Virus record (IMG/VR): IMGVR_UViG_3300025815_002696
Span: 1 to 53,277 of that record
Source: a virus
Strand: one strand, 5' to 3'
Length of the DNA: 53,277 bases
Shown: positions 1 to 53,277 of the stretch, piece by piece
How positions within the stretch are numbered: position 1 is the first letter of the stretch
How the letters are laid out: the number at the start of each line of letters is the position of its first letter
Notes under the pieces: model-generated
What the model was told of the DNA's origin: nothing
Database searches by the model: none
Seen by the model: the letters and a program-made list of their open reading frames with translations, nothing else
Program-made: the position numbers and the translations under genes

Positions 1-257
1 TTGCCTTCGCCTTTGGATTTGCCACCGCATGCTCCACGGATCTTACCCTTCGGACCCATCCGCACCCATTTGTCCTTGAACCATTTCTTGAGGTCCTCGT
101 TCAGTGTCTCCTCGAACACCAATTCGCCACAGTTGACGCATATGTCCAAAGATTCTCTCTTGACGCAGTTGGGCACACGTTTGCCGAACATGGTCTTCAT
201 GCCCTTCTTCTCGTAGCCTTTCCAACACTTCTCCGTGATTATCTCACTGGCTCTCAT
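1..257 (-). CDS. Small basic Cys-containing protein, C-terminus off the window
   Basis: Partial gene: about 85 residues are visible and the reading frame runs off the window edge. It starts MRASEIITEK, matching the N-terminal peptide shared by neighbouring genes. Next come a basic two-cysteine module (CWKGYEKKGMK...VPNC, residues about 11-31) and a CxxC pair (ICVNCGE). A basic Gly/Lys segment ends the visible part (KWVRMGPKGKIRGACGG). The ATG shares one base with the stop of the upstream gene (TAATG), so translation is probably coupled. No enzyme motif is seen. I infer a virion-internal or DNA-associated protein from the N-terminus and the context. Confidence 0.8.
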   Translation of the reverse strand, partial: MRASEIITEKCWKGYEKKGMKTMFGKRVPNCVKRESLDICVNCGELVFEETLNEDLKKWFKDKWVRMGPKGKIRGACGGKSKGEG

Positions 258-439
258 TATTTCTTGCTGTTGCCCCAGTTGGCCGCACCCTTTTTACGAC
301 ACTGCACTAGTGCACCACTGGCGTAGGCCGAAGGCCATACTTTGTATCTTGATTTTACTTTGTGATAACAGGCGTCCTTCTTCTCTGCCAATTTTTCAAA
401 TTCGGCTTCTGATATCCCTACGACCTCAGTGATACGCAT
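257..439 (-). CDS. 60-aa basic two-Cys protein
   Basis: The frame is open further upstream, but the start at 439 (MRITEVVGIS) is chosen because it sits one base after the upstream stop and matches the family N-terminal peptide. The rest is one compact module with two cysteines (ACYHKVKSRYKVWPSAYAS...VQCRK) ending in a Trp/Asn/Lys tail. The spacing Cys-x6-Trp-Pro-Ser-Ala-Tyr and the high Lys/Arg content suggest a small folded nucleic-acid or capsid-binding domain. Function is unknown. It is in the same transcript as the two flanking genes. Confidence 0.8.
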   Translation of the reverse strand: MRITEVVGISEAEFEKLAEKKDACYHKVKSRYKVWPSAYASGALVQCRKKGAANWGNSKK

Positions 440-440
440 G

Positions 441-1940
441 TTACCACTTCCTGCAAGACCAATATCTCGCTTTGGTCTTTGGTCCTGGATTTGCACAGTT
501 GTGACGTGCCCTGAATGATTTCCTTGCCTTAGGATTTGACTTTCTGATCTTCATTGTTTTCTGTCCGGCTTTCCTTGCTGAACTGCCACCGTGTCCGAAA
601 TTGACTTTCTTGACATTGCCTGTCTTAGGATCTTTCACGTACACTTTGAATTTCTTGACGTCACCACGCATTGGTTTGTTCAATGGAACTTTCCGCCCCT
701 GGTACTCTGCGTCAAACAGTTCCGTCTCGTCTTCTGGGAAACCCAATGGACCAAGCACTTCTTCGAAGTCTTCGTCCTCTTCTATGTTGAATTCGTCCTC
801 TTCAGGGAATGGTTCATAGGATTCGTTCTCAATATCGTGTGATGCCAACACCATGCTCATCGCATCTGCTAGTCCAACTTTGTCCATGTTCATTTGTTCT
901 ATGTCCGAAGTGTCGCCGTGATCATTGAACACCGCCATGTATTCTTTTACTTTCATAGGATCAAATCCTGCTTTGTTTAGGATATCATCACTCCTGTAAT
1001 CTAAGTCTTCCTGCACCGCTGATTCGTAGTCTGCTGGTTTGTCACCGCTCTCTAGGTCATCCGCCAGTTGGTCCAATGCTACTAGGCTTGGGTGTTCATT
1101 CATGTTGGGATGGTTGTCTAGGTGTTGTTTGATCTTTCTCAACATGTCAACTACCTTTTCATCTTCGCCTGCGTCTTCCTTGACCGCTGTTTCGTCCAGT
1201 GCAACAAGGGCCTCTTCCGCGTTGGTCAGTGACTGTATCGCTGACTTCTTGGCTTCCTCGTCCACTGACAGTGCTTCCACCCTGTCCTTGATCTGTGATA
1301 TGTCCAACATCACTTTAGTGAATTCGATCTTGTCGTCATCCGCCAGTTCGTTGACCGCTGGTTTTTTAACTGACCTTAGGTATTCCCTTGCTTTTGGTTT
1401 CAAGGCGTCAGCAGGTATGTGATCAAATCCCCTACGGACCCATCTCATGATCTCACTTGCCAACTCTTTTGCCAGTGTGTTTGGATCTTCATTGACTGTG
1501 CCTTCCATGCTTTCCGAGGTTTTTTGATGATCTTCCCAGAAGTCTCCAGCCATGTCAATCACACTGCTGTATGTGTCCATGAATTCTCCCATGTCCATTG
1601 ACTGTGCATCGTCGGCCATGGCTTTGTATTGTTGCTTGTCGTTGATGCCATAAAGTTTATCAAAACTTTTGATGTGAGGGTAATGACCTTCCTTGACCGG
1701 CACGTTGACGCCGTCTATCCTGTTCAATATGTTCCTGATCTCTATCATTGATTCCGCTATCGGTGAGTTGCCCATCTGCATCTGTGTCCTGTCGTTTGTG
1801 AATTGTGTTGTTTTAGCCAAACCCCTGCTACCTGCACTGGCCGGTGACTGTATCTGCTTGCCAGCGGACACGTGTCCTGTGTCTGTCATTGACACTTTGG
1901 CGTCTATGTATGATCCGTAGTTGTAGGGTATTGAGCTCAT
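441..1940 (-). CDS. 499-aa acidic protein with basic two-Cys C-terminal module (DUF5872-like)
   Basis: The N-terminus (MSSIPYNYGS) is Ser/Thr/Gln-rich. Residues about 60-340 are helical and strongly acidic, with a VKEDAGE linker (about 255) that recurs in the 394-aa protein at 3494-4678. The last 90 residues switch to very basic: KFKVYVKDPKTGNVKKV, then MKIRKSNPKARKSF, then two cysteines in HNCANPGPKTK and YWSCRKW. The C-terminal module resembles the small DUF5872-type domain of marine phages (from memory, not searched). An acidic helical body with a basic tail suits a prohead-core or internal protein. A late promoter box lies 6 nt before the ATG. Function is unproven. Confidence 0.85.
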   Translation of the reverse strand: MSSIPYNYGSYIDAKVSMTDTGHVSAGKQIQSPASAGSRGLAKTTQFTNDRTQMQMGNSPIAESMIEIRNILNRIDGVNVPVKEGHYPHIKSFDKLYGINDKQQYKAMADDAQSMDMGEFMDTYSSVIDMAGDFWEDHQKTSESMEGTVNEDPNTLAKELASEIMRWVRRGFDHIPADALKPKAREYLRSVKKPAVNELADDDKIEFTKVMLDISQIKDRVEALSVDEEAKKSAIQSLTNAEEALVALDETAVKEDAGEDEKVVDMLRKIKQHLDNHPNMNEHPSLVALDQLADDLESGDKPADYESAVQEDLDYRSDDILNKAGFDPMKVKEYMAVFNDHGDTSDIEQMNMDKVGLADAMSMVLASHDIENESYEPFPEEDEFNIEEDEDFEEVLGPLGFPEDETELFDAEYQGRKVPLNKPMRGDVKKFKVYVKDPKTGNVKKVNFGHGGSSARKAGQKTMKIRKSNPKARKSFRARHNCANPGPKTKARYWSCRKW

Positions 1941-1946
1941 TTGTAG

Positions 1947-1954
1947 TATTTATT
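1947..1954 (-). promoter_or_regulatory. T4-type late promoter box AATAAATA
   Basis: The box reads AATAAATA on the minus strand, 6 nt before the ATG at 1940. It overlaps the stop codon of the preceding gene. The T4 late consensus is TATAAATA with initiation about 5 nt downstream, which would leave a leader of about 1 nt. Confidence 0.65.
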
Positions 1955-2591
1955 TCCACAGCACCATCTTGAAACGTTCTTTTTCGATGCCAAAGAACTC
2001 GGTTTTCCACTCGCTCTGCTCAAAAAAGCCCAGTTTATGCCACTCATTTTTACGTTCCAGCATCATCCTTGCCTGTTCATCCCAGTCCTGGTTCACGAGG
2101 AACTCATCCATCCTCTCTTTCTTGTCGGCCACTTCATTGTGGTCGAAACCATCGTACTCCCAGTGTAGCAGTTCAAACACGTTGCCTTCCTTGTCACAGT
2201 AGTCTATCGAGAAGTCCAGTCCCCACTTGGGCCTCATGGCGATCAGTTTGTAGAAGTGTGGTCTGTATGCGGCCCATGTCTCCAACTGATTAAGTGCATC
2301 ACCCGAGTAACCTTTTCTCTCGAACATGTAGGCATGGTTGATGTGTGGTCCGTATTCTGTTTCATCCGCAGTAAACCAATCTTGACGGAGCGTTATGTGA
2401 GAACTGTTCCTGTGTCTTGTGGTAACAGCACCGTTGGCCACGGCATACAGTTGTTCTAGTCTGGTGAGATCATATCCGTTCTGGTCAAACATACTGACAA
2501 CTTCTTTTGGTGGACAAGCGAATATGCTCTTCACACGCTCAGTCCAGTATGGATTCGTGTTGAATCTGTTGTCGGTCAAGTGTAATCGCAT
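1950..2591 (-). CDS. 213-aa unrecognised protein
   Basis: Soluble protein rich in aromatic residues (Trp, Tyr, Phe) with no signal peptide or membrane segment. Conserved-looking islands are KWGLDFSIDYCD (about residues 125-136) and ELLHWEYDGFDHNE, followed by a long charged helix. I cannot assign a fold. It begins with its own late box exactly at leaderless distance (ATTAAATA, 5 nt, ATG). Its stop codon overlaps the promoter of the next gene, so it is probably a single-gene late unit. Confidence 0.8.
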   Translation of the reverse strand: MRLHLTDNRFNTNPYWTERVKSIFACPPKEVVSMFDQNGYDLTRLEQLYAVANGAVTTRHRNSSHITLRQDWFTADETEYGPHINHAYMFERKGYSGDALNQLETWAAYRPHFYKLIAMRPKWGLDFSIDYCDKEGNVFELLHWEYDGFDHNEVADKKERMDEFLVNQDWDEQARMMLERKNEWHKLGFFEQSEWKTEFFGIEKERFKMVLWK

Positions 2592-2596
2592 ACACT

Positions 2597-2604
2597 TATT
2601 TAAT
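2597..2604 (-). promoter_or_regulatory. Late promoter box ATTAAATA
   Basis: Minus-strand ATTAAATA with 5 nt (AGTGT) before the ATG at 2591. The predicted start is the A of the ATG. The box lies in a 21-nt intergenic gap. Confidence 0.6.
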
Positions 2605-2612
2605 TTTTTGGA

Positions 2613-3467
2613 TTATTTTTTTTCTGCTGGATCTAGGTCGTTTGTGAACTTGTCTTCCGCTGGCACATCAAGTTCCACTTCTTCACCTTCGTCGAAGTCT
2701 TTGTCCAGCATTGGAACTTCGCCGTCGTCTTCTTTGTCGTCTGCGTTGTCCTCTGCTTCTTCGTCGTCCGCTTTTGCTTCTGGTCTGTGTGGTTCTTCTT
2801 TGTTCCTGTCGTAGTCCACCATGTCTTTTGTTTTCTCATCAACCTGCTCTTCCTCTTCAGGTGCTTCGGTCTTTTCAGCGTCTGCTATGATCTCAGTAGT
2901 CTCTGGAGTCTTGATGAGAATACTTGATGATTCTTCATTGTAAACTGCCTCATTGTCTGATATCGTGTTGTAAAGTTCAACCAGGGCAGTGTCTTCCGCG
3001 CCTTTGATGTACTCTGCGATATCCTTTGTGATAACTTCTCTGAATGATTTTGAGTCATATGTCTGTTCTTCTTTTTGTTCCGTCTTCAGTTCTGCCAACT
3101 GTGCTTCTAATTCTGCTATCTTGTCTAGTCTGCTGACCTCTTCGTTGACTTCCTTCTTGATAGAAGTCGCAATGGAGTCATCTGCGTCTGATTCTTTGAT
3201 CGCTTTGGCGATGCTTGATTCTGTTTTTGGTTCAGCAACAATAGACTCAACCATTTTCTTTGCTTTTTTTGAATGTTTTACAGGTTCAACGTACTCTTTG
3301 ATACCTGCCAGTTTGGCTATGTCAGCCAATGAAACTTCTTTGTCGTCTAATACCTTGGGAGCCTTGCCTGCCGCTTCCATCAACTGTGCTCTTTCCTCTT
3401 CAGGAGTCACATTGTTCATGGCGTTTAAACGTGCTACTAGGTCTCTGAAACTTGTGTCTGTGCTCAT
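2613..3467 (-). CDS. 284-aa highly acidic coiled-coil protein, possible prohead core protein
   Basis: Starts MSTDTSFRDLVARL. The body is dominated by Glu, Asp, Lys and Ala, with predicted coiled coil around residues 85-125 (EVSRLDKIAELEAQLAELK). The C-terminal 100 residues are almost purely charged (EEEEQVDEK, DDEEAEDNADDKEDDG). There is no enzyme motif, cysteine cluster or membrane segment. Such composition is typical of scaffold/core proteins (T4 gp22 and gp67 are acidic core proteins), but no sequence match is claimed. It is preceded by a perfect TATAAATA box. Confidence 0.8.
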   Translation of the reverse strand: MSTDTSFRDLVARLNAMNNVTPEEERAQLMEAAGKAPKVLDDKEVSLADIAKLAGIKEYVEPVKHSKKAKKMVESIVAEPKTESSIAKAIKESDADDSIATSIKKEVNEEVSRLDKIAELEAQLAELKTEQKEEQTYDSKSFREVITKDIAEYIKGAEDTALVELYNTISDNEAVYNEESSSILIKTPETTEIIADAEKTEAPEEEEQVDEKTKDMVDYDRNKEEPHRPEAKADDEEAEDNADDKEDDGEVPMLDKDFDEGEEVELDVPAEDKFTNDLDPAEKK

Positions 3468-3473
3468 ATGAGT

Positions 3474-3481
3474 TATTTATA
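3474..3481 (-). promoter_or_regulatory. Late promoter box TATAAATA (exact T4 consensus)
   Basis: Exact TATAAATA on the minus strand, 6 nt before the ATG at 3467, giving a predicted leader of about 1 nt. A second, weaker box (CTTAAATA) lies at 3495-3502 inside the end of the preceding gene. Confidence 0.75.
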
Positions 3482-3493
3482 TTTGTTGTGTGT

Positions 3494-4678
3494 TTATTTA
3501 AGGCGTTGTTTTAGGTTAACTGCTAGTTTTGACTCGTATGCCAACCCTTCAGTCTTCATAAACTTGGCGTATTTGTTTTGTAGATCAGCCACGTGTGTTA
3601 GATCCTTACCGGAAGTCAGTCTGATTTTGGCGTCTGATAGGTCTTTTTCAATCATTTTTGCCAGTTCGTCATTGCCTGAATCCTGTGCCATGTCCAGTGC
3701 CGTGTTCATGGCCTTAACGGCTGGTATTGAATTGTCTATGGCGTTGTTGATCGAATTCACTCCAGCCAAACCTGCAACAATCACGCCCGCCATTGCCAGT
3801 CTCTTGCCCCATTCTTGGATGCCCTCGTCCAGTGCCGCTTCTCTCAACTTGTTGTAGTTCTTTGAAAGGTATGCTCTCGCCACCCTCTCGTCTGATGTTT
3901 TGAATGCTGACTTCTCGTGTTTGTCCAACACGTCATACACCATCTTGCCATCCTTGCCCTTGTACATTGAAACGTAAGGTTTGATGGTTGCCTCTTCGTT
4001 GGTCTCTTTCCTGTTCTCTTTGGCTATCTCTTTTTCTACTTCGTTCACTCTTTTCTTTAATATCCTCATCATGCCTGGTTTTGTGTCGACATCTTCTGCC
4101 CTGCATTTTCTTTCCAATATCTCGTCTAGGTGCTTCTGTATGATTCCTGCGTGTCTCTGTATCAATGAACCATCTAATTCTTCCCTGTATGGATTCAGTT
4201 TCTGGTAGTCCTCGTAGTGGTAAACTGCTTGTAGGTAGTCTGCCGCTAGATTCAATTTCGTCTGCACCCAACCTTCAAGGTCATCACCTTTACGGATCAT
4301 GTCCAACAGTTCTATTGCCATCTTTGCAGTTTGGTACAATTGGCTTTTGCTCATGTGTCCCTCGCCTGCGTCTTCCTTCACACCCTGCATGGTGCCTGTG
4401 CCTTTGGGCATCTTTTTCATTTCTGACATGCCGTCGTCATCGTAGGTGCCAGCCTTCGAACCTACTGTGTAACCGTGTACACTTTTCACGTAGTTTGATG
4501 CTAGGTCGATCTTCTTGGCCACCCATGCTTCCATCTCGGCCGCATCGTCTATCATGTTGTGTATCTTGATTGCGTGTGTGCCAATCTTCAACAATTGGTT
4601 CAGTGCCATGCCTGCTTCGTACGTGTCCGGCTTTGGCTCCGGCTTCTGCATCATGTGTGATAATTCGTTGAATTTCAT
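3494..4678 (-). CDS. 394-aa protein with a tandem-duplicated helical domain
   Basis: Starts MKFNELSHMM, a variant of the shared N-terminal peptide. Two related helical units follow: residues about 26-72 (MIDDAAEMEAWVAKKIDLAS, then YVKSVHGY) and about 112-157 (MIRKGDDLEGWVQTKLNLAA, then YLQAVYHY). Each pairs an acidic linker with W-V-x-x-K-hydrophobic and a DY/NY-hydrophobic end. A VKEDAGEG linker separates them and recurs in the 499-aa protein. Residues about 285-310 form a short hydrophobic Ala/Val/Gly stretch (LAMAGVIVAGLAGV). The gene follows the 237-aa gene by 1 nt. Probably structural or virion-internal. Confidence 0.8.
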   Translation of the reverse strand: MKFNELSHMMQKPEPKPDTYEAGMALNQLLKIGTHAIKIHNMIDDAAEMEAWVAKKIDLASNYVKSVHGYTVGSKAGTYDDDGMSEMKKMPKGTGTMQGVKEDAGEGHMSKSQLYQTAKMAIELLDMIRKGDDLEGWVQTKLNLAADYLQAVYHYEDYQKLNPYREELDGSLIQRHAGIIQKHLDEILERKCRAEDVDTKPGMMRILKKRVNEVEKEIAKENRKETNEEATIKPYVSMYKGKDGKMVYDVLDKHEKSAFKTSDERVARAYLSKNYNKLREAALDEGIQEWGKRLAMAGVIVAGLAGVNSINNAIDNSIPAVKAMNTALDMAQDSGNDELAKMIEKDLSDAKIRLTSGKDLTHVADLQNKYAKFMKTEGLAYESKLAVNLKQRLK

Positions 4679-4679
4679 T

Positions 4680-5393
4680 TTAGTTGAATCCCAAGTGTGT
4701 TACTTCTGGATATTTGGCTATGATTTTCCTTGCTATCTCGTTGTGTGCTTTGACCATCTGGTTCATGTAACCCTCTGGCTTGCCACCACCTATCATTGTG
4801 GCACCACCTGGATTCTGATCGATGGTTGTTGGTTCTTCAGGTGATCTCTTGCCGATGTTCTTCTGCAACCACTGTGTGGTCCTCGCTATGAATTCTTTTG
4901 CTGGCACAGGACTCTGGTCCTCGAAGTCTGGGTTGTATCCTAGTGCATCCAGGAACTGTCTCATACTGGCGTTGCTCATGTAAGGGCTCTCCACTTCCTC
5001 GTCGTCCTGATATGCCTTTGGGAACGTCCATAGGTTTTTCTCTGTTGGGTGTTTGTGGTAGGCGATCATCTCTGCGCCTTCCTGTATTTCGCCGTCTGTG
5101 AGATCCTGCCGTGGTTCCATGACAGAGAAGTAACCGTCCTGGTCACCGTACATCTTCTTGAATGTCTCTGGGTCATGGTTTGCTATGGTCTTCATGACGA
5201 ATTCTTTTGGTGCGGTGTCTGAATCATCTAACAGTTGAGCCAATGATTTCAGCATCTGTTTGTCCAACATCTTAGCGGCCGTTTTGTACACCTCATAATC
5301 ATATGATTGTTTGCCAATCTCGTCCGCGGCTCTGTTGATTTGCCTCACTGCTAGTGTGGAACCTTCTACTTTTTCGAATTCGTAAAATCTCAT
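4680..5393 (-). CDS. 237-aa protein with capsid-targeting-like N-terminus
   Basis: Starts MRFYEFEKVEGS, close to the shared M-[KR]-x-x-E-F peptide. The rest is soluble and helical, with DDSDTAPKEFVMKTIANHDPE near residue 75, a Tyr/Asp-rich middle and a Pro-rich segment ahead of a final helix. No catalytic motif was recognised. It is the first gene of a unit with the 394-aa gene (1-nt gap), driven by a CATAAATA box 8 nt upstream. Confidence 0.8.
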   Translation of the reverse strand: MRFYEFEKVEGSTLAVRQINRAADEIGKQSYDYEVYKTAAKMLDKQMLKSLAQLLDDSDTAPKEFVMKTIANHDPETFKKMYGDQDGYFSVMEPRQDLTDGEIQEGAEMIAYHKHPTEKNLWTFPKAYQDDEEVESPYMSNASMRQFLDALGYNPDFEDQSPVPAKEFIARTTQWLQKNIGKRSPEEPTTIDQNPGGATMIGGGKPEGYMNQMVKAHNEIARKIIAKYPEVTHLGFN

Positions 5394-5401
5394 GTTGTCA
5401 A

Positions 5402-5409
5402 TATTTATG
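5402..5409 (-). promoter_or_regulatory. Late promoter box CATAAATA
   Basis: CATAAATA on the minus strand, 8 nt before the ATG at 5393. It overlaps the stop codon of the 55-aa cysteine-rich gene. Confidence 0.6.
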
Positions 5410-5572
5410 CGGCACAGGCCTCACATCTACACTGCTTACAGACCTCTATTGGGTACTCCATGTAGCCTTCTGTGGGGTATCCTGTCTCTGTCCTGTTGCA
5501 CGTCTTGCCACAATGGCTACTGCAACCGCAGTTCTTACACGTTACTTCTTCTGTAAGCACCAAAGGTTCCAT
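5405..5572 (-). CDS. 55-aa cysteine-rich, metallothionein-like protein
   Basis: Short gene starting ATG at 5572 (MEPLVLTEEVTCKNCGC) and ending TAA at 5405. It holds nine cysteines in two clusters: CKNCGCSSHCGKTC near the N-terminus and CKQCRCEAC at the C-terminus, joined by a Thr/Tyr/Gly linker. CxC and CxxC spacing with few aromatic residues is what small metal-thiolate proteins look like, though a zinc-ribbon pair is also possible. The start overlaps the upstream stop by one base (TAATG), the same coupling used by certain neighbours. It is in the same transcript as the 87-aa gene and two genes away from the Cu/Zn SOD region. Confidence 0.7.
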   Translation of the reverse strand: MEPLVLTEEVTCKNCGCSSHCGKTCNRTETGYPTEGYMEYPIEVCKQCRCEACAA

Positions 5573-5835
5573 TATCTCTTGACCAATGGTCCACCCATTA
5601 GGTTCACGCCCGGTAGTCTGTGTGCACCTTTGGCAGTGCCGTCTGGATTTTTGGGTTGTACTATTTTTGGTAATCTAGGTGCCTTGGTGCCTGATCTGCC
5701 CGGAGATCCTGTGAATGATTTTGAGAACCTGTCCTTGCCTATGGCGACATGAGGACTTGTCACACTCGCTATGTTACCCGAACTTGTGGCCCCCGCTGTT
5801 GCGTATTCACGCACTATGACTTCATTTATCTTCAT
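5572..5835 (-). CDS. 87-aa protein with capsid-targeting-like N-terminus
   Basis: Starts MKINEVIVREYATAG, a clear member of the shared N-terminal family. The remainder is Gly/Ser/Pro/Lys-rich and low-complexity (TSSGNIASV, SPGRSGTKAPRLPK), basic and probably unfolded, with no cysteine. A late box lies 6 nt upstream, inside the end of the 294-aa gene, whose coding region it overlaps by 14 nt. Inferred to be a small packaged protein; function unknown. Confidence 0.75.
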   Translation of the reverse strand: MKINEVIVREYATAGATSSGNIASVTSPHVAIGKDRFSKSFTGSPGRSGTKAPRLPKIVQPKNPDGTAKGAHRLPGVNLMGGPLVKR

Positions 5836-6706
5836 TAAATTTATTTATTAGATCATTCAGCAAGATCAAATTAACAGTGTCCAGATCTGTCATATAAAGA
5901 CCATATGGCCTTTCTTTGTTTGAAAACATCCTGATGCCGTGTTTTTTTATCACATCCATCTCAAGTGAAAAATTACCTCCCAATGGGGTATCTGTTACAA
6001 CTCCGTGATTGGCGCCGGGATCATACGAGTCGCCATGTAATTTTATTTTATTCGCAGAAGGCCATAGGTTATGTTCATTTAAGTAGGTGGCCATCCATGG
6101 TAAGGGTGTTGTGACTTCATTTTTGCTGAAGCGTTGTGCAATTTTCAGAAATGTTCCTGCTTCCAAAAATATTTTTGGCATTAAAAAAATATTTTTTATC
6201 TGGATGTTGGCGAACTCTGTCATGAAGCCATTGGTATAATTGTTGTTGTTTAGAGAACACTCCATGGTGATGTTGTTTCCGATGTTGTCCTCATCGATCT
6301 CATACAAGAACATTTTCTTGGGTGTTTCAAATGGTCTTACCCGATTCATTGGTCTAAGATTTCCTCCAACATTTTCACCATCTAGTTCCTTTGTCATGAG
6401 GTCTGCTTCTTGTATCCAATTTTGATACCATGATTTTTCCGATTGTTCTGCTTGGCTTTCAGCGGATAAGAATTTTTGTTTATAGTCGTTCAATATTTTC
6501 TTCATCATGGCGGTGTACAACGGATATTTTTTATCATTGCACATGTGTTTGGTATAAAAATACGAGCTGATTGTTTTGGTGATCATGTCGATATCTTCGT
6601 CTAGGCTTATCTCATCTATGAAATGATCGTTTGAACGTATCCTGATCGACGATTTTTTATCTTTGTATGATTTGTAGAGGATCGAAATCCCAAGAATGTA
6701 CTTCAT
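5822..6706 (-). CDS. 294-aa unrecognised protein
   Basis: Soluble Lys/Asn-rich protein beginning MKYILGISILYKSYK. It has helical N-terminal parts and a possible beta-rich C-terminal half (LHGDSYDPGANHGVVTD, PLGGNFSLEMDVIKK). The AT-richer codons (many AAA, AAT, TTT) differ visibly from the GC-richer neighbours and could mark a more recent acquisition. No promoter box of the standard form was found immediately upstream. No family recognised. Confidence 0.75.
   Translation of the reverse strand: MKYILGISILYKSYKDKKSSIRIRSNDHFIDEISLDEDIDMITKTISSYFYTKHMCNDKKYPLYTAMMKKILNDYKQKFLSAESQAEQSEKSWYQNWIQEADLMTKELDGENVGGNLRPMNRVRPFETPKKMFLYEIDEDNIGNNITMECSLNNNNYTNGFMTEFANIQIKNIFLMPKIFLEAGTFLKIAQRFSKNEVTTPLPWMATYLNEHNLWPSANKIKLHGDSYDPGANHGVVTDTPLGGNFSLEMDVIKKHGIRMFSNKERPYGLYMTDLDTVNLILLNDLINKFNEDK
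5842..5849 (-). promoter_or_regulatory. Late promoter box AATAAATA
   Basis: AATAAATA on the minus strand, 6 nt before the ATG at 5835. It lies inside the 3' end of the 294-aa gene. Confidence 0.6.
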
Positions 6707-6716
6707 ATAGAAGTAA

Positions 6717-7250
6717 TTATTTTGATTTTTTACGTCCGGACTTCATGTTGGCACACCAGTGGTACATCTTTGCTCGTTCACCTGAGGCTTTCTTCGCTTT
6801 GCTCCTGAGACTTGTGACGGAACCCTTGCAACTGGCACCAGCACGTTTCACACGTCCTGGCCTGCTCTTGCCCTTCTTCTTGCCGTCCGCGAAGTTCTCG
6901 TTGAACTCCTTCCAATCCAACTTCAATTTCTTGACGTTCATGTACTGGCCACCTACAGGCACATCCTTTGTGGCGTTCTGCTTGGTCACTATGCCAACAC
7001 CCGCGGCCTCTTTCTGAGGTTTTCCGTGTTTGTTGTGTTGAGCCCAGGCCAGTGCGTATGCACCTGACTTGCCGAATTTTTTCTTCAGTGCTTTGACCTG
7101 TTTCTCCCTGCCCGGTGGTGCCTTCTCATTGGCTCGATTGTTGCCCTTGTTCTTGAAGTCAAACCTGTTGTTTGGACCCACACCTGGTCTGTGTATCAGA
7201 CCCATCGTGTCAGCAGTGTGTGGCATTATTATGAATTCTCTTATCTTCAT
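6717..7250 (-). CDS. 177-aa basic protein with capsid-targeting-like N-terminus
   Basis: The frame is open further upstream, but the ATG at 7250 (MKIREFIIMP) is chosen. It overlaps the upstream stop as ATGA and begins with the shared peptide. The protein is strongly basic: a middle motif FGKSGAYALAWAQHNKHGK (about residues 66-84), a DWKEFNENFADGKKKG segment, and a C-terminal two-cysteine module (ASCKGSV...MYHWCANMKSG) ending in Lys. Likely a DNA-contacting or capsid-internal protein; no enzyme motif. Confidence 0.8.
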   Translation of the reverse strand: MKIREFIIMPHTADTMGLIHRPGVGPNNRFDFKNKGNNRANEKAPPGREKQVKALKKKFGKSGAYALAWAQHNKHGKPQKEAAGVGIVTKQNATKDVPVGGQYMNVKKLKLDWKEFNENFADGKKKGKSRPGRVKRAGASCKGSVTSLRSKAKKASGERAKMYHWCANMKSGRKKSK

Positions 7251-7477
7251 TTCTTCTTCCTGCCCGCACAGTGCGCCTTCTGTGAGAAACCCTTTGGATT
7301 GTTGCAGTTTATACTCTTCTTGTATTTGCTTGACCAACCTTCCACCCTGTATGGGTATGCCATCATGGAATGGTATCCCATCCTTGACCTGCCCTTGGCC
7401 TGTTTCTCATATTTCTTTAGAAATTTGTCAACATCTGGGTGTACGTATTTTGTCGCCAGTATCTCTTTAATTCTCAT
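7247..7477 (-). CDS. 76-aa basic two-Cys protein with capsid-targeting-like N-terminus
   Basis: Starts MRIKEILATKYVHPD. A helical centre (VDKFLKKYEKQAKGRSR) is followed by a C-terminal module with two cysteines (INCNNPKGFSQKAHCAG) and a poly-Lys end. It overlaps the following gene by 4 nt (ATGA) and the upstream reductase gene by 11 nt. The C-terminal module is one of several related basic two-Cys modules in this block. Function unknown. Confidence 0.8.
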   Translation of the reverse strand: MRIKEILATKYVHPDVDKFLKKYEKQAKGRSRMGYHSMMAYPYRVEGWSSKYKKSINCNNPKGFSQKAHCAGRKKK

Positions 7478-8069
7478 TGATGTCTACAGAACCGTGCCTA
7501 GCATCTTTTGTGGGATTGCCATCTTTGAGGATCCTTGCCCATGTTGTCATGTTTATCGTGCAGTTCTTGACCTGCTCTACTGTGTCATCGTCTTGTGTGA
7601 TCTCGTCTATGCCCTGTGCTTTTGATTCTATGTTGCACTGTGGCGGTATGGTGAAACCAAAGTTTGCGGCCGCCGAATACAAGACTCCGTGTATGTGTTG
7701 GAATCCATCTCCACCTCCTGAGACTAGAGTACCAAACACCTTGTTGTAGAAAGGTTGATGCTTGTTGTCCTTCGCCCAACTGTATATCACGTCTAATCTT
7801 TCAAGCATTGCCTGTATGTGGCAACTGTGATTGCCCCACCAAATAGGTGTTGCGAATATGACACCGTCCACGTCAAACATTTTCATTATGTGAGGTTTCA
7901 GTTCATCGTTGACGTCTGCTGTTGATCCTTCGTAATCTAAATCTCGCATTGTTACTACTTCACACTCATGGCCCATTTTCTCAAATGCCAACTGTGCCAT
8001 CTTACACACCTTGAATGTGTTTGATTCTGCATCTGGTTTTAGACTGCCATTGAATATCAAGAACTTCAT
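7467..8069 (-). CDS. Flavodoxin-like / NAD(P)H-dependent FMN reductase family protein
   Basis: Begins MKFLIFNGSLKPDAESNT, the beta-strand plus phosphate-binding loop of flavodoxin-fold reductases (GS...SNT). Around residues 71-90 it has FATPIWWGNHSCHIQAMLER, the conserved P-x-Y/W-W/G flavin loop plus helix. Residues about 111-120 (LVSGGGDGFQ) form a second flavin-contacting glycine loop. The length of 200 aa fits WrbA/FMN-reductase relatives. It overlaps the SOD gene by 4 nt, suggesting a redox pair. Unlike its neighbours it lacks the capsid-targeting-like N-terminus. Electron acceptor unknown. Confidence 0.8.
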   Translation of the reverse strand: MKFLIFNGSLKPDAESNTFKVCKMAQLAFEKMGHECEVVTMRDLDYEGSTADVNDELKPHIMKMFDVDGVIFATPIWWGNHSCHIQAMLERLDVIYSWAKDNKHQPFYNKVFGTLVSGGGDGFQHIHGVLYSAAANFGFTIPPQCNIESKAQGIDEITQDDDTVEQVKNCTINMTTWARILKDGNPTKDARHGSVDINEN

Positions 8070-8620
8070 TCCGCCGCCCTCAATGTTATCACACCACAGG
8101 CCAATCTGTCACCTGCGTTGCCTGTCTTAAGACTCTCTGCGTCTCCGCCTTTGCCTAGGTCGTCCTTGTCTGAGTGTATCACGAAACCTCTGCCTATCAC
8201 TGACCTGTCACCTAGTAGGTCCACTCTCTTCGCTTCGATTGTGAACTTGGCAGTGCCTGAATCGTCTGCTGTGATGTTACCAAGATCTCCAACGTGTCCT
8301 TCGTTGATGTCGCCGTGATAAACCCCGTCTGGGTTGTAGTGTCCGCCCATTGATTTACATCCATCTGACATGTCTCCAAACTCGTGTATGTGGAATCCGT
8401 GTTCGCCTGGTTCTAGTCCTGTGATGGTACCTTTTACTAGTGTTGGCGTTCCTGGCGCCTGTATGAGCAGGATTGACCCCTTAACGGTGTCAGAATGCTC
8501 TAATATGCACTGTGCCACAGTTGTTTCCTGTGCTTCGGTAATTGCGTTTACCTTGCCGCAACTACACTCTTTGGCCTTGGTCCTAGGACAACTTGTTTCT
8601 GTGAATTCTTGTGCTCGCAT
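8066..8620 (-). CDS. sodC: Cu/Zn superoxide dismutase with a possible capsid-targeting leader
   Basis: Dismutates superoxide. All active-site residues are visible: copper ligands His77 and His79 (GFHIHEFGD), bridging His94 (GGHYNP), His149 (VIHSDKDD); zinc ligands His102, His109 and Asp112; disulfide Cys88-Cys175; and the guiding Arg172 (DRLACGV). There is no secretion signal, which is odd for a bacterial-type SodC. Instead residues 1-29 form a leader starting MRAQEFTETS, with a CxC and then NAITE-A. ITE followed by Ala fits the T4 gp21 prohead protease rule (hydrophobic-x-Glu, then Ala/Gly/Ser). I infer packaging in the capsid; unproven. Late box 8 nt upstream. Confidence 0.93.
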   Translation of the reverse strand: MRAQEFTETSCPRTKAKECSCGKVNAITEAQETTVAQCILEHSDTVKGSILLIQAPGTPTLVKGTITGLEPGEHGFHIHEFGDMSDGCKSMGGHYNPDGVYHGDINEGHVGDLGNITADDSGTAKFTIEAKRVDLLGDRSVIGRGFVIHSDKDDLGKGGDAESLKTGNAGDRLACGVITLRAAE

Positions 8621-8628
8621 TATGCGAG

Positions 8629-8636
8629 TATTTATT
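8629..8636 (-). promoter_or_regulatory. Late promoter box AATAAATA
   Basis: AATAAATA on the minus strand, 8 nt before the sodC ATG at 8620. It overlaps the stop of the 69-aa gene. Confidence 0.65.
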
Positions 8637-8841
8637 TGTTTTTGGGCATTGGGTTTTCACCAGTGAGTCTAGGCTGTGCGAACCACAGTTTGAACCATTC
8701 GTCCGTACCCGGCTTGATGTTGTGTTTTCTCTGATATTGTGCTTTTTGTGTGCCAACGTAGGATAGGTTCTCGCCCATTGAATCTTCTTTGGGTAGTTTA
8801 TCCACACCTGCCAACTGCTTTATTCTCTCCAACTCGTCCAT
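8632..8841 (-). CDS. 69-aa small protein
   Basis: Starts MDELERIKQLAGVDKLP, an amphipathic helix. A basic stretch (QYQRKHNIKPGTDEWFKLWF) and a short Pro/Lys tail follow. No cysteine, membrane segment or enzyme motif. It follows the 62-aa gene by 1 nt. Function unknown. Confidence 0.65.
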   Translation of the reverse strand: MDELERIKQLAGVDKLPKEDSMGENLSYVGTQKAQYQRKHNIKPGTDEWFKLWFAQPRLTGENPMPKNK

Positions 8842-8842
8842 G

Positions 8843-9031
8843 TTAGATGGTCCAGTCTTTCAATTGTTGTTTGGTAGGCTTATGTGCTTTGACCTTCTCA
8901 ACCTTTCCACCCTTGGCTAGGAACTTCTTCATCTTCTCGTCAAGTTCTCTCTGTAACTCTTGTGGTGTCTTGGGTATGTCGCCTGCGGCGTATGGTCTAT
9001 TGATCCCGCTGAATTTTGGCATAGTCTTCAA
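8843..9031 (-). CDS. 62-aa basic helical protein
   Basis: Starts MKTMPKFSGINRPYA. A charged helix (ELQRELDEKMKKFLAKGG) and a basic tail ending in Trp-Thr-Ile follow. It overlaps the 3' end of the nucleotidyltransferase-HAD gene by 35 nt in another frame and is followed 1 nt later by the 69-aa gene. Function unknown; the long overlap slightly lowers confidence. Confidence 0.6.
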   Translation of the reverse strand: MKTMPKFSGINRPYAAGDIPKTPQELQRELDEKMKKFLAKGGKVEKVKAHKPTKQQLKDWTI

Positions 9032-10178
9032 GTCCTTTCTGTACTTTGGTTAATGAATCTCTGTTTGCTTGATATAGTATTCCGTATCCACCTGCGGCCT
9101 GCCATTTCTGTATGTTGATTGGCCTGTCGTCAATCAGAATGTTTGGTGTGCCTGTTCCTTTGTTCTTAGCATAGGTTTCTTTCCTGCCTGTGACAACTAT
9201 TTCGTCTGGTTGTTCAATGTTGTTCTGTATCCATATTTTTTTATACTTTGCTGAATTCTCATGGTCACCTCTCAATGGTGACGTGTTTATGCTAAAGTTT
9301 CCACCTGTGAATTTCTTCACCATTTCTATCAGTGCGTCTGCTGTTGGGAATTTTGGTAGCACTGCGAAGAAGTCCGTGCCAGTGATCCTATCTATTACCT
9401 CTTTCTTGAGGTCCTTGGTCTTGTCATTGGTCAGTTGTTTCCAGTGTTCAACGCCATAGAGGAATTCAACACCGCCAAAGAAGTCTGCTAAGACCCCGTC
9501 CATGTCAAGATATACAATTGGCTTTGTGTCTGTCATATCTTCATTATACAACTTCTTGTTGTTCTCGTCAACCTTTTTACCAAACTGGTCCTGTATCTTG
9601 TCGTACAGCACTTTACCTTTGTCTCCGCCCATGATGATCTTGCTGAATTCGTGTTCCTGTCCCTTCATCGCGAGTTCTCTGGCCTTGGACGCACTGACTC
9701 CTGTGACATCATCCGCGTCTGGATCTCGTTGACCAGCACTGACTACATCTACACTATCAAATGTGTATTCAATATTTCCAGCCTTGGTTGGTTTACCATT
9801 GTACTGATTCAATAGGTTCTTGAATTGCATGACCCTGTCATCGCCTGCGACCATTATCACTTTGGTCCTACCTTCCTGCTCCAGCACCTTCATGACCTTG
9901 ATTATGGTGTTTGCCCTGATGTCACCAAAACTCAATTTTGGATCTGACTGGAAGTGTTGCCTCAGGTAACCTAATTTTGTTGTGAAGTCTATTGGGTCCT
10001 TTGCGGTACCGTCCGTGTGTGAAAGGAATATGTAGGCCTTGCCATTTACCTTGTCAGCGACCTGCTGTACTTTGTTTATTAATTTCTCGTGTCCGATTGT
10101 GGGTGGATTGAATCGGCCAAAGGCAAATACTGCTGTTGAACGATCGTCCTCCTTAAGAAACAGTTCCCTGAGGTACAT
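8997..10178 (-). CDS. Nucleotidyltransferase (NMNAT/cytidylyltransferase-like) fused to a HAD 5'-nucleotidase-like domain
   Basis: Residues 1-12 (MYLRELFLKE) resemble the local capsid-targeting-like leader. Residues about 15-205 are a nucleotidyltransferase: FGRFNPPTIGH is the HIGH-type nucleotide-binding motif (TIGH), and GVSASKAREL resembles the ISSTxxR motif. Residues about 214-393 form a HAD domain: YLDMDGVLADF carries both catalytic Asp residues, TSPLRGD resembles motif II, and LIDDRPINI resembles motif IV, as in deoxyribonucleotidases. NAD+ or nucleotide salvage is the natural inference; the substrate cannot be read. It overlaps the upstream 118-aa gene by 26 nt. Confidence 0.85.
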   Translation of the reverse strand: MYLRELFLKEDDRSTAVFAFGRFNPPTIGHEKLINKVQQVADKVNGKAYIFLSHTDGTAKDPIDFTTKLGYLRQHFQSDPKLSFGDIRANTIIKVMKVLEQEGRTKVIMVAGDDRVMQFKNLLNQYNGKPTKAGNIEYTFDSVDVVSAGQRDPDADDVTGVSASKARELAMKGQEHEFSKIIMGGDKGKVLYDKIQDQFGKKVDENNKKLYNEDMTDTKPIVYLDMDGVLADFFGGVEFLYGVEHWKQLTNDKTKDLKKEVIDRITGTDFFAVLPKFPTADALIEMVKKFTGGNFSINTSPLRGDHENSAKYKKIWIQNNIEQPDEIVVTGRKETYAKNKGTGTPNILIDDRPINIQKWQAAGGYGILYQANRDSLTKVQKGLEDYAKIQRDQ

Positions 10179-10509
10179 CGTATTCGCCTTGTTTTATATT
10201 TTCTAGTTCTCTGTCTGATATGACTCTCGCAACCTGTTGTCTGGTCTCCTTTGGAAACATGTTGCTGACATCGTCTTGTGTTGATCCGAACTCTTTGACA
10301 TATTCCTTTGCGGCATCATCCACTAGATACATCCAGAGTTTCTGTGCTTTCTCATGGTCATACATATTCTTCTTCAGTTTCCTACGTATGTTGCTTATGA
10401 TGGGCATGAAACGTCTACGATACAAGTCCTCATTGTTCATGATGTAGGTATCCAGCTCGTTTACTGCGTCAGAGTCTATGTTTTCTGAAATGAATTGTGA
10501 TGCTCTCAT
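10153..10509 (-). CDS. 118-aa protein with capsid-targeting-like N-terminus
   Basis: Starts MRASQFISENIDSD, another member of the N-terminal family, with ISE as a possible prohead-protease site. The rest is one helical charged domain (YRRRFMPIISNIRRKLKKN, DDAAKEYVKEFG). A late box lies 7 nt upstream. It overlaps the nucleotidyltransferase-HAD gene, so the two are co-transcribed. Function unknown. Confidence 0.8.
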   Translation of the reverse strand: MRASQFISENIDSDAVNELDTYIMNNEDLYRRRFMPIISNIRRKLKKNMYDHEKAQKLWMYLVDDAAKEYVKEFGSTQDDVSNMFPKETRQQVARVISDRELENIKQGEYDVPQGTVS

Positions 10510-10516
10510 ACAAGCA

Positions 10517-10524
10517 TATTTATT
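10517..10524 (-). promoter_or_regulatory. Late promoter box AATAAATA
   Basis: AATAAATA on the minus strand, 7 nt before the ATG at 10509. It overlaps the stop codon of the 160-aa gene. Confidence 0.65.
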
Positions 10525-11005
10525 AGTAAAGGTTATCTAAAAGCCACATGTAGAACGGTGATGAGAATGCTAACTTCCACTCTCCATCGTGTCCTATCTG
10601 CGTCACATTCTTGAATGAATGCCGTAGTTCAATACCGGCTTCACGTTGTTGTGTGGCCCATGGTTCTGGATATCGAGGGGTGTATATGCCTTCATAGATC
10701 AGTGCACCTATGTCTATCTCATCAATTTCTATGCTTTTGATGTGTAGCAGTTGGTCCTTTAAAATATCGCCTTTATCGTTGATCACGGTCTGATTCTTGC
10801 CCTTGCCTGACCTGTTGATTATCAAATTATAATCATTGTCCCCTTCTAGCTCATGTTTGAATTCTATGACGTCTGGCCTGTCTTCTGTGCCTGTTATATC
10901 ACCTTTGAAGTGGCTCTTGTTATCGATCATGATCTCCGCATGCGGTGGCCGATCCCACATAGTGGCGTACAATTCTAATTTAAATTTTAATTTTTCGGTT
11001 CCCAC
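10523..11005 (-). CDS. 160-aa probable beta-rich protein
   Basis: Alternating hydrophobic/charged strands (KLKFKLELYATMW, HAEIMIDN) suggest a beta-sandwich. The C-terminus is aromatic (EWKLAFSSPFYMWLLDN). No signal peptide. It could be a small carbohydrate-binding-like or virion decoration domain, but no family is recognised. It overlaps the 64-aa gene by 19 nt and is downstream in the same transcript. Confidence 0.75.
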   Translation of the reverse strand: MGTEKLKFKLELYATMWDRPPHAEIMIDNKSHFKGDITGTEDRPDVIEFKHELEGDNDYNLIINRSGKGKNQTVINDKGDILKDQLLHIKSIEIDEIDIGALIYEGIYTPRYPEPWATQQREAGIELRHSFKNVTQIGHDGEWKLAFSSPFYMWLLDNLY

Positions 11006-11181
11006 TGAAATTCCAATCCTGCTGTCCTACCTGTGTATGGGATATTTACGTCGTCCCTGAACATCTCTATGAATAACTGGGTTCCGGGCACCTGTACCTT
11101 CATGTACTTGTCCGTGCGTTCTAGTACCTCTGCCTCTTTTGTCCTGTCGTTGTTCGTGCATGTTATCGTTATTGTTTCCAT
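10987..11181 (-). CDS. 64-aa small protein
   Basis: Starts METITITCTNNDRTKEAEV. A small beta-barrel-like pattern (strands VLERTDKYMKVQVPG, QLFIEMF) ends in EFQWEPKN. It overlaps both neighbours (13 and 19 nt), supporting real translation in a coupled set. Function unknown. Confidence 0.7.
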   Translation of the reverse strand: METITITCTNNDRTKEAEVLERTDKYMKVQVPGTQLFIEMFRDDVNIPYTGRTAGLEFQWEPKN

Positions 11182-11513
11182 TTGTACATCCTTTCAAATT
11201 TTTCTGTGATCTCTGCTCTAGGTCCGCCCTGTGCCTCGAACTCATCTATGAACCTGTCTAGCAAGTTTGCCGCCAATCTCCTGTACTCCGGCAGTGCGTC
11301 CTCCATTAACGTCTTTATTGATGCCTGGGGTTCGGTCTCCACTATCGTTCCTATGGGCATGTGATCTATCCAACTGCCCGCCCGACACATTTCATTCTGA
11401 ATCTTGTGCAGTTCTGGCGTGGGCATGAACGTAGACATCATCCTACGAGACTCGTCAACGAGTATGCACATCAGAGTGCCAAAGTAATTCTCTTTGTATA
11501 TGTCTTTCTGCAT
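11169..11513 (-). CDS. 114-aa unrecognised protein
   Basis: Soluble helical protein starting MQKDIYKENYFG. Central helices (PELHKIQNEMCRAGSW) are followed by a charged C-terminal helix (NLLDRFIDEFEAQGG). It shares one base with the stop of the large subtilase gene (TAATG) and so is translated from the same transcript. Confidence 0.7.
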   Translation of the reverse strand: MQKDIYKENYFGTLMCILVDESRRMMSTFMPTPELHKIQNEMCRAGSWIDHMPIGTIVETEPQASIKTLMEDALPEYRRLAANLLDRFIDEFEAQGGPRAEITEKFERMYKWKQ

Positions 11514-14500
11514 TATTTCTTGATTGGTACGAACATGTCTTTTTCAAGATCGTATACCAGTCCGTGTTTGGTTGCGTTGTCAACTTCCTTGCCCTGTGCG
11601 GCGTACAATGCCTTCATGTCTTTCTTAGTCCCATCCTCGTTGTAGCACTTGGGGTTCTTCCAGAAAAGGAATCCACATGCACCATTGAATTTCTTCACAT
11701 AGTTGAATGCAAGATTCACTCCATCCTTGCCGTCCTGTCCTGACACGTCCTGTCTGTACTCTGCACTGAAGTTGAACGTGGCATCTAGATCGTCTTCTGC
11801 TGTCTTGCTGTAGAAGAAGCCAAGGTTCTTCTCTTTTGTGCTCTGTGTGAGATCACTGTTGAAGTTCGTGTAGTTTATCGTGCCGTCTAGATTGACGCTT
11901 TCGGCTACTTCCAAGTCCATCGAACCCGATGTTACGTGACTTGGAAGTGAGAACGACCAACCGAAAGTTGTGTGCTTATCTTTGTGTATTTCATAAGCCA
12001 ACCTGTAAGATTCTGTTTTCACATCTGAGAAGCCTTTGATGATACTTCCGTCTGTTGTGTTGATGTCTGTTTTACCTTTTGTGTAGTCCAAGCTCAACAC
12101 GTTGTTGCCCAGTGCGTACTCGACACCTATGTTTCCAAAGTTTGTGTTGTTGTTATCACCCACTGCCAACGCACCATCTGAGGAGTTACCCAACCATGTC
12201 TCCTGTTCACTCATCTGTCCAATGCTTGTTTTCAGTTTGAAGTTTTTGTGTAGCATGAAGTTCTTACCCACGTTCACCGAGTAGTCACCATTGCCATTTT
12301 CACCGGTGTAAAATCCAAAGTTGTAGTTCTTGTCTAGGTCGTACTGTCCTCCCTGTGTGAACGTTCCATACATCTGCTGTGTTGGTAGGAATGTGTTGTT
12401 GTTTGCCATCAGCATGTCAATATCTGAATACTTCCTGTTGTCTTTGACTGTGAAGCCGCTACCTAGACTCATGTAGTAATCCCTGTCATAATCATCGATT
12501 ACCATTATCTTCAAGTTTGATAAACTTGCGAATGCACTCGTTGATCCTGTAGCGAAGTATGTGTTGTTGAGTGAAGTCAATGTGCCGTCGACTCTGCCAG
12601 TAGTCGGTATGCCTGTTGCACCTTGCGGTTTTGTGGCTTCGTCTAGATCTAGCATACCTTGTCCGTGTATGTTGACGTCATAATTATTGATTTCTTTGTC
12701 AGCAGTGTTCAAAACAAGTTTCACTAGATTCTCACCTTGCATGTGTGGCCACATCTGATGCAGTATGCCCATAGCACCTGTGACCTGAGGAGCCGCCATA
12801 CTTGATCCACCCATTGTTAGGTATCCGTCTCCAGCCGCACTCGAATAAACTGAATTACCTGGTGCTAGTATGTAGAAATCTGATGTTTTGTAGGTGTCAT
12901 TACAAGCATTGTTCACTATATTCAAACACACGTGACCTGCTTTACTGCCTACTACCTGTCCATCCGCCTTGGTGCCGCCCCAGTTACCAACAATAATCAT
13001 CTTGCCACCTAACACTAGATCGCCGTTGTTGTCCACCTCGGTCGCCCATATGCCTGGATCCAATGCGTAGTCATAATTCATTTCACCGTCTATGTATAGA
13101 CCATTACCGGCCGAGTTCACCAAAACTATGTCATTGTCTGTGCCAACTTTCCAGTATTGAGCACCACCACCGCTGTTCATCCTGTCAGTGATCTTTGGTG
13201 CAGAGTATGTGCCATCGCTCAGTTGCGTGACTGTGCCGTAATGAAAGTTTGGGTTCGCTCTGTTGAAACTCATGTTCACCGCGACAATGTTCATGTTCTC
13301 ACCACCTTGTTCAGTGGTGCTTTTCAATTTTGCGATGTCTTGCAGGGCCTGTGAGGCATAAGTCATGTGTGCATTACCATTACCGTAATAGTCAATGTTG
13401 GCACCAACAAGTTCAGCGTCAAAGGCCACTCCGTGGAATCCTGTGCCATCTCGTTTACCTGCAACAATACCTGCAACGTGTGTGCCGTGTGATTTATATT
13501 GTCCTTTGCTTTCAACTGTGTCATCTTTCCAAACATAGTCATTGTACCACTTGTATTTGCCGTCCAGTGCTTCGTGGTCGGTCTGTTGATATGAATCAAT
13601 AACACCCAATACCGCACCCTTACCTGTCCAACCTTTTGCATAGGCTTCGTCGGCATTTATGATCGACTTACTGGTATCCTTGTTGAATTCTGCTGTATGG
13701 AAGTCACTTGCGGTTGTGCTTAGGCCTGTTGTCTGCGTACCTAGGTCCTGGTCGTCATCTGTGTATGCACTGCTCTTCAGTGTCTTGCTGGCCTGTGCTA
13801 CGAAAACATCTTCGACGTCAGGCGTTAAGAATATGTTGGCCGTGACCACATTCTCCTTGACCGTTCTTTCAACTTCTTCGGTCTGTATGGTTTGCCAGTC
13901 TGTGTAAACTTTTGCCTGTGGTGTCTCTATGATCTCTGATGTGCCATCTTTGTATGTGACTTTCTTCCTTTTTGTTGTTATGGTCCATGTTCTTTTCTGT
14001 TTTGTTTTTGTATCTTTGTAGACCACGTTGTCCGAAGTAGTCCGCACTGCGGGTTTAGTCACCGTTGTTTTTCTCCAGTTGTCTACGATTACCCATATCT
14101 GGTTTTTTGTGCTTGTTGCTTCTGTTCTTGTTTTTGTGTAATCAACAGTCGCAGTTGATTCTGCTCCTGCCGAAACTTCTGGTTCATTTGCTGTGGTGCT
14201 TACGGTTGTTGTGACGGTGAGTATGCCATCAGTGCCATAAGCGGAATTCCATTCTGTTGTTGCATCACTCACAACGTCTGCAAGTGTCTCGGTGGTCACA
14301 ATGGGATTTGATCCTTCTTGGTACTGTACCACGTCTTCCACTTTGGGTGTAAGTTCTGTTCTTGTTTCTACTATGCTACAACTTGGTGTAGTCGAAGTAA
14401 CTGTACTGCCATCGGACGCTAATTTTGTTGTTTCGGTCCAAGTACAAGTTTTTGTTCTTACTACCTTTGTTTGTGGTGTAGTGACCTTAATAGTTCTTTT

Positions 14501-15199
14501 TTCCTTGCCGCCTTGTCCTTCTAGGGTCTCCCAGACAGAATCTGAGAAGTCCTCGACCGGAGTGCCATCTTCTGTTTGGTCATATGTAATTTCTGTTGAA
14601 GTTTTATCCTCAACTTTTTTAACTTGTTTCGATAATGCATACTCGACCGCACTGCCTTCTTTTTCTGCGGTGATGATTTCTTGTGCTTTGTCCTCTTTTG
14701 CAACTTTATTCAATTGTTCAACCGTGATTGTTTTACCTTCGGACACCCTTACTATGATAGGCTTTACATGGTCTCTCAGGTATTTCATGGCCGCATATGC
14801 TTCTTTGTATGAGTTGGAATTATAAATTCTGTATTTGTCAGCATCGCTCTGACTGTCTATCAATGCCTCTGATTGGTTCCAGAGTGCCTCTGCCTGTGAA
14901 AGTTGTGTCAGTAATGTGTTTGCTGTTGAGATGTCCTCCGCATCAGGTCCTGTGATTACCGCCTGCAGACCTCCAAAGTCACCACTTGAGATTGTTGAGT
15001 TGAAAGCCGATAATAAACTTGAATATGAACTTACGATAGAACTTGAACCTGATAAATTGGATAGATCATTTTGCACGAAGTCGTTGACCACACCTGGTGC
15101 ACCACCTCCGCCACCTCCACCACCACAGGCAGTCAGTGCCAATGCTGATGATAGTGCTAGTAATGTGTTCTTTAATTTTTTAGTTTTTCTCAGGATCAT
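11513..15199 (-). CDS. 1228-aa lipoprotein subtilase (S8) with C-terminal barrel-like domain
   Basis: Residues 1-25 are a lipoprotein signal (KKLKNTLLALSSALALTAC; LTAC lipobox) followed by eight glycines. Residues about 25-500 are a Thr/Val-rich stalk with many TKTR/TVT strands. Residues about 525-865 form the S8 peptidase: Asp in LGVIDSYQQTDHE, His in SHGTHVAGIVAG, the oxyanion Asn in VNSAGNG and Ser in GGSSMAAPQ. The last 300 residues alternate short aromatic beta strands (NFGFYTGENGNGDYSVN), as in autotransporter barrels. It looks like a host surface protease. Role in the phage is unknown: host-surface remodelling, superinfection exclusion or a moron gene. Expressed with the 61-aa gene from a sigma70-type promoter. 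Confidence 0.9.
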   Translation of the reverse strand: MILRKTKKLKNTLLALSSALALTACGGGGGGGGAPGVVNDFVQNDLSNLSGSSSIVSSYSSLLSAFNSTISSGDFGGLQAVITGPDAEDISTANTLLTQLSQAEALWNQSEALIDSQSDADKYRIYNSNSYKEAYAAMKYLRDHVKPIIVRVSEGKTITVEQLNKVAKEDKAQEIITAEKEGSAVEYALSKQVKKVEDKTSTEITYDQTEDGTPVEDFSDSVWETLEGQGGKEKRTIKVTTPQTKVVRTKTCTWTETTKLASDGSTVTSTTPSCSIVETRTELTPKVEDVVQYQEGSNPIVTTETLADVVSDATTEWNSAYGTDGILTVTTTVSTTANEPEVSAGAESTATVDYTKTRTEATSTKNQIWVIVDNWRKTTVTKPAVRTTSDNVVYKDTKTKQKRTWTITTKRKKVTYKDGTSEIIETPQAKVYTDWQTIQTEEVERTVKENVVTANIFLTPDVEDVFVAQASKTLKSSAYTDDDQDLGTQTTGLSTTASDFHTAEFNKDTSKSIINADEAYAKGWTGKGAVLGVIDSYQQTDHEALDGKYKWYNDYVWKDDTVESKGQYKSHGTHVAGIVAGKRDGTGFHGVAFDAELVGANIDYYGNGNAHMTYASQALQDIAKLKSTTEQGGENMNIVAVNMSFNRANPNFHYGTVTQLSDGTYSAPKITDRMNSGGGAQYWKVGTDNDIVLVNSAGNGLYIDGEMNYDYALDPGIWATEVDNNGDLVLGGKMIIVGNWGGTKADGQVVGSKAGHVCLNIVNNACNDTYKTSDFYILAPGNSVYSSAAGDGYLTMGGSSMAAPQVTGAMGILHQMWPHMQGENLVKLVLNTADKEINNYDVNIHGQGMLDLDEATKPQGATGIPTTGRVDGTLTSLNNTYFATGSTSAFASLSNLKIMVIDDYDRDYYMSLGSGFTVKDNRKYSDIDMLMANNNTFLPTQQMYGTFTQGGQYDLDKNYNFGFYTGENGNGDYSVNVGKNFMLHKNFKLKTSIGQMSEQETWLGNSSDGALAVGDNNNTNFGNIGVEYALGNNVLSLDYTKGKTDINTTDGSIIKGFSDVKTESYRLAYEIHKDKHTTFGWSFSLPSHVTSGSMDLEVAESVNLDGTINYTNFNSDLTQSTKEKNLGFFYSKTAEDDLDATFNFSAEYRQDVSGQDGKDGVNLAFNYVKKFNGACGFLFWKNPKCYNEDGTKKDMKALYAAQGKEVDNATKHGLVYDLEKDMFVPIKK

Positions 15200-15381
15200 G
15201 ACAGCATACTCCCTGCAATGAAACCTCCCAATAAAAATGCGAAAAGGTATCTGGTTAAAATTGAGGATTTAGAGAATATCTTGTAGCCGTTTTCCCTAAG
15301 GCAAATAACATGGGCATCTATCGATTCCGCTGTTATATTCACATCAACTGTGTTGATCTGTTCTATGTCTTTGTCGTTCAT
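15196..15381 (-). CDS. 61-aa small single-span membrane protein
   Basis: Hydrophilic N-terminus (MNDKDIEQINTVDVN), a Cys in HVICLREN, and one C-terminal membrane span (LFAFLLGGFIAGSMLS). It overlaps the subtilase gene by 4 nt (ATGA) and precedes it under a host-type promoter. It may be a partner or immunity-like membrane factor for the protease; that is inference. Confidence 0.7.
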   Translation of the reverse strand: MNDKDIEQINTVDVNITAESIDAHVICLRENGYKIFSKSSILTRYLFAFLLGGFIAGSMLS

Positions 15382-15387
15382 GTTATT

Positions 15388-15415
15388 AGTATAACACGGA
15401 ACAGGTATCTGTCAA
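15388..15415 (-). promoter_or_regulatory. Sigma70-type promoter TTGACA-N16-TATACT
   Basis: The -35 TTGACA is at 15410-15415 and the -10 TATACT at 15388-15393, with a 16-nt spacer. The -10 is only 6 nt before the ATG at 15381, so transcription would start at or next to the start codon. The stretch 15416-15456 holds nothing recognisable. Confidence 0.7.
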
Positions 15416-15456
15416 CTGAAGTTGATCTTACAAAAACCTAGTGTTTATGCGACTTT

Positions 15457-16032
15457 TTAATTGTTCAATAGTACGGAACTGATGGTTCCTGCTGTGACTG
15501 AAGTGGCTTTTGCCCTTACCCACACAAAATTACCTGTGAAATTGGCGGTTGAAATCAGGGTGCTTTGATCTGCCGTGAAGGTTGAACCGGATATGTCAAA
15601 CCAATCATCTTCTGTTGGTGTTGTTGCCAGTGAACCCTGCATCTTGATCGAGCCTGTCATTGTTGAATTAACTTGGTATGCCACGGTGTGTACTCCATCT
15701 GGTTGAGAATAGTACCCATCGCCTTTGCTTTTGTCTGACACGAAACCTGTGTGATCTAGTGTTGTGGTAGTGGAACCATCTGATGTTTCTGTGGTCACTA
15801 TCTCTTCCACCACAAGTTCTGTTGCTGAAGTCACTGTTTTCACGGTAAACGTTGAATTGTTATTTGTCGTTCCGGTAACTGTGATCAAATCTCTGACAGC
15901 GAATCCACTTAATGTAGTGCTGGTAGATGTGATTTTGTATTCCGTGCCTGTGGCAGTGAAACTAATATCTGTACCTGATACGTTTGCTATATGCGATTTT
16001 GACGCTAGTAGTGTGGTGCTTGTCTGTGCCAT
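15457..16032 (-). CDS. 191-aa probable virion/tail structural protein
   Basis: Starts MAQTSTTLLASKSHI. Almost entirely Thr/Ser/Val beta strands (TEYKITSTSTTLSGFAV), with QGSLATTPTEDDWFDISG, a motif style seen in phage tail-fibre and decoration proteins. No enzyme motif. Preceded by its own late box at 6 nt, consistent with a late structural gene. Confidence 0.75.
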   Translation of the reverse strand: MAQTSTTLLASKSHIANVSGTDISFTATGTEYKITSTSTTLSGFAVRDLITVTGTTNNNSTFTVKTVTSATELVVEEIVTTETSDGSTTTTLDHTGFVSDKSKGDGYYSQPDGVHTVAYQVNSTMTGSIKMQGSLATTPTEDDWFDISGSTFTADQSTLISTANFTGNFVWVRAKATSVTAGTISSVLLNN

Positions 16033-16038
16033 CGTTGT

Positions 16039-16046
16039 TATTTATT
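16039..16046 (-). promoter_or_regulatory. Late promoter box AATAAATA
   Basis: AATAAATA on the minus strand, 6 nt before the ATG at 16032. It overlaps the stop codon of the 98-aa gene. Confidence 0.65.
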
Positions 16047-16338
16047 CAGTATTTTTCCTTTTGAATCTTGCTGTTTTCGGACCAAGTCCATACACAGCGG
16101 CCAGTTCGTTAGGTTCCTGTCCGTCCACTGTCAGTACATTGATGTACTTGATCTTGTAGGCTTTGCCGTCTGCTTCACCCAGTTCCTCACATACACAATG
16201 ATCTTCATTCACTTTCCTCACTCTCAACAGGCTCCTTTTTATGACAGGAGATCCCATCCAGTTCTTTTGTATCATGCTTTCAACGATGCTCTGATCATTG
16301 AATATTTTGTTATCTCGTAGTTTTTTTATTGCTTCCAT
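16042..16338 (-). CDS. 98-aa unrecognised basic protein
   Basis: Starts MEAIKKLRDNKIFND. Possibly a small barrel (LLRVRKVNEDHCVCEELGE, YKIKYINVLTVDG) followed by a basic tail. It overlaps the upstream 213-aa gene by 29 nt. Last gene of the dnaJ-def-clpA unit. Function unknown. Confidence 0.7.
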   Translation of the reverse strand: MEAIKKLRDNKIFNDQSIVESMIQKNWMGSPVIKRSLLRVRKVNEDHCVCEELGEADGKAYKIKYINVLTVDGQEPNELAAVYGLGPKTARFKRKNTE

Positions 16339-16951
16339 TTTTCACCTTTCTAAATTGAATTACTTTTTCTATTGCCTGCTGTGCCAACATGTATATCGGG
16401 GTCAGGAACTTCTCTTCTTTGACATAGAAGTAACCACCAAAGCAGTATGGAGACTTGTTCTCCAAGAAGTCTATGATGTTGTAGTTTGTCACCAAACAGT
16501 CATCAACGTTTCTCTCCAGGAACTCCCAAAGATTCTTCTTCTGTGCGTCCGTCATCAGTACCTGTGCATCTTTTTTTAAATAAACTTGATACTTGTACTT
16601 GCCGTGTGGCAGTCTAGTACAACCTACAGTGTCCTTGCCTAGGTCCTTGAACTTGGGATCAACGGTCTCTGAACCGATCCAGAAATCCCAGAAACGCTCT
16701 ATCAGTTCCTGTGACTTGTCCAGGTCCGAGTAGAATATGGTCTTCCTGTCCTGCATTCTGAACTTCACGTTTCTCCTGTTGGCCATTATGAAACTGGCCA
16801 GATGGTTCATATCTGGTAGGTCCTTGTAGTCGTTCTTCAACTTTGTAAGGTGCTCATCCGTTGTGGGATAGAACATTAGGCTACCAGGCAGTCGGAACAC
16901 AGTCTTGTGCCTGTACTTGCCGTAGTACAACTTATTGTGATTTTTTCTCAT
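16310..16951 (-). CDS. 213-aa unrecognised protein
   Basis: Basic and aromatic-rich, starting MRKNHNKLYYGKYRHK. Conserved-looking parts are FRLPGSLMFYPTT, FWDFWIGSE and CTRLPHGKYKYQVYLKKD. No catalytic motif is clear; the YKYQVYLKKD and LWEFLERN segments suggest an alpha/beta fold. It overlaps clpA by 20 nt, so it belongs to the same unit. Confidence 0.75.
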   Translation of the reverse strand: MRKNHNKLYYGKYRHKTVFRLPGSLMFYPTTDEHLTKLKNDYKDLPDMNHLASFIMANRRNVKFRMQDRKTIFYSDLDKSQELIERFWDFWIGSETVDPKFKDLGKDTVGCTRLPHGKYKYQVYLKKDAQVLMTDAQKKNLWEFLERNVDDCLVTNYNIIDFLENKSPYCFGGYFYVKEEKFLTPIYMLAQQAIEKVIQFRKVKNGSNKKTTR

Positions 16952-19268
16952 CAGACACTTTAGGTTTGAACTGTGTAAGTACTTCCTGTGATTTTCCTGC
17001 TTTGAAGTTCACAACCAGTTTTCCATCTTTTAGACTTACCTCAACCATGCCGCCTGACGTGAGTTCACCAAACAACATCATCTTGGACAACGGTTTCTTG
17101 ATCTCATCATCTATCACACGTTGCAACGGTCTCGCACCAAGTTTGGCGTCAAAGCCCTTGGTCATCAAGAACTCTATGGCGTCATCTGTTGCATTCACTT
17201 CAACATCCTTCTCCATGGTCATTGTGTTGAGTTCTTGCAAGAACTTCTTGACCACAGACTTCATTGTGTCTTTGCCCAGTTTGTCGAATTTGATCACCGC
17301 ATCAAGCCTGTTCCTGAACTCCGGTGGGAAGAACTTCTTCAGTGCCTTGTCGTCTTCGCCCGATCTCTCACTCTTACCAAACCCGATGTTGTTCCTCTCG
17401 TTCTCCTCTGCACCCAAGTTAGATGTCATTATCAGTGTTATGTTCCTGCAGTCTGCTTTCTTACCATTGGATCCAGTAACCGTACCGTAGTCCATCACTT
17501 GTAACAGCATGTTGGACACATCTCTGTGTGCTTTCTCGATCTCGTCAAATAGTACAACTGCGTGTGGATTCTTCTCCACTTCATTGATGAACATACCGCC
17601 ACCCATGTTTGAGTCCTCATAACCAACATAGCCCGGAGGTGATCCAATCAGTTTAGCGATTGAATGTTTCTCTTGGTATTCACTCATGTCGAATCTAATT
17701 AACTCAACACCTAGTGTCTTTGCCAGTTGTTTTGCAGTTTCAGTCTTACCACAACCTGTTGGTCCTAGGAACAGGAACGAGCCAACTGGTTTTGTTAGAC
17801 TCTTGAGGCCTGCTCTTGCAACCAGTATTTTGTCTGTGATTGTGTTAATCGCTTTGTCCTGTCCAAACACCTGCAGTTTCATTTTCTCTTCCAATGTCTT
17901 CAAATTACTTGCCTGTTTTTGTGACAACTGCTCTATGCTGATACCTGTCATAACTGATATCTCATGTATGATCTCCTCATGATCTATCTTGCCGTCCTTG
18001 ATTCCGTTCAGTCTTAATCTTGCACAGGCAACGTCTATCACGTCAATCGCCTTGTCTGGCAGTTTCTTGTCTGCTATAAATTTAGTAGAGTAGTCCACTG
18101 CATCCTCACATGCTTCGTCGGTGATCGTGCAGTTGTGGAACTTCTCGTAGTATTGTTTCACACCTTTGAGTATTTTGACCGCTGTCTCTTTTGAAGGTTC
18201 TCCCACTTGTAATCTTTGGAATCTCCTCATCAATGCTCTGTCTTTTTCGAAATATTTTCTGTATTCTTCCCAAGTTGTGGAAGCAAGTACCTTTATTGAT
18301 CCTTTCAGTAATGCAGGTTTGAGCATGTTCGCCATGTCCATGTTGTTGCCTTGCCCTGTGGCACCGGCACCCACTATCATGTGTGCCTCATCAATGAACA
18401 GTATACTTTTGCCTTTTTGGTCAAGTGCATTTACGATCAGTTTCAATCTCTCCTCGAAGTCACCTCTAAATTTACTTCCCGCTATCAGGCTGTTTACATC
18501 TAGGCTCCATACTATGTGGTCCTTTAGATATTCTGGTACGTCATCCTTGTTCTTTGCGATCCTTCTGGCAAGTCCTTCTACCACTGCTGTCTTACCAACA
18601 CCTGGGTCACCCACTATCAATACATTGTTCTTGTTCCTTCTCGCAAGTATCTGCTTGAGATCTTCGGTTTCTTGTTCTCTGCCTATCACGGGATCTATCT
18701 TCTTGTCAAAATATTTCTGGTTCAAGTTCTCACAGTAACTCTTTAATATCCTGTCCGCTTGATTTGGTCTCAGTTTCTGTTCTGGACCACCCTCACCTGG
18801 GCCTCCCATTGCCGCCATGCCCTCGTCCAGTATTGTCTCTGTGGACACAAGATCGATCAGGTCCTGTTTGTTCACTTGATGTTTCTTTAAGAAGAATGCC
18901 GCGTAACTTTTCTTCTCTGAGAATATGGATATCAGTATGTCAACGGAACTCACATCCTGTCTGCCCTGGAACAGTGCCTGTGTGAACGCCCTGTTCATCA
19001 GTCTCTCCAGTGATGCTGTCTTCCTTGGCGTCATTGGTTCCTTGCCTTTGGCCACGATGTCATTGCACTTGGTGTCGAGGTAATCTTCCACGTCCTTGAT
19101 CAATGCACCCACTTGTACCTTGAAGTCGTGTAGTACAGTGCCAATGTGTTGGTCCTTGATCAGAGACAGCAACACGTGTTCGATCGTGACGTACTCGTGC
19201 CTTCTCTTCTCTGCCTCTTTGACTGCGTTCTCGAATATGTTCTCTAGTCCTTCATTTGCTTCTAACAT
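16932..19268 (-). CDS. clpA: ClpA-type AAA+ unfoldase
   Basis: 778 aa, close to bacterial ClpA (about 760). An N-domain of two helical repeats (LENIFENAVKEA, HVLLSLIKD) comes first. AAA+ module 1 follows with Walker A GDPGVGKT and Walker B LFIDEAH, then module 2 with Walker A GPTGCGKT, Walker B VLFDEIEKA and sensor arginines in FRNRLD. An IGF tripeptide (NNIGFGKSERSG, about residue 616) lies where ClpA carries the IGL/IGF loop that docks ClpP, so it probably drives host ClpP. No ClpP is in the window. It is downstream of dnaJ, the 78-aa gene and def in one transcript, an unusual phage proteostasis set. Confidence 0.95.
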   Translation of the reverse strand: MLEANEGLENIFENAVKEAEKRRHEYVTIEHVLLSLIKDQHIGTVLHDFKVQVGALIKDVEDYLDTKCNDIVAKGKEPMTPRKTASLERLMNRAFTQALFQGRQDVSSVDILISIFSEKKSYAAFFLKKHQVNKQDLIDLVSTETILDEGMAAMGGPGEGGPEQKLRPNQADRILKSYCENLNQKYFDKKIDPVIGREQETEDLKQILARRNKNNVLIVGDPGVGKTAVVEGLARRIAKNKDDVPEYLKDHIVWSLDVNSLIAGSKFRGDFEERLKLIVNALDQKGKSILFIDEAHMIVGAGATGQGNNMDMANMLKPALLKGSIKVLASTTWEEYRKYFEKDRALMRRFQRLQVGEPSKETAVKILKGVKQYYEKFHNCTITDEACEDAVDYSTKFIADKKLPDKAIDVIDVACARLRLNGIKDGKIDHEEIIHEISVMTGISIEQLSQKQASNLKTLEEKMKLQVFGQDKAINTITDKILVARAGLKSLTKPVGSFLFLGPTGCGKTETAKQLAKTLGVELIRFDMSEYQEKHSIAKLIGSPPGYVGYEDSNMGGGMFINEVEKNPHAVVLFDEIEKAHRDVSNMLLQVMDYGTVTGSNGKKADCRNITLIMTSNLGAEENERNNIGFGKSERSGEDDKALKKFFPPEFRNRLDAVIKFDKLGKDTMKSVVKKFLQELNTMTMEKDVEVNATDDAIEFLMTKGFDAKLGARPLQRVIDDEIKKPLSKMMLFGELTSGGMVEVSLKDGKLVVNFKAGKSQEVLTQFKPKVSDEKKSQ

Positions 19269-19271
19269 TTC

Positions 19272-19766
19272 CTATCCTTTGTTTGCCATTTGCCATCGTA
19301 ATTTCGATACTCTTTTATTAAACGTAACACCGTCAAGGTGATCGAGTTCATGCTGGAAGCACTTGGACTCCATCCCGTCGAGTTTTGCGAATTCTGTTTT
19401 GCCTTGTGTTGTTTCATATTGTACTTCTATAATCTTAGGTCTCTCCACTTTAACAAATACATTTTTAAAAGAAAGACATCCTTCCACATCGATCACTTTC
19501 TCCTCACTTGCATTTATCACCTGTGGATTCCAAATTATAGCATGTTTTTGGAATGTGTCAAATGAGTCGTGACCTATCGCGAAGAATCTTTTGGTAATGC
19601 CAATCTGGTTGGCCGCAAGACCCATGCCACGTTCGTCCAACATCAATTTGATCATGTCAGATTCAAACTTCTCTTTGTCACCATAGCCTTCTATGCTGTC
19701 TGCTTCCGTCCATGCCGTGCTGGTCTGTAGCAGTGTCTCGTAGGGGTATTGGAACACTTGTATCAT
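19272..19766 (-). CDS. def: Peptide deformylase
   Basis: Removes the N-formyl group from nascent proteins. Motif 1 GMGLAANQIG (residues 47-56), motif 2 EGCLS (95-99, metal-binding Cys) and motif 3 QHELDHLDG (138-146, two metal-binding His and catalytic Glu) are all intact. The length of 164 aa fits family members. It overlaps the 78-aa gene by 4 nt and precedes clpA by 3 nt. Phage deformylases are known in marine T4-like phages; here it joins chaperone genes. Confidence 0.95.
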   Translation of the reverse strand: MIQVFQYPYETLLQTSTAWTEADSIEGYGDKEKFESDMIKLMLDERGMGLAANQIGITKRFFAIGHDSFDTFQKHAIIWNPQVINASEEKVIDVEGCLSFKNVFVKVERPKIIEVQYETTQGKTEFAKLDGMESKCFQHELDHLDGVTFNKRVSKLRWQMANKG

Positions 19767-19999
19767 TTCACTATCTCCACGTCCGCTTCGGTCTCTATGA
19801 CCACCCTCGCACCACAGGCCAACAACGGCTTGTCGTTGCCACCGTACACGATCTTGCTTGGTCCTTTGATGTCTACCTCGTGGCAGTAGGTGTTCTTGCT
19901 ACCTTGCTTGATGGTGATCACGGGATCGTTGGTGCCGTGCTTCTTGTTTGCCCTGATCACGTGTTGATTCACGTGTATGTATTTCTTCTTTGTCCTCAT
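19763..19999 (-). CDS. 78-aa small basic protein
   Basis: Starts MRTKKKYIHVNQHVIR. The body looks like an SH3-like or small barrel (VITIKQGSKNTYCHEVDIKG, CGARVVIETEADVEIVK). It overlaps dnaJ and def by 4 nt on each side (ATGA), so it is tightly coupled. Function unknown. Confidence 0.8.
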   Translation of the reverse strand: MRTKKKYIHVNQHVIRANKKHGTNDPVITIKQGSKNTYCHEVDIKGPSKIVYGGNDKPLLACGARVVIETEADVEIVK

Positions 20000-20874
20000 A
20001 GGTCCTTTATCTTCTTCAAGTCCGCGGCACTCAGTTGCGGTATCAGTATGTGTATCTTCACATAAAGGTTACCACGTATGCCTATTGTTTTATGCACGGG
20101 CATTCCCTGTCCCTTGACCTGTAGTAGGGTATTGGGTTGTGTGCCCGACGGCACTTTAACTTTAATTATTTTGTCTTCAAGTGTCCGGAGATTGAATTCA
20201 TAACCACGCACTGCTTGGAAACAGTCTATGGTCTTGTCCGTGTAGAGATCATTGCCCTTACGGGTGTAACCATCAGAATCCAACACACTCATGATGACCA
20301 TTAGGTCTCCACGTGGTAGGTTCTTGATGCTGTCATCACCCATGCCTGCATACTTAAAGGTTACCCCGTGTTGCACACCCGCTGGAATGTTCACGGTCGC
20401 AAACTCTTCCCTGCCACTAGGCAGTTTGTAGTTGATGGTCTTCTCGCTCTTGGTCATGGCTTCTTTTATGCTTATGGCCATTCTCACCTGTACGTTTCTG
20501 TTTCCTCTTTGTTGTGTTCTATTCTGTCTGAATATCCTTTCTCCACCTGGCCCTCTTGTGAAGTTGAAACTGGTGTTGAAGTCCATGTCCCCACCGTTGC
20601 CGAATCCAGAGAAGAAGTCACCGAATATGTCCTCGTTGAAGAACGGGTGCTGTGCGCCTCCCGTGCCACCGCCACCAAACTTACGCATGGTGTCGTAGTC
20701 GTGTCTCTTCTGTGAGTTCTTCAGTGTGTCGTGTGCTTCGCTGATCTCCTGGAACTTGTCCTTGTCACCGCCCCTGTCCGGGTGATGTTGCTTGGCCAGG
20801 TCCTTGAATGCCTTTGTGATCTCCGCACTGGTGCTTTGCTCATTCACACCTAGCACGTCATAATAATTCTTCAT
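19996..20874 (-). CDS. DnaJ/CbpA-like J-domain cochaperone
   Basis: 292 aa. The J-domain (residues 1-62) has the HPD motif at 31-33 (KQHHPDRGG), needed to stimulate DnaK. A Gly/Phe-rich linker (about 66-115, GGGGTGGAQH) follows, then two beta-barrel C-terminal domains (VNIPAGVQHG, KVPSGTQPN). There is no CxxCxGxG zinc region, so it is of the CbpA (type II) kind. It is the first gene of the unit, 7 nt behind a sigma70-like -10, and would redirect host DnaK. Confidence 0.93.
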   Translation of the reverse strand: MKNYYDVLGVNEQSTSAEITKAFKDLAKQHHPDRGGDKDKFQEISEAHDTLKNSQKRHDYDTMRKFGGGGTGGAQHPFFNEDIFGDFFSGFGNGGDMDFNTSFNFTRGPGGERIFRQNRTQQRGNRNVQVRMAISIKEAMTKSEKTINYKLPSGREEFATVNIPAGVQHGVTFKYAGMGDDSIKNLPRGDLMVIMSVLDSDGYTRKGNDLYTDKTIDCFQAVRGYEFNLRTLEDKIIKVKVPSGTQPNTLLQVKGQGMPVHKTIGIRGNLYVKIHILIPQLSAADLKKIKDL

Positions 20875-20881
20875 TACTAAT

Positions 20882-20909
20882 ATTTTATACTAGATTGTGC
20901 GTTTGTCAA
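20882..20909 (-). promoter_or_regulatory. Sigma70-type promoter TTGACA-N16-TAAAAT
   Basis: The -35 TTGACA is at 20904-20909 and the -10 TAAAAT at 20882-20887 (alternatively TATAAA with a 14-nt spacer). It lies 7 nt before the dnaJ-like ATG at 20874. It would drive dnaJ, the 78-aa gene, def and clpA early with host polymerase. Confidence 0.65.
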
Positions 20910-20920
20910 CGCGGTGGTAA

Positions 20921-21262
20921 TTACTTGCTGGATTTCGCCCTTGAGCCAGTGTAGAGTCCGAACCAGGCCGCACCTGCACCAACAACTATTGAAACAAGTC
21001 CTGACTGTTCCATAGTTGGAGCCGCTAGGTCCATGTACCATATCACCACTTTGTAAAGTAGGAATATGTAGGTTGAGATGAAAACCCTAGGGAATATTCT
21101 CCAACTGTCAACTGCTCTCGCTAGATGTATCAGTTTGGCATAAGGATTAGGTCCTAGGTCTTTGACACTGGTATCAACCTCTAACTCAACAGAAACCTTT
21201 TTCTTTGCTGTGTCAGTGCCTGACGGAACAACCAATTTGTCTTCTTTTAATTCTTCAGCCAT
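20921..21262 (-). CDS. 113-aa holin-like membrane protein
   Basis: Charged N-terminal 45 residues. Then two membrane spans: FISTYIFLLYKVVIWYM (about 62-78) and GLVSIVVGAGAAWFGLYTG (about 88-106), with a short basic tail. Small size, two spans and neighbouring spanin-like, DUF1353-like and M15 genes fit a holin. It shares one base with the upstream gene. No pore-formation evidence can be read. Confidence 0.65.
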   Translation of the reverse strand: MAEELKEDKLVVPSGTDTAKKKVSVELEVDTSVKDLGPNPYAKLIHLARAVDSWRIFPRVFISTYIFLLYKVVIWYMDLAAPTMEQSGLVSIVVGAGAAWFGLYTGSRAKSSK

Positions 21263-21852
21263 TATTTCACACCTTTGATTTTAGCGTCTCTTTTTCTGTG
21301 TCCGTTCCAAGCAACGAAGCCACCGATCCTCAATGACCAGTACGCAAGATAGTTCATAGAGTAGAAACCGTTCACAATGATGTTGATGTCTCTGAAGATC
21401 TCGTCTGCTCTCTTCTGTGTCAACTCACCCATTGTCTTCTTTTTATTTGCTTCTAACAATGTTTTGTATTTGTATGCGTAGTCGTGTACCAGACCACCCA
21501 TCAATAAAACACCGACTGGAGAGAAGAACGTCCTTAGGAACTTGGGAATACTTGCTCCATCAAATTGGAAGCCTGCTGGTATCACATATTCTTTTCCGTC
21601 TATGTTGTACTTCCAGTCATCTGTAAGCACCCAGTTCCTTGTTGATAACAACCACATGGCGATTCCTTTCCAGAATCCTTTGCCTTTGGTCTTGATCGGC
21701 ACTGGTTGTAACTTTGGCATTCCTTTGAAGTTGAATTTTAAGTTTGGTTTTTGTTTTTTGTCAAATACATTGATAATAGCGGCGATGATCACGACTGCTA
21801 TAAGCACAGTCCATTGCCAAAATTTCATTGCTAGTGTTATTAATAGTTCCAT
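21262..21852 (-). CDS. DUF1353-like membrane-anchored phage protein
   Basis: N-terminal membrane span (FWQWTVLIAVVIIAAIINVF, about residues 11-30). The DUF1353-like domain follows: WVLTDDWKYNIDG, YVIPAGFQFDGASIPK, GLVHDYAYKYK and RADEIFRDINI. The conserved FDGASIP and HDYAY elements support the family call (from memory). Function of the family is not established; position in the lysis cluster suggests envelope action. Its leader carries a Shine-Dalgarno (GAGGAG). Confidence 0.75.
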   Translation of the reverse strand: MELLITLAMKFWQWTVLIAVVIIAAIINVFDKKQKPNLKFNFKGMPKLQPVPIKTKGKGFWKGIAMWLLSTRNWVLTDDWKYNIDGKEYVIPAGFQFDGASIPKFLRTFFSPVGVLLMGGLVHDYAYKYKTLLEANKKKTMGELTQKRADEIFRDINIIVNGFYSMNYLAYWSLRIGGFVAWNGHRKRDAKIKGVK

Positions 21853-21876
21853 TTACTCTCTCCTCGTTTATGTGCG

Positions 21877-21884
21877 TATTTATT
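21877..21884 (-). promoter_or_regulatory. Late promoter box AATAAATA with a leader
   Basis: AATAAATA on the minus strand, 24 nt before the ATG at 21852. A GAGGAG Shine-Dalgarno lies between. This is one of the few leadered late transcripts in the window. Confidence 0.65.
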
Positions 21885-22314
21885 CGATTGCACCTTTGAC
21901 AACACCTGCTTCTACCAGTTTCTTCCTGTTCTTCATGTGTTGTTTCTGCACGTCCTCTTTGGCTCCACCAAAGTACGCCACTGCGTGACCTTCCTTGCAC
22001 ATTATCTGTGATACCTGTTTGCCGTCTATGATGAAGTCTCCCAGCACCCTTCCGAACTTGCCCTTCATGTCTTCACCTTTCTTGCTGATGGTTGTCTGCA
22101 ACACGGGGTTTGGTCCCAGCAGTGATTTAAGTTTTGCCTTCGCCGCCAATCCAAATTTCTTTTCGATCTTGTCTCTGGTCCTTGATTCCGGCGTGTCTAT
22201 GCCCATGATCCTCACACGTTCATTCATCTGCCATATGCCGAAGCCCAGGTCGATGTCCACGTCCACGGTGTCTCCATCTACCACTCTCTTCAATTTAGTT
22301 CTGTACGTCCACAT
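21880..22314 (-). CDS. Thermonuclease (SNase) family nuclease
   Basis: 144 aa. The start at 22314 (MWTYRTKLKR) has a good Shine-Dalgarno (GAGGAGA) upstream and is preferred over an upstream in-frame ATG. SNase landmarks: VDGDTVDVDID (calcium-binding Asp, residues 12-22), RVRIMGIDTPE (33-43, catalytic Arg and Glu) and FGRVLGD (second Arg). No signal peptide is seen, so it probably acts inside the cell or at lysis. It sits between spanin-like and DUF1353-like genes. Confidence 0.85.
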   Translation of the reverse strand: MWTYRTKLKRVVDGDTVDVDIDLGFGIWQMNERVRIMGIDTPESRTRDKIEKKFGLAAKAKLKSLLGPNPVLQTTISKKGEDMKGKFGRVLGDFIIDGKQVSQIMCKEGHAVAYFGGAKEDVQKQHMKNRKKLVEAGVVKGAIE

Positions 22315-22762
22315 CTTTCTTCTCCTCTGTTCCTTCGTAGTATTTCTTGTATTCCTCAAGTAGGTTGTTTGTTTCCTGTAATTTCTGTCTGATCTGTGCG
22401 AAGTTCTTGGCCAGTAATTCGTAGTCCTTGTCCGTCAATCCAAACAGCACGGGATCTATACCCGCCTCTTCCAGTTTCCGGAACACCTCTTCCGCGTTCT
22501 CGCTTGTGATTATTATCCAACGTATGTCCTCCAAGGTCAATGGCATTGGTTCTGGTAGGTTCAATTTCTGTCTGGGCTCCTCCACAGAGAATATCTTGAT
22601 CTTCTTCTCACCACCTATTGAGCAACCAGTGAGTGCCAATATCAGAAGCACTAGGATCATCCCTTTGAAGAAACTCACCCAGTAGGTTCCGTAGTGCGAC
22701 ATCTTCATGGTCTGTCTCCATTTCTCACACCAGTTCTTATGCCAGTCAATAATTTTATTCAT
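22295..22762 (-). CDS. 155-aa lipoprotein, possible outer-membrane spanin
   Basis: A hydrophobic segment GMILVLLILALTGC (residues about 34-47) ends in an LTGC lipobox. The mature part is acidic and helical (EEVFRKLEEAG, LLEEYKKYYEG). The 46 residues before the lipobox are unusually long, so an internal Met (19, 21 or 35) could be the true start. It is directly downstream of a membrane-anchored coiled-coil protein with 8-nt overlap, the normal layout of an i-spanin/o-spanin pair. Longer than classic Rz1, so the role is inferred. Confidence 0.7.
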   Translation of the reverse strand: MNKIIDWHKNWCEKWRQTMKMSHYGTYWVSFFKGMILVLLILALTGCSIGGEKKIKIFSVEEPRQKLNLPEPMPLTLEDIRWIIITSENAEEVFRKLEEAGIDPVLFGLTDKDYELLAKNFAQIRQKLQETNNLLEEYKKYYEGTEEKKDVDVQN

Positions 22763-23228
22763 AAGGTACGTAATTCGGGTTGGCCAATGATGGACACTCC
22801 GTATTGATCTCCGATTTCCTAGTTGCTTTTAATTCTGCTTCGGTGTGTTTGGCACCTGACGCCAACTCAACGCATCTCTTGGCGTTCACGGAACCTTTGT
22901 TCATGATACGTTCAATGGCCTCCGTCCTGTCTATGGCCAGTTTGCCGAAATCTCTTTTCTTCTTGTTGAAACGTTTATCTAGATCGTCTAGGTCCTTCTT
23001 GAACGTCATGACCAAGGCATTCAATTTCTTGTTGCTTTCCATTATTGCGTTGAAATCTTGTTTCTGTTGTTCAAGCAATTTTGTCTGCGACTCTATGCCC
23101 CGCTCCAATTCTATCTGGTTTGCTTTCAGGGTGGCGTTGTCTGCCCGCAGTTTCATCACATAGACACCCGCACCGGCTATACCAGTGATCAGCATTATGG
23201 CTATCGCCATTTTTATCGTAGAAAACAT
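22755..23228 (-). CDS. 157-aa inner-membrane coiled-coil protein, possible i-spanin (Rz-like)
   Basis: The start at 23228 (MFSTIKMAIAIML) is chosen because it lies 7 nt behind a late box. It has one N-terminal membrane span (MAIAIMLITGIAGAGVYVM). A long coiled coil follows (about residues 24-100; LKANQIELERGIESQTKLLE), then a Cys-containing tail (AKRCVELASG, NTECPSL). This matches Rz-type topology, and the next gene encodes a lipoprotein. No proof of membrane fusion activity. Confidence 0.75.
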   Translation of the reverse strand: MFSTIKMAIAIMLITGIAGAGVYVMKLRADNATLKANQIELERGIESQTKLLEQQKQDFNAIMESNKKLNALVMTFKKDLDDLDKRFNKKKRDFGKLAIDRTEAIERIMNKGSVNAKRCVELASGAKHTEAELKATRKSEINTECPSLANPNYVPYE

Positions 23229-23235
23229 ATGGTAA

Positions 23236-23243
23236 TATTTATG
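23236..23243 (-). promoter_or_regulatory. Late promoter box CATAAATA
   Basis: CATAAATA on the minus strand, 7 nt before the spanin-like ATG at 23228. It lies in the 43-nt divergent region. Confidence 0.55.
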
Positions 23244-23258
23244 GTCATTATATACCAC

Positions 23259-23266
23259 TATAAGTA
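23259..23266 (+). promoter_or_regulatory. Plus-strand late-type box TATAAGTA
   Basis: TATAAGTA (one mismatch to TATAAATA), 5 nt before the ATG at 23272. It is divergent to the box at 23236-23243, so a 43-nt region appears to fire both ways. Confidence 0.5.
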
Positions 23267-23271
23267 AATGC

Positions 23272-24147
23272 ATGAATCAGAAAGTTCTGCCTCCGTTAAG
23301 AGGCAAATCATACGGCGGTGCATGGAGCATTCATGACCAAGAATCCACAGATTTTCTAAATTCGATAACTGTAGAAAAAGGCAACAGGAGTGCTTTTGTA
23401 CAAGACTACCGTGATTGGTTCAGCAACAACAAGCATTTCAAGGGATTGGATTCGTACAAACACGTTGATTTCAGTGCGGGCACCACGGAGGCATTTGGCC
23501 AATTCTACTTCAGACATCTTGACAAGCGACTGCGTTTGCTCAAAGGCGAATATTTTTATCATTGGTTGATGGCCAGGAATTATTTTACCAGCAGTGCTGA
23601 GTTGGGCACAGAGCCATTATCTGAAGGTGATGTTGTTGTCATGAGTTGCCCGTTTTCAGGCACAGGCAATCTTCCTCCTGATTTCTATGATACACTATCA
23701 CAGTGTGAGAAGTTGGAAATACCCGTGATGCTCGATCTGGCCTACATCAATATTTCATGCATTAATGATCTAGACCTGGATTTCAAATGCATACAGGAGA
23801 TAACAACATCCTTGAGTAAAGTGTTTCCTGTTGAAAATCACAGGATAGGAATACGTTTGAGAAGAGACTTTTATGATGACAGTCTTTTTGCATACAACGA
23901 GAATGATTATGTGAACTTGTACAGCGTAAACATAGGACACAAACTGATAACCAAATTCAACAACAATTGGTTGTATGACAAGTATGAGACAATGCAAATA
24001 CAAACATGTGACAGTCTCGGCATAGAAAAATCGGACTGTGTGATATTTGGACTGGCCGAGAAAGGCACTTTCGACGAATATCACAGGGGTGGTGAATACA
24101 ATAGACTTTGCTTTTCTAGGAAATGGGATGGTAGGATAGATGAGTAG
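23272..24147 (+). CDS. Fold-type I PLP enzyme-like protein (aminotransferase-like)
   Basis: 291 aa on the strand opposite to its neighbours. The aminotransferase pattern is recognisable: VDFSAGTTEAFGQF (residues about 65-78) resembles the G-x-x-E-A cofactor-phosphate region. VMLDLAYINIS carries Asp155 and Tyr158, the pyridine-binding pair. TSLSKVFPVENHRIGIRLRR places Lys183 in the S-x-S-K Schiff-base motif followed by RIG. It is shorter than usual (350-400 aa) and diverged, so activity is uncertain. Its gene overlaps the next one by 8 nt; that neighbour is a 2OG-oxygenase-like protein. Substrate unknown. Confidence 0.6.
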   Translation: MNQKVLPPLRGKSYGGAWSIHDQESTDFLNSITVEKGNRSAFVQDYRDWFSNNKHFKGLDSYKHVDFSAGTTEAFGQFYFRHLDKRLRLLKGEYFYHWLMARNYFTSSAELGTEPLSEGDVVVMSCPFSGTGNLPPDFYDTLSQCEKLEIPVMLDLAYINISCINDLDLDFKCIQEITTSLSKVFPVENHRIGIRLRRDFYDDSLFAYNENDYVNLYSVNIGHKLITKFNNNWLYDKYETMQIQTCDSLGIEKSDCVIFGLAEKGTFDEYHRGGEYNRLCFSRKWDGRIDE

Positions 24148-24619
24148 AGACTATTCATGGCTGGTTCCAATAAACAACGCAACTGAATTTGTTGACGAAG
24201 GTTACCAATGGTTACTTCACGAAGGCACTCCGCAGGACCAAAACTACAAGGCACACAACACCCTGCACTATCAAGTGTTTGATGTCAGTATTCCATATAT
24301 CAAAGAGTTCGCTGAGAAAAGTTTTACGAAATACGCAATCTCTTTTATAAAACAAATGCCAGGCATGTCAATACCATTACACAAAGACCTCTATCATTTT
24401 TTCAAAACCAAACACCAATTAGAAGATGAAAAGGTTCTCAGGATCAATATTTTCCTAGATGACTGGAAGCCGGGGCACTATTTCGAAGCAGGCGGCAAAC
24501 CATACGTGAATTGGAAACGTGGCGAATACGTTGTGTTAGACAGTGAACTGCCACACAGGAGCGGTAACATGGGAGACGTGCCGAAATACACAGCACAGGT
24601 CACTGGAGTGCGTTCGTAG
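24140..24619 (+). CDS. 2-oxoglutarate/Fe(II) oxygenase-like protein
   Basis: 159-aa double-stranded beta-helix protein. The iron-binding motif HxD is His81-Lys-Asp83 (SIPLHKDLYH). The distal His139 is in ELPHRSGNMG, and a basic residue near the end (TGVRS) could bind 2OG. The same core (W-K-x-G-E/D, ELPH-x-S-x-N-x-G, VTG) occurs in the 227-aa protein at 30554-31237, so the two are paralogues. It is translated with the aminotransferase-like gene. Hydroxylation substrate unknown. Confidence 0.7.
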   Translation: MSRDYSWLVPINNATEFVDEGYQWLLHEGTPQDQNYKAHNTLHYQVFDVSIPYIKEFAEKSFTKYAISFIKQMPGMSIPLHKDLYHFFKTKHQLEDEKVLRINIFLDDWKPGHYFEAGGKPYVNWKRGEYVVLDSELPHRSGNMGDVPKYTAQVTGVRS

Positions 24620-24629
24620 ATTTTTTAAT

Positions 24630-25091
24630 TTATTTGATAAGTCCGTTTTTGTAAACAGTTTTACCATTCTCTTTCATGGCAGTAAGGATAGACTTTCTAT
24701 TACCTTCAGATTTGTATGACACGTGTACCCAACCGGAATCAGGTATGCCTGGTGTGTAGAACTCCAGTATCAACTGATCGAAGTCGCAGTTCTCGGATAT
24801 CCATTTGGCCACATCATAGTTTCCAGTTCCTGGACATTCTATGTCAACTGCCTCACCTTTGCAGTGTTGTGATTTGCTTGAACCACCTACCGCTTCGTTA
24901 AGTGCTGGTCCCCTGTATCCTGAGTTGATCACTGTTACACCAAAGTTGTCTCTGACTTTCTGTACGACATTTTCAAAAAGTGCTTTTGCATTCTCTAGAT
25001 GTTCAGCACCCGGAGTGTTGTCCAGACCTTTCCTGGTTGCTGTCTGGCTTTTTGTGAATTCCGCTAGTGTGAAGTTTGTGCTTAATCTCAT
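24630..25091 (-). CDS. M15-family peptidoglycan peptidase, probable endolysin
   Basis: 153 aa, starting MRLSTNFTLAEF (start at 25091, exactly 5 nt from a late box). Zinc-peptidase motifs: SQHCKGEAVDIE (His and Asp ligands, about residues 76-87) and GWVHVSY (third ligand His). LAEFTKSQTA and INSGYRGPALNEAVGG are typical of the VanY/M15_3 type. There is no signal peptide, so it needs a holin. It cleaves peptide crosslinks in the cell wall. It converges with the plus-strand pair. Confidence 0.88.
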   Translation of the reverse strand: MRLSTNFTLAEFTKSQTATRKGLDNTPGAEHLENAKALFENVVQKVRDNFGVTVINSGYRGPALNEAVGGSSKSQHCKGEAVDIECPGTGNYDVAKWISENCDFDQLILEFYTPGIPDSGWVHVSYKSEGNRKSILTAMKENGKTVYKNGLIK

Positions 25092-25096
25092 ACACT

Positions 25097-25104
25097 TATT
25101 TATC
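25097..25104 (-). promoter_or_regulatory. Late promoter box GATAAATA
   Basis: GATAAATA on the minus strand, 5 nt before the endolysin ATG at 25091. The predicted start is the A of the ATG. Confidence 0.65.
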
Positions 25105-25125
25105 AATAAGTGCGTATATTAAATA

Positions 25126-25869
25126 TTACCAACCCGACTTGCTCATTAGAGCGGATTGGCCGTCCTTGCTGAAGATGAATTGATCTTCGGTGGTCTTGGT
25201 GATCTGATATGGACCAAAGTATTTGGTCAAGTACATGCACTCGCTCATGGCCGACTCGTCAAGTTTGAATGCTTTTACTTCGTTCATGATCATGTTGGTT
25301 GATCCGAATGCGTGTAGTTCAAATTTCAGTGTCTCATGGCTACCCTGCTTCTTGATGGACACTATGTTGTTGTCCAGTTTGAATTCCATCATCTGGAACT
25401 TGTCAAAGAAGGTCTGTGTCTCTTCCAACTTCATGCCATTGATCTTCTGTGCGTATGCTTCGGGTGTCCTGGGCAATATTTTTGCCAAGTTGGCCGCAGA
25501 TGCCTCGAATGGTGTGACGTTCTTGTGGTAAGTGAATTCAAACGTTTCGATGTTTGTCAGTTTTTTGAGATCGTCTAGGAACTTCCTTACGTGTTGGTCT
25601 ACCGCTTCCACTCTAGCGAACTCGACGAAGACCCTGTGTTTGCCATCTTCTAACGTTCCCGGTGTGGCGTCCGCGTCCAACACTTCCTTGTATCCGGTTT
25701 CTGCGAAACGTTCCAGGTCCTTGGCTGGTGCCATGCCATCCACAGTGAATGCCAGCACCATGATGTTCCTGTCCTCGCCCATCTTGGATTTGAATTGGTC
25801 CACAGAGAATCGTTTGGAAATGACTCCGTCCAGGTCTCCGGCCTTCAATCCTTCATTAACTAATGTCAT
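25126..25869 (-). CDS. 247-aa unrecognised protein
   Basis: Soluble alpha/beta protein starting MTLVNEGLKAGDLDGV. Notable segments: VLDADATPGTLEDGKHRVFV (residues about 63-82) and PRTPEAYAQKINGMK. Position near the clamp loader invites a sliding-clamp call, but the length and motifs do not convincingly match T4 gp45. Overlaps the 160-aa gene by 14 nt. Function unknown. Confidence 0.8.
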   Translation of the reverse strand: MTLVNEGLKAGDLDGVISKRFSVDQFKSKMGEDRNIMVLAFTVDGMAPAKDLERFAETGYKEVLDADATPGTLEDGKHRVFVEFARVEAVDQHVRKFLDDLKKLTNIETFEFTYHKNVTPFEASAANLAKILPRTPEAYAQKINGMKLEETQTFFDKFQMMEFKLDNNIVSIKKQGSHETLKFELHAFGSTNMIMNEVKAFKLDESAMSECMYLTKYFGPYQITKTTEDQFIFSKDGQSALMSKSGW

Positions 25870-26338
25870 CTAAACTACTTAAATCTCCAGAAGCCTGTGC
25901 TTGTTCGTCTTGGCTCTCGATCTCATCCTTGCCGTGTTTGAAATTACCAATCAAAGCCTTTGGCATCCTGATCTCCACAACCCATATGTCATGGGCGTCT
26001 ATCTTGCCTTTTGTTGTGCCTGGCCTGTAGTCTTCTGGACCCTTGATCTTCCTTGGCTTCATCAATTCGTCTCGTTTGTAGGTCACCTTGCAACCCCGGT
26101 CAAGCAATCTCTTGCCTCCCGCAGGATCTGGCATCTTGTCCGCTGGCCACATGAATGAACATGTGACGAAGTGTCTTGAATCCACAGGACCTGAAAGCAA
26201 TTCTCCGTCCTCCCAGTTCTGGAACACGTACACGTCTAGCTCGTCCACCACCCTCTCGAAGTCCTTGAGTATGCTCAAAGTGGGTCCTACGGCGTATAAC
26301 GATTGTACGTTTTTGATTATGTCTAAGACGTCATGCAT
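25856..26338 (-). CDS. 160-aa unrecognised protein
   Basis: Starts MHDVLDIIKNVQSLYAV. N-terminal helix, then an alpha/beta body with MPDPAGGKRLLDRGCKVTYK (about residues 69-88) and IWVVEIRMPKALIG. The tail is low-complexity acidic. A late box lies 6 nt upstream, so it is expressed late together with the 247-aa gene; possibly structural or assembly-related. Confidence 0.8.
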   Translation of the reverse strand: MHDVLDIIKNVQSLYAVGPTLSILKDFERVVDELDVYVFQNWEDGELLSGPVDSRHFVTCSFMWPADKMPDPAGGKRLLDRGCKVTYKRDELMKPRKIKGPEDYRPGTTKGKIDAHDIWVVEIRMPKALIGNFKHGKDEIESQDEQAQASGDLSSLDDIS

Positions 26339-26344
26339 AGTGCT

Positions 26345-26352
26345 TATTTATC
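26345..26352 (-). promoter_or_regulatory. Late promoter box GATAAATA
   Basis: GATAAATA on the minus strand, 6 nt before the ATG at 26338. Confidence 0.65.
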
Positions 26353-26415
26353 CTTAATATCTCGGTTGTAAAATATGCATACTTAATCTGGAAATTTGCG
26401 AGTAAGTATTTGTAC

Positions 26416-26622
26416 ATGAGTCCACAAAGACACATCAAATCACAATCAACCACAACCTACGAGGAACCTTATGTTATCATCAAACGGCCTACAAATGCGA
26501 CCTTTATTCCAAAGAAAACTATGGAAACTAATGAGGAAGAAACGAGTGTACGACAAGCGTGTGAACTTGTACATGCAGAATCAGAACTGGCTGAAAATAA
26601 GGAAACAGAAGGACAGACGTAG
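26416..26622 (+). CDS. 68-aa possible small protein (overlaps another frame)
   Basis: ATG at 26416 (MSPQRHIKSQST). The product is Thr/Glu-rich and charged, with no motif. It overlaps the 26471-26698 frame over 150 nt. The only promoter-like sequence upstream is weak (AGTAAGTA). One of the two frames may be spurious; neither can be ruled out by eye. Confidence 0.4.
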   Translation: MSPQRHIKSQSTTTYEEPYVIIKRPTNATFIPKKTMETNEEETSVRQACELVHAESELAENKETEGQT

Positions 26623-26698
26623 ACGTAGGATATTGATGAAATTATGGCGAGCCAGCCAATTGGCCATGCTCAAGCGTATGTACAATCAGGCTATTTGA
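26471..26698 (+). CDS. 75-aa very basic possible protein (overlaps another frame)
   Basis: ATG at 26471 with GAGG about 7 nt upstream. The product is strongly basic (MRKKRVYDKRV, KQKDRRRRRILMK) and looks like a small nucleic-acid-binding helix protein. Its stop overlaps the convergent 91-aa gene by 8 nt. No minus-strand gene occupies this 350-nt stretch. Confidence 0.45.
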   Translation: MLSSNGLQMRPLFQRKLWKLMRKKRVYDKRVNLYMQNQNWLKIRKQKDRRRRRILMKLWRASQLAMLKRMYNQAI

Positions 26699-26966
26699 TG
26701 AACTGATCCATCGCTTCAGCGTACCACTGTCGGTAGTGCTGTTCTATACGTTCAAATGGAATCTGGTCTCTCTGTGCGACGGGTATACCCGGTAGTTCGT
26801 TCTTCAAAACCTCCTTGTTGATGAGATCAAGTACCACGGTGTATTCCAGCATCTTGCCTGGACCGATCTTTTTCTTGGACAGTTCAACGAACTCGTCAAA
26901 CTTCTTGTCTGGTTTGATTATATACTTGACACAGAAGAATCTTTTCTTGTTGTGTTTACTACCCAT
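26691..26966 (-). CDS. 91-aa protein next to the clamp loader
   Basis: Starts MGSKHNKKRFFCVKYII. Charged small protein with PDKKFDEFVELSKKK and a C-terminal helix (QHYRQWYAEAMDQFIK). It overlaps the gp44-like gene by 8 nt, the place where T4 has replication accessory genes (62, regA), but I see no similarity to either. Function unknown. Confidence 0.7.
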   Translation of the reverse strand: MGSKHNKKRFFCVKYIIKPDKKFDEFVELSKKKIGPGKMLEYTVVLDLINKEVLKNELPGIPVAQRDQIPFERIEQHYRQWYAEAMDQFIK

Positions 26967-27885
26967 TTGATAACCTCGCTAGTTTGATCATTACACTTGC
27001 TAAATTTATCTCAGGATCAGCAACAAATGAATGATCCACCAACCCTTGTTTTATAATCAGCACCGCTTTGTCCTGTGCGTCCTCATCTTTAGATATGATT
27101 TCCAAGTTGTCATACAACCATCTGTATATCTCCTCACACTCTTCTGGTCTCGCTTGGGCACAGACAAGTTTCCTTGCTTCTTGTATCTTGCCCTGCTTGA
27201 ACAGATCTACCATCTGCAGTCTGTAGTCCTGTTGTCCTGAGTCGCCACTTGCTGGTGGCATAAGTTTTCCGTCCCTAGCATTCTGTTGTAACATGTTGAT
27301 GCATTTCCTCATGTCAGGATAACTGGCTTTCACATATGTGTCCAGTATCTCTATGTCAGGTGTCACACCTTCCTGTATCAGTATCTCACATGCCCTTGCT
27401 GTGAACTCTGTCTTGTCTATGGTCTCCATGTGGAAGCCTTGGCATCTTGAATGCAGTGCTGGTATGACCCTATTGGGATAGTTGCAGGTCAATATGAATC
27501 TCGCTGAAGTGTGATACATCTCCATAACACCACGCAACGCCGCCTGACCATTTGGTGACATGTAGTCTGCTTCATCTAGCAACACATACTTGTATGCTCC
27601 AAATGGCATGATCTGTACGAAGTTGTTGATCTTCTCACGCACAGTGTCCACGGAGTTTTCCCTCGAAGCATTTATCTCCAGGATGTCATAACTGCTGACA
27701 TCCAGTTCTCCAAACAACACCTTCGCTAGTGTGGTCTTGCCCACCCCTGGTGCACCACTCAATAGTAAGTGTGGGATCGCTTTGTCGTCAATCCAAGATT
27801 GTATCTGTTGTCTTTGTGCTTCGTCTCTGACCACGTACTCTTTCAGAGTCTTAGGTCTGTATTTTTCTACCCATAAATCTTTCAT
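26959..27885 (-). CDS. 44: T4 gp44-like clamp-loader ATPase subunit
   Basis: 308 aa (T4 gp44 is 319). Starts with VEKYRPKTLKEYV, the RFC box II signature. Walker A GAPGVGKT (residues about 44-51), Walker B VLLDEADYMS, the SRC arginine-finger motif (HSRCQGF) and sensor region YPDMRKCINMLQ are all present. It loads the sliding clamp for the phage replicase. A sigma70-like promoter sits 7 nt before the ATG, within the end of uvsE. A gp62 partner is not recognised here. Confidence 0.93.
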   Translation of the reverse strand: MKDLWVEKYRPKTLKEYVVRDEAQRQQIQSWIDDKAIPHLLLSGAPGVGKTTLAKVLFGELDVSSYDILEINASRENSVDTVREKINNFVQIMPFGAYKYVLLDEADYMSPNGQAALRGVMEMYHTSARFILTCNYPNRVIPALHSRCQGFHMETIDKTEFTARACEILIQEGVTPDIEILDTYVKASYPDMRKCINMLQQNARDGKLMPPASGDSGQQDYRLQMVDLFKQGKIQEARKLVCAQARPEECEEIYRWLYDNLEIISKDEDAQDKAVLIIKQGLVDHSFVADPEINLASVMIKLARLSNG

Positions 27886-27890
27886 ATGTG

Positions 27891-28934
27891 TTATATTACA
27901 GAAGTTTCCTTTGCTTGTCTATATAATTGTTCAGTTGCCATGTTTTTTCCTTTGGCCTCTACCTGTATGTCAAAGTTTTCTGAGAATGACAATGCCCAGT
28001 CATTTACCTTCCTGTTTGGTAATAGGTCCGAGTGTGCTCTCAGTTTCTGTTTCTTGCAACCACGCTCCAACAACATCTTGATGTCGTGCATCTCAGTGTG
28101 TGTTCGGTCTCCCAGTCCTGCAACCGCCAAGTGTTCATCTCTGGAATACGAGTAGTGCATACTGGGTCTCACACCACGCCAACTGTCTATGACTCTTTTT
28201 ACCCTGTCGTCTGTTGCCTCGATGTATTCTTCATCTCTGATCCAATGGTGATGGATGTCCAGAACCAGTGCTAGGTGTTTATCTAGCATCAACGACTGTT
28301 CCAGTCCATGGCTCATCTCGTCATTCTCAATAGTGATCAGGTTCCTTGCTTCCTGTGATAGTCGGGGCAACACTTTTATGATTCCGTCTGGTCCTTGCTT
28401 GCCTGATATGTGTACGTTTATCTTGCAACCGTCCTGGAATGTTTTGCCGAAACCCATCCAACGTGCCATGTCCGCATGGTATTCAAATTCCTCTATGCTA
28501 CGTTCAACGATGTCTGGAGTAGCACTTGACAGCACACAGAACTGGCCCGGATGGAAACTAACTTTTACACCTAACTTTCTCGACATCTCACCAACCGGTG
28601 CGAATAAATTTTCTAAGTGACTCTGTATGTTGGGTTGTTGCCACCATGTCTTCCAATCTTTCTCTGTGTAGCCCTGTAGCATCTCGCTACCTAGCCTGAC
28701 CATTCTACGTTCGGGTGGCAGTGTGCCCACACGTTCTATCAGTCTACGTGCGGCCGTTGTGTTGTGGGTCATGATGTCCCACTGTCTCTGTTCGGCCTCA
28801 TCCTTGTGTTCACGTAGCCAACGCATGGTTGTGCTTCTGCCGTTCAGTTCCCTGTCCTTGGCGTTGACTTTCATGCCGCCAAACTCCGACTCATTGTTGA
28901 GCCATTTACAACAGAAACCAAAACGTTGTACCAT
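27891..28934 (-). CDS. uvsE: UV damage endonuclease (UvsE/UVDE)
   Basis: 347 aa, starting MVQRFGFCCKWLN. TIM-barrel metal-enzyme landmarks: SFHPGQFCVLSS (residues about 135-146), EFEYHADMARWMGF, NVHISGKQG, LITIENDEMS and LVLDIHHHW, the His/Asp/Glu metal ligands of the UVDE family. It nicks 5' to UV photoproducts, which suits a sunlit marine habitat. Driven by TAGACA-N16-TATAAT and adjacent to replication genes. Confidence 0.93.
   Translation of the reverse strand: MVQRFGFCCKWLNNESEFGGMKVNAKDRELNGRSTTMRWLREHKDEAEQRQWDIMTHNTTAARRLIERVGTLPPERRMVRLGSEMLQGYTEKDWKTWWQQPNIQSHLENLFAPVGEMSRKLGVKVSFHPGQFCVLSSATPDIVERSIEEFEYHADMARWMGFGKTFQDGCKINVHISGKQGPDGIIKVLPRLSQEARNLITIENDEMSHGLEQSLMLDKHLALVLDIHHHWIRDEEYIEATDDRVKRVIDSWRGVRPSMHYSYSRDEHLAVAGLGDRTHTEMHDIKMLLERGCKKQKLRAHSDLLPNRKVNDWALSFSENFDIQVEAKGKNMATEQLYRQAKETSVI
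27893..27921 (-). promoter_or_regulatory. Sigma70-like promoter TAGACA-N17-TAATAT
   Basis: The -35 TAGACA is at 27916-27921 and the -10 TAATAT at 27893-27898, 7 nt before the clamp-loader ATG. It lies inside the 3' end of uvsE. Confidence 0.5.
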
Positions 28935-28940
28935 GCTTAT

Positions 28941-28968
28941 ATTATAACAGATATTTTTGTAATGTCTA
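28941..28968 (-). promoter_or_regulatory. Sigma70-type promoter TAGACA-N16-TATAAT
   Basis: The -35 TAGACA is at 28963-28968 and the -10 TATAAT at 28941-28946, 6 nt before the uvsE ATG at 28934. The predicted transcript is essentially leaderless. Confidence 0.7.
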
Positions 28969-29358
28969 CTCTTCTAGAAGTGTCTGCATCATGGCCCAGT
29001 GTCCTATGATGTTGCTACAATCCAGTTTGAAGCCAAACTCTCTGTCTATGTCTCGTAGGATTTTGTTGGCCTTGGCCATGCTCAACCCTGCGTTGGCTGG
29101 TAATTGTAGTGCGTTCATTGTTTTCCTTTTGAGTGCTGTTGCGGCCTGTACCCTGTGCCATCCATCTGTCAGTAGATAGTATCCCGAATCCTTTATGGGT
29201 GTGACCAGTATTGGATCCCACACACCATCCTTCTTTAACTTGTTGATCCATGTTCTCTTCTCTTTATTGAGTGGACGTACTGCACCTAGGCCCATCTCTG
29301 CCATGGTGACCAGTTTGCTTATTTCTACTTTGATTTTTTTAATCTTAATCGCTTTCAT
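28966..29358 (-). CDS. ParB/Srx-like domain protein
   Basis: 130 aa. Contains the ParB N-terminal-like pattern: a beta-strand ILVTPIKDSGYYLLTDGWHRVQAA with D-G-x-H-R (residues about 66-70), the nucleotide-binding box of ParB/Srx folds. Helical end (ANKILRDIDREFG). Likely a small nucleotide-binding or DNA-binding regulator; no partner ParA is seen. Overlaps the 80-aa gene by 14 nt. Confidence 0.75.
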   Translation of the reverse strand: MKAIKIKKIKVEISKLVTMAEMGLGAVRPLNKEKRTWINKLKKDGVWDPILVTPIKDSGYYLLTDGWHRVQAATALKRKTMNALQLPANAGLSMAKANKILRDIDREFGFKLDCSNIIGHWAMMQTLLEE

Positions 29359-29587
29359 ATTGTATGTAATCTATGTCCGTTATTATTTCCCATCCAGGCC
29401 CACGTGGGAATGGTCTTCTTTGTGGGAAGTCATTCTCATTTGAGATCTCTCTGTACTTGTTTGCACAGGCTGGACCACAGAAAGGCCTTATCAGCCTTTT
29501 TTCGTACTTTGTATCGTGTATGCTGTCGTACCAGTATATTGCGTTTGTGAAAGTTTTCTTACAGACGTAACAGGTGTGATTAATCAT
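29345..29587 (-). CDS. 80-aa zinc-finger protein
   Basis: Starts MINHTCYVCKKTF. Two metal pairs: CYVC (residues 6-9) and CGPAC (about 37-41), a treble-clef-like arrangement. An Arg/Pro-rich linker follows. It overlaps the GroES-like and ParB-like genes, so it is part of one transcript. Probably binds nucleic acid; unproven. Confidence 0.75.
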   Translation of the reverse strand: MINHTCYVCKKTFTNAIYWYDSIHDTKYEKRLIRPFCGPACANKYREISNENDFPQRRPFPRGPGWEIITDIDYIQYESD

Positions 29588-30023
29588 TGCCAGGCAGTTT
29601 GGTCATCTGACTAGCACCGCCCATGTTGATGTACCCTGCTTGTTTAGAGTTGAACTCCGGCTCGTCATCCGATACAAGTAAGATGTCATTCTCGTCAATC
29701 ATTCTTACTTCTAGTTCCACGCCCTTTTTCTTGACCTTGAATCCTCTGCTCCAACGTCCATGTGACACCATGACCCATTGTCCCACTGTGACGTCTTCCT
29801 GCTGATCACCGATTGCATAGACCTTGGCCCATCTAGGGTGTATGCCTGATTCTGATCCGTCGTCGTCTGTGAGTATGATACCGCCCTTGGTCTTGGTCTC
29901 ACCAAAGTGCATGTCGGAAACCAGCACTCTCTTCTTGAGAGGTTTGATGTCGTTGTCAACGGTGTATTGTTTTCCACCGTGTGATCCGAAGCCCTTCGCT
30001 TGTAAATCTTCTAGTTGTCCCAT
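29580..30023 (-). CDS. GroES/gp31-like cochaperonin
   Basis: 147 aa. An N-terminal extension (QLEDLQAKGFGSHGG) comes before a GroES barrel: PLKKRVLVSD, GGIILTDDD (mobile-loop region), ARWAKVYAIGDQQ and VSHGRW. The core is longer than host GroES (97 aa) and the loop is altered, as in phage gp31-type cochaperonins that help GroEL fold the large capsid protein. Sigma70-like promoter TTGACG-N17-TAAAAT upstream. Identity as a gp31 analogue is likely, not proven. Confidence 0.8.
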   Translation of the reverse strand: MGQLEDLQAKGFGSHGGKQYTVDNDIKPLKKRVLVSDMHFGETKTKGGIILTDDDGSESGIHPRWAKVYAIGDQQEDVTVGQWVMVSHGRWSRGFKVKKKGVELEVRMIDENDILLVSDDEPEFNSKQAGYINMGGASQMTKLPGND

Positions 30024-30032
30024 TATAGGATT

Positions 30033-30061
30033 ATTTTAACAGATTTATTCCAGTCCGTCAA
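30033..30061 (-). promoter_or_regulatory. Sigma70-type promoter TTGACG-N17-TAAAAT
   Basis: The -35 TTGACG is at 30056-30061 and the -10 TAAAAT at 30033-30038, 9 nt before the GroES-like ATG at 30023. Confidence 0.6.
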
Positions 30062-30509
30062 GAGCCGCGTCTATGCCTTTTTTGGCTGTGCTCTCTGTTT
30101 TTGGTTTGAAAGTTTCCACTGGTGTTGATTCAACTGGTTTTGTAACCGTCTCTACCTTAGGCTCCACCTTCTTGGGCTGTGGTGCAACGGTTTTCTTTGG
30201 TGCTGGCTTACTTGCCACAGGGGTCATCTTCTGCACTGTCTTGACAGGTTCTGCCTTTGGTGCTGGCATAGGTTTGCCTTTGACTGGTGTGTCACTGACC
30301 ATGCCCTTGGGTTGTTCGTAGTACTTTTTGATCACATCTGCTTTGGGTGTGATCACCTGTCCACCTGCTCCCAACACATCTCCCCTTGCGTTGACATTCA
30401 TGTTACCAACTGCCTGCACTGATTCGTTGGCCGCTCTAAGTTTCTCTATGTCCACCATACGTCCCTGCATGGTTCTGTACATTCTTTTTCTGGGTGCTCT
30501 TGCTACCAT
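30045..30509 (-). CDS. 154-aa Lys/Pro-rich protein
   Basis: Starts MVARAPRKRMYRTMQGRMVD, then EKLRAANESVQAVGNMNVNA, then a long Pro/Lys/Val/Thr repeat region (PAPKAEPVKTVQKM) typical of an unfolded linker, and a short end helix. A Shine-Dalgarno (AGGAG) lies 10 nt before the ATG. The 30510-30553 gap holds no gene. Possible virion or assembly linker protein; unknown. Confidence 0.75.
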   Translation of the reverse strand: MVARAPRKRMYRTMQGRMVDIEKLRAANESVQAVGNMNVNARGDVLGAGGQVITPKADVIKKYYEQPKGMVSDTPVKGKPMPAPKAEPVKTVQKMTPVASKPAPKKTVAPQPKKVEPKVETVTKPVESTPVETFKPKTESTAKKGIDAALDGLE

Positions 30510-30553
30510 ATCTTTAAACTCCTATATAATTACTTATCATCTAAAAATTTACA

Positions 30554-31237
30554 CTATTTTTTTACAATCTTACCAGTGACCCTCAGGGTCAACCTAGGCC
30601 AATAACCAAAATTTGCACTGCCATGCGGCAACTCAACGTTTTTCCAAGCAATTACATCACCCTGTTTCCATGTCAAAAAATTATCTCCCATTTGAAAACA
30701 CTGTCCAAGTTTCTGATCTTCCAGCATTATCAACCATCGTTTGACTTCGTCTTCTTGATCGGGACTGTCGGCAAACACATTGGACTTGAATCCATCATAG
30801 TGCAGTGGAAATACCTGCCCGGGCTGTTGCACAGTGAAGTTTATGTCGGCGGTGTCCCAATCTATGGGAAAATAGTCACGTATCTGTTGTATGGTTTTCT
30901 TCCTGGTGACCTGGTCTGTGCAGTCATAATACAGACCACGGCCTGCGGATTCTCGCAGTTGATCGTAATCTGGGTCGCTCAACCAAGACTCTAGCGTTTC
31001 TTCATCTATGTCCACGATGTTTCTGTAGTAGGTATTCTTGTATCTATTGGTACTTGCTTTCTTATCAAACCACTTTACCTTTGCAAAACGGTCTTTTTGC
31101 AATAGGGAGATGACCATGTTGTGTACGTGATTGATCTTGTCAGAAGGTATGTTGAAAAGTATGACTTTGTCAGCACTGGTAGTTTTTTTTACTTTTTTAG
31201 TGTGAAAGTTGTGTTGGAATTCAAACCATTTCTTCAT
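30554..31237 (-). CDS. 227-aa 2-oxoglutarate/Fe(II) oxygenase-like protein
   Basis: Two parts. A Lys-rich N-terminal region of about 125 residues comes first. The second part has the double-stranded beta-helix core: FPLHYDG (His146-x-Asp148), a strand RWLIMLEDQ, FLTWKQGDVIAW, and ELPHGSANFG with His205, followed by LTLRVTG with a candidate 2OG-binding Arg. Paralogous to the plus-strand protein at 24140-24619. Substrate unknown; phage 2OG oxygenases can modify DNA, proteins or small molecules. No clear promoter was found. Confidence 0.75.
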   Translation of the reverse strand: MKKWFEFQHNFHTKKVKKTTSADKVILFNIPSDKINHVHNMVISLLQKDRFAKVKWFDKKASTNRYKNTYYRNIVDIDEETLESWLSDPDYDQLRESAGRGLYYDCTDQVTRKKTIQQIRDYFPIDWDTADINFTVQQPGQVFPLHYDGFKSNVFADSPDQEDEVKRWLIMLEDQKLGQCFQMGDNFLTWKQGDVIAWKNVELPHGSANFGYWPRLTLRVTGKIVKK

Positions 31238-31261
31238 TGTGTTTTTACTTACCTATGATGA

Positions 31262-31783
31262 TTATCTTAGGAATTCTTTTATGTCTAGGTCATACAGCAT
31301 GGGATTGATCTTGTGTACCCCGATCAGGAACAGACAGAAACTGGCCACACTGGATCCTCTGCCCACTCCCCAAACTACATTGTTGGCCCTCAGTGTGTCT
31401 ATGAAATAGATCAGGAACTGTAAAACTTTGATAAAACTTTTCTTCTCAAACAGATCATACTCCATCTGCACCCTCATTTTCTCTTCATCATTCTGGCATT
31501 TGTCCAACAACCATTGTAGCACATTAATTTGATAATACTTGTCAGGCATGTGCCAGTTGTCGCAGTTCTCTTTGTCGAATATCTCAGGCGTTGGTCTCTC
31601 GGGTGCCGTGTTGATCACGGGTAGGTCTATGCCCAGTTCCTTGAGGCTGTCCGAATACTTGTCTATGTCGTTGAAGTAAAGTTTTGAAATGTCAAATTCT
31701 GGATCGGTGTACAGCAATTCGATCACATCCTCTTCCGAGAATATCACATCACCGTGGTCATTTATCTTTGTCTTTGCCGCCAT
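31262..31783 (-). CDS. Orphan DNA polymerase III alpha-like fragment
   Basis: 173 aa. The C-terminal half carries VWGVGRGSSVASFCLFLIG followed by KINPMLYDLDIKEFL. This matches the C-family polymerase region (x-G-x-G-R-G-S-x-x-x-S, then D-P-x-x-Y-x-L-x-F-E-R-F-L) that binds incoming nucleotide phosphates. The catalytic Asp residues of the palm and the PHP, tau and OB domains are absent. It is therefore not a polymerase by itself: a relict, or a repurposed domain. It overlaps the upstream 211-aa gene by 26 nt. Confidence 0.7.
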   Translation of the reverse strand: MAAKTKINDHGDVIFSEEDVIELLYTDPEFDISKLYFNDIDKYSDSLKELGIDLPVINTAPERPTPEIFDKENCDNWHMPDKYYQINVLQWLLDKCQNDEEKMRVQMEYDLFEKKSFIKVLQFLIYFIDTLRANNVVWGVGRGSSVASFCLFLIGVHKINPMLYDLDIKEFLR

Positions 31784-32393
31784 CTAGTACCTTTGGTTGG
31801 AACTCAAATATTTTAGCATGGTACTCGTGCTTCTTGTCAACAGGAATCTCATGATTGTTCCAACTGAAGTGTCCTGTGTAGATGCCTTTGTCGAGTTCTT
31901 GATCATATGTTGCCGTGTCCGCCCTCAACCACCATGGATCAAATTTGCTGAACTTCGCTGAGAACCAATCGGGCCTATCTAACAGTATAAGCTCTTTGCT
32001 GTCTTTGTCAACCGTGTAGGTAATACCATCTCCCTGCCACGAGCTCAGTTCTATGTGATTGATCACGATCTTGCTGTCCAGTATGCTGTTGGCCTTGCAG
32101 AAACACACCGCGGCCATGATCTGGTCATAGGGTGGCTTTGGTAATTCAATGAATCTATTCGTAGTGCTTTTCTTCAAGGTATGATAGAGCGGTTCGTCCC
32201 TCCAGGTTGTGATGGTGTTCGCGAAAACCTGTTCGAAGAGATTTTTCAATCTCTCGAAGTATTCCGTTTGCTCTTTGAGACTGGCAGTGTGTGGTGTCAG
32301 TGATATGTTCAGTTTGTACTCGTTGGCGAACAGTTCACCGTCCACTATGATTATGCTTTTGAATTTTGTCTTCCAAGTAAACGTGTTTGACAT
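31758..32393 (-). CDS. 211-aa unrecognised protein
   Basis: Alternating beta/alpha soluble protein starting MSNTFTWKTKFKSI. Motif-like parts: LPKPPYDQIMAAVCFCKAN and WQGDGITYTVDKDSKELILL. No catalytic signature recognised. It is directly upstream of the Pol III alpha-like fragment, so the two may work together. A late box lies 6 nt before the ATG. Confidence 0.75.
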   Translation of the reverse strand: MSNTFTWKTKFKSIIIVDGELFANEYKLNISLTPHTASLKEQTEYFERLKNLFEQVFANTITTWRDEPLYHTLKKSTTNRFIELPKPPYDQIMAAVCFCKANSILDSKIVINHIELSSWQGDGITYTVDKDSKELILLDRPDWFSAKFSKFDPWWLRADTATYDQELDKGIYTGHFSWNNHEIPVDKKHEYHAKIFEFQPKVLDGGKDKDK

Positions 32394-32399
32394 CGAAAC

Positions 32400-32407
32400 T
32401 ATTTACT
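32400..32407 (-). promoter_or_regulatory. Late promoter box AGTAAATA
   Basis: AGTAAATA on the minus strand, 6 nt before the ATG at 32393. It overlaps the stop codon (TAG) of the 83-aa gene. Confidence 0.5.
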
Positions 32408-32657
32408 AGTCGATGTTGACCAGGTCGCCTAGGTCTGGTTCGTTCCTCAATTTCTTGTTGTTCTTGTGCCACTCTTCTATACGCCTCTGTCTGATGGCGT
32501 CTTGGTATGTTCGCAGTGCCTGTTGGAGATTGAAAAGCAGTTCAGGATTACGTCCACGCCTCGCTATGGCCACTTTCCTGTTTAGTTCTTTTATTCTTTT
32601 GGAGATGTCCTCTTCGGACATGTTGCCTATCTCTTCTTGTAATGGATGGAAGTACAT
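32406..32657 (-). CDS. 83-aa basic helical protein
   Basis: Starts MYFHPLQEEIGNMSEED, then a predicted long helix (ISKRIKELNRKVAIARRGR, LLFNLQQALRTYQ) and a charged tail. A strong Shine-Dalgarno (AAGGAG) lies 6 nt before the ATG. Looks like a small coiled coil; function unknown. Positioned ahead of the fibre genes. Confidence 0.75.
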   Translation of the reverse strand: MYFHPLQEEIGNMSEEDISKRIKELNRKVAIARRGRNPELLFNLQQALRTYQDAIRQRRIEEWHKNNKKLRNEPDLGDLVNID

Positions 32658-32672
32658 AAGACTCCTTAATTA

Positions 32673-33233
32673 TTAAGCGTACTGTTTGCCCAACTGGTGC
32701 ATCAATACTGTTGTGCCACCGTCTGGCGACATTAATTCATACAGCACTCTCCCAATCCCTACTGAGATCTGATCTGAAGTACCGTCACTGCCGGTTACAT
32801 TGTCCGCTTTGATTATGGCACTTGGGAATGTCAATGTTGATGCCGATGGAGCCACTGTCAAATCTAGGATGATCCTACCCAACGCTCCTGTTGGAAAATT
32901 TGTCAATGTAAATGTGGTGTCTGCTGTGATGGTAAGTGTTTGGTAATGGCCATTTCCGTGATTTAATGTCACTGATCCGCTAGAAACAGAACCGTGTGCA
33001 TATATTGTTTCTGAGTTATTTTTAAATTTGGCTCGTGTAACTTCGTTGTTGGTGAAGTCACTAGATGCATTTAGGTTTGCCTTGTTTGTTTGGAGATTTT
33101 CGATCTCGGTCTTTGCTTCCGTGAAGTTGTTTTTTATCTCGTTGAAGTTGTCCCTGAAACCCTGTGAACTATTATCCTGTCCTGCCTTGGGATATGTTCC
33201 GTCTATGTTTCCTGGTACTATGTTGCTAGCCAT
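32673..33233 (-). CDS. 186-aa tail-fibre-related protein
   Basis: N-terminus IVPGNIDGTYPKAGQDNSS then GFRDNFNEIKNNF, which matches in pattern the N-termini of the four fibre genes at 35966-41575 (NIGS...DGTGD...A-x-K-x-N-x-NF). A short coiled coil (EIENLQTNKANLN) and a beta-rich Ser/Thr C-terminus follow. Probably attaches to a baseplate or fibre. It shares one base with the 836-aa gene. Confidence 0.8.
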   Translation of the reverse strand: MASNIVPGNIDGTYPKAGQDNSSQGFRDNFNEIKNNFTEAKTEIENLQTNKANLNASSDFTNNEVTRAKFKNNSETIYAHGSVSSGSVTLNHGNGHYQTLTITADTTFTLTNFPTGALGRIILDLTVAPSASTLTFPSAIIKADNVTGSDGTSDQISVGIGRVLYELMSPDGGTTVLMHQLGKQYA

Positions 33234-35743
33234 TATTGTATTCCTTTGTCTCTAAATTTAAGATATTTATCGTTGCTTCTCTCCACCTTTATTATTGTGC
33301 CTGCCGACGGCACTTCTTTGGTAAATGTGATGGTTGTCTTCTTGGTTGTTGTATCGTGCGTGAGCGTGATACCCAACTCATGGTCAGCCGATCTCAGAGT
33401 CCCATCTGCTGTCAGGTAAGTTGGTTTGATGTTGTTGTCTGCTGTTACGCCTTGTCCCACGAACACTGTGCTTGTTCCTTCTTTTACAAGTATATCTTCC
33501 TCGTGTATCAGTTCATCAACCACGAAACTGGTTGTGGTCCCGTCTGCTGTGAATGTATCTGTCGCAACTTTACTGGTGCTGACCACATACCTGTCTATGG
33601 TGAATGCTATGTTCTTGAAGTTCAATGACTTGTCCTCAATCCTCTTCTTGACCAGTGCTGATGTTCCCGGTTTGCAATAACACACAGGCACTGCCATCAC
33701 GTATCCCAGTGGTGCGAGGTCACCGGCCTGTGTGGTCTTCATCCAAAGCGGTAGGTAATCCCATTCCTTGTGTCCCAGGCTCTTCATCCTGGACCTCATG
33801 TTGGCCACAGCATTAGGATATAGTGTTTCTATAACTCCAAGATCCGCACTCAGTTGGTTGGCGTATCTGACCTTTGAACCTGACGTGCTGAAGGCAAGTC
33901 CTCCATCTGTGGTTACTTCATAGTCCACATAATCTGCGGTAGCGTTCATGCTGGATGCCCTAGGTCCCAAAATTGGTTTGGTCACAACATCTCTCATGTT
34001 TATGGAACTAGAGACTGCAACACCATCTTTGTTTACCATGTTGTCTTTTATTTCAAGATAAACGACCTCATACTTTGTTGTCGTGCCTTCTTTGGCCACA
34101 GCCGTCTTCAGGTCTCCGAAATACAAAGTCTTGGGAGCATGGTTCTGCTCCATCTGTTGTTGGAATGTTGTCAATGTCTGTGCTTCCAATCCTGACATCA
34201 TCAACATGTCCGGTTTGAGCCTCATACCAAAATTTTCATCCTCTGGTCTGAATATGTTGTCCACAGAGTTGATGTTGGGATCCTGTGCTATGTTGTAGAA
34301 TATGTTTTGGTCAATGAATGATGTGGCGTGTCCTGACATGTTACCATACTCCGTTTGTGTGAATGGTATGTCTATGTTCACAGTGAATTCCTTAGATGTG
34401 GCCGCCGACTGGTACTGGTCACTCACCGTGACTGTGAATGTGTAAGCCCTAGTTGAATCAGTGAAGTCGCTTGGGTCTATGGTACCCACAAGATTTCCTT
34501 GATTCGATAGAGTGATTCCCGGAGGCAATGATCCCCTTGTGACTGTATAACTCAGAACACGATCTGGTTCATCGGTAATGGCTTCTATGTATAAAAGGCT
34601 TGGTATGTCTGCCTTCAATGTGCCTATCACGGTAGGTGTGGTAAATGCTATTCCTATGTCTAGTTCACCAATCACCTTCATAGTGAAATTCTGGTCAGTA
34701 AAAACGTTGACACCTGTTGATACCACCCTGTTGGCCCTGACCGTGAACGTGTAGTCAACTTCCACTGCCGATTGTCTTGCTAGTTGTCCATACAGTTCAC
34801 CTGAGTTGACGTCTATGGATACTCCAGCAGGCAAAGAGCCTGACTGTATTGAATATTCAAGATCACCTTGTAGAGGATCAAAGTCCTCAACATCAATTTT
34901 TATGACCAAGGCATTGTCATGTCTAAACGTTCCTAGATCGGATCCTGTCCTGAACACCGGTCTCCTGTTACCACTTAGATCCATTGTCAATGGGGATCCA
35001 TCGATCTCTGTCATGTCTATGGTTATCTGTGAATTGGACACTCTCCAATAATCCGCAGAGTAGACGAATATACTGTTGTTCTGCTCTACGAAACTGGTTC
35101 CATCTGATACCCTGACTATGAAATCAAAATTTTTGCTGATGCTTTTGGTAGTAACGGTTTTGTCATAGACAACATCATCGTAGTCTTCATTGTTGGCATC
35201 AAACCCACCACGTTCACCAAACTTCTGATCTTCCGTTAGTTCAACGATGCCGGATATCAATCCAGATTTGCTCATGGTCACGCCCGGTGGCAGTGATCCT
35301 CTGACGATTTCATAAACCAGGTTCTGTCCCGCCGCTGTGTCTGTATCTGTGGCCTGCACTTGGAATGATACACTTGAACCATCTATGACCCAATACAGTC
35401 CTACACTTGTGGAATCATCCAAACGTAGTTGTCCTGAGGCTGTTGTGAATGTGGGTGCGTCCGCACCTTGAACGTCTAGTGAGAAAGTCCTGTCTGTGAC
35501 AGCGGTACCGGCCGTGGCTCGCACGACGAAGGTGTAAAGAGTTCTTTTGGCAACCTCAGCCGGAGTACCTGTCAAGAGCCCGTCTGTGGTGACCTGCATT
35601 CCTGCGGGTAGGCTCCCTGCTATCACGGAGTAAGTGATGGCCGTTGAATCGCTGGTGTTGGCCTCTAATTGTAGGCTGTATGCGATTTGCTCGTCTATGG
35701 TTGCAATTTTACCTGCCGTGGTTGTCCACACTGGTGTTGCCAT
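33233..35743 (-). CDS. 836-aa adhesin/tail protein with putative Ig-like (He_PIG) repeats
   Basis: Begins MATPVWTTTAGKIATID. Four copies of the Ig-like signature GSLPxGxxxxxxGxLxG: GSLPAGMQVTTDGLLTG, GSLPPGVTMSKSGLISG, GSLPAGVSIDVNSGELYG and GSLPPGITLSNQGNLVG, over about residues 40-455. Thr/Ser/Val-rich sandwiches with DRTFSLDV or DQNFTMKV endings accompany them. The last 300 residues are a different structural domain with LILGPRASS-like loops and a final VKVERSNDKYLKFRD. Likely a baseplate or fibre component binding host glycans. A late leader with a Shine-Dalgarno (AAGGAG) precedes it. Confidence 0.85.
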   Translation of the reverse strand: MATPVWTTTAGKIATIDEQIAYSLQLEANTSDSTAITYSVIAGSLPAGMQVTTDGLLTGTPAEVAKRTLYTFVVRATAGTAVTDRTFSLDVQGADAPTFTTASGQLRLDDSTSVGLYWVIDGSSVSFQVQATDTDTAAGQNLVYEIVRGSLPPGVTMSKSGLISGIVELTEDQKFGERGGFDANNEDYDDVVYDKTVTTKSISKNFDFIVRVSDGTSFVEQNNSIFVYSADYWRVSNSQITIDMTEIDGSPLTMDLSGNRRPVFRTGSDLGTFRHDNALVIKIDVEDFDPLQGDLEYSIQSGSLPAGVSIDVNSGELYGQLARQSAVEVDYTFTVRANRVVSTGVNVFTDQNFTMKVIGELDIGIAFTTPTVIGTLKADIPSLLYIEAITDEPDRVLSYTVTRGSLPPGITLSNQGNLVGTIDPSDFTDSTRAYTFTVTVSDQYQSAATSKEFTVNIDIPFTQTEYGNMSGHATSFIDQNIFYNIAQDPNINSVDNIFRPEDENFGMRLKPDMLMMSGLEAQTLTTFQQQMEQNHAPKTLYFGDLKTAVAKEGTTTKYEVVYLEIKDNMVNKDGVAVSSSINMRDVVTKPILGPRASSMNATADYVDYEVTTDGGLAFSTSGSKVRYANQLSADLGVIETLYPNAVANMRSRMKSLGHKEWDYLPLWMKTTQAGDLAPLGYVMAVPVCYCKPGTSALVKKRIEDKSLNFKNIAFTIDRYVVSTSKVATDTFTADGTTTSFVVDELIHEEDILVKEGTSTVFVGQGVTADNNIKPTYLTADGTLRSADHELGITLTHDTTTKKTTITFTKEVPSAGTIIKVERSNDKYLKFRDKGIQ

Positions 35744-35763
35744 TACTTTACTCCTTACACGGG

Positions 35764-35771
35764 TATTTATT
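35764..35771 (-). promoter_or_regulatory. Late promoter box AATAAATA with a leader
   Basis: AATAAATA on the minus strand, 20 nt before the ATG at 35743. AAGGAG lies between. Immediately downstream of the stop of the 52-aa gene. Confidence 0.7.
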
Positions 35772-35776
35772 GGCGA

Positions 35777-35935
35777 TTACCGGCTATTATTCTGTGTACG
35801 AATCCAGTGTTCCAGTTGCTGTCGCAGTCCCTCACGTGTGATCTTGTCCTGCTCACGTCGTATGGACTCCTCCAAGCGTTTGATCTCGGAATGTGTAGAC
35901 TTGTGCCTGTTACGGTCGTTCCTGTGTTTCCTCAT
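35777..35935 (-). CDS. 52-aa basic helical protein
   Basis: Starts MRKHRNDRNRHKSTHS. A charged helix (IKRLEESIRREQDKITRE) and RQQLEHWIRTQNNSR follow. Shine-Dalgarno-like AGGGGA 5 nt upstream of the ATG. It fills most of the gap between the 836-aa and 472-aa genes. Probably a small fibre-linked or regulatory helix; no family recognised. Confidence 0.6.
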   Translation of the reverse strand: MRKHRNDRNRHKSTHSEIKRLEESIRREQDKITREGLRQQLEHWIRTQNNSR

Positions 35936-35965
35936 ATTCCCCTGCTAAGGATGTTTTATGATCTA

Positions 35966-37384
35966 TTAAGATTCGTCGTAGAACGGAATAACTCTCATTG
36001 TTCCGGCGATCTTGATCTTGATGTAGCCTGTTGGCGTTCCTGGCAGTGCTGATGCACCTCCCGCCGATCCCACGGTTGACTGTGTTGCCGTGTTAAGATC
36101 TATAACTCCAGTACCCTGTGTGCTTATTGACAGGTCACCATCTGACGTATCATTTTGTAATGCGTCTGCCCTCACAGTTGTGGCTTCCATCAATGTGAAA
36201 CTGGCCTCCGCGGCAGTAAGTATCCCTCCTGCCGAAACATTCTGTCCCGCCGCCGGGGAGAGCGTTATACCACCCGATGTTGCAGAAATTGTGTTGCCGT
36301 CTAATCTCAAGTTGTCAACGTTCAGTTGTCCTGTTGTCGTCTGTGTACCAGTTGCAGTGATAGGACCAGTCAACACGATCGCTCCTGTTCCTGCAGGATC
36401 AATGTTGATATCACCGTTTGTGTCCGTTGAGATCGTTCCGTCTGCTGATATGTTCAAGTCACCAACGTTGAGAGTGCCTGTTGTCAGTGATCCAGAGATT
36501 GTCTGGTTTCCAGTGGTTGTTATGTCTGCCGTGTTCAACGTTCCTGCCACTGTTGCGTTTGCTAATATTTTGGTTTGTCCTGTGCCACTTCCATCTAGTT
36601 CTAGATCTGCGTTTGAGGCGTTGGCTTTGATTGTGTTGTCCGTTATTGTGACACCATCAATTGCAACAGCACCGGTCATGGTTGCCGCGTTTATCGTTGG
36701 GTTGGTTAAAACTTTATTTGTAAGTGTTTGTGAACCAGTTAGTGTGACTACGGTGCTATCTATTGCTGTGGTCACTGTGTTGTTCACTGCTGATGTTGTG
36801 ATTCCTGTCCCGCCTGAAAACTGCATCACTTCTGAATCTAGATCAATGGAATTTGTAGTAGAGTCATCCGCTGTAAAGTCTAAATCTTGTGCTGTAACCT
36901 GTGAATCAACATAAGCCTTGATTGACTGTTGTGTTGCAAGTTGCGTGGCACTGTCTGTTGTCATGTTGTCTTCGTCTAAAATACCTGTGACAGTTGCTCC
37001 TGTCGCCAGTGCCAATGATGTTCCAACTGACAATGTGCTACCAAGGGTGGTTGCACCTGGGACGTTGAGTGTTCCTGTGGTTTGAATATTTTCCGCTATG
37101 GTAATCTGAGTAGAGTCATCGGAACTCAAGGTCGTGCCATTGAATTTCAATGCACCCAGTTTGATGCTTCCTGTGCCGTTTGGTGTGACAGTTATATCAC
37201 CGTTCGTGACACCTGTTGTTATTGCGAAAGTGTTTACGTTTAAATTTGCATCTAATGTGTTGATGTCGTTGTCCGTACCGTAAAGTTCCACGAAGTTGTC
37301 GTTGATCTTGTCAAATGCTGTTCTTAACGGATCACCCGTGCCGTCGTTTGCACTTGATCCTATGTTGATGTTCTGTCTAGCCAT
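35966..37384 (-). CDS. 472-aa tail-fibre protein, paralogue 1
   Basis: N-terminal domain (NINIGSSANDGTGDPLRTA, then FDKINDNFVELYG) is shared with the two following fibre genes. A long region of repeated GTG/TTTG-x-L/I-N strands follows (ITTTGNQTISGS, PNGTGSIKLGALKF), predicted parallel beta fibre. The end reads KIAGTMRVIPFYDES. Leadered late promoter with AAAGGAT Shine-Dalgarno. Attaches near the base and reaches the host receptor. Confidence 0.85.
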   Translation of the reverse strand: MARQNINIGSSANDGTGDPLRTAFDKINDNFVELYGTDNDINTLDANLNVNTFAITTGVTNGDITVTPNGTGSIKLGALKFNGTTLSSDDSTQITIAENIQTTGTLNVPGATTLGSTLSVGTSLALATGATVTGILDEDNMTTDSATQLATQQSIKAYVDSQVTAQDLDFTADDSTTNSIDLDSEVMQFSGGTGITTSAVNNTVTTAIDSTVVTLTGSQTLTNKVLTNPTINAATMTGAVAIDGVTITDNTIKANASNADLELDGSGTGQTKILANATVAGTLNTADITTTGNQTISGSLTTGTLNVGDLNISADGTISTDTNGDINIDPAGTGAIVLTGPITATGTQTTTGQLNVDNLRLDGNTISATSGGITLSPAAGQNVSAGGILTAAEASFTLMEATTVRADALQNDTSDGDLSISTQGTGVIDLNTATQSTVGSAGGASALPGTPTGYIKIKIAGTMRVIPFYDES

Positions 37385-37412
37385 ACTTTATATTAATCCT
37401 TTTTGTTATGGG

Positions 37413-37420
37413 TATTTATC
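37413..37420 (-). promoter_or_regulatory. Late promoter box GATAAATA with a leader
   Basis: GATAAATA on the minus strand, 28 nt before the ATG at 37384. An AAAGGA element lies between. Confidence 0.6.
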
Positions 37421-37447
37421 TGTAATTCTATAAACCTAATGTAATTA

Positions 37448-38809
37448 TTAGATGTCTATTACTATACGTTGGAATTTGAACACAGTGCTATCATCAGTGA
37501 TGTTTGTGACTTTTACCTGCACATCGTCACCACTTATTCCAACAGAGAATTCCGCCAGACCTGTGCCATGATCACTCACTGAACCAAATGTTGAAATGTA
37601 TGCTGTTGAGCCATCGTGGATCACATTGGCTTCTACCAATTCATATCTACTGTTTGTCGCATCAGTGGCAGATATAAAATATTTTGCACTTCTGTATACA
37701 GTTTTATCAAATGTATTCAGCACTGATGTTGTAGAACTGGCAACCGTGGTAGTGGCATCCGCTATATCAGAGTGTGAAAGTGTGGCACTTGCAGTTGCAA
37801 AAGCAAGGTTACCTGCACCGTCTGTCTTTAAAAATTGTCCTGTACTTCCGTCTGATGTTGGGAAGTTGAAACCACTGATTCTTACTGTGCCTGTACCGTT
37901 GCCTGATAGTTCTAGGTTGGCATTTGATGCATTTGTTGATATTGTGTTGTCTGCCAGTGTTACTCCGTCTATAGTCAACGAGGCCGTTGTGCTCAATGTT
38001 GTGAATGAGCCCGCTAACGGTGTCGCACCACCAATTACCGTGTTGTCTATTGCACCGCCATTGATGTCTGCTTTGGCAATAACCACCTGTCCTGTACCTG
38101 CTGGTTCGATGACAAGGTCTGAGTTTGATTGTGTGGTTTTTATTTCATTGTCTGTGATGTTTATGTTGGAGTCAACAGTTAAATTATTGATCACAACAGA
38201 TCCCGTTCCTCCTGGAGTAAGGTTTATATTGGCATTTGAACTAGATCCGATTGTGTTGTCATTGAAGGTCAAATTGTCAATTGTGGTTGTCCCTACCAAA
38301 CTTGTTGTGCTTGTAACATTCAATGTTGAAAGAGTTGTCAATCCTGAAGGCACCGCCAGAGTAGATCCAAGATTTGTTGCACCTGAAAGTGTTGCGTCAC
38401 CTGAGACATTTATTGTCCCGTCGACCACCAGTCCGTCATTTATGTTGATGATTGAAGAATCATCCGAACGCAATGATGTTCCTGCTATCTTGATTGCTCC
38501 AAAAACAACAGAGCCTGTTCCGTTGGGCAACAAGTTGATGTCGTCATTTGATCTTGTGCCTTCTATGTTATTATCGTTAATCCTTATGGCAGGAAATGAA
38601 ACTGATCCTGTACCTGCGGGTTTGAAAACAATATCGTCGTTTGATCTTGTTGCACTGATCTCGTTGCCTGAGAATAAAAGATTACCAGAGAACAATGGTG
38701 ATGCATAAAGTTCATTAAAATTGTCATTGACCTTGTCCATAGCGACACGTAAAGTGTCACCTGTTCCATCGTTTGCATTAGATCCTATGTTTAGTGTCTG
38801 CTGAGCCAT
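37448..38809 (-). CDS. 453-aa tail-fibre protein, paralogue 2
   Basis: N-terminus TLNIGSNANDGTGDTLRVA, then MDKVNDNFNELY. Repeats of the form NGTGSVVFGAIKIAGTSL follow, with spaced NxI and DGT strands. The C-terminal unit (residues about 355-453; SAKYFISATDATN, VIHDGSTAYISTF) is one copy of the repeat found four times in the 798-aa gene. It lies 2 nt from that gene. Probable receptor-binding fibre. Confidence 0.85.
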   Translation of the reverse strand: MAQQTLNIGSNANDGTGDTLRVAMDKVNDNFNELYASPLFSGNLLFSGNEISATRSNDDIVFKPAGTGSVSFPAIRINDNNIEGTRSNDDINLLPNGTGSVVFGAIKIAGTSLRSDDSSIININDGLVVDGTINVSGDATLSGATNLGSTLAVPSGLTTLSTLNVTSTTSLVGTTTIDNLTFNDNTIGSSSNANINLTPGGTGSVVINNLTVDSNINITDNEIKTTQSNSDLVIEPAGTGQVVIAKADINGGAIDNTVIGGATPLAGSFTTLSTTASLTIDGVTLADNTISTNASNANLELSGNGTGTVRISGFNFPTSDGSTGQFLKTDGAGNLAFATASATLSHSDIADATTTVASSTTSVLNTFDKTVYRSAKYFISATDATNSRYELVEANVIHDGSTAYISTFGSVSDHGTGLAEFSVGISGDDVQVKVTNITDDSTVFKFQRIVIDI

Positions 38810-38811
38810 TG

Positions 38812-41208
38812 TTATGCTTCTATTACCCTTCTAATTACTTTGACCACGTGGTCATTAGTGTTATTTATTGTGCCCCTGATTCTTAGATTTCCACTATCTA
38901 TATCTGCTGTCACTGTTATTAGTCCTGTAGATGTTCCTACGTTACCGAACGTGCTCGCATATGCAGTGGATCCGTCATGAACAACATTCGCTTCGAAAAG
39001 CTCATAGTTTCCGCCGATGGCATCCACTACCTGTACGTTGTATTTGGCGACTCTGTATGTTGTTGCAGAAACAGAATCTAGAGTGGCTACTGCTGTAGAT
39101 GTACCTGCACCTCTGGTCAAGTTAACTCTATATGCGTTCACCGTGGTAGAACCACCCGAAGTAGATGTTGCTGAAAGTGTTGTGGTAGAACCTGCATGTC
39201 CAACAGTCAATAGAATCTGATCTGTGCCTTTTGTTGATGTAAGTCCATACTGTGTCACGAATGCGTTCGTGCCATCGCTCACAACAGCCGCTTCACAGAT
39301 TGCCGAGTGACCTTCAGAAGCGTTGTGTGACACAATAACGTAGTGTGCCGCTTGGTATGTTCCTGTGTCGAAGGTGTCCAATGTTGTAGTTGCACTTGAA
39401 ACAGTCACGTTCCCAATCACGTTGATGTTTGTTGAACTTCTATCTGCTTCGTTGTCCGCCAATCTAATTCTGTATGCGTGTACTCGTAAGTTTGGTTCTA
39501 GTCCTGCCGCTTTCAACTCAACATTCGCACCATTTATTGCGGCTGTCAAATTAATTAGGTCGTTGTTTCCTGTGTTCACTATATTGTATGTTGAAACAAA
39601 AGCATCTGTGCCATTGTGCACCACACTCACTTCACAGTTCATCAATTCTGTCTTAGATGCGTTGTTCACAGATATGTAATACTTGGCTCCCCTGAATGAC
39701 CCGTGTGCCCATGAATCTATGACTTCGCTAGCACTGTCCACGTCTGTGTTGATCACTACTGCCGCTTCGTCTTCACCTGCGTATCCTGTTGAGTCATCAT
39801 CTCCGAGTCCTATCCTGTAAAATGCAACTGAGTTCTCGGGTGAACTCCCTGTGCCAAGCAATCTTACAATACCACTGTTGATGTCAGCGGTTGTTATGAC
39901 ATGATTGTTTGTTCCTGTCTTGGCATCTATAGATGTTGTTATGAAAGCATCAGAGTTGTTATGTACCACGGAGTGTTTTGTTACCTCTAATTCATTACTG
40001 GCATCATCTCTGTTAATTGCAAGATACCATGCACTGTCATACTTTGATGTTGCCCAACTGTCTTGCACAACGGTACCTGATTCTATCCTGTCGTGTGTTC
40101 CTGTTGCTGTGACATGATCTATTTCTGTCAATGATGAAAAAGATATCGTTGTTGAATTGTCTTGTATGTCTGACACACCTAACAATACAGGCGAAGTGAA
40201 CCAAGAAAGTTGGTTATTTCCGTCGGTCTTAAGCACCTGTCCCGTCTGTCCGTCTGCATTTGGTAAGTTTATTCCATTTATTTTTACATATCCAGAACCA
40301 TTGGCCTCCAGTTCGAGATTATCATTTGATCTGTTTGCAGTGACAGTGTTATCCGTGATCGTGACACCATCCGCAGTGACCGAAGGATCTGTAATTGATA
40401 TCGATGTAAAAGTTCCCGCCGCTGGTGTTGTGCCACCTATCACTGTGTTGTCCACTGTGCCCGCGTTCAAGTCTATTTTAGACACTTGAACTGAACCTGT
40501 GCCGTTTGCTGACAACATGAAATCATCATTGGACTTCGTGACCTTGATCACGTTGTCTGTTAAATTTATACTTGAATCTATTGTCAAGTTAGACACATTG
40601 ACCACACCCGTGCCACCTGGTGTTAGGTTTAAGTCTGCGTTTGAACTAGTGCTGATTATGTTGTCATTGAAAGTGAGATTGTCGATAGTGGTCGTGCCAA
40701 CAAAAGAACTTGCACCCGACACTGTCAATGTAGATAGTGTTGTTGTGCTTGTGACATCAAGTGTGGAATTCACAGTCACCGGAGATGAGAAAGTGGGAGT
40801 GTCGGCATTCAATGTGCCATCTACCACAAGATTGTCATTTATGTTTATAATACTAGAATCCGTGCCAACTATTGATGTACCGGAAAATCCTACTCCGTCT
40901 ATTACCACTGACCCAGACCCACTAGGGACGAATTTAAGATCATCATTTGTCCTTGTGGACTTGATGTTGTTGTCTTCTATGGTTATCCCAGGGAAAACCA
41001 CATTTCCTGTGCCCGATGGTTTGATCACTATGTCGGCGTTGGACGCCGTTGTGCTGATGTTGTTCTGGATTACGTCTATGTCTGACGCAACAGAAGGACG
41101 TAGGAAAAGTTCATCGAAGTTGTTGTTGATCTTGATGCCCGCACCCCTGATGGTATCGCCCGTGCCATCATCTGCTATTGCACCGATGTTGATTACTTCC
41201 TGGGCCAT
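38812..41208 (-). CDS. 798-aa tail-fibre protein, paralogue 3, with four C-terminal repeats
   Basis: N-terminus VINIGAIADDGTGDTIRGA, then GIKINNNFDELF. GTG/NDD strand repeats follow (PSGTGNVVFPGI, PSGSGSVVIDGV). The C-terminal half has four diverged copies of a unit with a tyrosine-rich strand followed by a VVxDGT/HNGT loop: SAWYLAINRDDAS...SVVHNNSDAF, AKYYISVNNAS...VVHNGTDAF, AHYVIVSHNAS...VVSDGTNAF, AKYNVQVVDAI...VVHDGSTAY. It looks like expansion of a receptor-binding module by duplication. Confidence 0.85.
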   Translation of the reverse strand: MAQEVINIGAIADDGTGDTIRGAGIKINNNFDELFLRPSVASDIDVIQNNISTTASNADIVIKPSGTGNVVFPGITIEDNNIKSTRTNDDLKFVPSGSGSVVIDGVGFSGTSIVGTDSSIININDNLVVDGTLNADTPTFSSPVTVNSTLDVTSTTTLSTLTVSGASSFVGTTTIDNLTFNDNIISTSSNADLNLTPGGTGVVNVSNLTIDSSINLTDNVIKVTKSNDDFMLSANGTGSVQVSKIDLNAGTVDNTVIGGTTPAAGTFTSISITDPSVTADGVTITDNTVTANRSNDNLELEANGSGYVKINGINLPNADGQTGQVLKTDGNNQLSWFTSPVLLGVSDIQDNSTTISFSSLTEIDHVTATGTHDRIESGTVVQDSWATSKYDSAWYLAINRDDASNELEVTKHSVVHNNSDAFITTSIDAKTGTNNHVITTADINSGIVRLLGTGSSPENSVAFYRIGLGDDDSTGYAGEDEAAVVINTDVDSASEVIDSWAHGSFRGAKYYISVNNASKTELMNCEVSVVHNGTDAFVSTYNIVNTGNNDLINLTAAINGANVELKAAGLEPNLRVHAYRIRLADNEADRSSTNINVIGNVTVSSATTTLDTFDTGTYQAAHYVIVSHNASEGHSAICEAAVVSDGTNAFVTQYGLTSTKGTDQILLTVGHAGSTTTLSATSTSGGSTTVNAYRVNLTRGAGTSTAVATLDSVSATTYRVAKYNVQVVDAIGGNYELFEANVVHDGSTAYASTFGNVGTSTGLITVTADIDSGNLRIRGTINNTNDHVVKVIRRVIEA

Positions 41209-41209
41209 G

Positions 41210-41575
41210 TTATATGCTCGCTAGTGTGATCTTTTTCCATATCACTGTTGAACCATCATAGTTCGCAGTGCATACATATAAATTTGTTGCGTCCCAACTG
41301 ATCGAACCAGCCACATCACCTGTGTTTCCCACCGCGGTGGCGGTTTTCGTGGTCTTGATCACAAGCCTGTCTGCTTCTATCTGTACCTGTCCTGTGCCGT
41401 TTGGATCCAGTATAATGTTTCCGTTTGTGTCAGCACTCAAAAGGGTGTTGCCCGACATCTGTAGTTCACCGGCCAACTCAGCGAAATTGCTGTTGACCTT
41501 GGTCATGGCGGTACGTAAAGTATCGCCCGTTGCTGGATTTCCCGCTGTTCCTGTGTCTATCGTTAATCTTGCCAT
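41210..41575 (-). CDS. 121-aa short tail-fibre paralogue 4
   Basis: N-terminus LTIDTGTAGNPATGDTLRT, then AMTKVNSNFAELAG, the same attachment motif as the other fibres. One GTG unit (ILDPNGTGQVQIEADRL) and a short C-terminal strand end with KKITLASI. It may be an adaptor or truncated fibre. It follows a late box at 13 nt and precedes the 798-aa gene by 1 nt. Confidence 0.8.
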   Translation of the reverse strand: MARLTIDTGTAGNPATGDTLRTAMTKVNSNFAELAGELQMSGNTLLSADTNGNIILDPNGTGQVQIEADRLVIKTTKTATAVGNTGDVAGSISWDATNLYVCTANYDGSTVIWKKITLASI

Positions 41576-41588
41576 AATGTGTTATTCG

Positions 41589-41596
41589 TATTTATT
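41589..41596 (-). promoter_or_regulatory. Late promoter box AATAAATA
   Basis: AATAAATA on the minus strand, 13 nt before the ATG at 41575. It overlaps the plus-strand box at 41594-41601. Confidence 0.6.
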
Positions 41597-41601
41597 AAAT
41601 A
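41594..41601 (+). promoter_or_regulatory. Plus-strand late-type box ATTAAATA
   Basis: ATTAAATA on the plus strand, 5 nt before the ATG at 41607. Together with the minus-strand box it makes a near-palindromic divergent element (TATTTATTAAATA). Confidence 0.5.
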
Positions 41602-41606
41602 GTAAT

Positions 41607-41885
41607 ATGTTCATAGAAACCCTGAAGACGATGAAGTTGTACAAGAGGGAGAGCAAACTGGGTACCATGCACAACTACCACAGGAAGAAACTGATCTATG
41701 TGTTCAAGTGCGATGCCTGTTCAGAGACGTTCATGAGGCCCAAGAGCAAGGTGGATCCAGATCGTGCTTCAAACGACTACAAACACGTGTGTAATAACTG
41801 TGATTCCAAGAAGTTCGCACAGAGCGTGGGTGTCAAGATGCGTCGGGTCTATCAGTTGGACGCCAGCAGTACCAAGACCCTATAA
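41607..41885 (+). CDS. 92-aa zinc-ribbon-like protein
   Basis: The in-frame ATG at 41607 (MFIETLKTMKLY) is preferred over the longer open frame, because a promoter box lies 5 nt upstream. Two CxxC knuckles (FKCDACSETF, HVCNNCDSKKF) are spaced by about 25 residues in a basic protein. This fits a zinc-ribbon or HNH-like DNA-binding protein, though no HNH His/Asn pair is clear. It converges on the sialyltransferase-like gene with 6 nt overlap. Function unknown. Confidence 0.75.
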   Translation: MFIETLKTMKLYKRESKLGTMHNYHRKKLIYVFKCDACSETFMRPKSKVDPDRASNDYKHVCNNCDSKKFAQSVGVKMRRVYQLDASSTKTL

Positions 41886-42623
41886 CTGTTTCCACCGGAT
41901 GTCGTCACGTGATCCAGTGATCCATCTCTGTAAATCTGCGTAGATGCCACACTTGATGTTGGGTTGGTCGAAGTACCAACGCAGGAACGGATTGCCTTCC
42001 AGGTATTCCTTACGGTTGATGAAATAGAAATTAGTTCCGGGGAATTTACGGAAAATCTGACGCAGTTGATACATCCATTCATATTTGAGATATGCTTTCA
42101 TGCTTTCACGTCCTGGATAGTTTTTGGAATCCTTGTATATGTTGTTCTGTATCCTGCTGGGCGTGTCCATCTCCCACTGCTGGGCACCCATTATGTCAAA
42201 GGCCATAATAATGATGTTCTTGATCCCTGATTCCGCCGCCATCAGTACAGCACTGCAACCAGAGCCTCTGGCCGTGGAGAAGTCTTTGGTCTTGATCTTT
42301 CCGCCCTTCTTGATGTTACCACCACGCCAGACCCTGTATATCTTCAGTCCATCAGGCACGTCTGTTTCCCTGTCACCGTCACAGATGTAGTTCCACTTGC
42401 TGATGTCATCTATGCCGTGTATGTGCGGAGACTCTTTGCCGTCGTTGTGCCATTGTGATAGTTCTTCAAACATTTCAGGACTGACACCCACTATGTGATC
42501 ACAAAGTTTGGGATGATCCCTGTATATGGCATTACAACCATACACCGTTCCTTTGTCTTTTAAATTTTCTATTGGGAAGATATTTCTTGATTCACCGTTG
42601 CCTATTATGAAAGCGGTATCCAT
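41880..42623 (-). CDS. GT42-like glycosyltransferase-type protein, paralogue A
   Basis: 247 aa; start chosen at 42623 (MDTAFIIGNGESRN), which overlaps the upstream stop as TAATG. Motifs IIGNGESR (nucleotide-sugar loop), GTVYGCNAIYRDHP, a central TARGSGCSAVLMAAESG and IIIMAFDIMG follow the layout of CstII-type (GT42) sialyltransferases, but sequence identity is low and by eye only. The paralogue is at 46608-47246. It may modify phage or host glycans or DNA bases; not proven. Confidence 0.65.
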   Translation of the reverse strand: MDTAFIIGNGESRNIFPIENLKDKGTVYGCNAIYRDHPKLCDHIVGVSPEMFEELSQWHNDGKESPHIHGIDDISKWNYICDGDRETDVPDGLKIYRVWRGGNIKKGGKIKTKDFSTARGSGCSAVLMAAESGIKNIIIMAFDIMGAQQWEMDTPSRIQNNIYKDSKNYPGRESMKAYLKYEWMYQLRQIFRKFPGTNFYFINRKEYLEGNPFLRWYFDQPNIKCGIYADLQRWITGSRDDIRWKQL

Positions 42624-42958
42624 TATATGCCAAACGACTCTCCACAACCACAGGCGCTGGTACTGTTGGGATTTGATATCTCGAACTGTGAGCCAAAGGT
42701 CTCCTCGACCCAGTCGATCTTCGTACCCATGACATAAAGCAATGAAGTCTCATCAACTACGAACCTGCCAGTGCCCCAATCTTCCATGTGATCGCCCTGT
42801 GCCACACTTTCCTTGGTGTCTGCGAATCCCCAGTCGTACTTGAATCCCGCACAACCTCCGCCCAACACTGCCAGGCTGACTGCGTACTTGCCAGTATTTT
42901 TTTCCAGCAGTCGTTCTATCTGTGCTTTTGCGGCGTCTGTTATTTCAAATGGTTTCAT
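42623..42958 (-). CDS. A-type Fe-S carrier protein (IscA/ErpA-like)
   Basis: 111 aa; start at 42958 (MKPFEITDAAKAQIE). Shows the A-type fold: GGGCAGFKYDW with the first Cys (about 47), GTKIDWVEETFGSQFEI, NPNSTSACGCGESF with the other two Cys. It would bind or transfer a 2Fe-2S/4Fe-4S cluster. The window also encodes a radical SAM enzyme that needs a 4Fe-4S cluster, a natural client. Terminal gene pair overlap TAATG. Confidence 0.9.
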   Translation of the reverse strand: MKPFEITDAAKAQIERLLEKNTGKYAVSLAVLGGGCAGFKYDWGFADTKESVAQGDHMEDWGTGRFVVDETSLLYVMGTKIDWVEETFGSQFEISNPNSTSACGCGESFGI

Positions 42959-42966
42959 ACTATTAA

Positions 42967-43299
42967 TTATGCTCTCTTGTTTCCACTGTTCTGTATTCCC
43001 ACTGACATCCAGAATCTCGTGGCATCCAGTTTCTTCTCGAAACTCATGTATGCGTTCTGGTCCTCCCAATGATTATTGGGGTTCTCTATCTCGCCCGCGG
43101 GTTCGAACCACCAACCCCACTTGCCTTCACAGTTCCTTTGACACCAGTCTATGCAGTCACCCATGATGCCGTTGCTGTTCATGTCTATGTTGTACTCGAA
43201 ACGTTGCATGTATCCGCAGTCTTCCGGCACTTCGTCCAACCCGGGACTGATCCTTTTTATTCTTGCCGCTTCGTAGAATTTTTTCTGTCCGTGTCTCAT
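42967..43299 (-). CDS. 110-aa unrecognised protein with four Cys
   Basis: Start at 43299 (MRHGQKKFYEAARI) with ATGA overlap to the upstream gene. Acidic and aromatic-rich; Cys in EDCGYMQRF, GDCIDWCQRNCEGKW. Trp-rich C-terminal half (WGWWFEPAG). Could bind metal or be stabilised by disulfides. Between glycosyltransferase-like and Fe-S genes. Function unknown. Confidence 0.7.
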   Translation of the reverse strand: MRHGQKKFYEAARIKRISPGLDEVPEDCGYMQRFEYNIDMNSNGIMGDCIDWCQRNCEGKWGWWFEPAGEIENPNNHWEDQNAYMSFEKKLDATRFWMSVGIQNSGNKRA

Positions 43300-43991
43300 T
43301 TCCAATTGTCTATGACCCATTGGTCACCACACTCCATTGGATTAGGTGATCCATGGAACACGGCCACCCTGTTGCCAGGTTCTATCTTGACAGGTTGCCT
43401 GAACCATTTCTTGCCGTCCTTGTTCAACAACTTGGTGTCCTTGAGTCCGATCATCTCCCACTTGTATGATCTTATCCATTCGTCTGGGAACCAGGTGATG
43501 TCGTCCTTGGCCCTTTTCGTGATCCAATCCTGGTCGCCATGGTTCTGTTGCATGATCTGTGCGGACCTGTCCTTGAACTCGTCCCACAGGTAATGCATGG
43601 TACCTGACTGCCAACGCATACAACTGGAGTTTGAAAGTTTCCAGTCCTTGACCCTGCACCGGTTGAAGTCTCTGATTATGTTGAACTTGCCGTTGTGTGA
43701 GAAGAGTGGATCTATGTTGTCAAATACGACAACGTCAAGGTCAAAGAACAGAATGTTGCCTTGAAGAGGCACCTCGGGTGCGAACATCCACAGTTTGCTC
43801 CACCAAGATTTGATCCATGGATCTCTGGGCAACTTGATCACGTTGATGTCTGTGTCTAATCCGTTTGGGTCATCTGTGAGGCAATGGAACTGGTACGGCA
43901 CCGTGGTGTGTCGTTTGACCATGTTCTTCAGAACATTGGCATAAATTGGACCATACTTGTTGCCCCACTTAACGCACACTACGTGATTCAT
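43296..43991 (-). CDS. GT-A-type glycosyltransferase
   Basis: 231 aa; start at 43991 (MNHVVCVKWGNKYG), overlapping the upstream stop as ATGA. Landmarks: VPYQFHCLTDDPN, WWSKLWMFAPE and the DxD motif in FFDLDVVVFDNI (metal and nucleotide-sugar). The last third has HGSPNPMECG, resembling the GT8 end. The length is short but typical of phage enzymes. Likely transfers a sugar to a glycan, DNA or structural protein; the acceptor is unknown. Confidence 0.8.
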   Translation of the reverse strand: MNHVVCVKWGNKYGPIYANVLKNMVKRHTTVPYQFHCLTDDPNGLDTDINVIKLPRDPWIKSWWSKLWMFAPEVPLQGNILFFDLDVVVFDNIDPLFSHNGKFNIIRDFNRCRVKDWKLSNSSCMRWQSGTMHYLWDEFKDRSAQIMQQNHGDQDWITKRAKDDITWFPDEWIRSYKWEMIGLKDTKLLNKDGKKWFRQPVKIEPGNRVAVFHGSPNPMECGDQWVIDNWK

Positions 43992-45157
43992 TTCAAAAAT
44001 TCCATTTGCATTTTTTTCCAACCCTCGTTGTCTAATGAATAAGGATAATCGCATCCAACGGTTGTGTCCGATAAAATCTTGATACTAGAAATGTTCAAAT
44101 TTTGACACATCGTCTCATATATTTTTTTATAAGGAACTTTAATGCCGAACGTCCTTTCGAGATCCACCTGACCTATCTTGATATAACCCAATGACAGCCT
44201 GGGATCTTCCCAATCGTAATCATTGGATTTCAACCATGCCCTGTACAGGTCCATTTCCTCTTTCTTGAATCCGTGTGTGTCTTCTGTGATCGTTTGACCC
44301 CAGTCTATGTCGAACTCGCCGGAGTAGTATTTCTGGTGATTGATCTCTGAACAAAGTGCATCTGTCATCTTTGGTGCATGTTCGTCCCTGAAAACTTCAT
44401 ACAGTGTCTTGCCGACCTGGCTCCAATGCAGGTACACCCCACCTAGTTCTCTGTCATACCTGTTCTTCTTGAAAAGATCAAAATCATCATCATGCAGGTC
44501 GTGTCTGGGTGCTTTAAGGAAAGTGGTTATCTGCGATGGTCTCATCCAGTCAGGATCTATGACACTTTTCCTGTGTGATAAAACCCAGTTCTCTATCTCA
44601 TGACAAAGATTGTTCAGTTGTCTTATTGAATACCTTGTTTTGTAGTCTGCCTGCTTGTAGTATTCTGAAATCTTCCATGCAGTGCCTTGGAGGTCCTCGA
44701 AGTACCGGTGTAAAAGATTACAGGCCTCGTGCTTCAACCTTAGCCCGGGTTTCGACATCTCATTGCCATACTCACACAGTCCTGTCTTCAACTTTGCGGA
44801 GTATTGGAAATCATCTGCGACAAATGGTTCAATCCTTTCATAGGGAGGATTGAAGTCAAACGAATTTATTTGTTCTATGTTTTGATTAAGTTCTCCACAC
44901 AGGAAACGCAAATCTCTTTTTGAATCCGCCCATCCTAGAAAACAAAAATTTTTTTCAAGTATCCTCTGTGTTTCTAGGTTATCTTTAAGTGCTTCGATCC
45001 ATCTGTTCCCCAGTGGCGTATCATACACATCGAAATAGTAGGTGATATTGTTAAGTCCTACTTCGATGGTGTCTGTTAGGAATTTATTCTTTTCTGTAGA
45101 TGGCACTGTTGGCTCCGTGTTCCATACATTCCACGCTGTCCACGAAACATCGGTCAT
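43988..45157 (-). CDS. 389-aa unrecognised protein
   Basis: Begins MTDVSWTAWNVWNTEP, soluble, with WxD-rich helical regions (DLQGTAWKISEYYKQAD, DPRLSLGYIKIGQVDLE). The start overlaps the QueD-like gene by 74 nt, unusual here, so a downstream GTG (residue 18, position 45106) could be the true start. No catalytic motif recognised. It precedes the GT-A gene with ATGA overlap, so it may share its pathway. Confidence 0.75.
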   Translation of the reverse strand: MTDVSWTAWNVWNTEPTVPSTEKNKFLTDTIEVGLNNITYYFDVYDTPLGNRWIEALKDNLETQRILEKNFCFLGWADSKRDLRFLCGELNQNIEQINSFDFNPPYERIEPFVADDFQYSAKLKTGLCEYGNEMSKPGLRLKHEACNLLHRYFEDLQGTAWKISEYYKQADYKTRYSIRQLNNLCHEIENWVLSHRKSVIDPDWMRPSQITTFLKAPRHDLHDDDFDLFKKNRYDRELGGVYLHWSQVGKTLYEVFRDEHAPKMTDALCSEINHQKYYSGEFDIDWGQTITEDTHGFKKEEMDLYRAWLKSNDYDWEDPRLSLGYIKIGQVDLERTFGIKVPYKKIYETMCQNLNISSIKILSDTTVGCDYPYSLDNEGWKKMQMEFLK

Positions 45158-45533
45158 CTGTCTTTTCCCTGATCAGTTTGTCAGCGAATTCAAATGCATG
45201 TTTGGCGAACATCTCAGCACCCACTCCATCGAAGATTCTTATCTCTGCCAAGTCAAGACTTTCTAAGTGCTTGAATGTTTCTAAAAATGGATCTGCCTTG
45301 TCCAGTGCAAGTTTGTGATCGAAGTGATCTTCTAACCATGCTTTTAAAGGTTTAAGTCCACCAAAGTCCACCGCCCAGTTCTTGTTGTCTAGTTCCTTGC
45401 AACCAAATGTGAATTTAAATGCAAGGCTGTATCCGTGTAGTAGATGGCAGTGTGAGTGATCTGCGTTGGGTTGTCTGAACACACAGGCCAGGCCTATGTT
45501 GTGTCCGTATGTTTTAGTTGAGTAGTAAGTCAT
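45084..45533 (-). CDS. 6-pyruvoyl-tetrahydropterin synthase / QueD-like enzyme
   Basis: 149 aa. Zinc-binding His and catalytic Cys/His in NADHSHCHLLHGYSL (residues about 23-37), strand VDFGGLKPLKAWLEDHFDHK and the DP motif LDKADPF are those of the PTPS/QueD superfamily. It might produce a pterin or the 7-deazaguanine precursor CPH4, but no QueE, QueC or FolE is in the window. Shine-Dalgarno AAGGAG upstream; a TATAAACA element about 20 nt further upstream may be a leadered promoter. Confidence 0.8.
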   Translation of the reverse strand: MTYYSTKTYGHNIGLACVFRQPNADHSHCHLLHGYSLAFKFTFGCKELDNKNWAVDFGGLKPLKAWLEDHFDHKLALDKADPFLETFKHLESLDLAEIRIFDGVGAEMFAKHAFEFADKLIREKTDDRCFVDSVECMEHGANSAIYRKE

Positions 45534-45602
45534 CGTTTCTCCTTGTTTTGATGACTTGCAGAGTGTTTATAGAGGGGTGAAAGTCTTGAGTCCTCTCGAT
45601 CA

Positions 45603-45857
45603 TCAGTTCAATTTCTTGTCTAACTTCTGATCCATGTCTATCTGGAACGCTGTGTCTCTGATGCGGTCCGTCAGTTCGTTTGGTATATTTAACTCACCGT
45701 CTATGATGCTCTTGAGAAAGTGTACCATCACAGTGAACTCGTTCCTGTTGGCCACCGTCTCTGGATCTATGCCGTGTTGCTCCATAGCATTCAGCATGGC
45801 CTCAGACACGTCTACCAGTGCCTTGATGCTTGTCGAATGTTTGTCAAAATGTGCCAT
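45603..45857 (-). CDS. 84-aa small helical protein
   Basis: Starts MAHFDKHSTSIKALVDVSE, amphipathic helices throughout (AMLNAMEQHGI, MVHFLKSIIDG). Overlaps the 102-aa gene by 1 nt. The 45534-45602 gap downstream has nothing recognised apart from the QueD leader. Function unknown. Confidence 0.7.
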   Translation of the reverse strand: MAHFDKHSTSIKALVDVSEAMLNAMEQHGIDPETVANRNEFTVMVHFLKSIIDGELNIPNELTDRIRDTAFQIDMDQKLDKKLN

Positions 45858-46165
45858 TATGTTATAATGCTGGGTTTCTTTGGAACCTCGATCTTGCTGA
45901 ACACCCTGTTGTACTCATCAGCGATCTTGTCATTGATGTGTGCTATCGAAATCAGTTTATCGATTGCTATGTTGAATGGTTCATTCTGTTTAGCAGTGGA
46001 GAAAAATGTACCAAATGCCAATCCTTGTGGACCGTTCATTAGTACAAGTGCCTTCTCGATACTGACGTATCGTGTGTCGGTCCTGCTAAGATATTTTGCT
46101 ATGACTTCTTCCCCTGAAATCAATTTAAGAGTAACTAGATCTCCATCTTTTATTTTATCAAACAT
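45857..46165 (-). CDS. 102-aa small-barrel-like protein
   Basis: Starts MFDKIKDGDLVTLKLISGEE, followed by strands VIAKYLSRTD and YVSIEKALVLM, resembling a Sm/SH3-like small barrel, with a polar C-terminal helix. No established family. It has a consensus sigma70 promoter (TTGACA-N16-TATAAT) 7 nt before its ATG. Confidence 0.7.
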   Translation of the reverse strand: MFDKIKDGDLVTLKLISGEEVIAKYLSRTDTRYVSIEKALVLMNGPQGLAFGTFFSTAKQNEPFNIAIDKLISIAHINDKIADEYNRVFSKIEVPKKPSIIT

Positions 46166-46172
46166 ATTTCTT

Positions 46173-46200
46173 ATTATAAACTATCCTAGGAGTTTGTCAA
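46173..46200 (-). promoter_or_regulatory. Sigma70 promoter TTGACA-N16-TATAAT
   Basis: Both boxes are perfect: -35 TTGACA at 46195-46200, -10 TATAAT at 46173-46178, spacer 16. It lies 7 nt before the ATG at 46165. Confidence 0.75.
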
Positions 46201-46591
46201 TGTATTTCTTCAATTCCTTGTCCTGTACATTGGGCGGAATGTGATTGTAGAAAAATATCTGGTAACTGTCAGAACCGTACTTGCCTATGCCGTGTAGGTC
46301 ACTGGCCTCTTTTTTGTTCCATGTTAGATATTGCTCTGTCATCTTTCTTATCCTCTTTGATCTAACCTCCCACATGCCCAAAGGTTTCAACATCTCCTGT
46401 TGCGTCTTCAACCTGCCACGCAGGTATGCTTCGGGATTTGGATATCTTTTAAAAAGTTTTGGTAAGATGATCTTCACGTGTTTTCTGTATGTCAGGTTCA
46501 GGCACATCACACCCACCATGTGTTTCCATCTCTTGTGTGGGGCCTTCAGTTGCTGTTGCACCATCAGGTGATCCACCATTGGTTTGATCAT
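46181..46591 (-). CDS. MBD4-like HhH-GPD DNA glycosylase
   Basis: 136 aa. The helix-hairpin-helix LHGIGKYGSDSYQIF (residues about 99-113) and the preceding KPLGMWEVRSKRIRKMTEQYL are strikingly like the glycosylase domain of MBD4. A candidate catalytic Asp lies in PNVQDKELKKYIDKLL. MBD4-type enzymes remove T or U from G:T/G:U mismatches after cytosine deamination. It is a minimal stand-alone form. Sigma70-type promoter 6 nt upstream. Confidence 0.8.
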   Translation of the reverse strand: MIKPMVDHLMVQQQLKAPHKRWKHMVGVMCLNLTYRKHVKIILPKLFKRYPNPEAYLRGRLKTQQEMLKPLGMWEVRSKRIRKMTEQYLTWNKKEASDLHGIGKYGSDSYQIFFYNHIPPNVQDKELKKYIDKLLG

Positions 46592-46597
46592 ACAACA

Positions 46598-46625
46598 ATT
46601 TTATATGCTATTTGTTTTTTGTCAA
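46598..46625 (-). promoter_or_regulatory. Sigma70-type promoter TTGACA-N16-TAAAAT
   Basis: -35 TTGACA at 46620-46625, -10 TAAAAT at 46598-46603 (TATAAA one step away), 6 nt before the glycosylase ATG. It overlaps the end of the GT42-like gene. Confidence 0.65.
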
Positions 46626-47246
46626 CTGTCGGTTGATGAACTTGGCCATGCCGTCGTAGGTCTCTTGGTACACGTTTCCGTGTTGGCTCCATTCCTTGGG
46701 CATCTCCCAGCGATCATGATTTACCACGATCCATCTCGTGTCCGGATCCGAGTATCCCATCAACTTGTGGAACTGGTATATCCAGTATGACGGATCGACC
46801 GGTCTCTTGATGTAGGTGTATCCCTCTGAACCTGTGTACATGTTGTTGATCCGGTCCTTCTCCAACGGATGTAGGTCGAATCCCAGCATGAATATGGCCT
46901 TGGGTCGGAACGTCAGTCCCAAAACTCCTGCGTATGGACCTGTGCCCCAGTGGAAAGGTTCATCCTGTCTCTTTTCCCCAGAGTAGGGTAGGTCAGGAAA
47001 CTGTTTCACGTTGGGCCAGTGTGCGAACTGATCTGCCCAATTTTCTCTGGTAAAAATTGTTGTTCCCTTACCAACTGCATTTACCGCCTGCTGGCACATG
47101 TGTTTGTCTGCACAACAAAGATATTCTGTCACATAATCTCGATAGATTGCGTTACAACCAATCACGGTGCTGAACAGTTTTAATGGTGAGAGATCAAATC
47201 CCCTACGGCTTTCACCGTTTCCTATGATGCTTACATACTTGGTCAT
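46608..47246 (-). CDS. GT42-like glycosyltransferase-type protein, paralogue B
   Basis: 212 aa. Shares with paralogue A (41880-42623): SIIGNGESRRGFDL, STVIGCNAIYRDYV and a glycine-rich middle TGPYAGVLGLTF then AIFMLGFDLHP. The layout matches CstII-type folds. It has a leaderless late box 5 nt upstream, whereas paralogue A lies mid-operon. Role unknown; both may act on virion or host glycans. Confidence 0.65.
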   Translation of the reverse strand: MTKYVSIIGNGESRRGFDLSPLKLFSTVIGCNAIYRDYVTEYLCCADKHMCQQAVNAVGKGTTIFTRENWADQFAHWPNVKQFPDLPYSGEKRQDEPFHWGTGPYAGVLGLTFRPKAIFMLGFDLHPLEKDRINNMYTGSEGYTYIKRPVDPSYWIYQFHKLMGYSDPDTRWIVVNHDRWEMPKEWSQHGNVYQETYDGMAKFINRQLTKNK

Positions 47247-47251
47247 AATGC

Positions 47252-47259
47252 TATTTAAT
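47252..47259 (-). promoter_or_regulatory. Late promoter box ATTAAATA
   Basis: ATTAAATA on the minus strand, 5 nt before the ATG at 47246. The rest of the 81-nt gap to 47327 shows nothing else recognised. Confidence 0.6.
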
Positions 47260-47327
47260 CACCCCTTTAAACTGCTTTAGAGCAACGCACACTGCTGGTA
47301 AAAATGAACTTGGAGCAACTGTTCACA

Positions 47328-47576
47328 TCATTGATTTCCTGTGATTAAATGCCATACGGTACGATATTTGTCCCAGGCCTTTTGCAGGGTGGGGTACTTT
47401 CTCCGCAGTGCTATGGCCTCTGCATTTACCATTTCGGCCTCTTCGTATGCCTGTTCTTCGTCCTTGGCCTGCTGTGATTGTTCCACCAAGATCCTGTCTC
47501 CATTTGGTAATTGTTCATACACCGTCTCACCGCCATCTGGTGAAACAAATATGGATGCTTTTCGACGTTTTCTCAT
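47328..47576 (-). CDS. 82-aa small protein
   Basis: Starts MRKRRKASIFVSPDGGETVYE. A short beta N-terminus (DRILVEQSQ) precedes charged helices (DEEQAYEEAEMVNAEAIAL). It shares one base with the upstream HIT gene. Function unknown. Confidence 0.65.
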   Translation of the reverse strand: MRKRRKASIFVSPDGGETVYEQLPNGDRILVEQSQQAKDEEQAYEEAEMVNAEAIALRRKYPTLQKAWDKYRTVWHLITGNQ

Positions 47577-47977
47577 CAGTAGTATTTCTTGTGGTCAGCG
47601 CCTGGATGGGCGTGTCTCATTCCACCTATCGGTTTAGAATCACCTTTGTGCCTAGGTATGAAGTGTATGTGTGGCCACATGATTGTCTGTCCGGCCGGTA
47701 CACCCATGTTCATGCCGATGTTGAATCCGTCTATCTCGCCTGCCTTGATTTTCTCATTGCCATAGTCGTATGCCATGCCGTAGGACCTGCCCACGAAGTG
47801 TGCGTTGTTCTCCTTGGGTATGAAAAGTTTGTGTCCTGGCACGCATGGAAATTTATCATTGAACACGAAAGTGAAGTCTGACTCCATGATCGGGGTGTCA
47901 TTGCCCATCCACACGCTCTCGTCTACGCAGTCAACAGGTTCATATTCTTTCTTGTAGATAGGTTTTTTCGATGGCAT
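47576..47977 (-). CDS. HIT-family nucleotide hydrolase-like protein with altered triad
   Basis: 133 aa. Family marks: FNDKFPCVPGHKLFIPKE, FNIGMNMGVPAGQTI, and the histidine-triad region WPHIHFIPRHKGD. The first His of the usual H-x-H-x-H is Trp101, while His103 (nucleophile position) and His105 remain. HIT proteins hydrolyse or transfer nucleoside phosphates, for instance on Ap4A or AMP-lysine. The altered triad may tune specificity. Overlaps the 119-aa gene by 38 nt. Confidence 0.8.
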   Translation of the reverse strand: MPSKKPIYKKEYEPVDCVDESVWMGNDTPIMESDFTFVFNDKFPCVPGHKLFIPKENNAHFVGRSYGMAYDYGNEKIKAGEIDGFNIGMNMGVPAGQTIMWPHIHFIPRHKGDSKPIGGMRHAHPGADHKKYY

Positions 47978-48299
47978 TGGTTTCTATAATTCCTATCCTT
48001 ATATTACTAGAATTTGGTCTATGTTGCAACCTGATTTGATCCCAGGTCTTGGTCTTTGGCACTGCTGGATTGTACTCCCATACGCCCAGTAGATTTACCA
48101 GTGCCTTCCTGACCTTCTCCGCACCGCCGTGTTTACGGCAGGTGTCCGACCTGCCCACGTGTACTATCTTGTTGTTGATTTTGATTTTATAAACACAAGG
48201 CAATCTTATCCACTTGGTCTTGGGATTCTTGCTGTGCCGGATTTTGAAACCTTCTATATCGTATAGGTCCTCTATGCTGTACCATTTAGTATCTGACAT
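47940..48299 (-). CDS. 119-aa protein, possibly GIY-YIG-like
   Basis: Residues about 34-52 read LPCVYKIKINNKIVHVGRS, weakly like the GIY...YIG motif (VYK ... VHVG), and the end holds an E/R-rich helix (IIETNAIEKTYLQERI). Not convincing for an active nuclease. A late box lies 6 nt upstream. Function unknown. Confidence 0.6.
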   Translation of the reverse strand: MSDTKWYSIEDLYDIEGFKIRHSKNPKTKWIRLPCVYKIKINNKIVHVGRSDTCRKHGGAEKVRKALVNLLGVWEYNPAVPKTKTWDQIRLQHRPNSSNIRIGIIETNAIEKTYLQERI

Positions 48300-48825
48300 T
48301 TTTTATATTTAATTGTGCATAAACTTTTTGCACTTTCTTGGCCTGGAAATAGCAGTCTTCCAAGGCGTTGTGTAGTCCCACTCTTTTCTCGTTTGGATCA
48401 CGTGGCACGAGCGAGAATAATGTCCTCGAATCTCTGATCTGCCAGTACTGCCACGGTTGTGGGTGTCCCAACTGTGTGTATAAATTCTGTAGTATCGCGT
48501 AGTCAAACAGTGGTCCTTGGCACCAGAATACATCAACTCCAACCGACCACTTGTTAATAGTCTTGACCATCTCATCTAATGATATCCTGTCCTTGTCGCC
48601 CAAGGCCTCTTCCATGATCTCGGGATCCTGTCGACCCCACCAGTCCAAGGTGTCCTGCATCACATCACGGCCCATCTCTGTCTGTGAGTCCACGTCCACA
48701 CGGAAGTACATGCCCTGTGAGGGTTCTGCCGTTGTGTATGGATCAAACTTGACCCCACCCACGGTCAGTATGGTGGCGTTGGGATTGGTGGATAATGTCT
48801 CCAGATCTATCATCGCGTGGATCAT
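48286..48825 (-). CDS. DEDD-type 3'-5' exonuclease (DexA/RNase T-like)
   Basis: 179 aa; ATG at 48825 (MIHAMIDLETLST) chosen over an upstream TTG. Exo I: IDLETLST (Asp/Glu). Exo II: WCQGPLFDYAIL (Asp). Exo III: HNALEDCYFQA (His and Asp). It is similar in order and size to T4 DexA and RNase T-like exonucleases acting on single-stranded ends. It has the best sigma70 promoter in the window, so it is probably early. Confidence 0.88.
   Translation of the reverse strand: MIHAMIDLETLSTNPNATILTVGGVKFDPYTTAEPSQGMYFRVDVDSQTEMGRDVMQDTLDWWGRQDPEIMEEALGDKDRISLDEMVKTINKWSVGVDVFWCQGPLFDYAILQNLYTQLGHPQPWQYWQIRDSRTLFSLVPRDPNEKRVGLHNALEDCYFQAKKVQKVYAQLNIKNVRY
48306..48313 (-). promoter_or_regulatory. Late promoter box ATTAAATA
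   Basis: ATTAAATA on the minus strand, 6 nt before the ATG at 48299. It lies inside the 3' end of the exonuclease gene. Confidence 0.55.
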
Positions 48826-48830
48826 ACACA

Positions 48831-48859
48831 ATTATACTATGGAAACGTGGTAATGTCAA
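48831..48859 (-). promoter_or_regulatory. Perfect sigma70 promoter TTGACA-N17-TATAAT
   Basis: -35 TTGACA at 48854-48859, -10 TATAAT at 48831-48836, spacer 17. It lies 5 nt before the exonuclease ATG, predicting a leaderless transcript. It overlaps the stop of the radical SAM gene. Confidence 0.8.
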
Positions 48860-50010
48860 TTAGGCTTGAATCCGCACCACTTGAGCAGATGGGCGGGCAG
48901 GAAACTGGTGTCAATTGATCTCCTAGATGAAAATTGAGATAGATAATCACCAAAATTTCTCCTGTCTTGATCTGTGGGGTCTTTGTCTATAGATTTCCGT
49001 ATGTGCTTGAAGTGTGGCACGTTATCAAGAGATCTTGTTTGATCCATGAAGTTTTGCTTGGACTTATCGTCGAGCACATGAGGCATCAAGAATGGACGAT
49101 CACTCATCGAGGCAACTATGATTGCGTGTCGTTCATGGTACATGTCATAGAATCGTGCGAAATCTAATATTGACAAATTTGATATGGTAGAACAGAATTT
49201 GATCTCATTTCCATTGTCCTCTATCATTCTGACCTTCTCCTGGAAATCCTTCCAACTGATGCCGTATCTTAGTAGTTCAAAAAGTTTCCCTGTGGTTTCT
49301 GCAGACACAGTGAACTTTATTTTCTTACCCTTAATTTTCTTTAACAGATTGGATAATCTGGAATTGCTCACTCCCAGTCCTGTGGTTATCACAACTGGCT
49401 TATCACCTGAAACGTCTATGACAGATTCTAATTGATTGTTCAGCAAAGGTTCACCTCCAAGTATGCCTATGCTTTCCAGACCGACTGCCAACTTGATTTC
49501 GTTCAGTAATATGTTAAAGAATCTAGATTCTGTGCTACGTGATTTCTGTTTGATCTTTGACCATAAGTTTGAAAAATTGTCGTTGTCTAGGCTGTACCCG
49601 TCCAGATTGTGGGCGCCATTCTTTTCTATATCCCTTTGCCAGGACGAGCTCCATTCAGGCGAACAATACATACAGGTGAGGTTACAGTCAGTGCTCAAGG
49701 AAATCTCAACATGTTTCATTGGTGCGTGTCTGTCAGAAATCACAGCACTGTTCCTATGTTGCTCTCTTTGGCTTGGCAATCCCTGTTCCTCGTACTTGTA
49801 GCAACCATGATGGCATGACTCACAGGACTTGTTGTCTAGCATGAGCCTTCGGTCCTCCAACATGGTGTCGGTGTGGAACAATCTACCAGGATTGGCCTCT
49901 AGCCAGTCTAGATCAACCCTTTCTGGATAGGCCTTGCAACAGTTGTACAACAATCTACTTTGAACATGTACTTGTAGCTCAGTGAATTTAGCGGAACAAT
50001 AGTAATCCAT
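48856..50010 (-). CDS. Radical SAM protein with additional Cys motifs
   Basis: 384 aa; start at 50010 (MDYYCSAKFTELQV), exactly leaderless to a late box and free of overlap. The AdoMet 4Fe-4S motif is CNLTCMYC (Cys109, Cys113, Cys116). IGILGGEPLLN is the GGE AdoMet motif, and FTVSAETTG continues the barrel. N-terminal extra Cys (YNCCKAYPE; CESCHHGC) could bind a further cluster, like the twitch/SPASM-type enzymes. Substrate unknown: peptide, sugar or nucleotide modification is possible. Confidence 0.85.
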   Translation of the reverse strand: MDYYCSAKFTELQVHVQSRLLYNCCKAYPERVDLDWLEANPGRLFHTDTMLEDRRLMLDNKSCESCHHGCYKYEEQGLPSQREQHRNSAVISDRHAPMKHVEISLSTDCNLTCMYCSPEWSSSWQRDIEKNGAHNLDGYSLDNDNFSNLWSKIKQKSRSTESRFFNILLNEIKLAVGLESIGILGGEPLLNNQLESVIDVSGDKPVVITTGLGVSNSRLSNLLKKIKGKKIKFTVSAETTGKLFELLRYGISWKDFQEKVRMIEDNGNEIKFCSTISNLSILDFARFYDMYHERHAIIVASMSDRPFLMPHVLDDKSKQNFMDQTRSLDNVPHFKHIRKSIDKDPTDQDRRNFGDYLSQFSSRRSIDTSFLPAHLLKWCGFKPN

Positions 50011-50015
50011 GCTGA

Positions 50016-50023
50016 TATTTAAA
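50016..50023 (-). promoter_or_regulatory. Late promoter box TTTAAATA
   Basis: TTTAAATA on the minus strand, 5 nt before the radical SAM ATG at 50010. The predicted start is the A of the ATG. Confidence 0.55.
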
Positions 50024-50045
50024 TGATGTTGCGATGGTGTGTAAA

Positions 50046-50267
50046 TTAAGCGTCTTTGTCGGTCTTGTAGTAGTCCTGGTACTGTTTGAATTCTTCCTCT
50101 GTCAGACAATATACCTCACCTGAGCTCTGTGGGAAATTGATCATTGCGTATTCCTTCACTTCCGCACCAGAGGCCTCGCACAATGCTTTTGTGTCATACA
50201 GTTTCTGCTCATACACGCTCTCGCAGGCTCCCGCCATGCACATGTAAACCACTAAAATAAACTTCAT
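50046..50267 (-). CDS. 73-aa small secreted-like protein with Cys
   Basis: Hydrophobic N-terminus MKFILVVYMCMAGACES resembles a signal peptide or lipobox-like segment (AGAC). The acidic mature part has two Cys (KALCEASG, VYCLTEEE). Possibly periplasmic. A late box lies 5 nt upstream. Function unknown. Confidence 0.65.
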   Translation of the reverse strand: MKFILVVYMCMAGACESVYEQKLYDTKALCEASGAEVKEYAMINFPQSSGEVYCLTEEEFKQYQDYYKTDKDA

Positions 50268-50272
50268 AAAAG

Positions 50273-50280
50273 TATTTAAG
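50273..50280 (-). promoter_or_regulatory. Late promoter box CTTAAATA
   Basis: CTTAAATA on the minus strand, 5 nt before the ATG at 50267. Confidence 0.55.
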
Positions 50281-50318
50281 ATAGTCTAAAATTGATAAAA
50301 CTAGCACATCTGTAAATT

Positions 50319-50326
50319 GGTAAATA
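50319..50326 (+). promoter_or_regulatory. Plus-strand late box GGTAAATA
   Basis: GGTAAATA on the plus strand, 10 nt before the ATG at 50337. Divergent to the box at 50273-50280. Confidence 0.5.
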
Positions 50327-50336
50327 CACGCACATT

Positions 50337-50615
50337 ATGGATTTCGTTACATTTATAAAAGACGTGGGTTTCCCAATAGCAGGTGCCATAGCGGCAGGTG
50401 CCTTTGTGTTCATCACGCTTAAATTCATACTCGCGAGTGTGACAGGATCCGTGAATAGTTTGAAAGCCATCATTGGAGCATTGGACAACAGGGTGCAGAC
50501 CATGAACAATGACCTGGTCAAGATAGATGCACTTTTGAGTTATGTTTTGAAGATCAGGCCAAACGCAGACAGGCTGGCGGCAAACGAAGGGAAGAACGAT
50601 GCTAGACGCGACTAA
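50337..50615 (+). CDS. 92-aa membrane plus coiled-coil protein, tandem copy 1
   Basis: MDFVTFIKDVGFPIAGA begins one membrane span (AIAAGAFVFITLKFILASV), then a helix LDNRVQTMNNDLVKIDALL with coiled-coil heptads. The first 35 residues match copy 2 (IKDxGFPIxxA). One-span layout and size resemble BhlA/UviB-type holin-like proteins, but this is not firm. Alternatively an accessory for the adjacent cyclase. Confidence 0.7.
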   Translation: MDFVTFIKDVGFPIAGAIAAGAFVFITLKFILASVTGSVNSLKAIIGALDNRVQTMNNDLVKIDALLSYVLKIRPNADRLAANEGKNDARRD

Positions 50616-50940
50616 TGATCTCACAATAATGATCAAGGACTTTGGATTTCCTATCGTGGCCGCGATGGGTCTGGGTTACTTTGTTTACTACATTTGGAAG
50701 TGGGTGACTGAGGAGATCAAACCTGTGCTGGGCGATGCTTCATCAACACTGATAAAACTGGTGGACAGGATCCGTATGTTGGACAATGACATGATTCGTC
50801 TCAACACAAAATTATCAATGGTGCTGGAGTACAAGGACGAGATAATAAAGTCCGGACGTTCAGATGATCTAGACAAGATACTGGCCAAATACAAATCAAA
50901 GTCTGAGAGTTTTGATTCTACAGGCGATACAAAAAAATAA
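50599..50940 (+). CDS. 113-aa membrane plus coiled-coil protein, tandem copy 2
   Basis: Overlaps copy 1 by 17 nt. IKDFGFPIVAAMGLGYFVYY gives the span, followed by a coiled coil (LIKLVDRIRMLDNDMIRLN) and a charged tail. Arose by duplication of copy 1. The stop abuts the cyclase stop (0-nt gap, convergent). Function unknown. Confidence 0.7.
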   Translation: MLDATNDLTIMIKDFGFPIVAAMGLGYFVYYIWKWVTEEIKPVLGDASSTLIKLVDRIRMLDNDMIRLNTKLSMVLEYKDEIIKSGRSDDLDKILAKYKSKSESFDSTGDTKK

Positions 50941-52950
50941 TTACTTCGTTGTTGCCTTAAACGTTCCGTCCCAATCCTTGGGTTTGCCTGATTCTATACG
51001 AGTCTTCATGTTTGCGTAGTACTCGGACATGTCTTCGTGGAACTCCTTGGCTATAGCCAATCTCTTGAGTGCTTCAGTCCAATCTCCTGCGTAGTATGAT
51101 TCCAGGAACTGCCTGTGGTGTTCTGATTCCTTGGCCACGGTGTAGATCTTGACCCCAATGGTCTTGCCCTTGACGGCTATGCAGTCTAGTTCAAAAACGT
51201 TTATCTTGTCTTTGACTCGCCTTGCTGTCTCTGGTCCAAGCACTATCCTAACACCATATGTCTTTGATTGCCCTTCCAACCTCGCGGCCAGGTTAACACC
51301 ATCTCCAAGGCAGGTGTAGTCGAAGCGTTGGTCGGATCCCATGTTGCCCACCACGACCTCCGCAGTGTTTATACCCAATCCCATTCCAAAGGCCGGTATG
51401 CCCTCCTGCTGTACTTCCTCGTTGAACTTGTCCAGGCTGTCTAGCATCTTGATACCCGTCCACACGGCGTTCTCCGCGTGATCCCAGTCATCCAAGGGTG
51501 CGTTCCAGAAAGCCATCTGTGCGTCACCGATGTACTTGTCTATGGTGCCCTTGTTGTTCAATATCTCTCGGGTCATTGCGGTCATGTATCTGTTCATTAT
51601 CTTTGTAAGTCCTTGCACGTCCTCACCATAGTGTTCTGAAATGGAAGTGAATCCCCTGACGTCAGTGAACATTATTGATAGGTTCCTCGATTCGCCACCC
51701 AACTTCAATAGGTCGGGATTCTTCTGTAGTTGTGCCACCATGTCTGGTGATAGGTATGTGCCGAACTGTTTCTTGATCTGTTGTTTGAGACTGAACTCTT
51801 TGACGAAACGATTGAACACCGCGTGGAAACCTGTTATGGTGGTAACAAGTATTATCCAACTGGCGTCCCACAGTTGTAGGTGCTTGACGAAATAGAAATA
51901 TGCACCATAGGCCGTTCCTGACCACACAGTCAACAACACAGCACCCACCAACCAGTAGGGTGCGAAGCCTGCCAATAAAATTATTATCACTGCGAGTACA
52001 CCCGCCGCGACATACTCAAGGAATGTTGCGGTGTCTAACCTAACTATGTTCTCACCGTTCAACACGGTCTGTAGGCTGACCGCCATCGCAGTGTGGCTGT
52101 ACTGCTCTCCATTTGGAGTTGCGATAATTGTGCTGATACCTTGGGCCGTATTTCCTATTATCACAGTCTTGCCTGCCACTGAACTGAAGTCATCTGTGAT
52201 GCTGATCGTTTCAAACTCCTTGTTCCATCTCAGCCATATCCTTGCGTACTGGTCTGTTTTAATTGTTTTGAATTTTGGTACTCTTAAAGCAATTACACCA
52301 CCTTCGCTGGCTTTGACTTGGTAACTTGGATCGCCAACTGCGACTCTTATCACTTCTAATGCAACACTTGGATATACTTCGTCACCCACCCTCATCAGTA
52401 ATGGCAGTCTCCTAACTACACCATCTATCTCTGGCGTTGTGTTGACAACTCCAACACCATCAACGTTGTCGCCCAATAGGGGTATTGGTCCAAGCATTCC
52501 TGGCCATTCAAACAACCATGGCAGTGGATCGCCTATCTTGGCCACACCTCGTGGCACTGCGTTCTTGTTCGTCTGTGTTGTACCAGCCTGTGCTATGACA
52601 ATTCCATTCTGCACTAATGCCTGTGCCAGGTCCCGATCTCCTCCCAACCTGTCCTCTTCTGAGAACAATATTGGTAGTACTATTATGCCGGCACCTGCTT
52701 CTCTCAATCTCCATATCACGTCAGCCAACACTGTACGCTTCCATGGCCACTGTCCGTTCTGTTCTATGCTCTTCTCGTCTATCTCCACAATGACCACATC
52801 CTCACTCACGGTGGGAGTATCGTATTTCTGTATTAGGTCAAAACTTTTTAATCTGGCCGTCTCTTTCACGAAAGGATCTTTGAGTCCCCACGTCATCAAC
52901 ACCGCTAGTGTTATGAAAGCCAAGGTCCAGTGTGTCAGTATCCGTTTCAT
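50941..52950 (-). CDS. CHASE2 sensor-class III adenylate/guanylate cyclase
   Basis: 669 aa. N-terminal span (WTLAFITLAVLMTWG), then a periplasmic CHASE2 domain (about residues 30-300; DVVIVEIDEKSIEQNGQWPW, GVVNTTPEIDGVVRRLPL). Three spans follow at about 310-378, then the cyclase catalytic domain. Catalytic residues are intact: metal Asp430 (FTDVRGF) and Asp476 (KYIGDAQMAF), base-selecting Lys472 and Thr546 (DYTCLGD), and Asn553/Arg557 (VNLAARLE). Lys/Thr suits ATP, so cAMP is the likely product. A phage-encoded second-messenger enzyme is unusual. It overlaps the upstream gene by 4 nt. Confidence 0.92.
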   Translation of the reverse strand: MKRILTHWTLAFITLAVLMTWGLKDPFVKETARLKSFDLIQKYDTPTVSEDVVIVEIDEKSIEQNGQWPWKRTVLADVIWRLREAGAGIIVLPILFSEEDRLGGDRDLAQALVQNGIVIAQAGTTQTNKNAVPRGVAKIGDPLPWLFEWPGMLGPIPLLGDNVDGVGVVNTTPEIDGVVRRLPLLMRVGDEVYPSVALEVIRVAVGDPSYQVKASEGGVIALRVPKFKTIKTDQYARIWLRWNKEFETISITDDFSSVAGKTVIIGNTAQGISTIIATPNGEQYSHTAMAVSLQTVLNGENIVRLDTATFLEYVAAGVLAVIIILLAGFAPYWLVGAVLLTVWSGTAYGAYFYFVKHLQLWDASWIILVTTITGFHAVFNRFVKEFSLKQQIKKQFGTYLSPDMVAQLQKNPDLLKLGGESRNLSIMFTDVRGFTSISEHYGEDVQGLTKIMNRYMTAMTREILNNKGTIDKYIGDAQMAFWNAPLDDWDHAENAVWTGIKMLDSLDKFNEEVQQEGIPAFGMGLGINTAEVVVGNMGSDQRFDYTCLGDGVNLAARLEGQSKTYGVRIVLGPETARRVKDKINVFELDCIAVKGKTIGVKIYTVAKESEHHRQFLESYYAGDWTEALKRLAIAKEFHEDMSEYYANMKTRIESGKPKDWDGTFKATTK

Positions 52951-53255
52951 CCCCTGATATCCTCTGTTGCTTTTCTCATGAACTTATAATTGACCCATTC
53001 CTCGAATCTATCTTTTTTATTTTTGTATGTCCAAAATGCTTTGCCCAACAATCTGTCCATGGTTCTCTGTGGTGTGTAATCTGACAGGGGAGTTTTCAAG
53101 TTGAACATGCCACAGCCTGCCTGTCCTTGCCAGTACGTTTGTCCTGTTGGATCCATTTCTGGAGAGTCTTTGAAAAATTCTGCTGATGTGATTTTTTCTC
53201 CAGTGTCATACATCGTGACCATGGTGTCTTCTTCTGTGTGATGGTAATGTTCCAT
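52947..53255 (-). CDS. 102-aa unrecognised protein
   Basis: Starts MEHYHHTEEDTMVTMYD (Met12 is an alternative start). Body TYWQGQAGCGMFNLKT with one Cys and a basic helical end (FEEWVNYKFMRKATED). ATGA overlap with the cyclase gene. Any promoter would be at the very edge of the window or beyond. Function unknown; possible partner of the cyclase. Confidence 0.65.
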   Translation of the reverse strand: MEHYHHTEEDTMVTMYDTGEKITSAEFFKDSPEMDPTGQTYWQGQAGCGMFNLKTPLSDYTPQRTMDRLLGKAFWTYKNKKDRFEEWVNYKFMRKATEDIRG

Positions 53256-53277
53256 GATACAGTGAACCAGTTGCTCC

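Follow-up and report, generated by a model that had tools for sequence, protein, structure and literature searches.

The short N-terminal peptide with which ten genes of one block begin is, at a probability of roughly 85%, a capsid-targeting leader of the T4 type, belonging to a jumbo T4-like phage that would use it to load a diverse protein cargo into its head. The window, by which we mean the whole stretch of DNA analysed, is a 53,277-bp IMG/VR virus fragment with 76 called genes. The leader M[KR]xxE[FIL][IL]xE would, in the late stage of infection, steer each cargo protein into the prohead scaffold core, the S77 prohead protease would remove it after [hydrophobic]-x-Glu, as with the capsid-protein propeptide, and the mature cargo would remain in the head and be delivered together with the DNA. 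This predicted cargo comprises a Cu/Zn superoxide dismutase (SOD), a nucleotidyltransferase-nucleotidase and small basic Cys proteins, and it appears to be modular, the same bodies standing singly behind a leader or being strung into longer proteins. The model builds on the leader, a junction motif, module shuffling, the phage lineage, the protease gene of relatives and virion enrichment in the relative PA5oct, and from these we infer targeting, cleavage and injection; it draws on a fragment, its relatives and two virion proteomes, one supportive and one neutral.

The ten N-termini that the original prediction had described as sharing M-[KR]-x-x-E-[FILV] or a close variant all start real open reading frames, and all lie on the minus strand within positions 1-10,509 (257 MRASEIITE, 439 MRITEVV, 4678 MKFNELS, 5393 MRFYEFE, 5835 MKINEVI, 7250 MKIREFI, 7477 MRIKEIL, 8620 MRAQEFT, 10178 MYLRELF and 10509 MRASQFI). 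Two of these starts, 439 and 7250, are downstream ATGs inside longer GTG/TTG frames, and their orthologs in relatives begin at the same Met. The genes of the block and their candidate sites are as follows, an arrow marking each predicted cut or module joint.

10153..10509, minus strand: predicted cargo gene, 118-aa helical protein (AF2 mean pLDDT 86)
10483..10509, minus strand: its leader MRASQFISE, predicted cut after E9
8997..10178, minus strand: predicted cargo enzyme, two-domain, CTP_transf_like and NT5C (HAD) (Pfam PF01467 2e-4, PF06941 7e-6)
10149..10178, minus strand: its leader MYLRELFLKE, like T4 Alt MELITELFDED and portal-adjacent MILRELFYFD
8066..8620, minus strand: predicted cargo enzyme, Cu/Zn superoxide dismutase (PF00080 1.6e-44)
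8597..8620, minus strand: SOD leader MRAQEFTE, first candidate cut
8534..8536, minus strand: SOD Glu29 in NAITE↓AQ, second candidate cut; compare T4 IPI STITE↓A
7467..8069, minus strand: FMN reductase without leader, ending ..SVDINE↓N (PF03358 6e-17)
7247..7477, minus strand: predicted cargo gene, leader MRIKEIL and basic Cys module, ..RVE↓GWSSKYKKSINCNNPKGFSQKAHC; the module directly follows leader MRAREILPE↓ in the related contig G011
7340..7342, minus strand: Glu46, module joint RVE↓GWSSKYKK, from module comparison
6717..7250, minus strand: predicted cargo gene, four modules strung behind leader MKIRE↓F, from module shuffling
7125..7127, minus strand: Glu42, joint NNRANE↓KAPPG; several different modules downstream in relatives
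7008..7010, minus strand: Glu81, joint KPQKE↓AAGVG, from boundary comparison with relatives
6897..6899, minus strand: Glu118, joint EFNE↓NFADG; G011 has MRAKEFITE↓NFADG
5572..5835, minus strand: predicted cargo gene, basic protein of 87 aa whose junction resembles that of the capsid protein
5806..5835, minus strand: its leader MKINEVIVRE, followed by YATAGATSSGNIAS, which matches the junction of the capsid protein
4680..5393, minus strand: predicted cargo gene, leader MRFYEF, second module after GEIQE↓GAEM; module behind leaders in relatives
5079..5081, minus strand: Glu, joint GEIQE↓GAEM, from module comparison
3494..4678, minus strand: predicted cargo gene, leader MKFNEL, helical, multi-module, joint GVKE↓DAGEGHMSK
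441..1940, minus strand: leaderless multi-module protein of 499 aa, whose C-terminal module bears leader MKINEIVNKISNE in the related contig G001
257..439, minus strand: predicted cargo gene, small basic protein with two Cys behind leader MRITEVVGISE; internal after ..ITE↓ in G003/L024
3..257, minus strand: predicted cargo gene, CWKGY module behind leader MRASEIITE↓; cut off by the left end of the window

The product of 8997..10178 also matches a PHROG cytidyltransferase (1e-48), and Foldseek returned no PDB match at E<=0.001 for the 118-aa protein. In the window, as in many relatives, the block adjoins a gene for a 1228-aa protein (11513-15199, minus strand) that begins with a sequence resembling a lipobox (LALTACGGGGG) and contains subtilisin-like motifs (SHGTHVAG, GGSSMAAP); a surface protease encoded by a phage would be unusual.

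Leaders were scored with the regular expression M[KRQHY]xx[EDQ][FILVM], which was set before the genomes with virion data were examined. It matches 11 of the 76 called window genes, ten of them in the block, so that the leader is found in 10 of the 18 genes of 1-10,509 (the other eight have no leader peptide) vs 1 of the 58 elsewhere (Fisher p=4.5e-7). The sole called match outside the block, an IscA-like iron-sulphur protein at 42623-42958 (minus strand, start MKPFEIT), is probably due to chance. Residue-shuffled N-termini gave 0.96 +/- 0.96 matches vs the 11 observed, internal Met residues matched in 0.5% of cases, and the clustering of leader genes in the window has P=0.0004. All ten peptides being gene starts in one block, the common N-terminus could be a feature of translation or mRNA, that is, a sequence bias of start regions carrying no protein signal. 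We give this explanation almost no credence, since the observed matches exceed the residue-shuffle null, both Glu and Phe are encoded by mixed codons where they are conserved, and the Glu joint recurs within proteins, far from any start.

Searching relatives for the peptide, as had been proposed, recovered the same kind of block in three related contigs, G001, G002 and G003; in G001, nine of the ten leader matches fall at 157-168 kb. Leader-gene clustering is significant in four contigs and not significant in G011-G015, and the consensus over nine contigs is M[KR]xxE[FIL][IL]xE↓. A short N-terminal peptide, as expected of a T4-type leader (about 10-20 aa), is conserved over unrelated proteins in the ten window genes and in three more contigs; the attached bodies, earlier called unrelated, are mostly so, except that shuffled modules are common to some of them. 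Equal frequency among replication genes had been named as an argument against packaging, and no strict match falls on a recognised replication gene in the lineage contigs. Leader proteins are also more basic than other proteins (net charge per 100 residues +1.4 vs -1.5). The late promoter [AT]TAAATA was dropped as evidence because its enrichment is weak (19 of 71 leader genes vs 138 of 1223 others) and only 1 of 13 capsid-protein genes has it. Leader matches of the FDIIFISYDEPN family in G011, G012 and G014 were judged to be chance. Two leaderless block genes, 8632-8841 and 2613-3467 (both minus strand), have a second short motif near their N-termini, roughly [LI]x[RK]LxxLAG[IV] (ERIKQLAGV, ADIAKLAGI); PA5oct gp203 has INDILRLAGV.

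In T4, the internal proteins and Alt enter the core by means of leaders of 10-20 residues, which gp21 cleaves off (PMC5694885); this capsid-targeting sequence is attributed to Mullaney and Black 1996 (via PMC5694885, PMC3012670). T-even internal proteins are diverse, the leader alone being kept, and those of T4 touch DNA through lysine (PMC3012670). Head-targeted internal proteins have been described mainly in T-even phages, and the known ones are injected for counter-defence (PMC3012670, PMC9391042); examples are IPI, an inhibitor of a restriction system, and IPIII, without which one E. coli strain cannot be infected (PMC9391042). The claimed likeness to T4 leaders was borne out in the T4 record, where IPIII (MKTYQEFIAE↓ASVV), IPI (MKTFKEFTSTTTPVSTITE↓ATLTS) and Alt (MELITELFDED) resemble the window counterparts MRASQFISE↓N, the SOD start MRAQEFTET...NAITE↓A (MRAQEFTETSCPRTKAKECSCGKVNAITE↓AQE) and MYLRELFLKEDD. 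Both sets combine a short N-terminus, a charged start, a core Glu, hydrophobic residues and an end at [hydrophobic]-x-Glu, with diverse bodies behind the conserved leader and, in the lineage, an S77 protease and T4-type head genes. The leader is similar rather than identical to that of T4, because the spacing from Met to core Glu is typically one residue shorter, the lineage consensus being one residue shorter than IPIII MKTYQEFIAE↓. Unlike T4, this different phage lineage has more carriers per block, SOD-like enzyme bodies and multi-module strung cargo. From the T4-tag resemblance of the ten starts it follows that the phage probably carries ready-made enzymes and multi-part cargo into the next infection.

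The window comes from a large marine T4-like phage of the RaK2/PA5oct supergroup. The orthologous leader block and a gp23-type capsid gene lie on one contig, G001 (196,581 bp), and the lineage is jumbo T4-like because the G001 capsid protein is 66-73% identical to its homologues in Phosso, Vibrio phage 2.275.O, PA5oct, CBB, GAP32 and PBECO4. Capsid protein and prohead protease are absent from the 53,277-bp window, a fragment, and both are taken from relatives; the S77 prohead protease (PF03420) is present on all eight capsid-bearing contigs searched (G001 and seven others). HTVC008M was rejected as a close relative: the capsid-protein search gave RaK2, PA5oct and Phosso instead, and HTVC008M has no strict leader. 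No cultured relatives of genes 5572-5835, 10153-10509 and 4680-5393 were found by tblastn in 50,697 phage records.

The final Glu of the leader fits a prohead-protease site, as judged from sequence. Over nine contigs, [FILVM]xE with its Glu at residues 8-14 occurs in 41 of 71 leader genes vs 176 of 1221 others (OR 8, p=6e-16), where part of the E8 signal is forced because the regular expression fixes residue 6; at E9, where the hydrophobic residue is unforced, it occurs in 30% of leader genes vs 2% of others. Many leaders thus defined end at [hydrophobic]-x-Glu; the site is absent from others, including 4 of the 10 window leaders at E8-14. Among 17 orthologs of gene 10153-10509, E9 is invariant, its codons being nine GAA and eight GAG, and residue 8 varies among S, T, I, K, L, N and A; this constancy with mixed codons is protein-level selection. 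Residues 1-10 lie outside the confident helical fold in the AF2 model of this protein. Near the N-terminus by itself, [FILVM]xE is not enriched among PA5oct virion proteins (15/93 vs 37/208), so it is informative only behind a leader.

Two links tie the leader to the head. A junction resembling YL[SAIT]E↓(Q/S)ATAGATSAGN is common to the capsid proteins of the lineage, and in gene 5572-5835 and its relatives the leader runs into this capsid-junction sequence (MKIKEILE↓SATAGATSAG in G011, ..VQEQATAGATSAG in others). Directly after the portal gene, a gene of about 80 aa, which a fixed-pattern scan did not find and gene calling revealed, starts MILRELFYFD, MKLMEFFTYG or similar in most contigs read; in PA5oct this position is taken by gp150, which starts MKINDIITE and which the record lists as ESI-MS/MS-detected. 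A matrix trained on the portal-adjacent N-termini ranks the block genes higher in the window (AUC 0.81, p=6e-5) and in G001 (AUC 0.80, p=3e-5), and gives no separation of MS from non-MS proteins in PA5oct overall (AUC 0.52). Capsid-junction-like sequence was also seen on other proteins, CBB_293 (L147:13937-14095, plus strand; MKKKKVNE↓NASSGATSAGGIAS) and PA5oct gp203 (L164:27321-28817, plus strand; ..VEE↓TASAGASSAGG).

The leader on the portal-adjacent protein would also suit a reading in which the peptide serves assembly proteins in general for binding to the core or the portal; its carriers would then be scaffold factors, lost from the head or degraded there, and no delivered cargo. T4 gp67, gp68 and gp22 are core proteins cut by the protease (PMC5694885). 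We consider this reading unlikely, given that a complete Cu/Zn SOD and a nucleotide enzyme of two domains are among the bodies, that bodies are freely swapped among relatives, and that the leader proteins of PA5oct persist in purified virions.

In the PA5oct record, 93 CDS are marked as ESI-MS/MS-detected, and the regular expression matches 8 of these 93 vs 7 of about 352 others, a total derived from feature numbering (p=0.005); the enrichment is moderate. None of the non-MS matches is a recognised replication gene, and one, 262106, adjoins two virion-detected matches. CBB (virion proteome: Table 4 of PMC5259590) showed no clear enrichment, with 11 matches among 483 called genes, one of them MS-detected and one structural by homology; CBB_299 (MRFSQITE), overlooked by the gene caller, is also MS-detected. 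Both phages belong to the same capsid-protein lineage; leaders are sparse and dispersed in them, with no more than three together in PA5oct, and no large cargo block was found.

Presence in the virion alone does not imply a location inside the head, and the PA5oct MS list, which includes non-structural enzymes, gives presence without location. Together with the joining of G011 and G012 leaders to LysM+GH19 lysins, which are sometimes tail-associated in other phages, this would suit a leader that targets the tail, the baseplate or the capsid surface. Such a destination is very improbable in view of the capsid-protein-like junction, the portal-adjacent leader gene and the T4 leaders of the same form that work in the head (PMC5694885). 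The leader-end site, the capsid junction, the portal neighbour and the PA5oct enrichment all argue for the original prediction of a diverse capsid cargo that includes enzymes.

Relatives place the same body behind different upstream parts, either alone behind a leader or joined into longer proteins. Several distinct domains occur in one polypeptide in gene 6717-7250 (GLIHRPG..GNNRANE, KAPPGREK.., AAGVGIV.. and NFADGK..YHWCANMKSG) and in fusions in relatives. The NFADGK.. module stands behind a leader in G011 (MRAKEFITE↓) and G012 (MRASEFITE↓); in other places it comes after EFNE↓, EFRE↓, NKANE↓, DMVE↓, HHLNE↓, LAKE↓, EFKE↓, AVDE↓, EMKE↓ or GLE↓. Several different modules come after GNN[RK][AG]NE↓, one of them SOD (L016), which is joined to other cargo modules in L016 and L008. 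The GAxM module, for which structure comparison gave no PDB match, follows EFIRE↓, EFIQE↓, NIKE↓, GLGE↓, SVKE↓ and SVSE↓, and GEIQE↓ in the window; the GAEM type of 4680..5393 stands behind leaders as MRAQEFIRE↓GAEM in L003/L004 and MKAQEFIQE↓GASM in G002. Likewise, the CWKGY module appears as MKANEILTE↓..CWKG in G012 and MKIYEITE↓GTRCWKGY in G001, and the FMN reductase sequence continues at the Glu of ..DINE into cargo modules in L010, L011 and G001. Leader carriers in relatives include a zeta-toxin-like kinase (G002) and LysM+GH19 proteins (G011, G012). At L048:10300-10908 (plus strand), a zeta-toxin-like P-loop kinase stands behind leader MRINEILE, and at L169:8254-9582 and L186:13179-14195 (both plus strand) leader, NFADG module, LysM and GH19 chitinase/lysin are combined in one protein.

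With module starts defined by leaders, the joints comprise 28 distinct internal contexts, of which 21 have Glu at P1 (background 7.2%, p=7e-19) and 15 have FILVM at P3, other positions being lower. An all-against-all boundary scan without leader-defined starts pointed in the same direction (shared Glu near 85 of 232 joints vs 32-81 in control windows), but was noisy and contained many alignments in the wrong frame. Most simply read, strung cargo would be cut at its Glu joints by the prohead protease, which is expected to yield units because the joints keep Glu, often with a hydrophobic P3. We therefore regard as reasonably probable a head-cargo polyprotein system in which interchangeable modules, SOD among them, are arranged in varying order behind one leader, the joints being the phage's own prohead-protease sites and release occurring only inside the head. 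If the joints are such sites, one targeting event would load several proteins.

Polyvalent proteins of phages and conjugative elements (PMC5512222) are likewise multi-domain, and packaging, delivery and division into functional units have been proposed for them; their release is attributed to an embedded peptidase domain, whereas the joints here resemble sites of a separate prohead protease, and Pfam found no embedded peptidase domain in the subset of carriers scanned. In SPN3US/phiKZ, head proteins are likewise cut after x-x-Glu by a T4-related prohead protease and two paralogs have a common conserved N-terminus, but the propeptides are mostly over 100 residues, compared with about 8-14 for the leaders predicted here (PMC5694885). 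For prior work on prohead-protease-cut polyproteins in phage heads, a search that left subscription literature mostly outside found only PMC5512222, which is not proof of novelty.

The protease-like leader end, the match to the capsid-protein junction and the polyprotein-like arrangement of the cargo go beyond the original prediction. PA5oct is a cultured relative with a virion proteome, which makes the idea testable now, and the rule M[KR]xxE[FIL][IL]xE↓ lets packaged proteins be predicted from genomes. The cargo may serve in oxidative damage control, nucleotide/NAD metabolism, DNA binding and counter-defence. These findings extend the head leader from T-even phages to uncultured jumbo T4-like phages, and suggest that such phages deliver SOD, nucleotide enzymes and the like alongside their DNA and that the cargo can be produced as cleavable chains.
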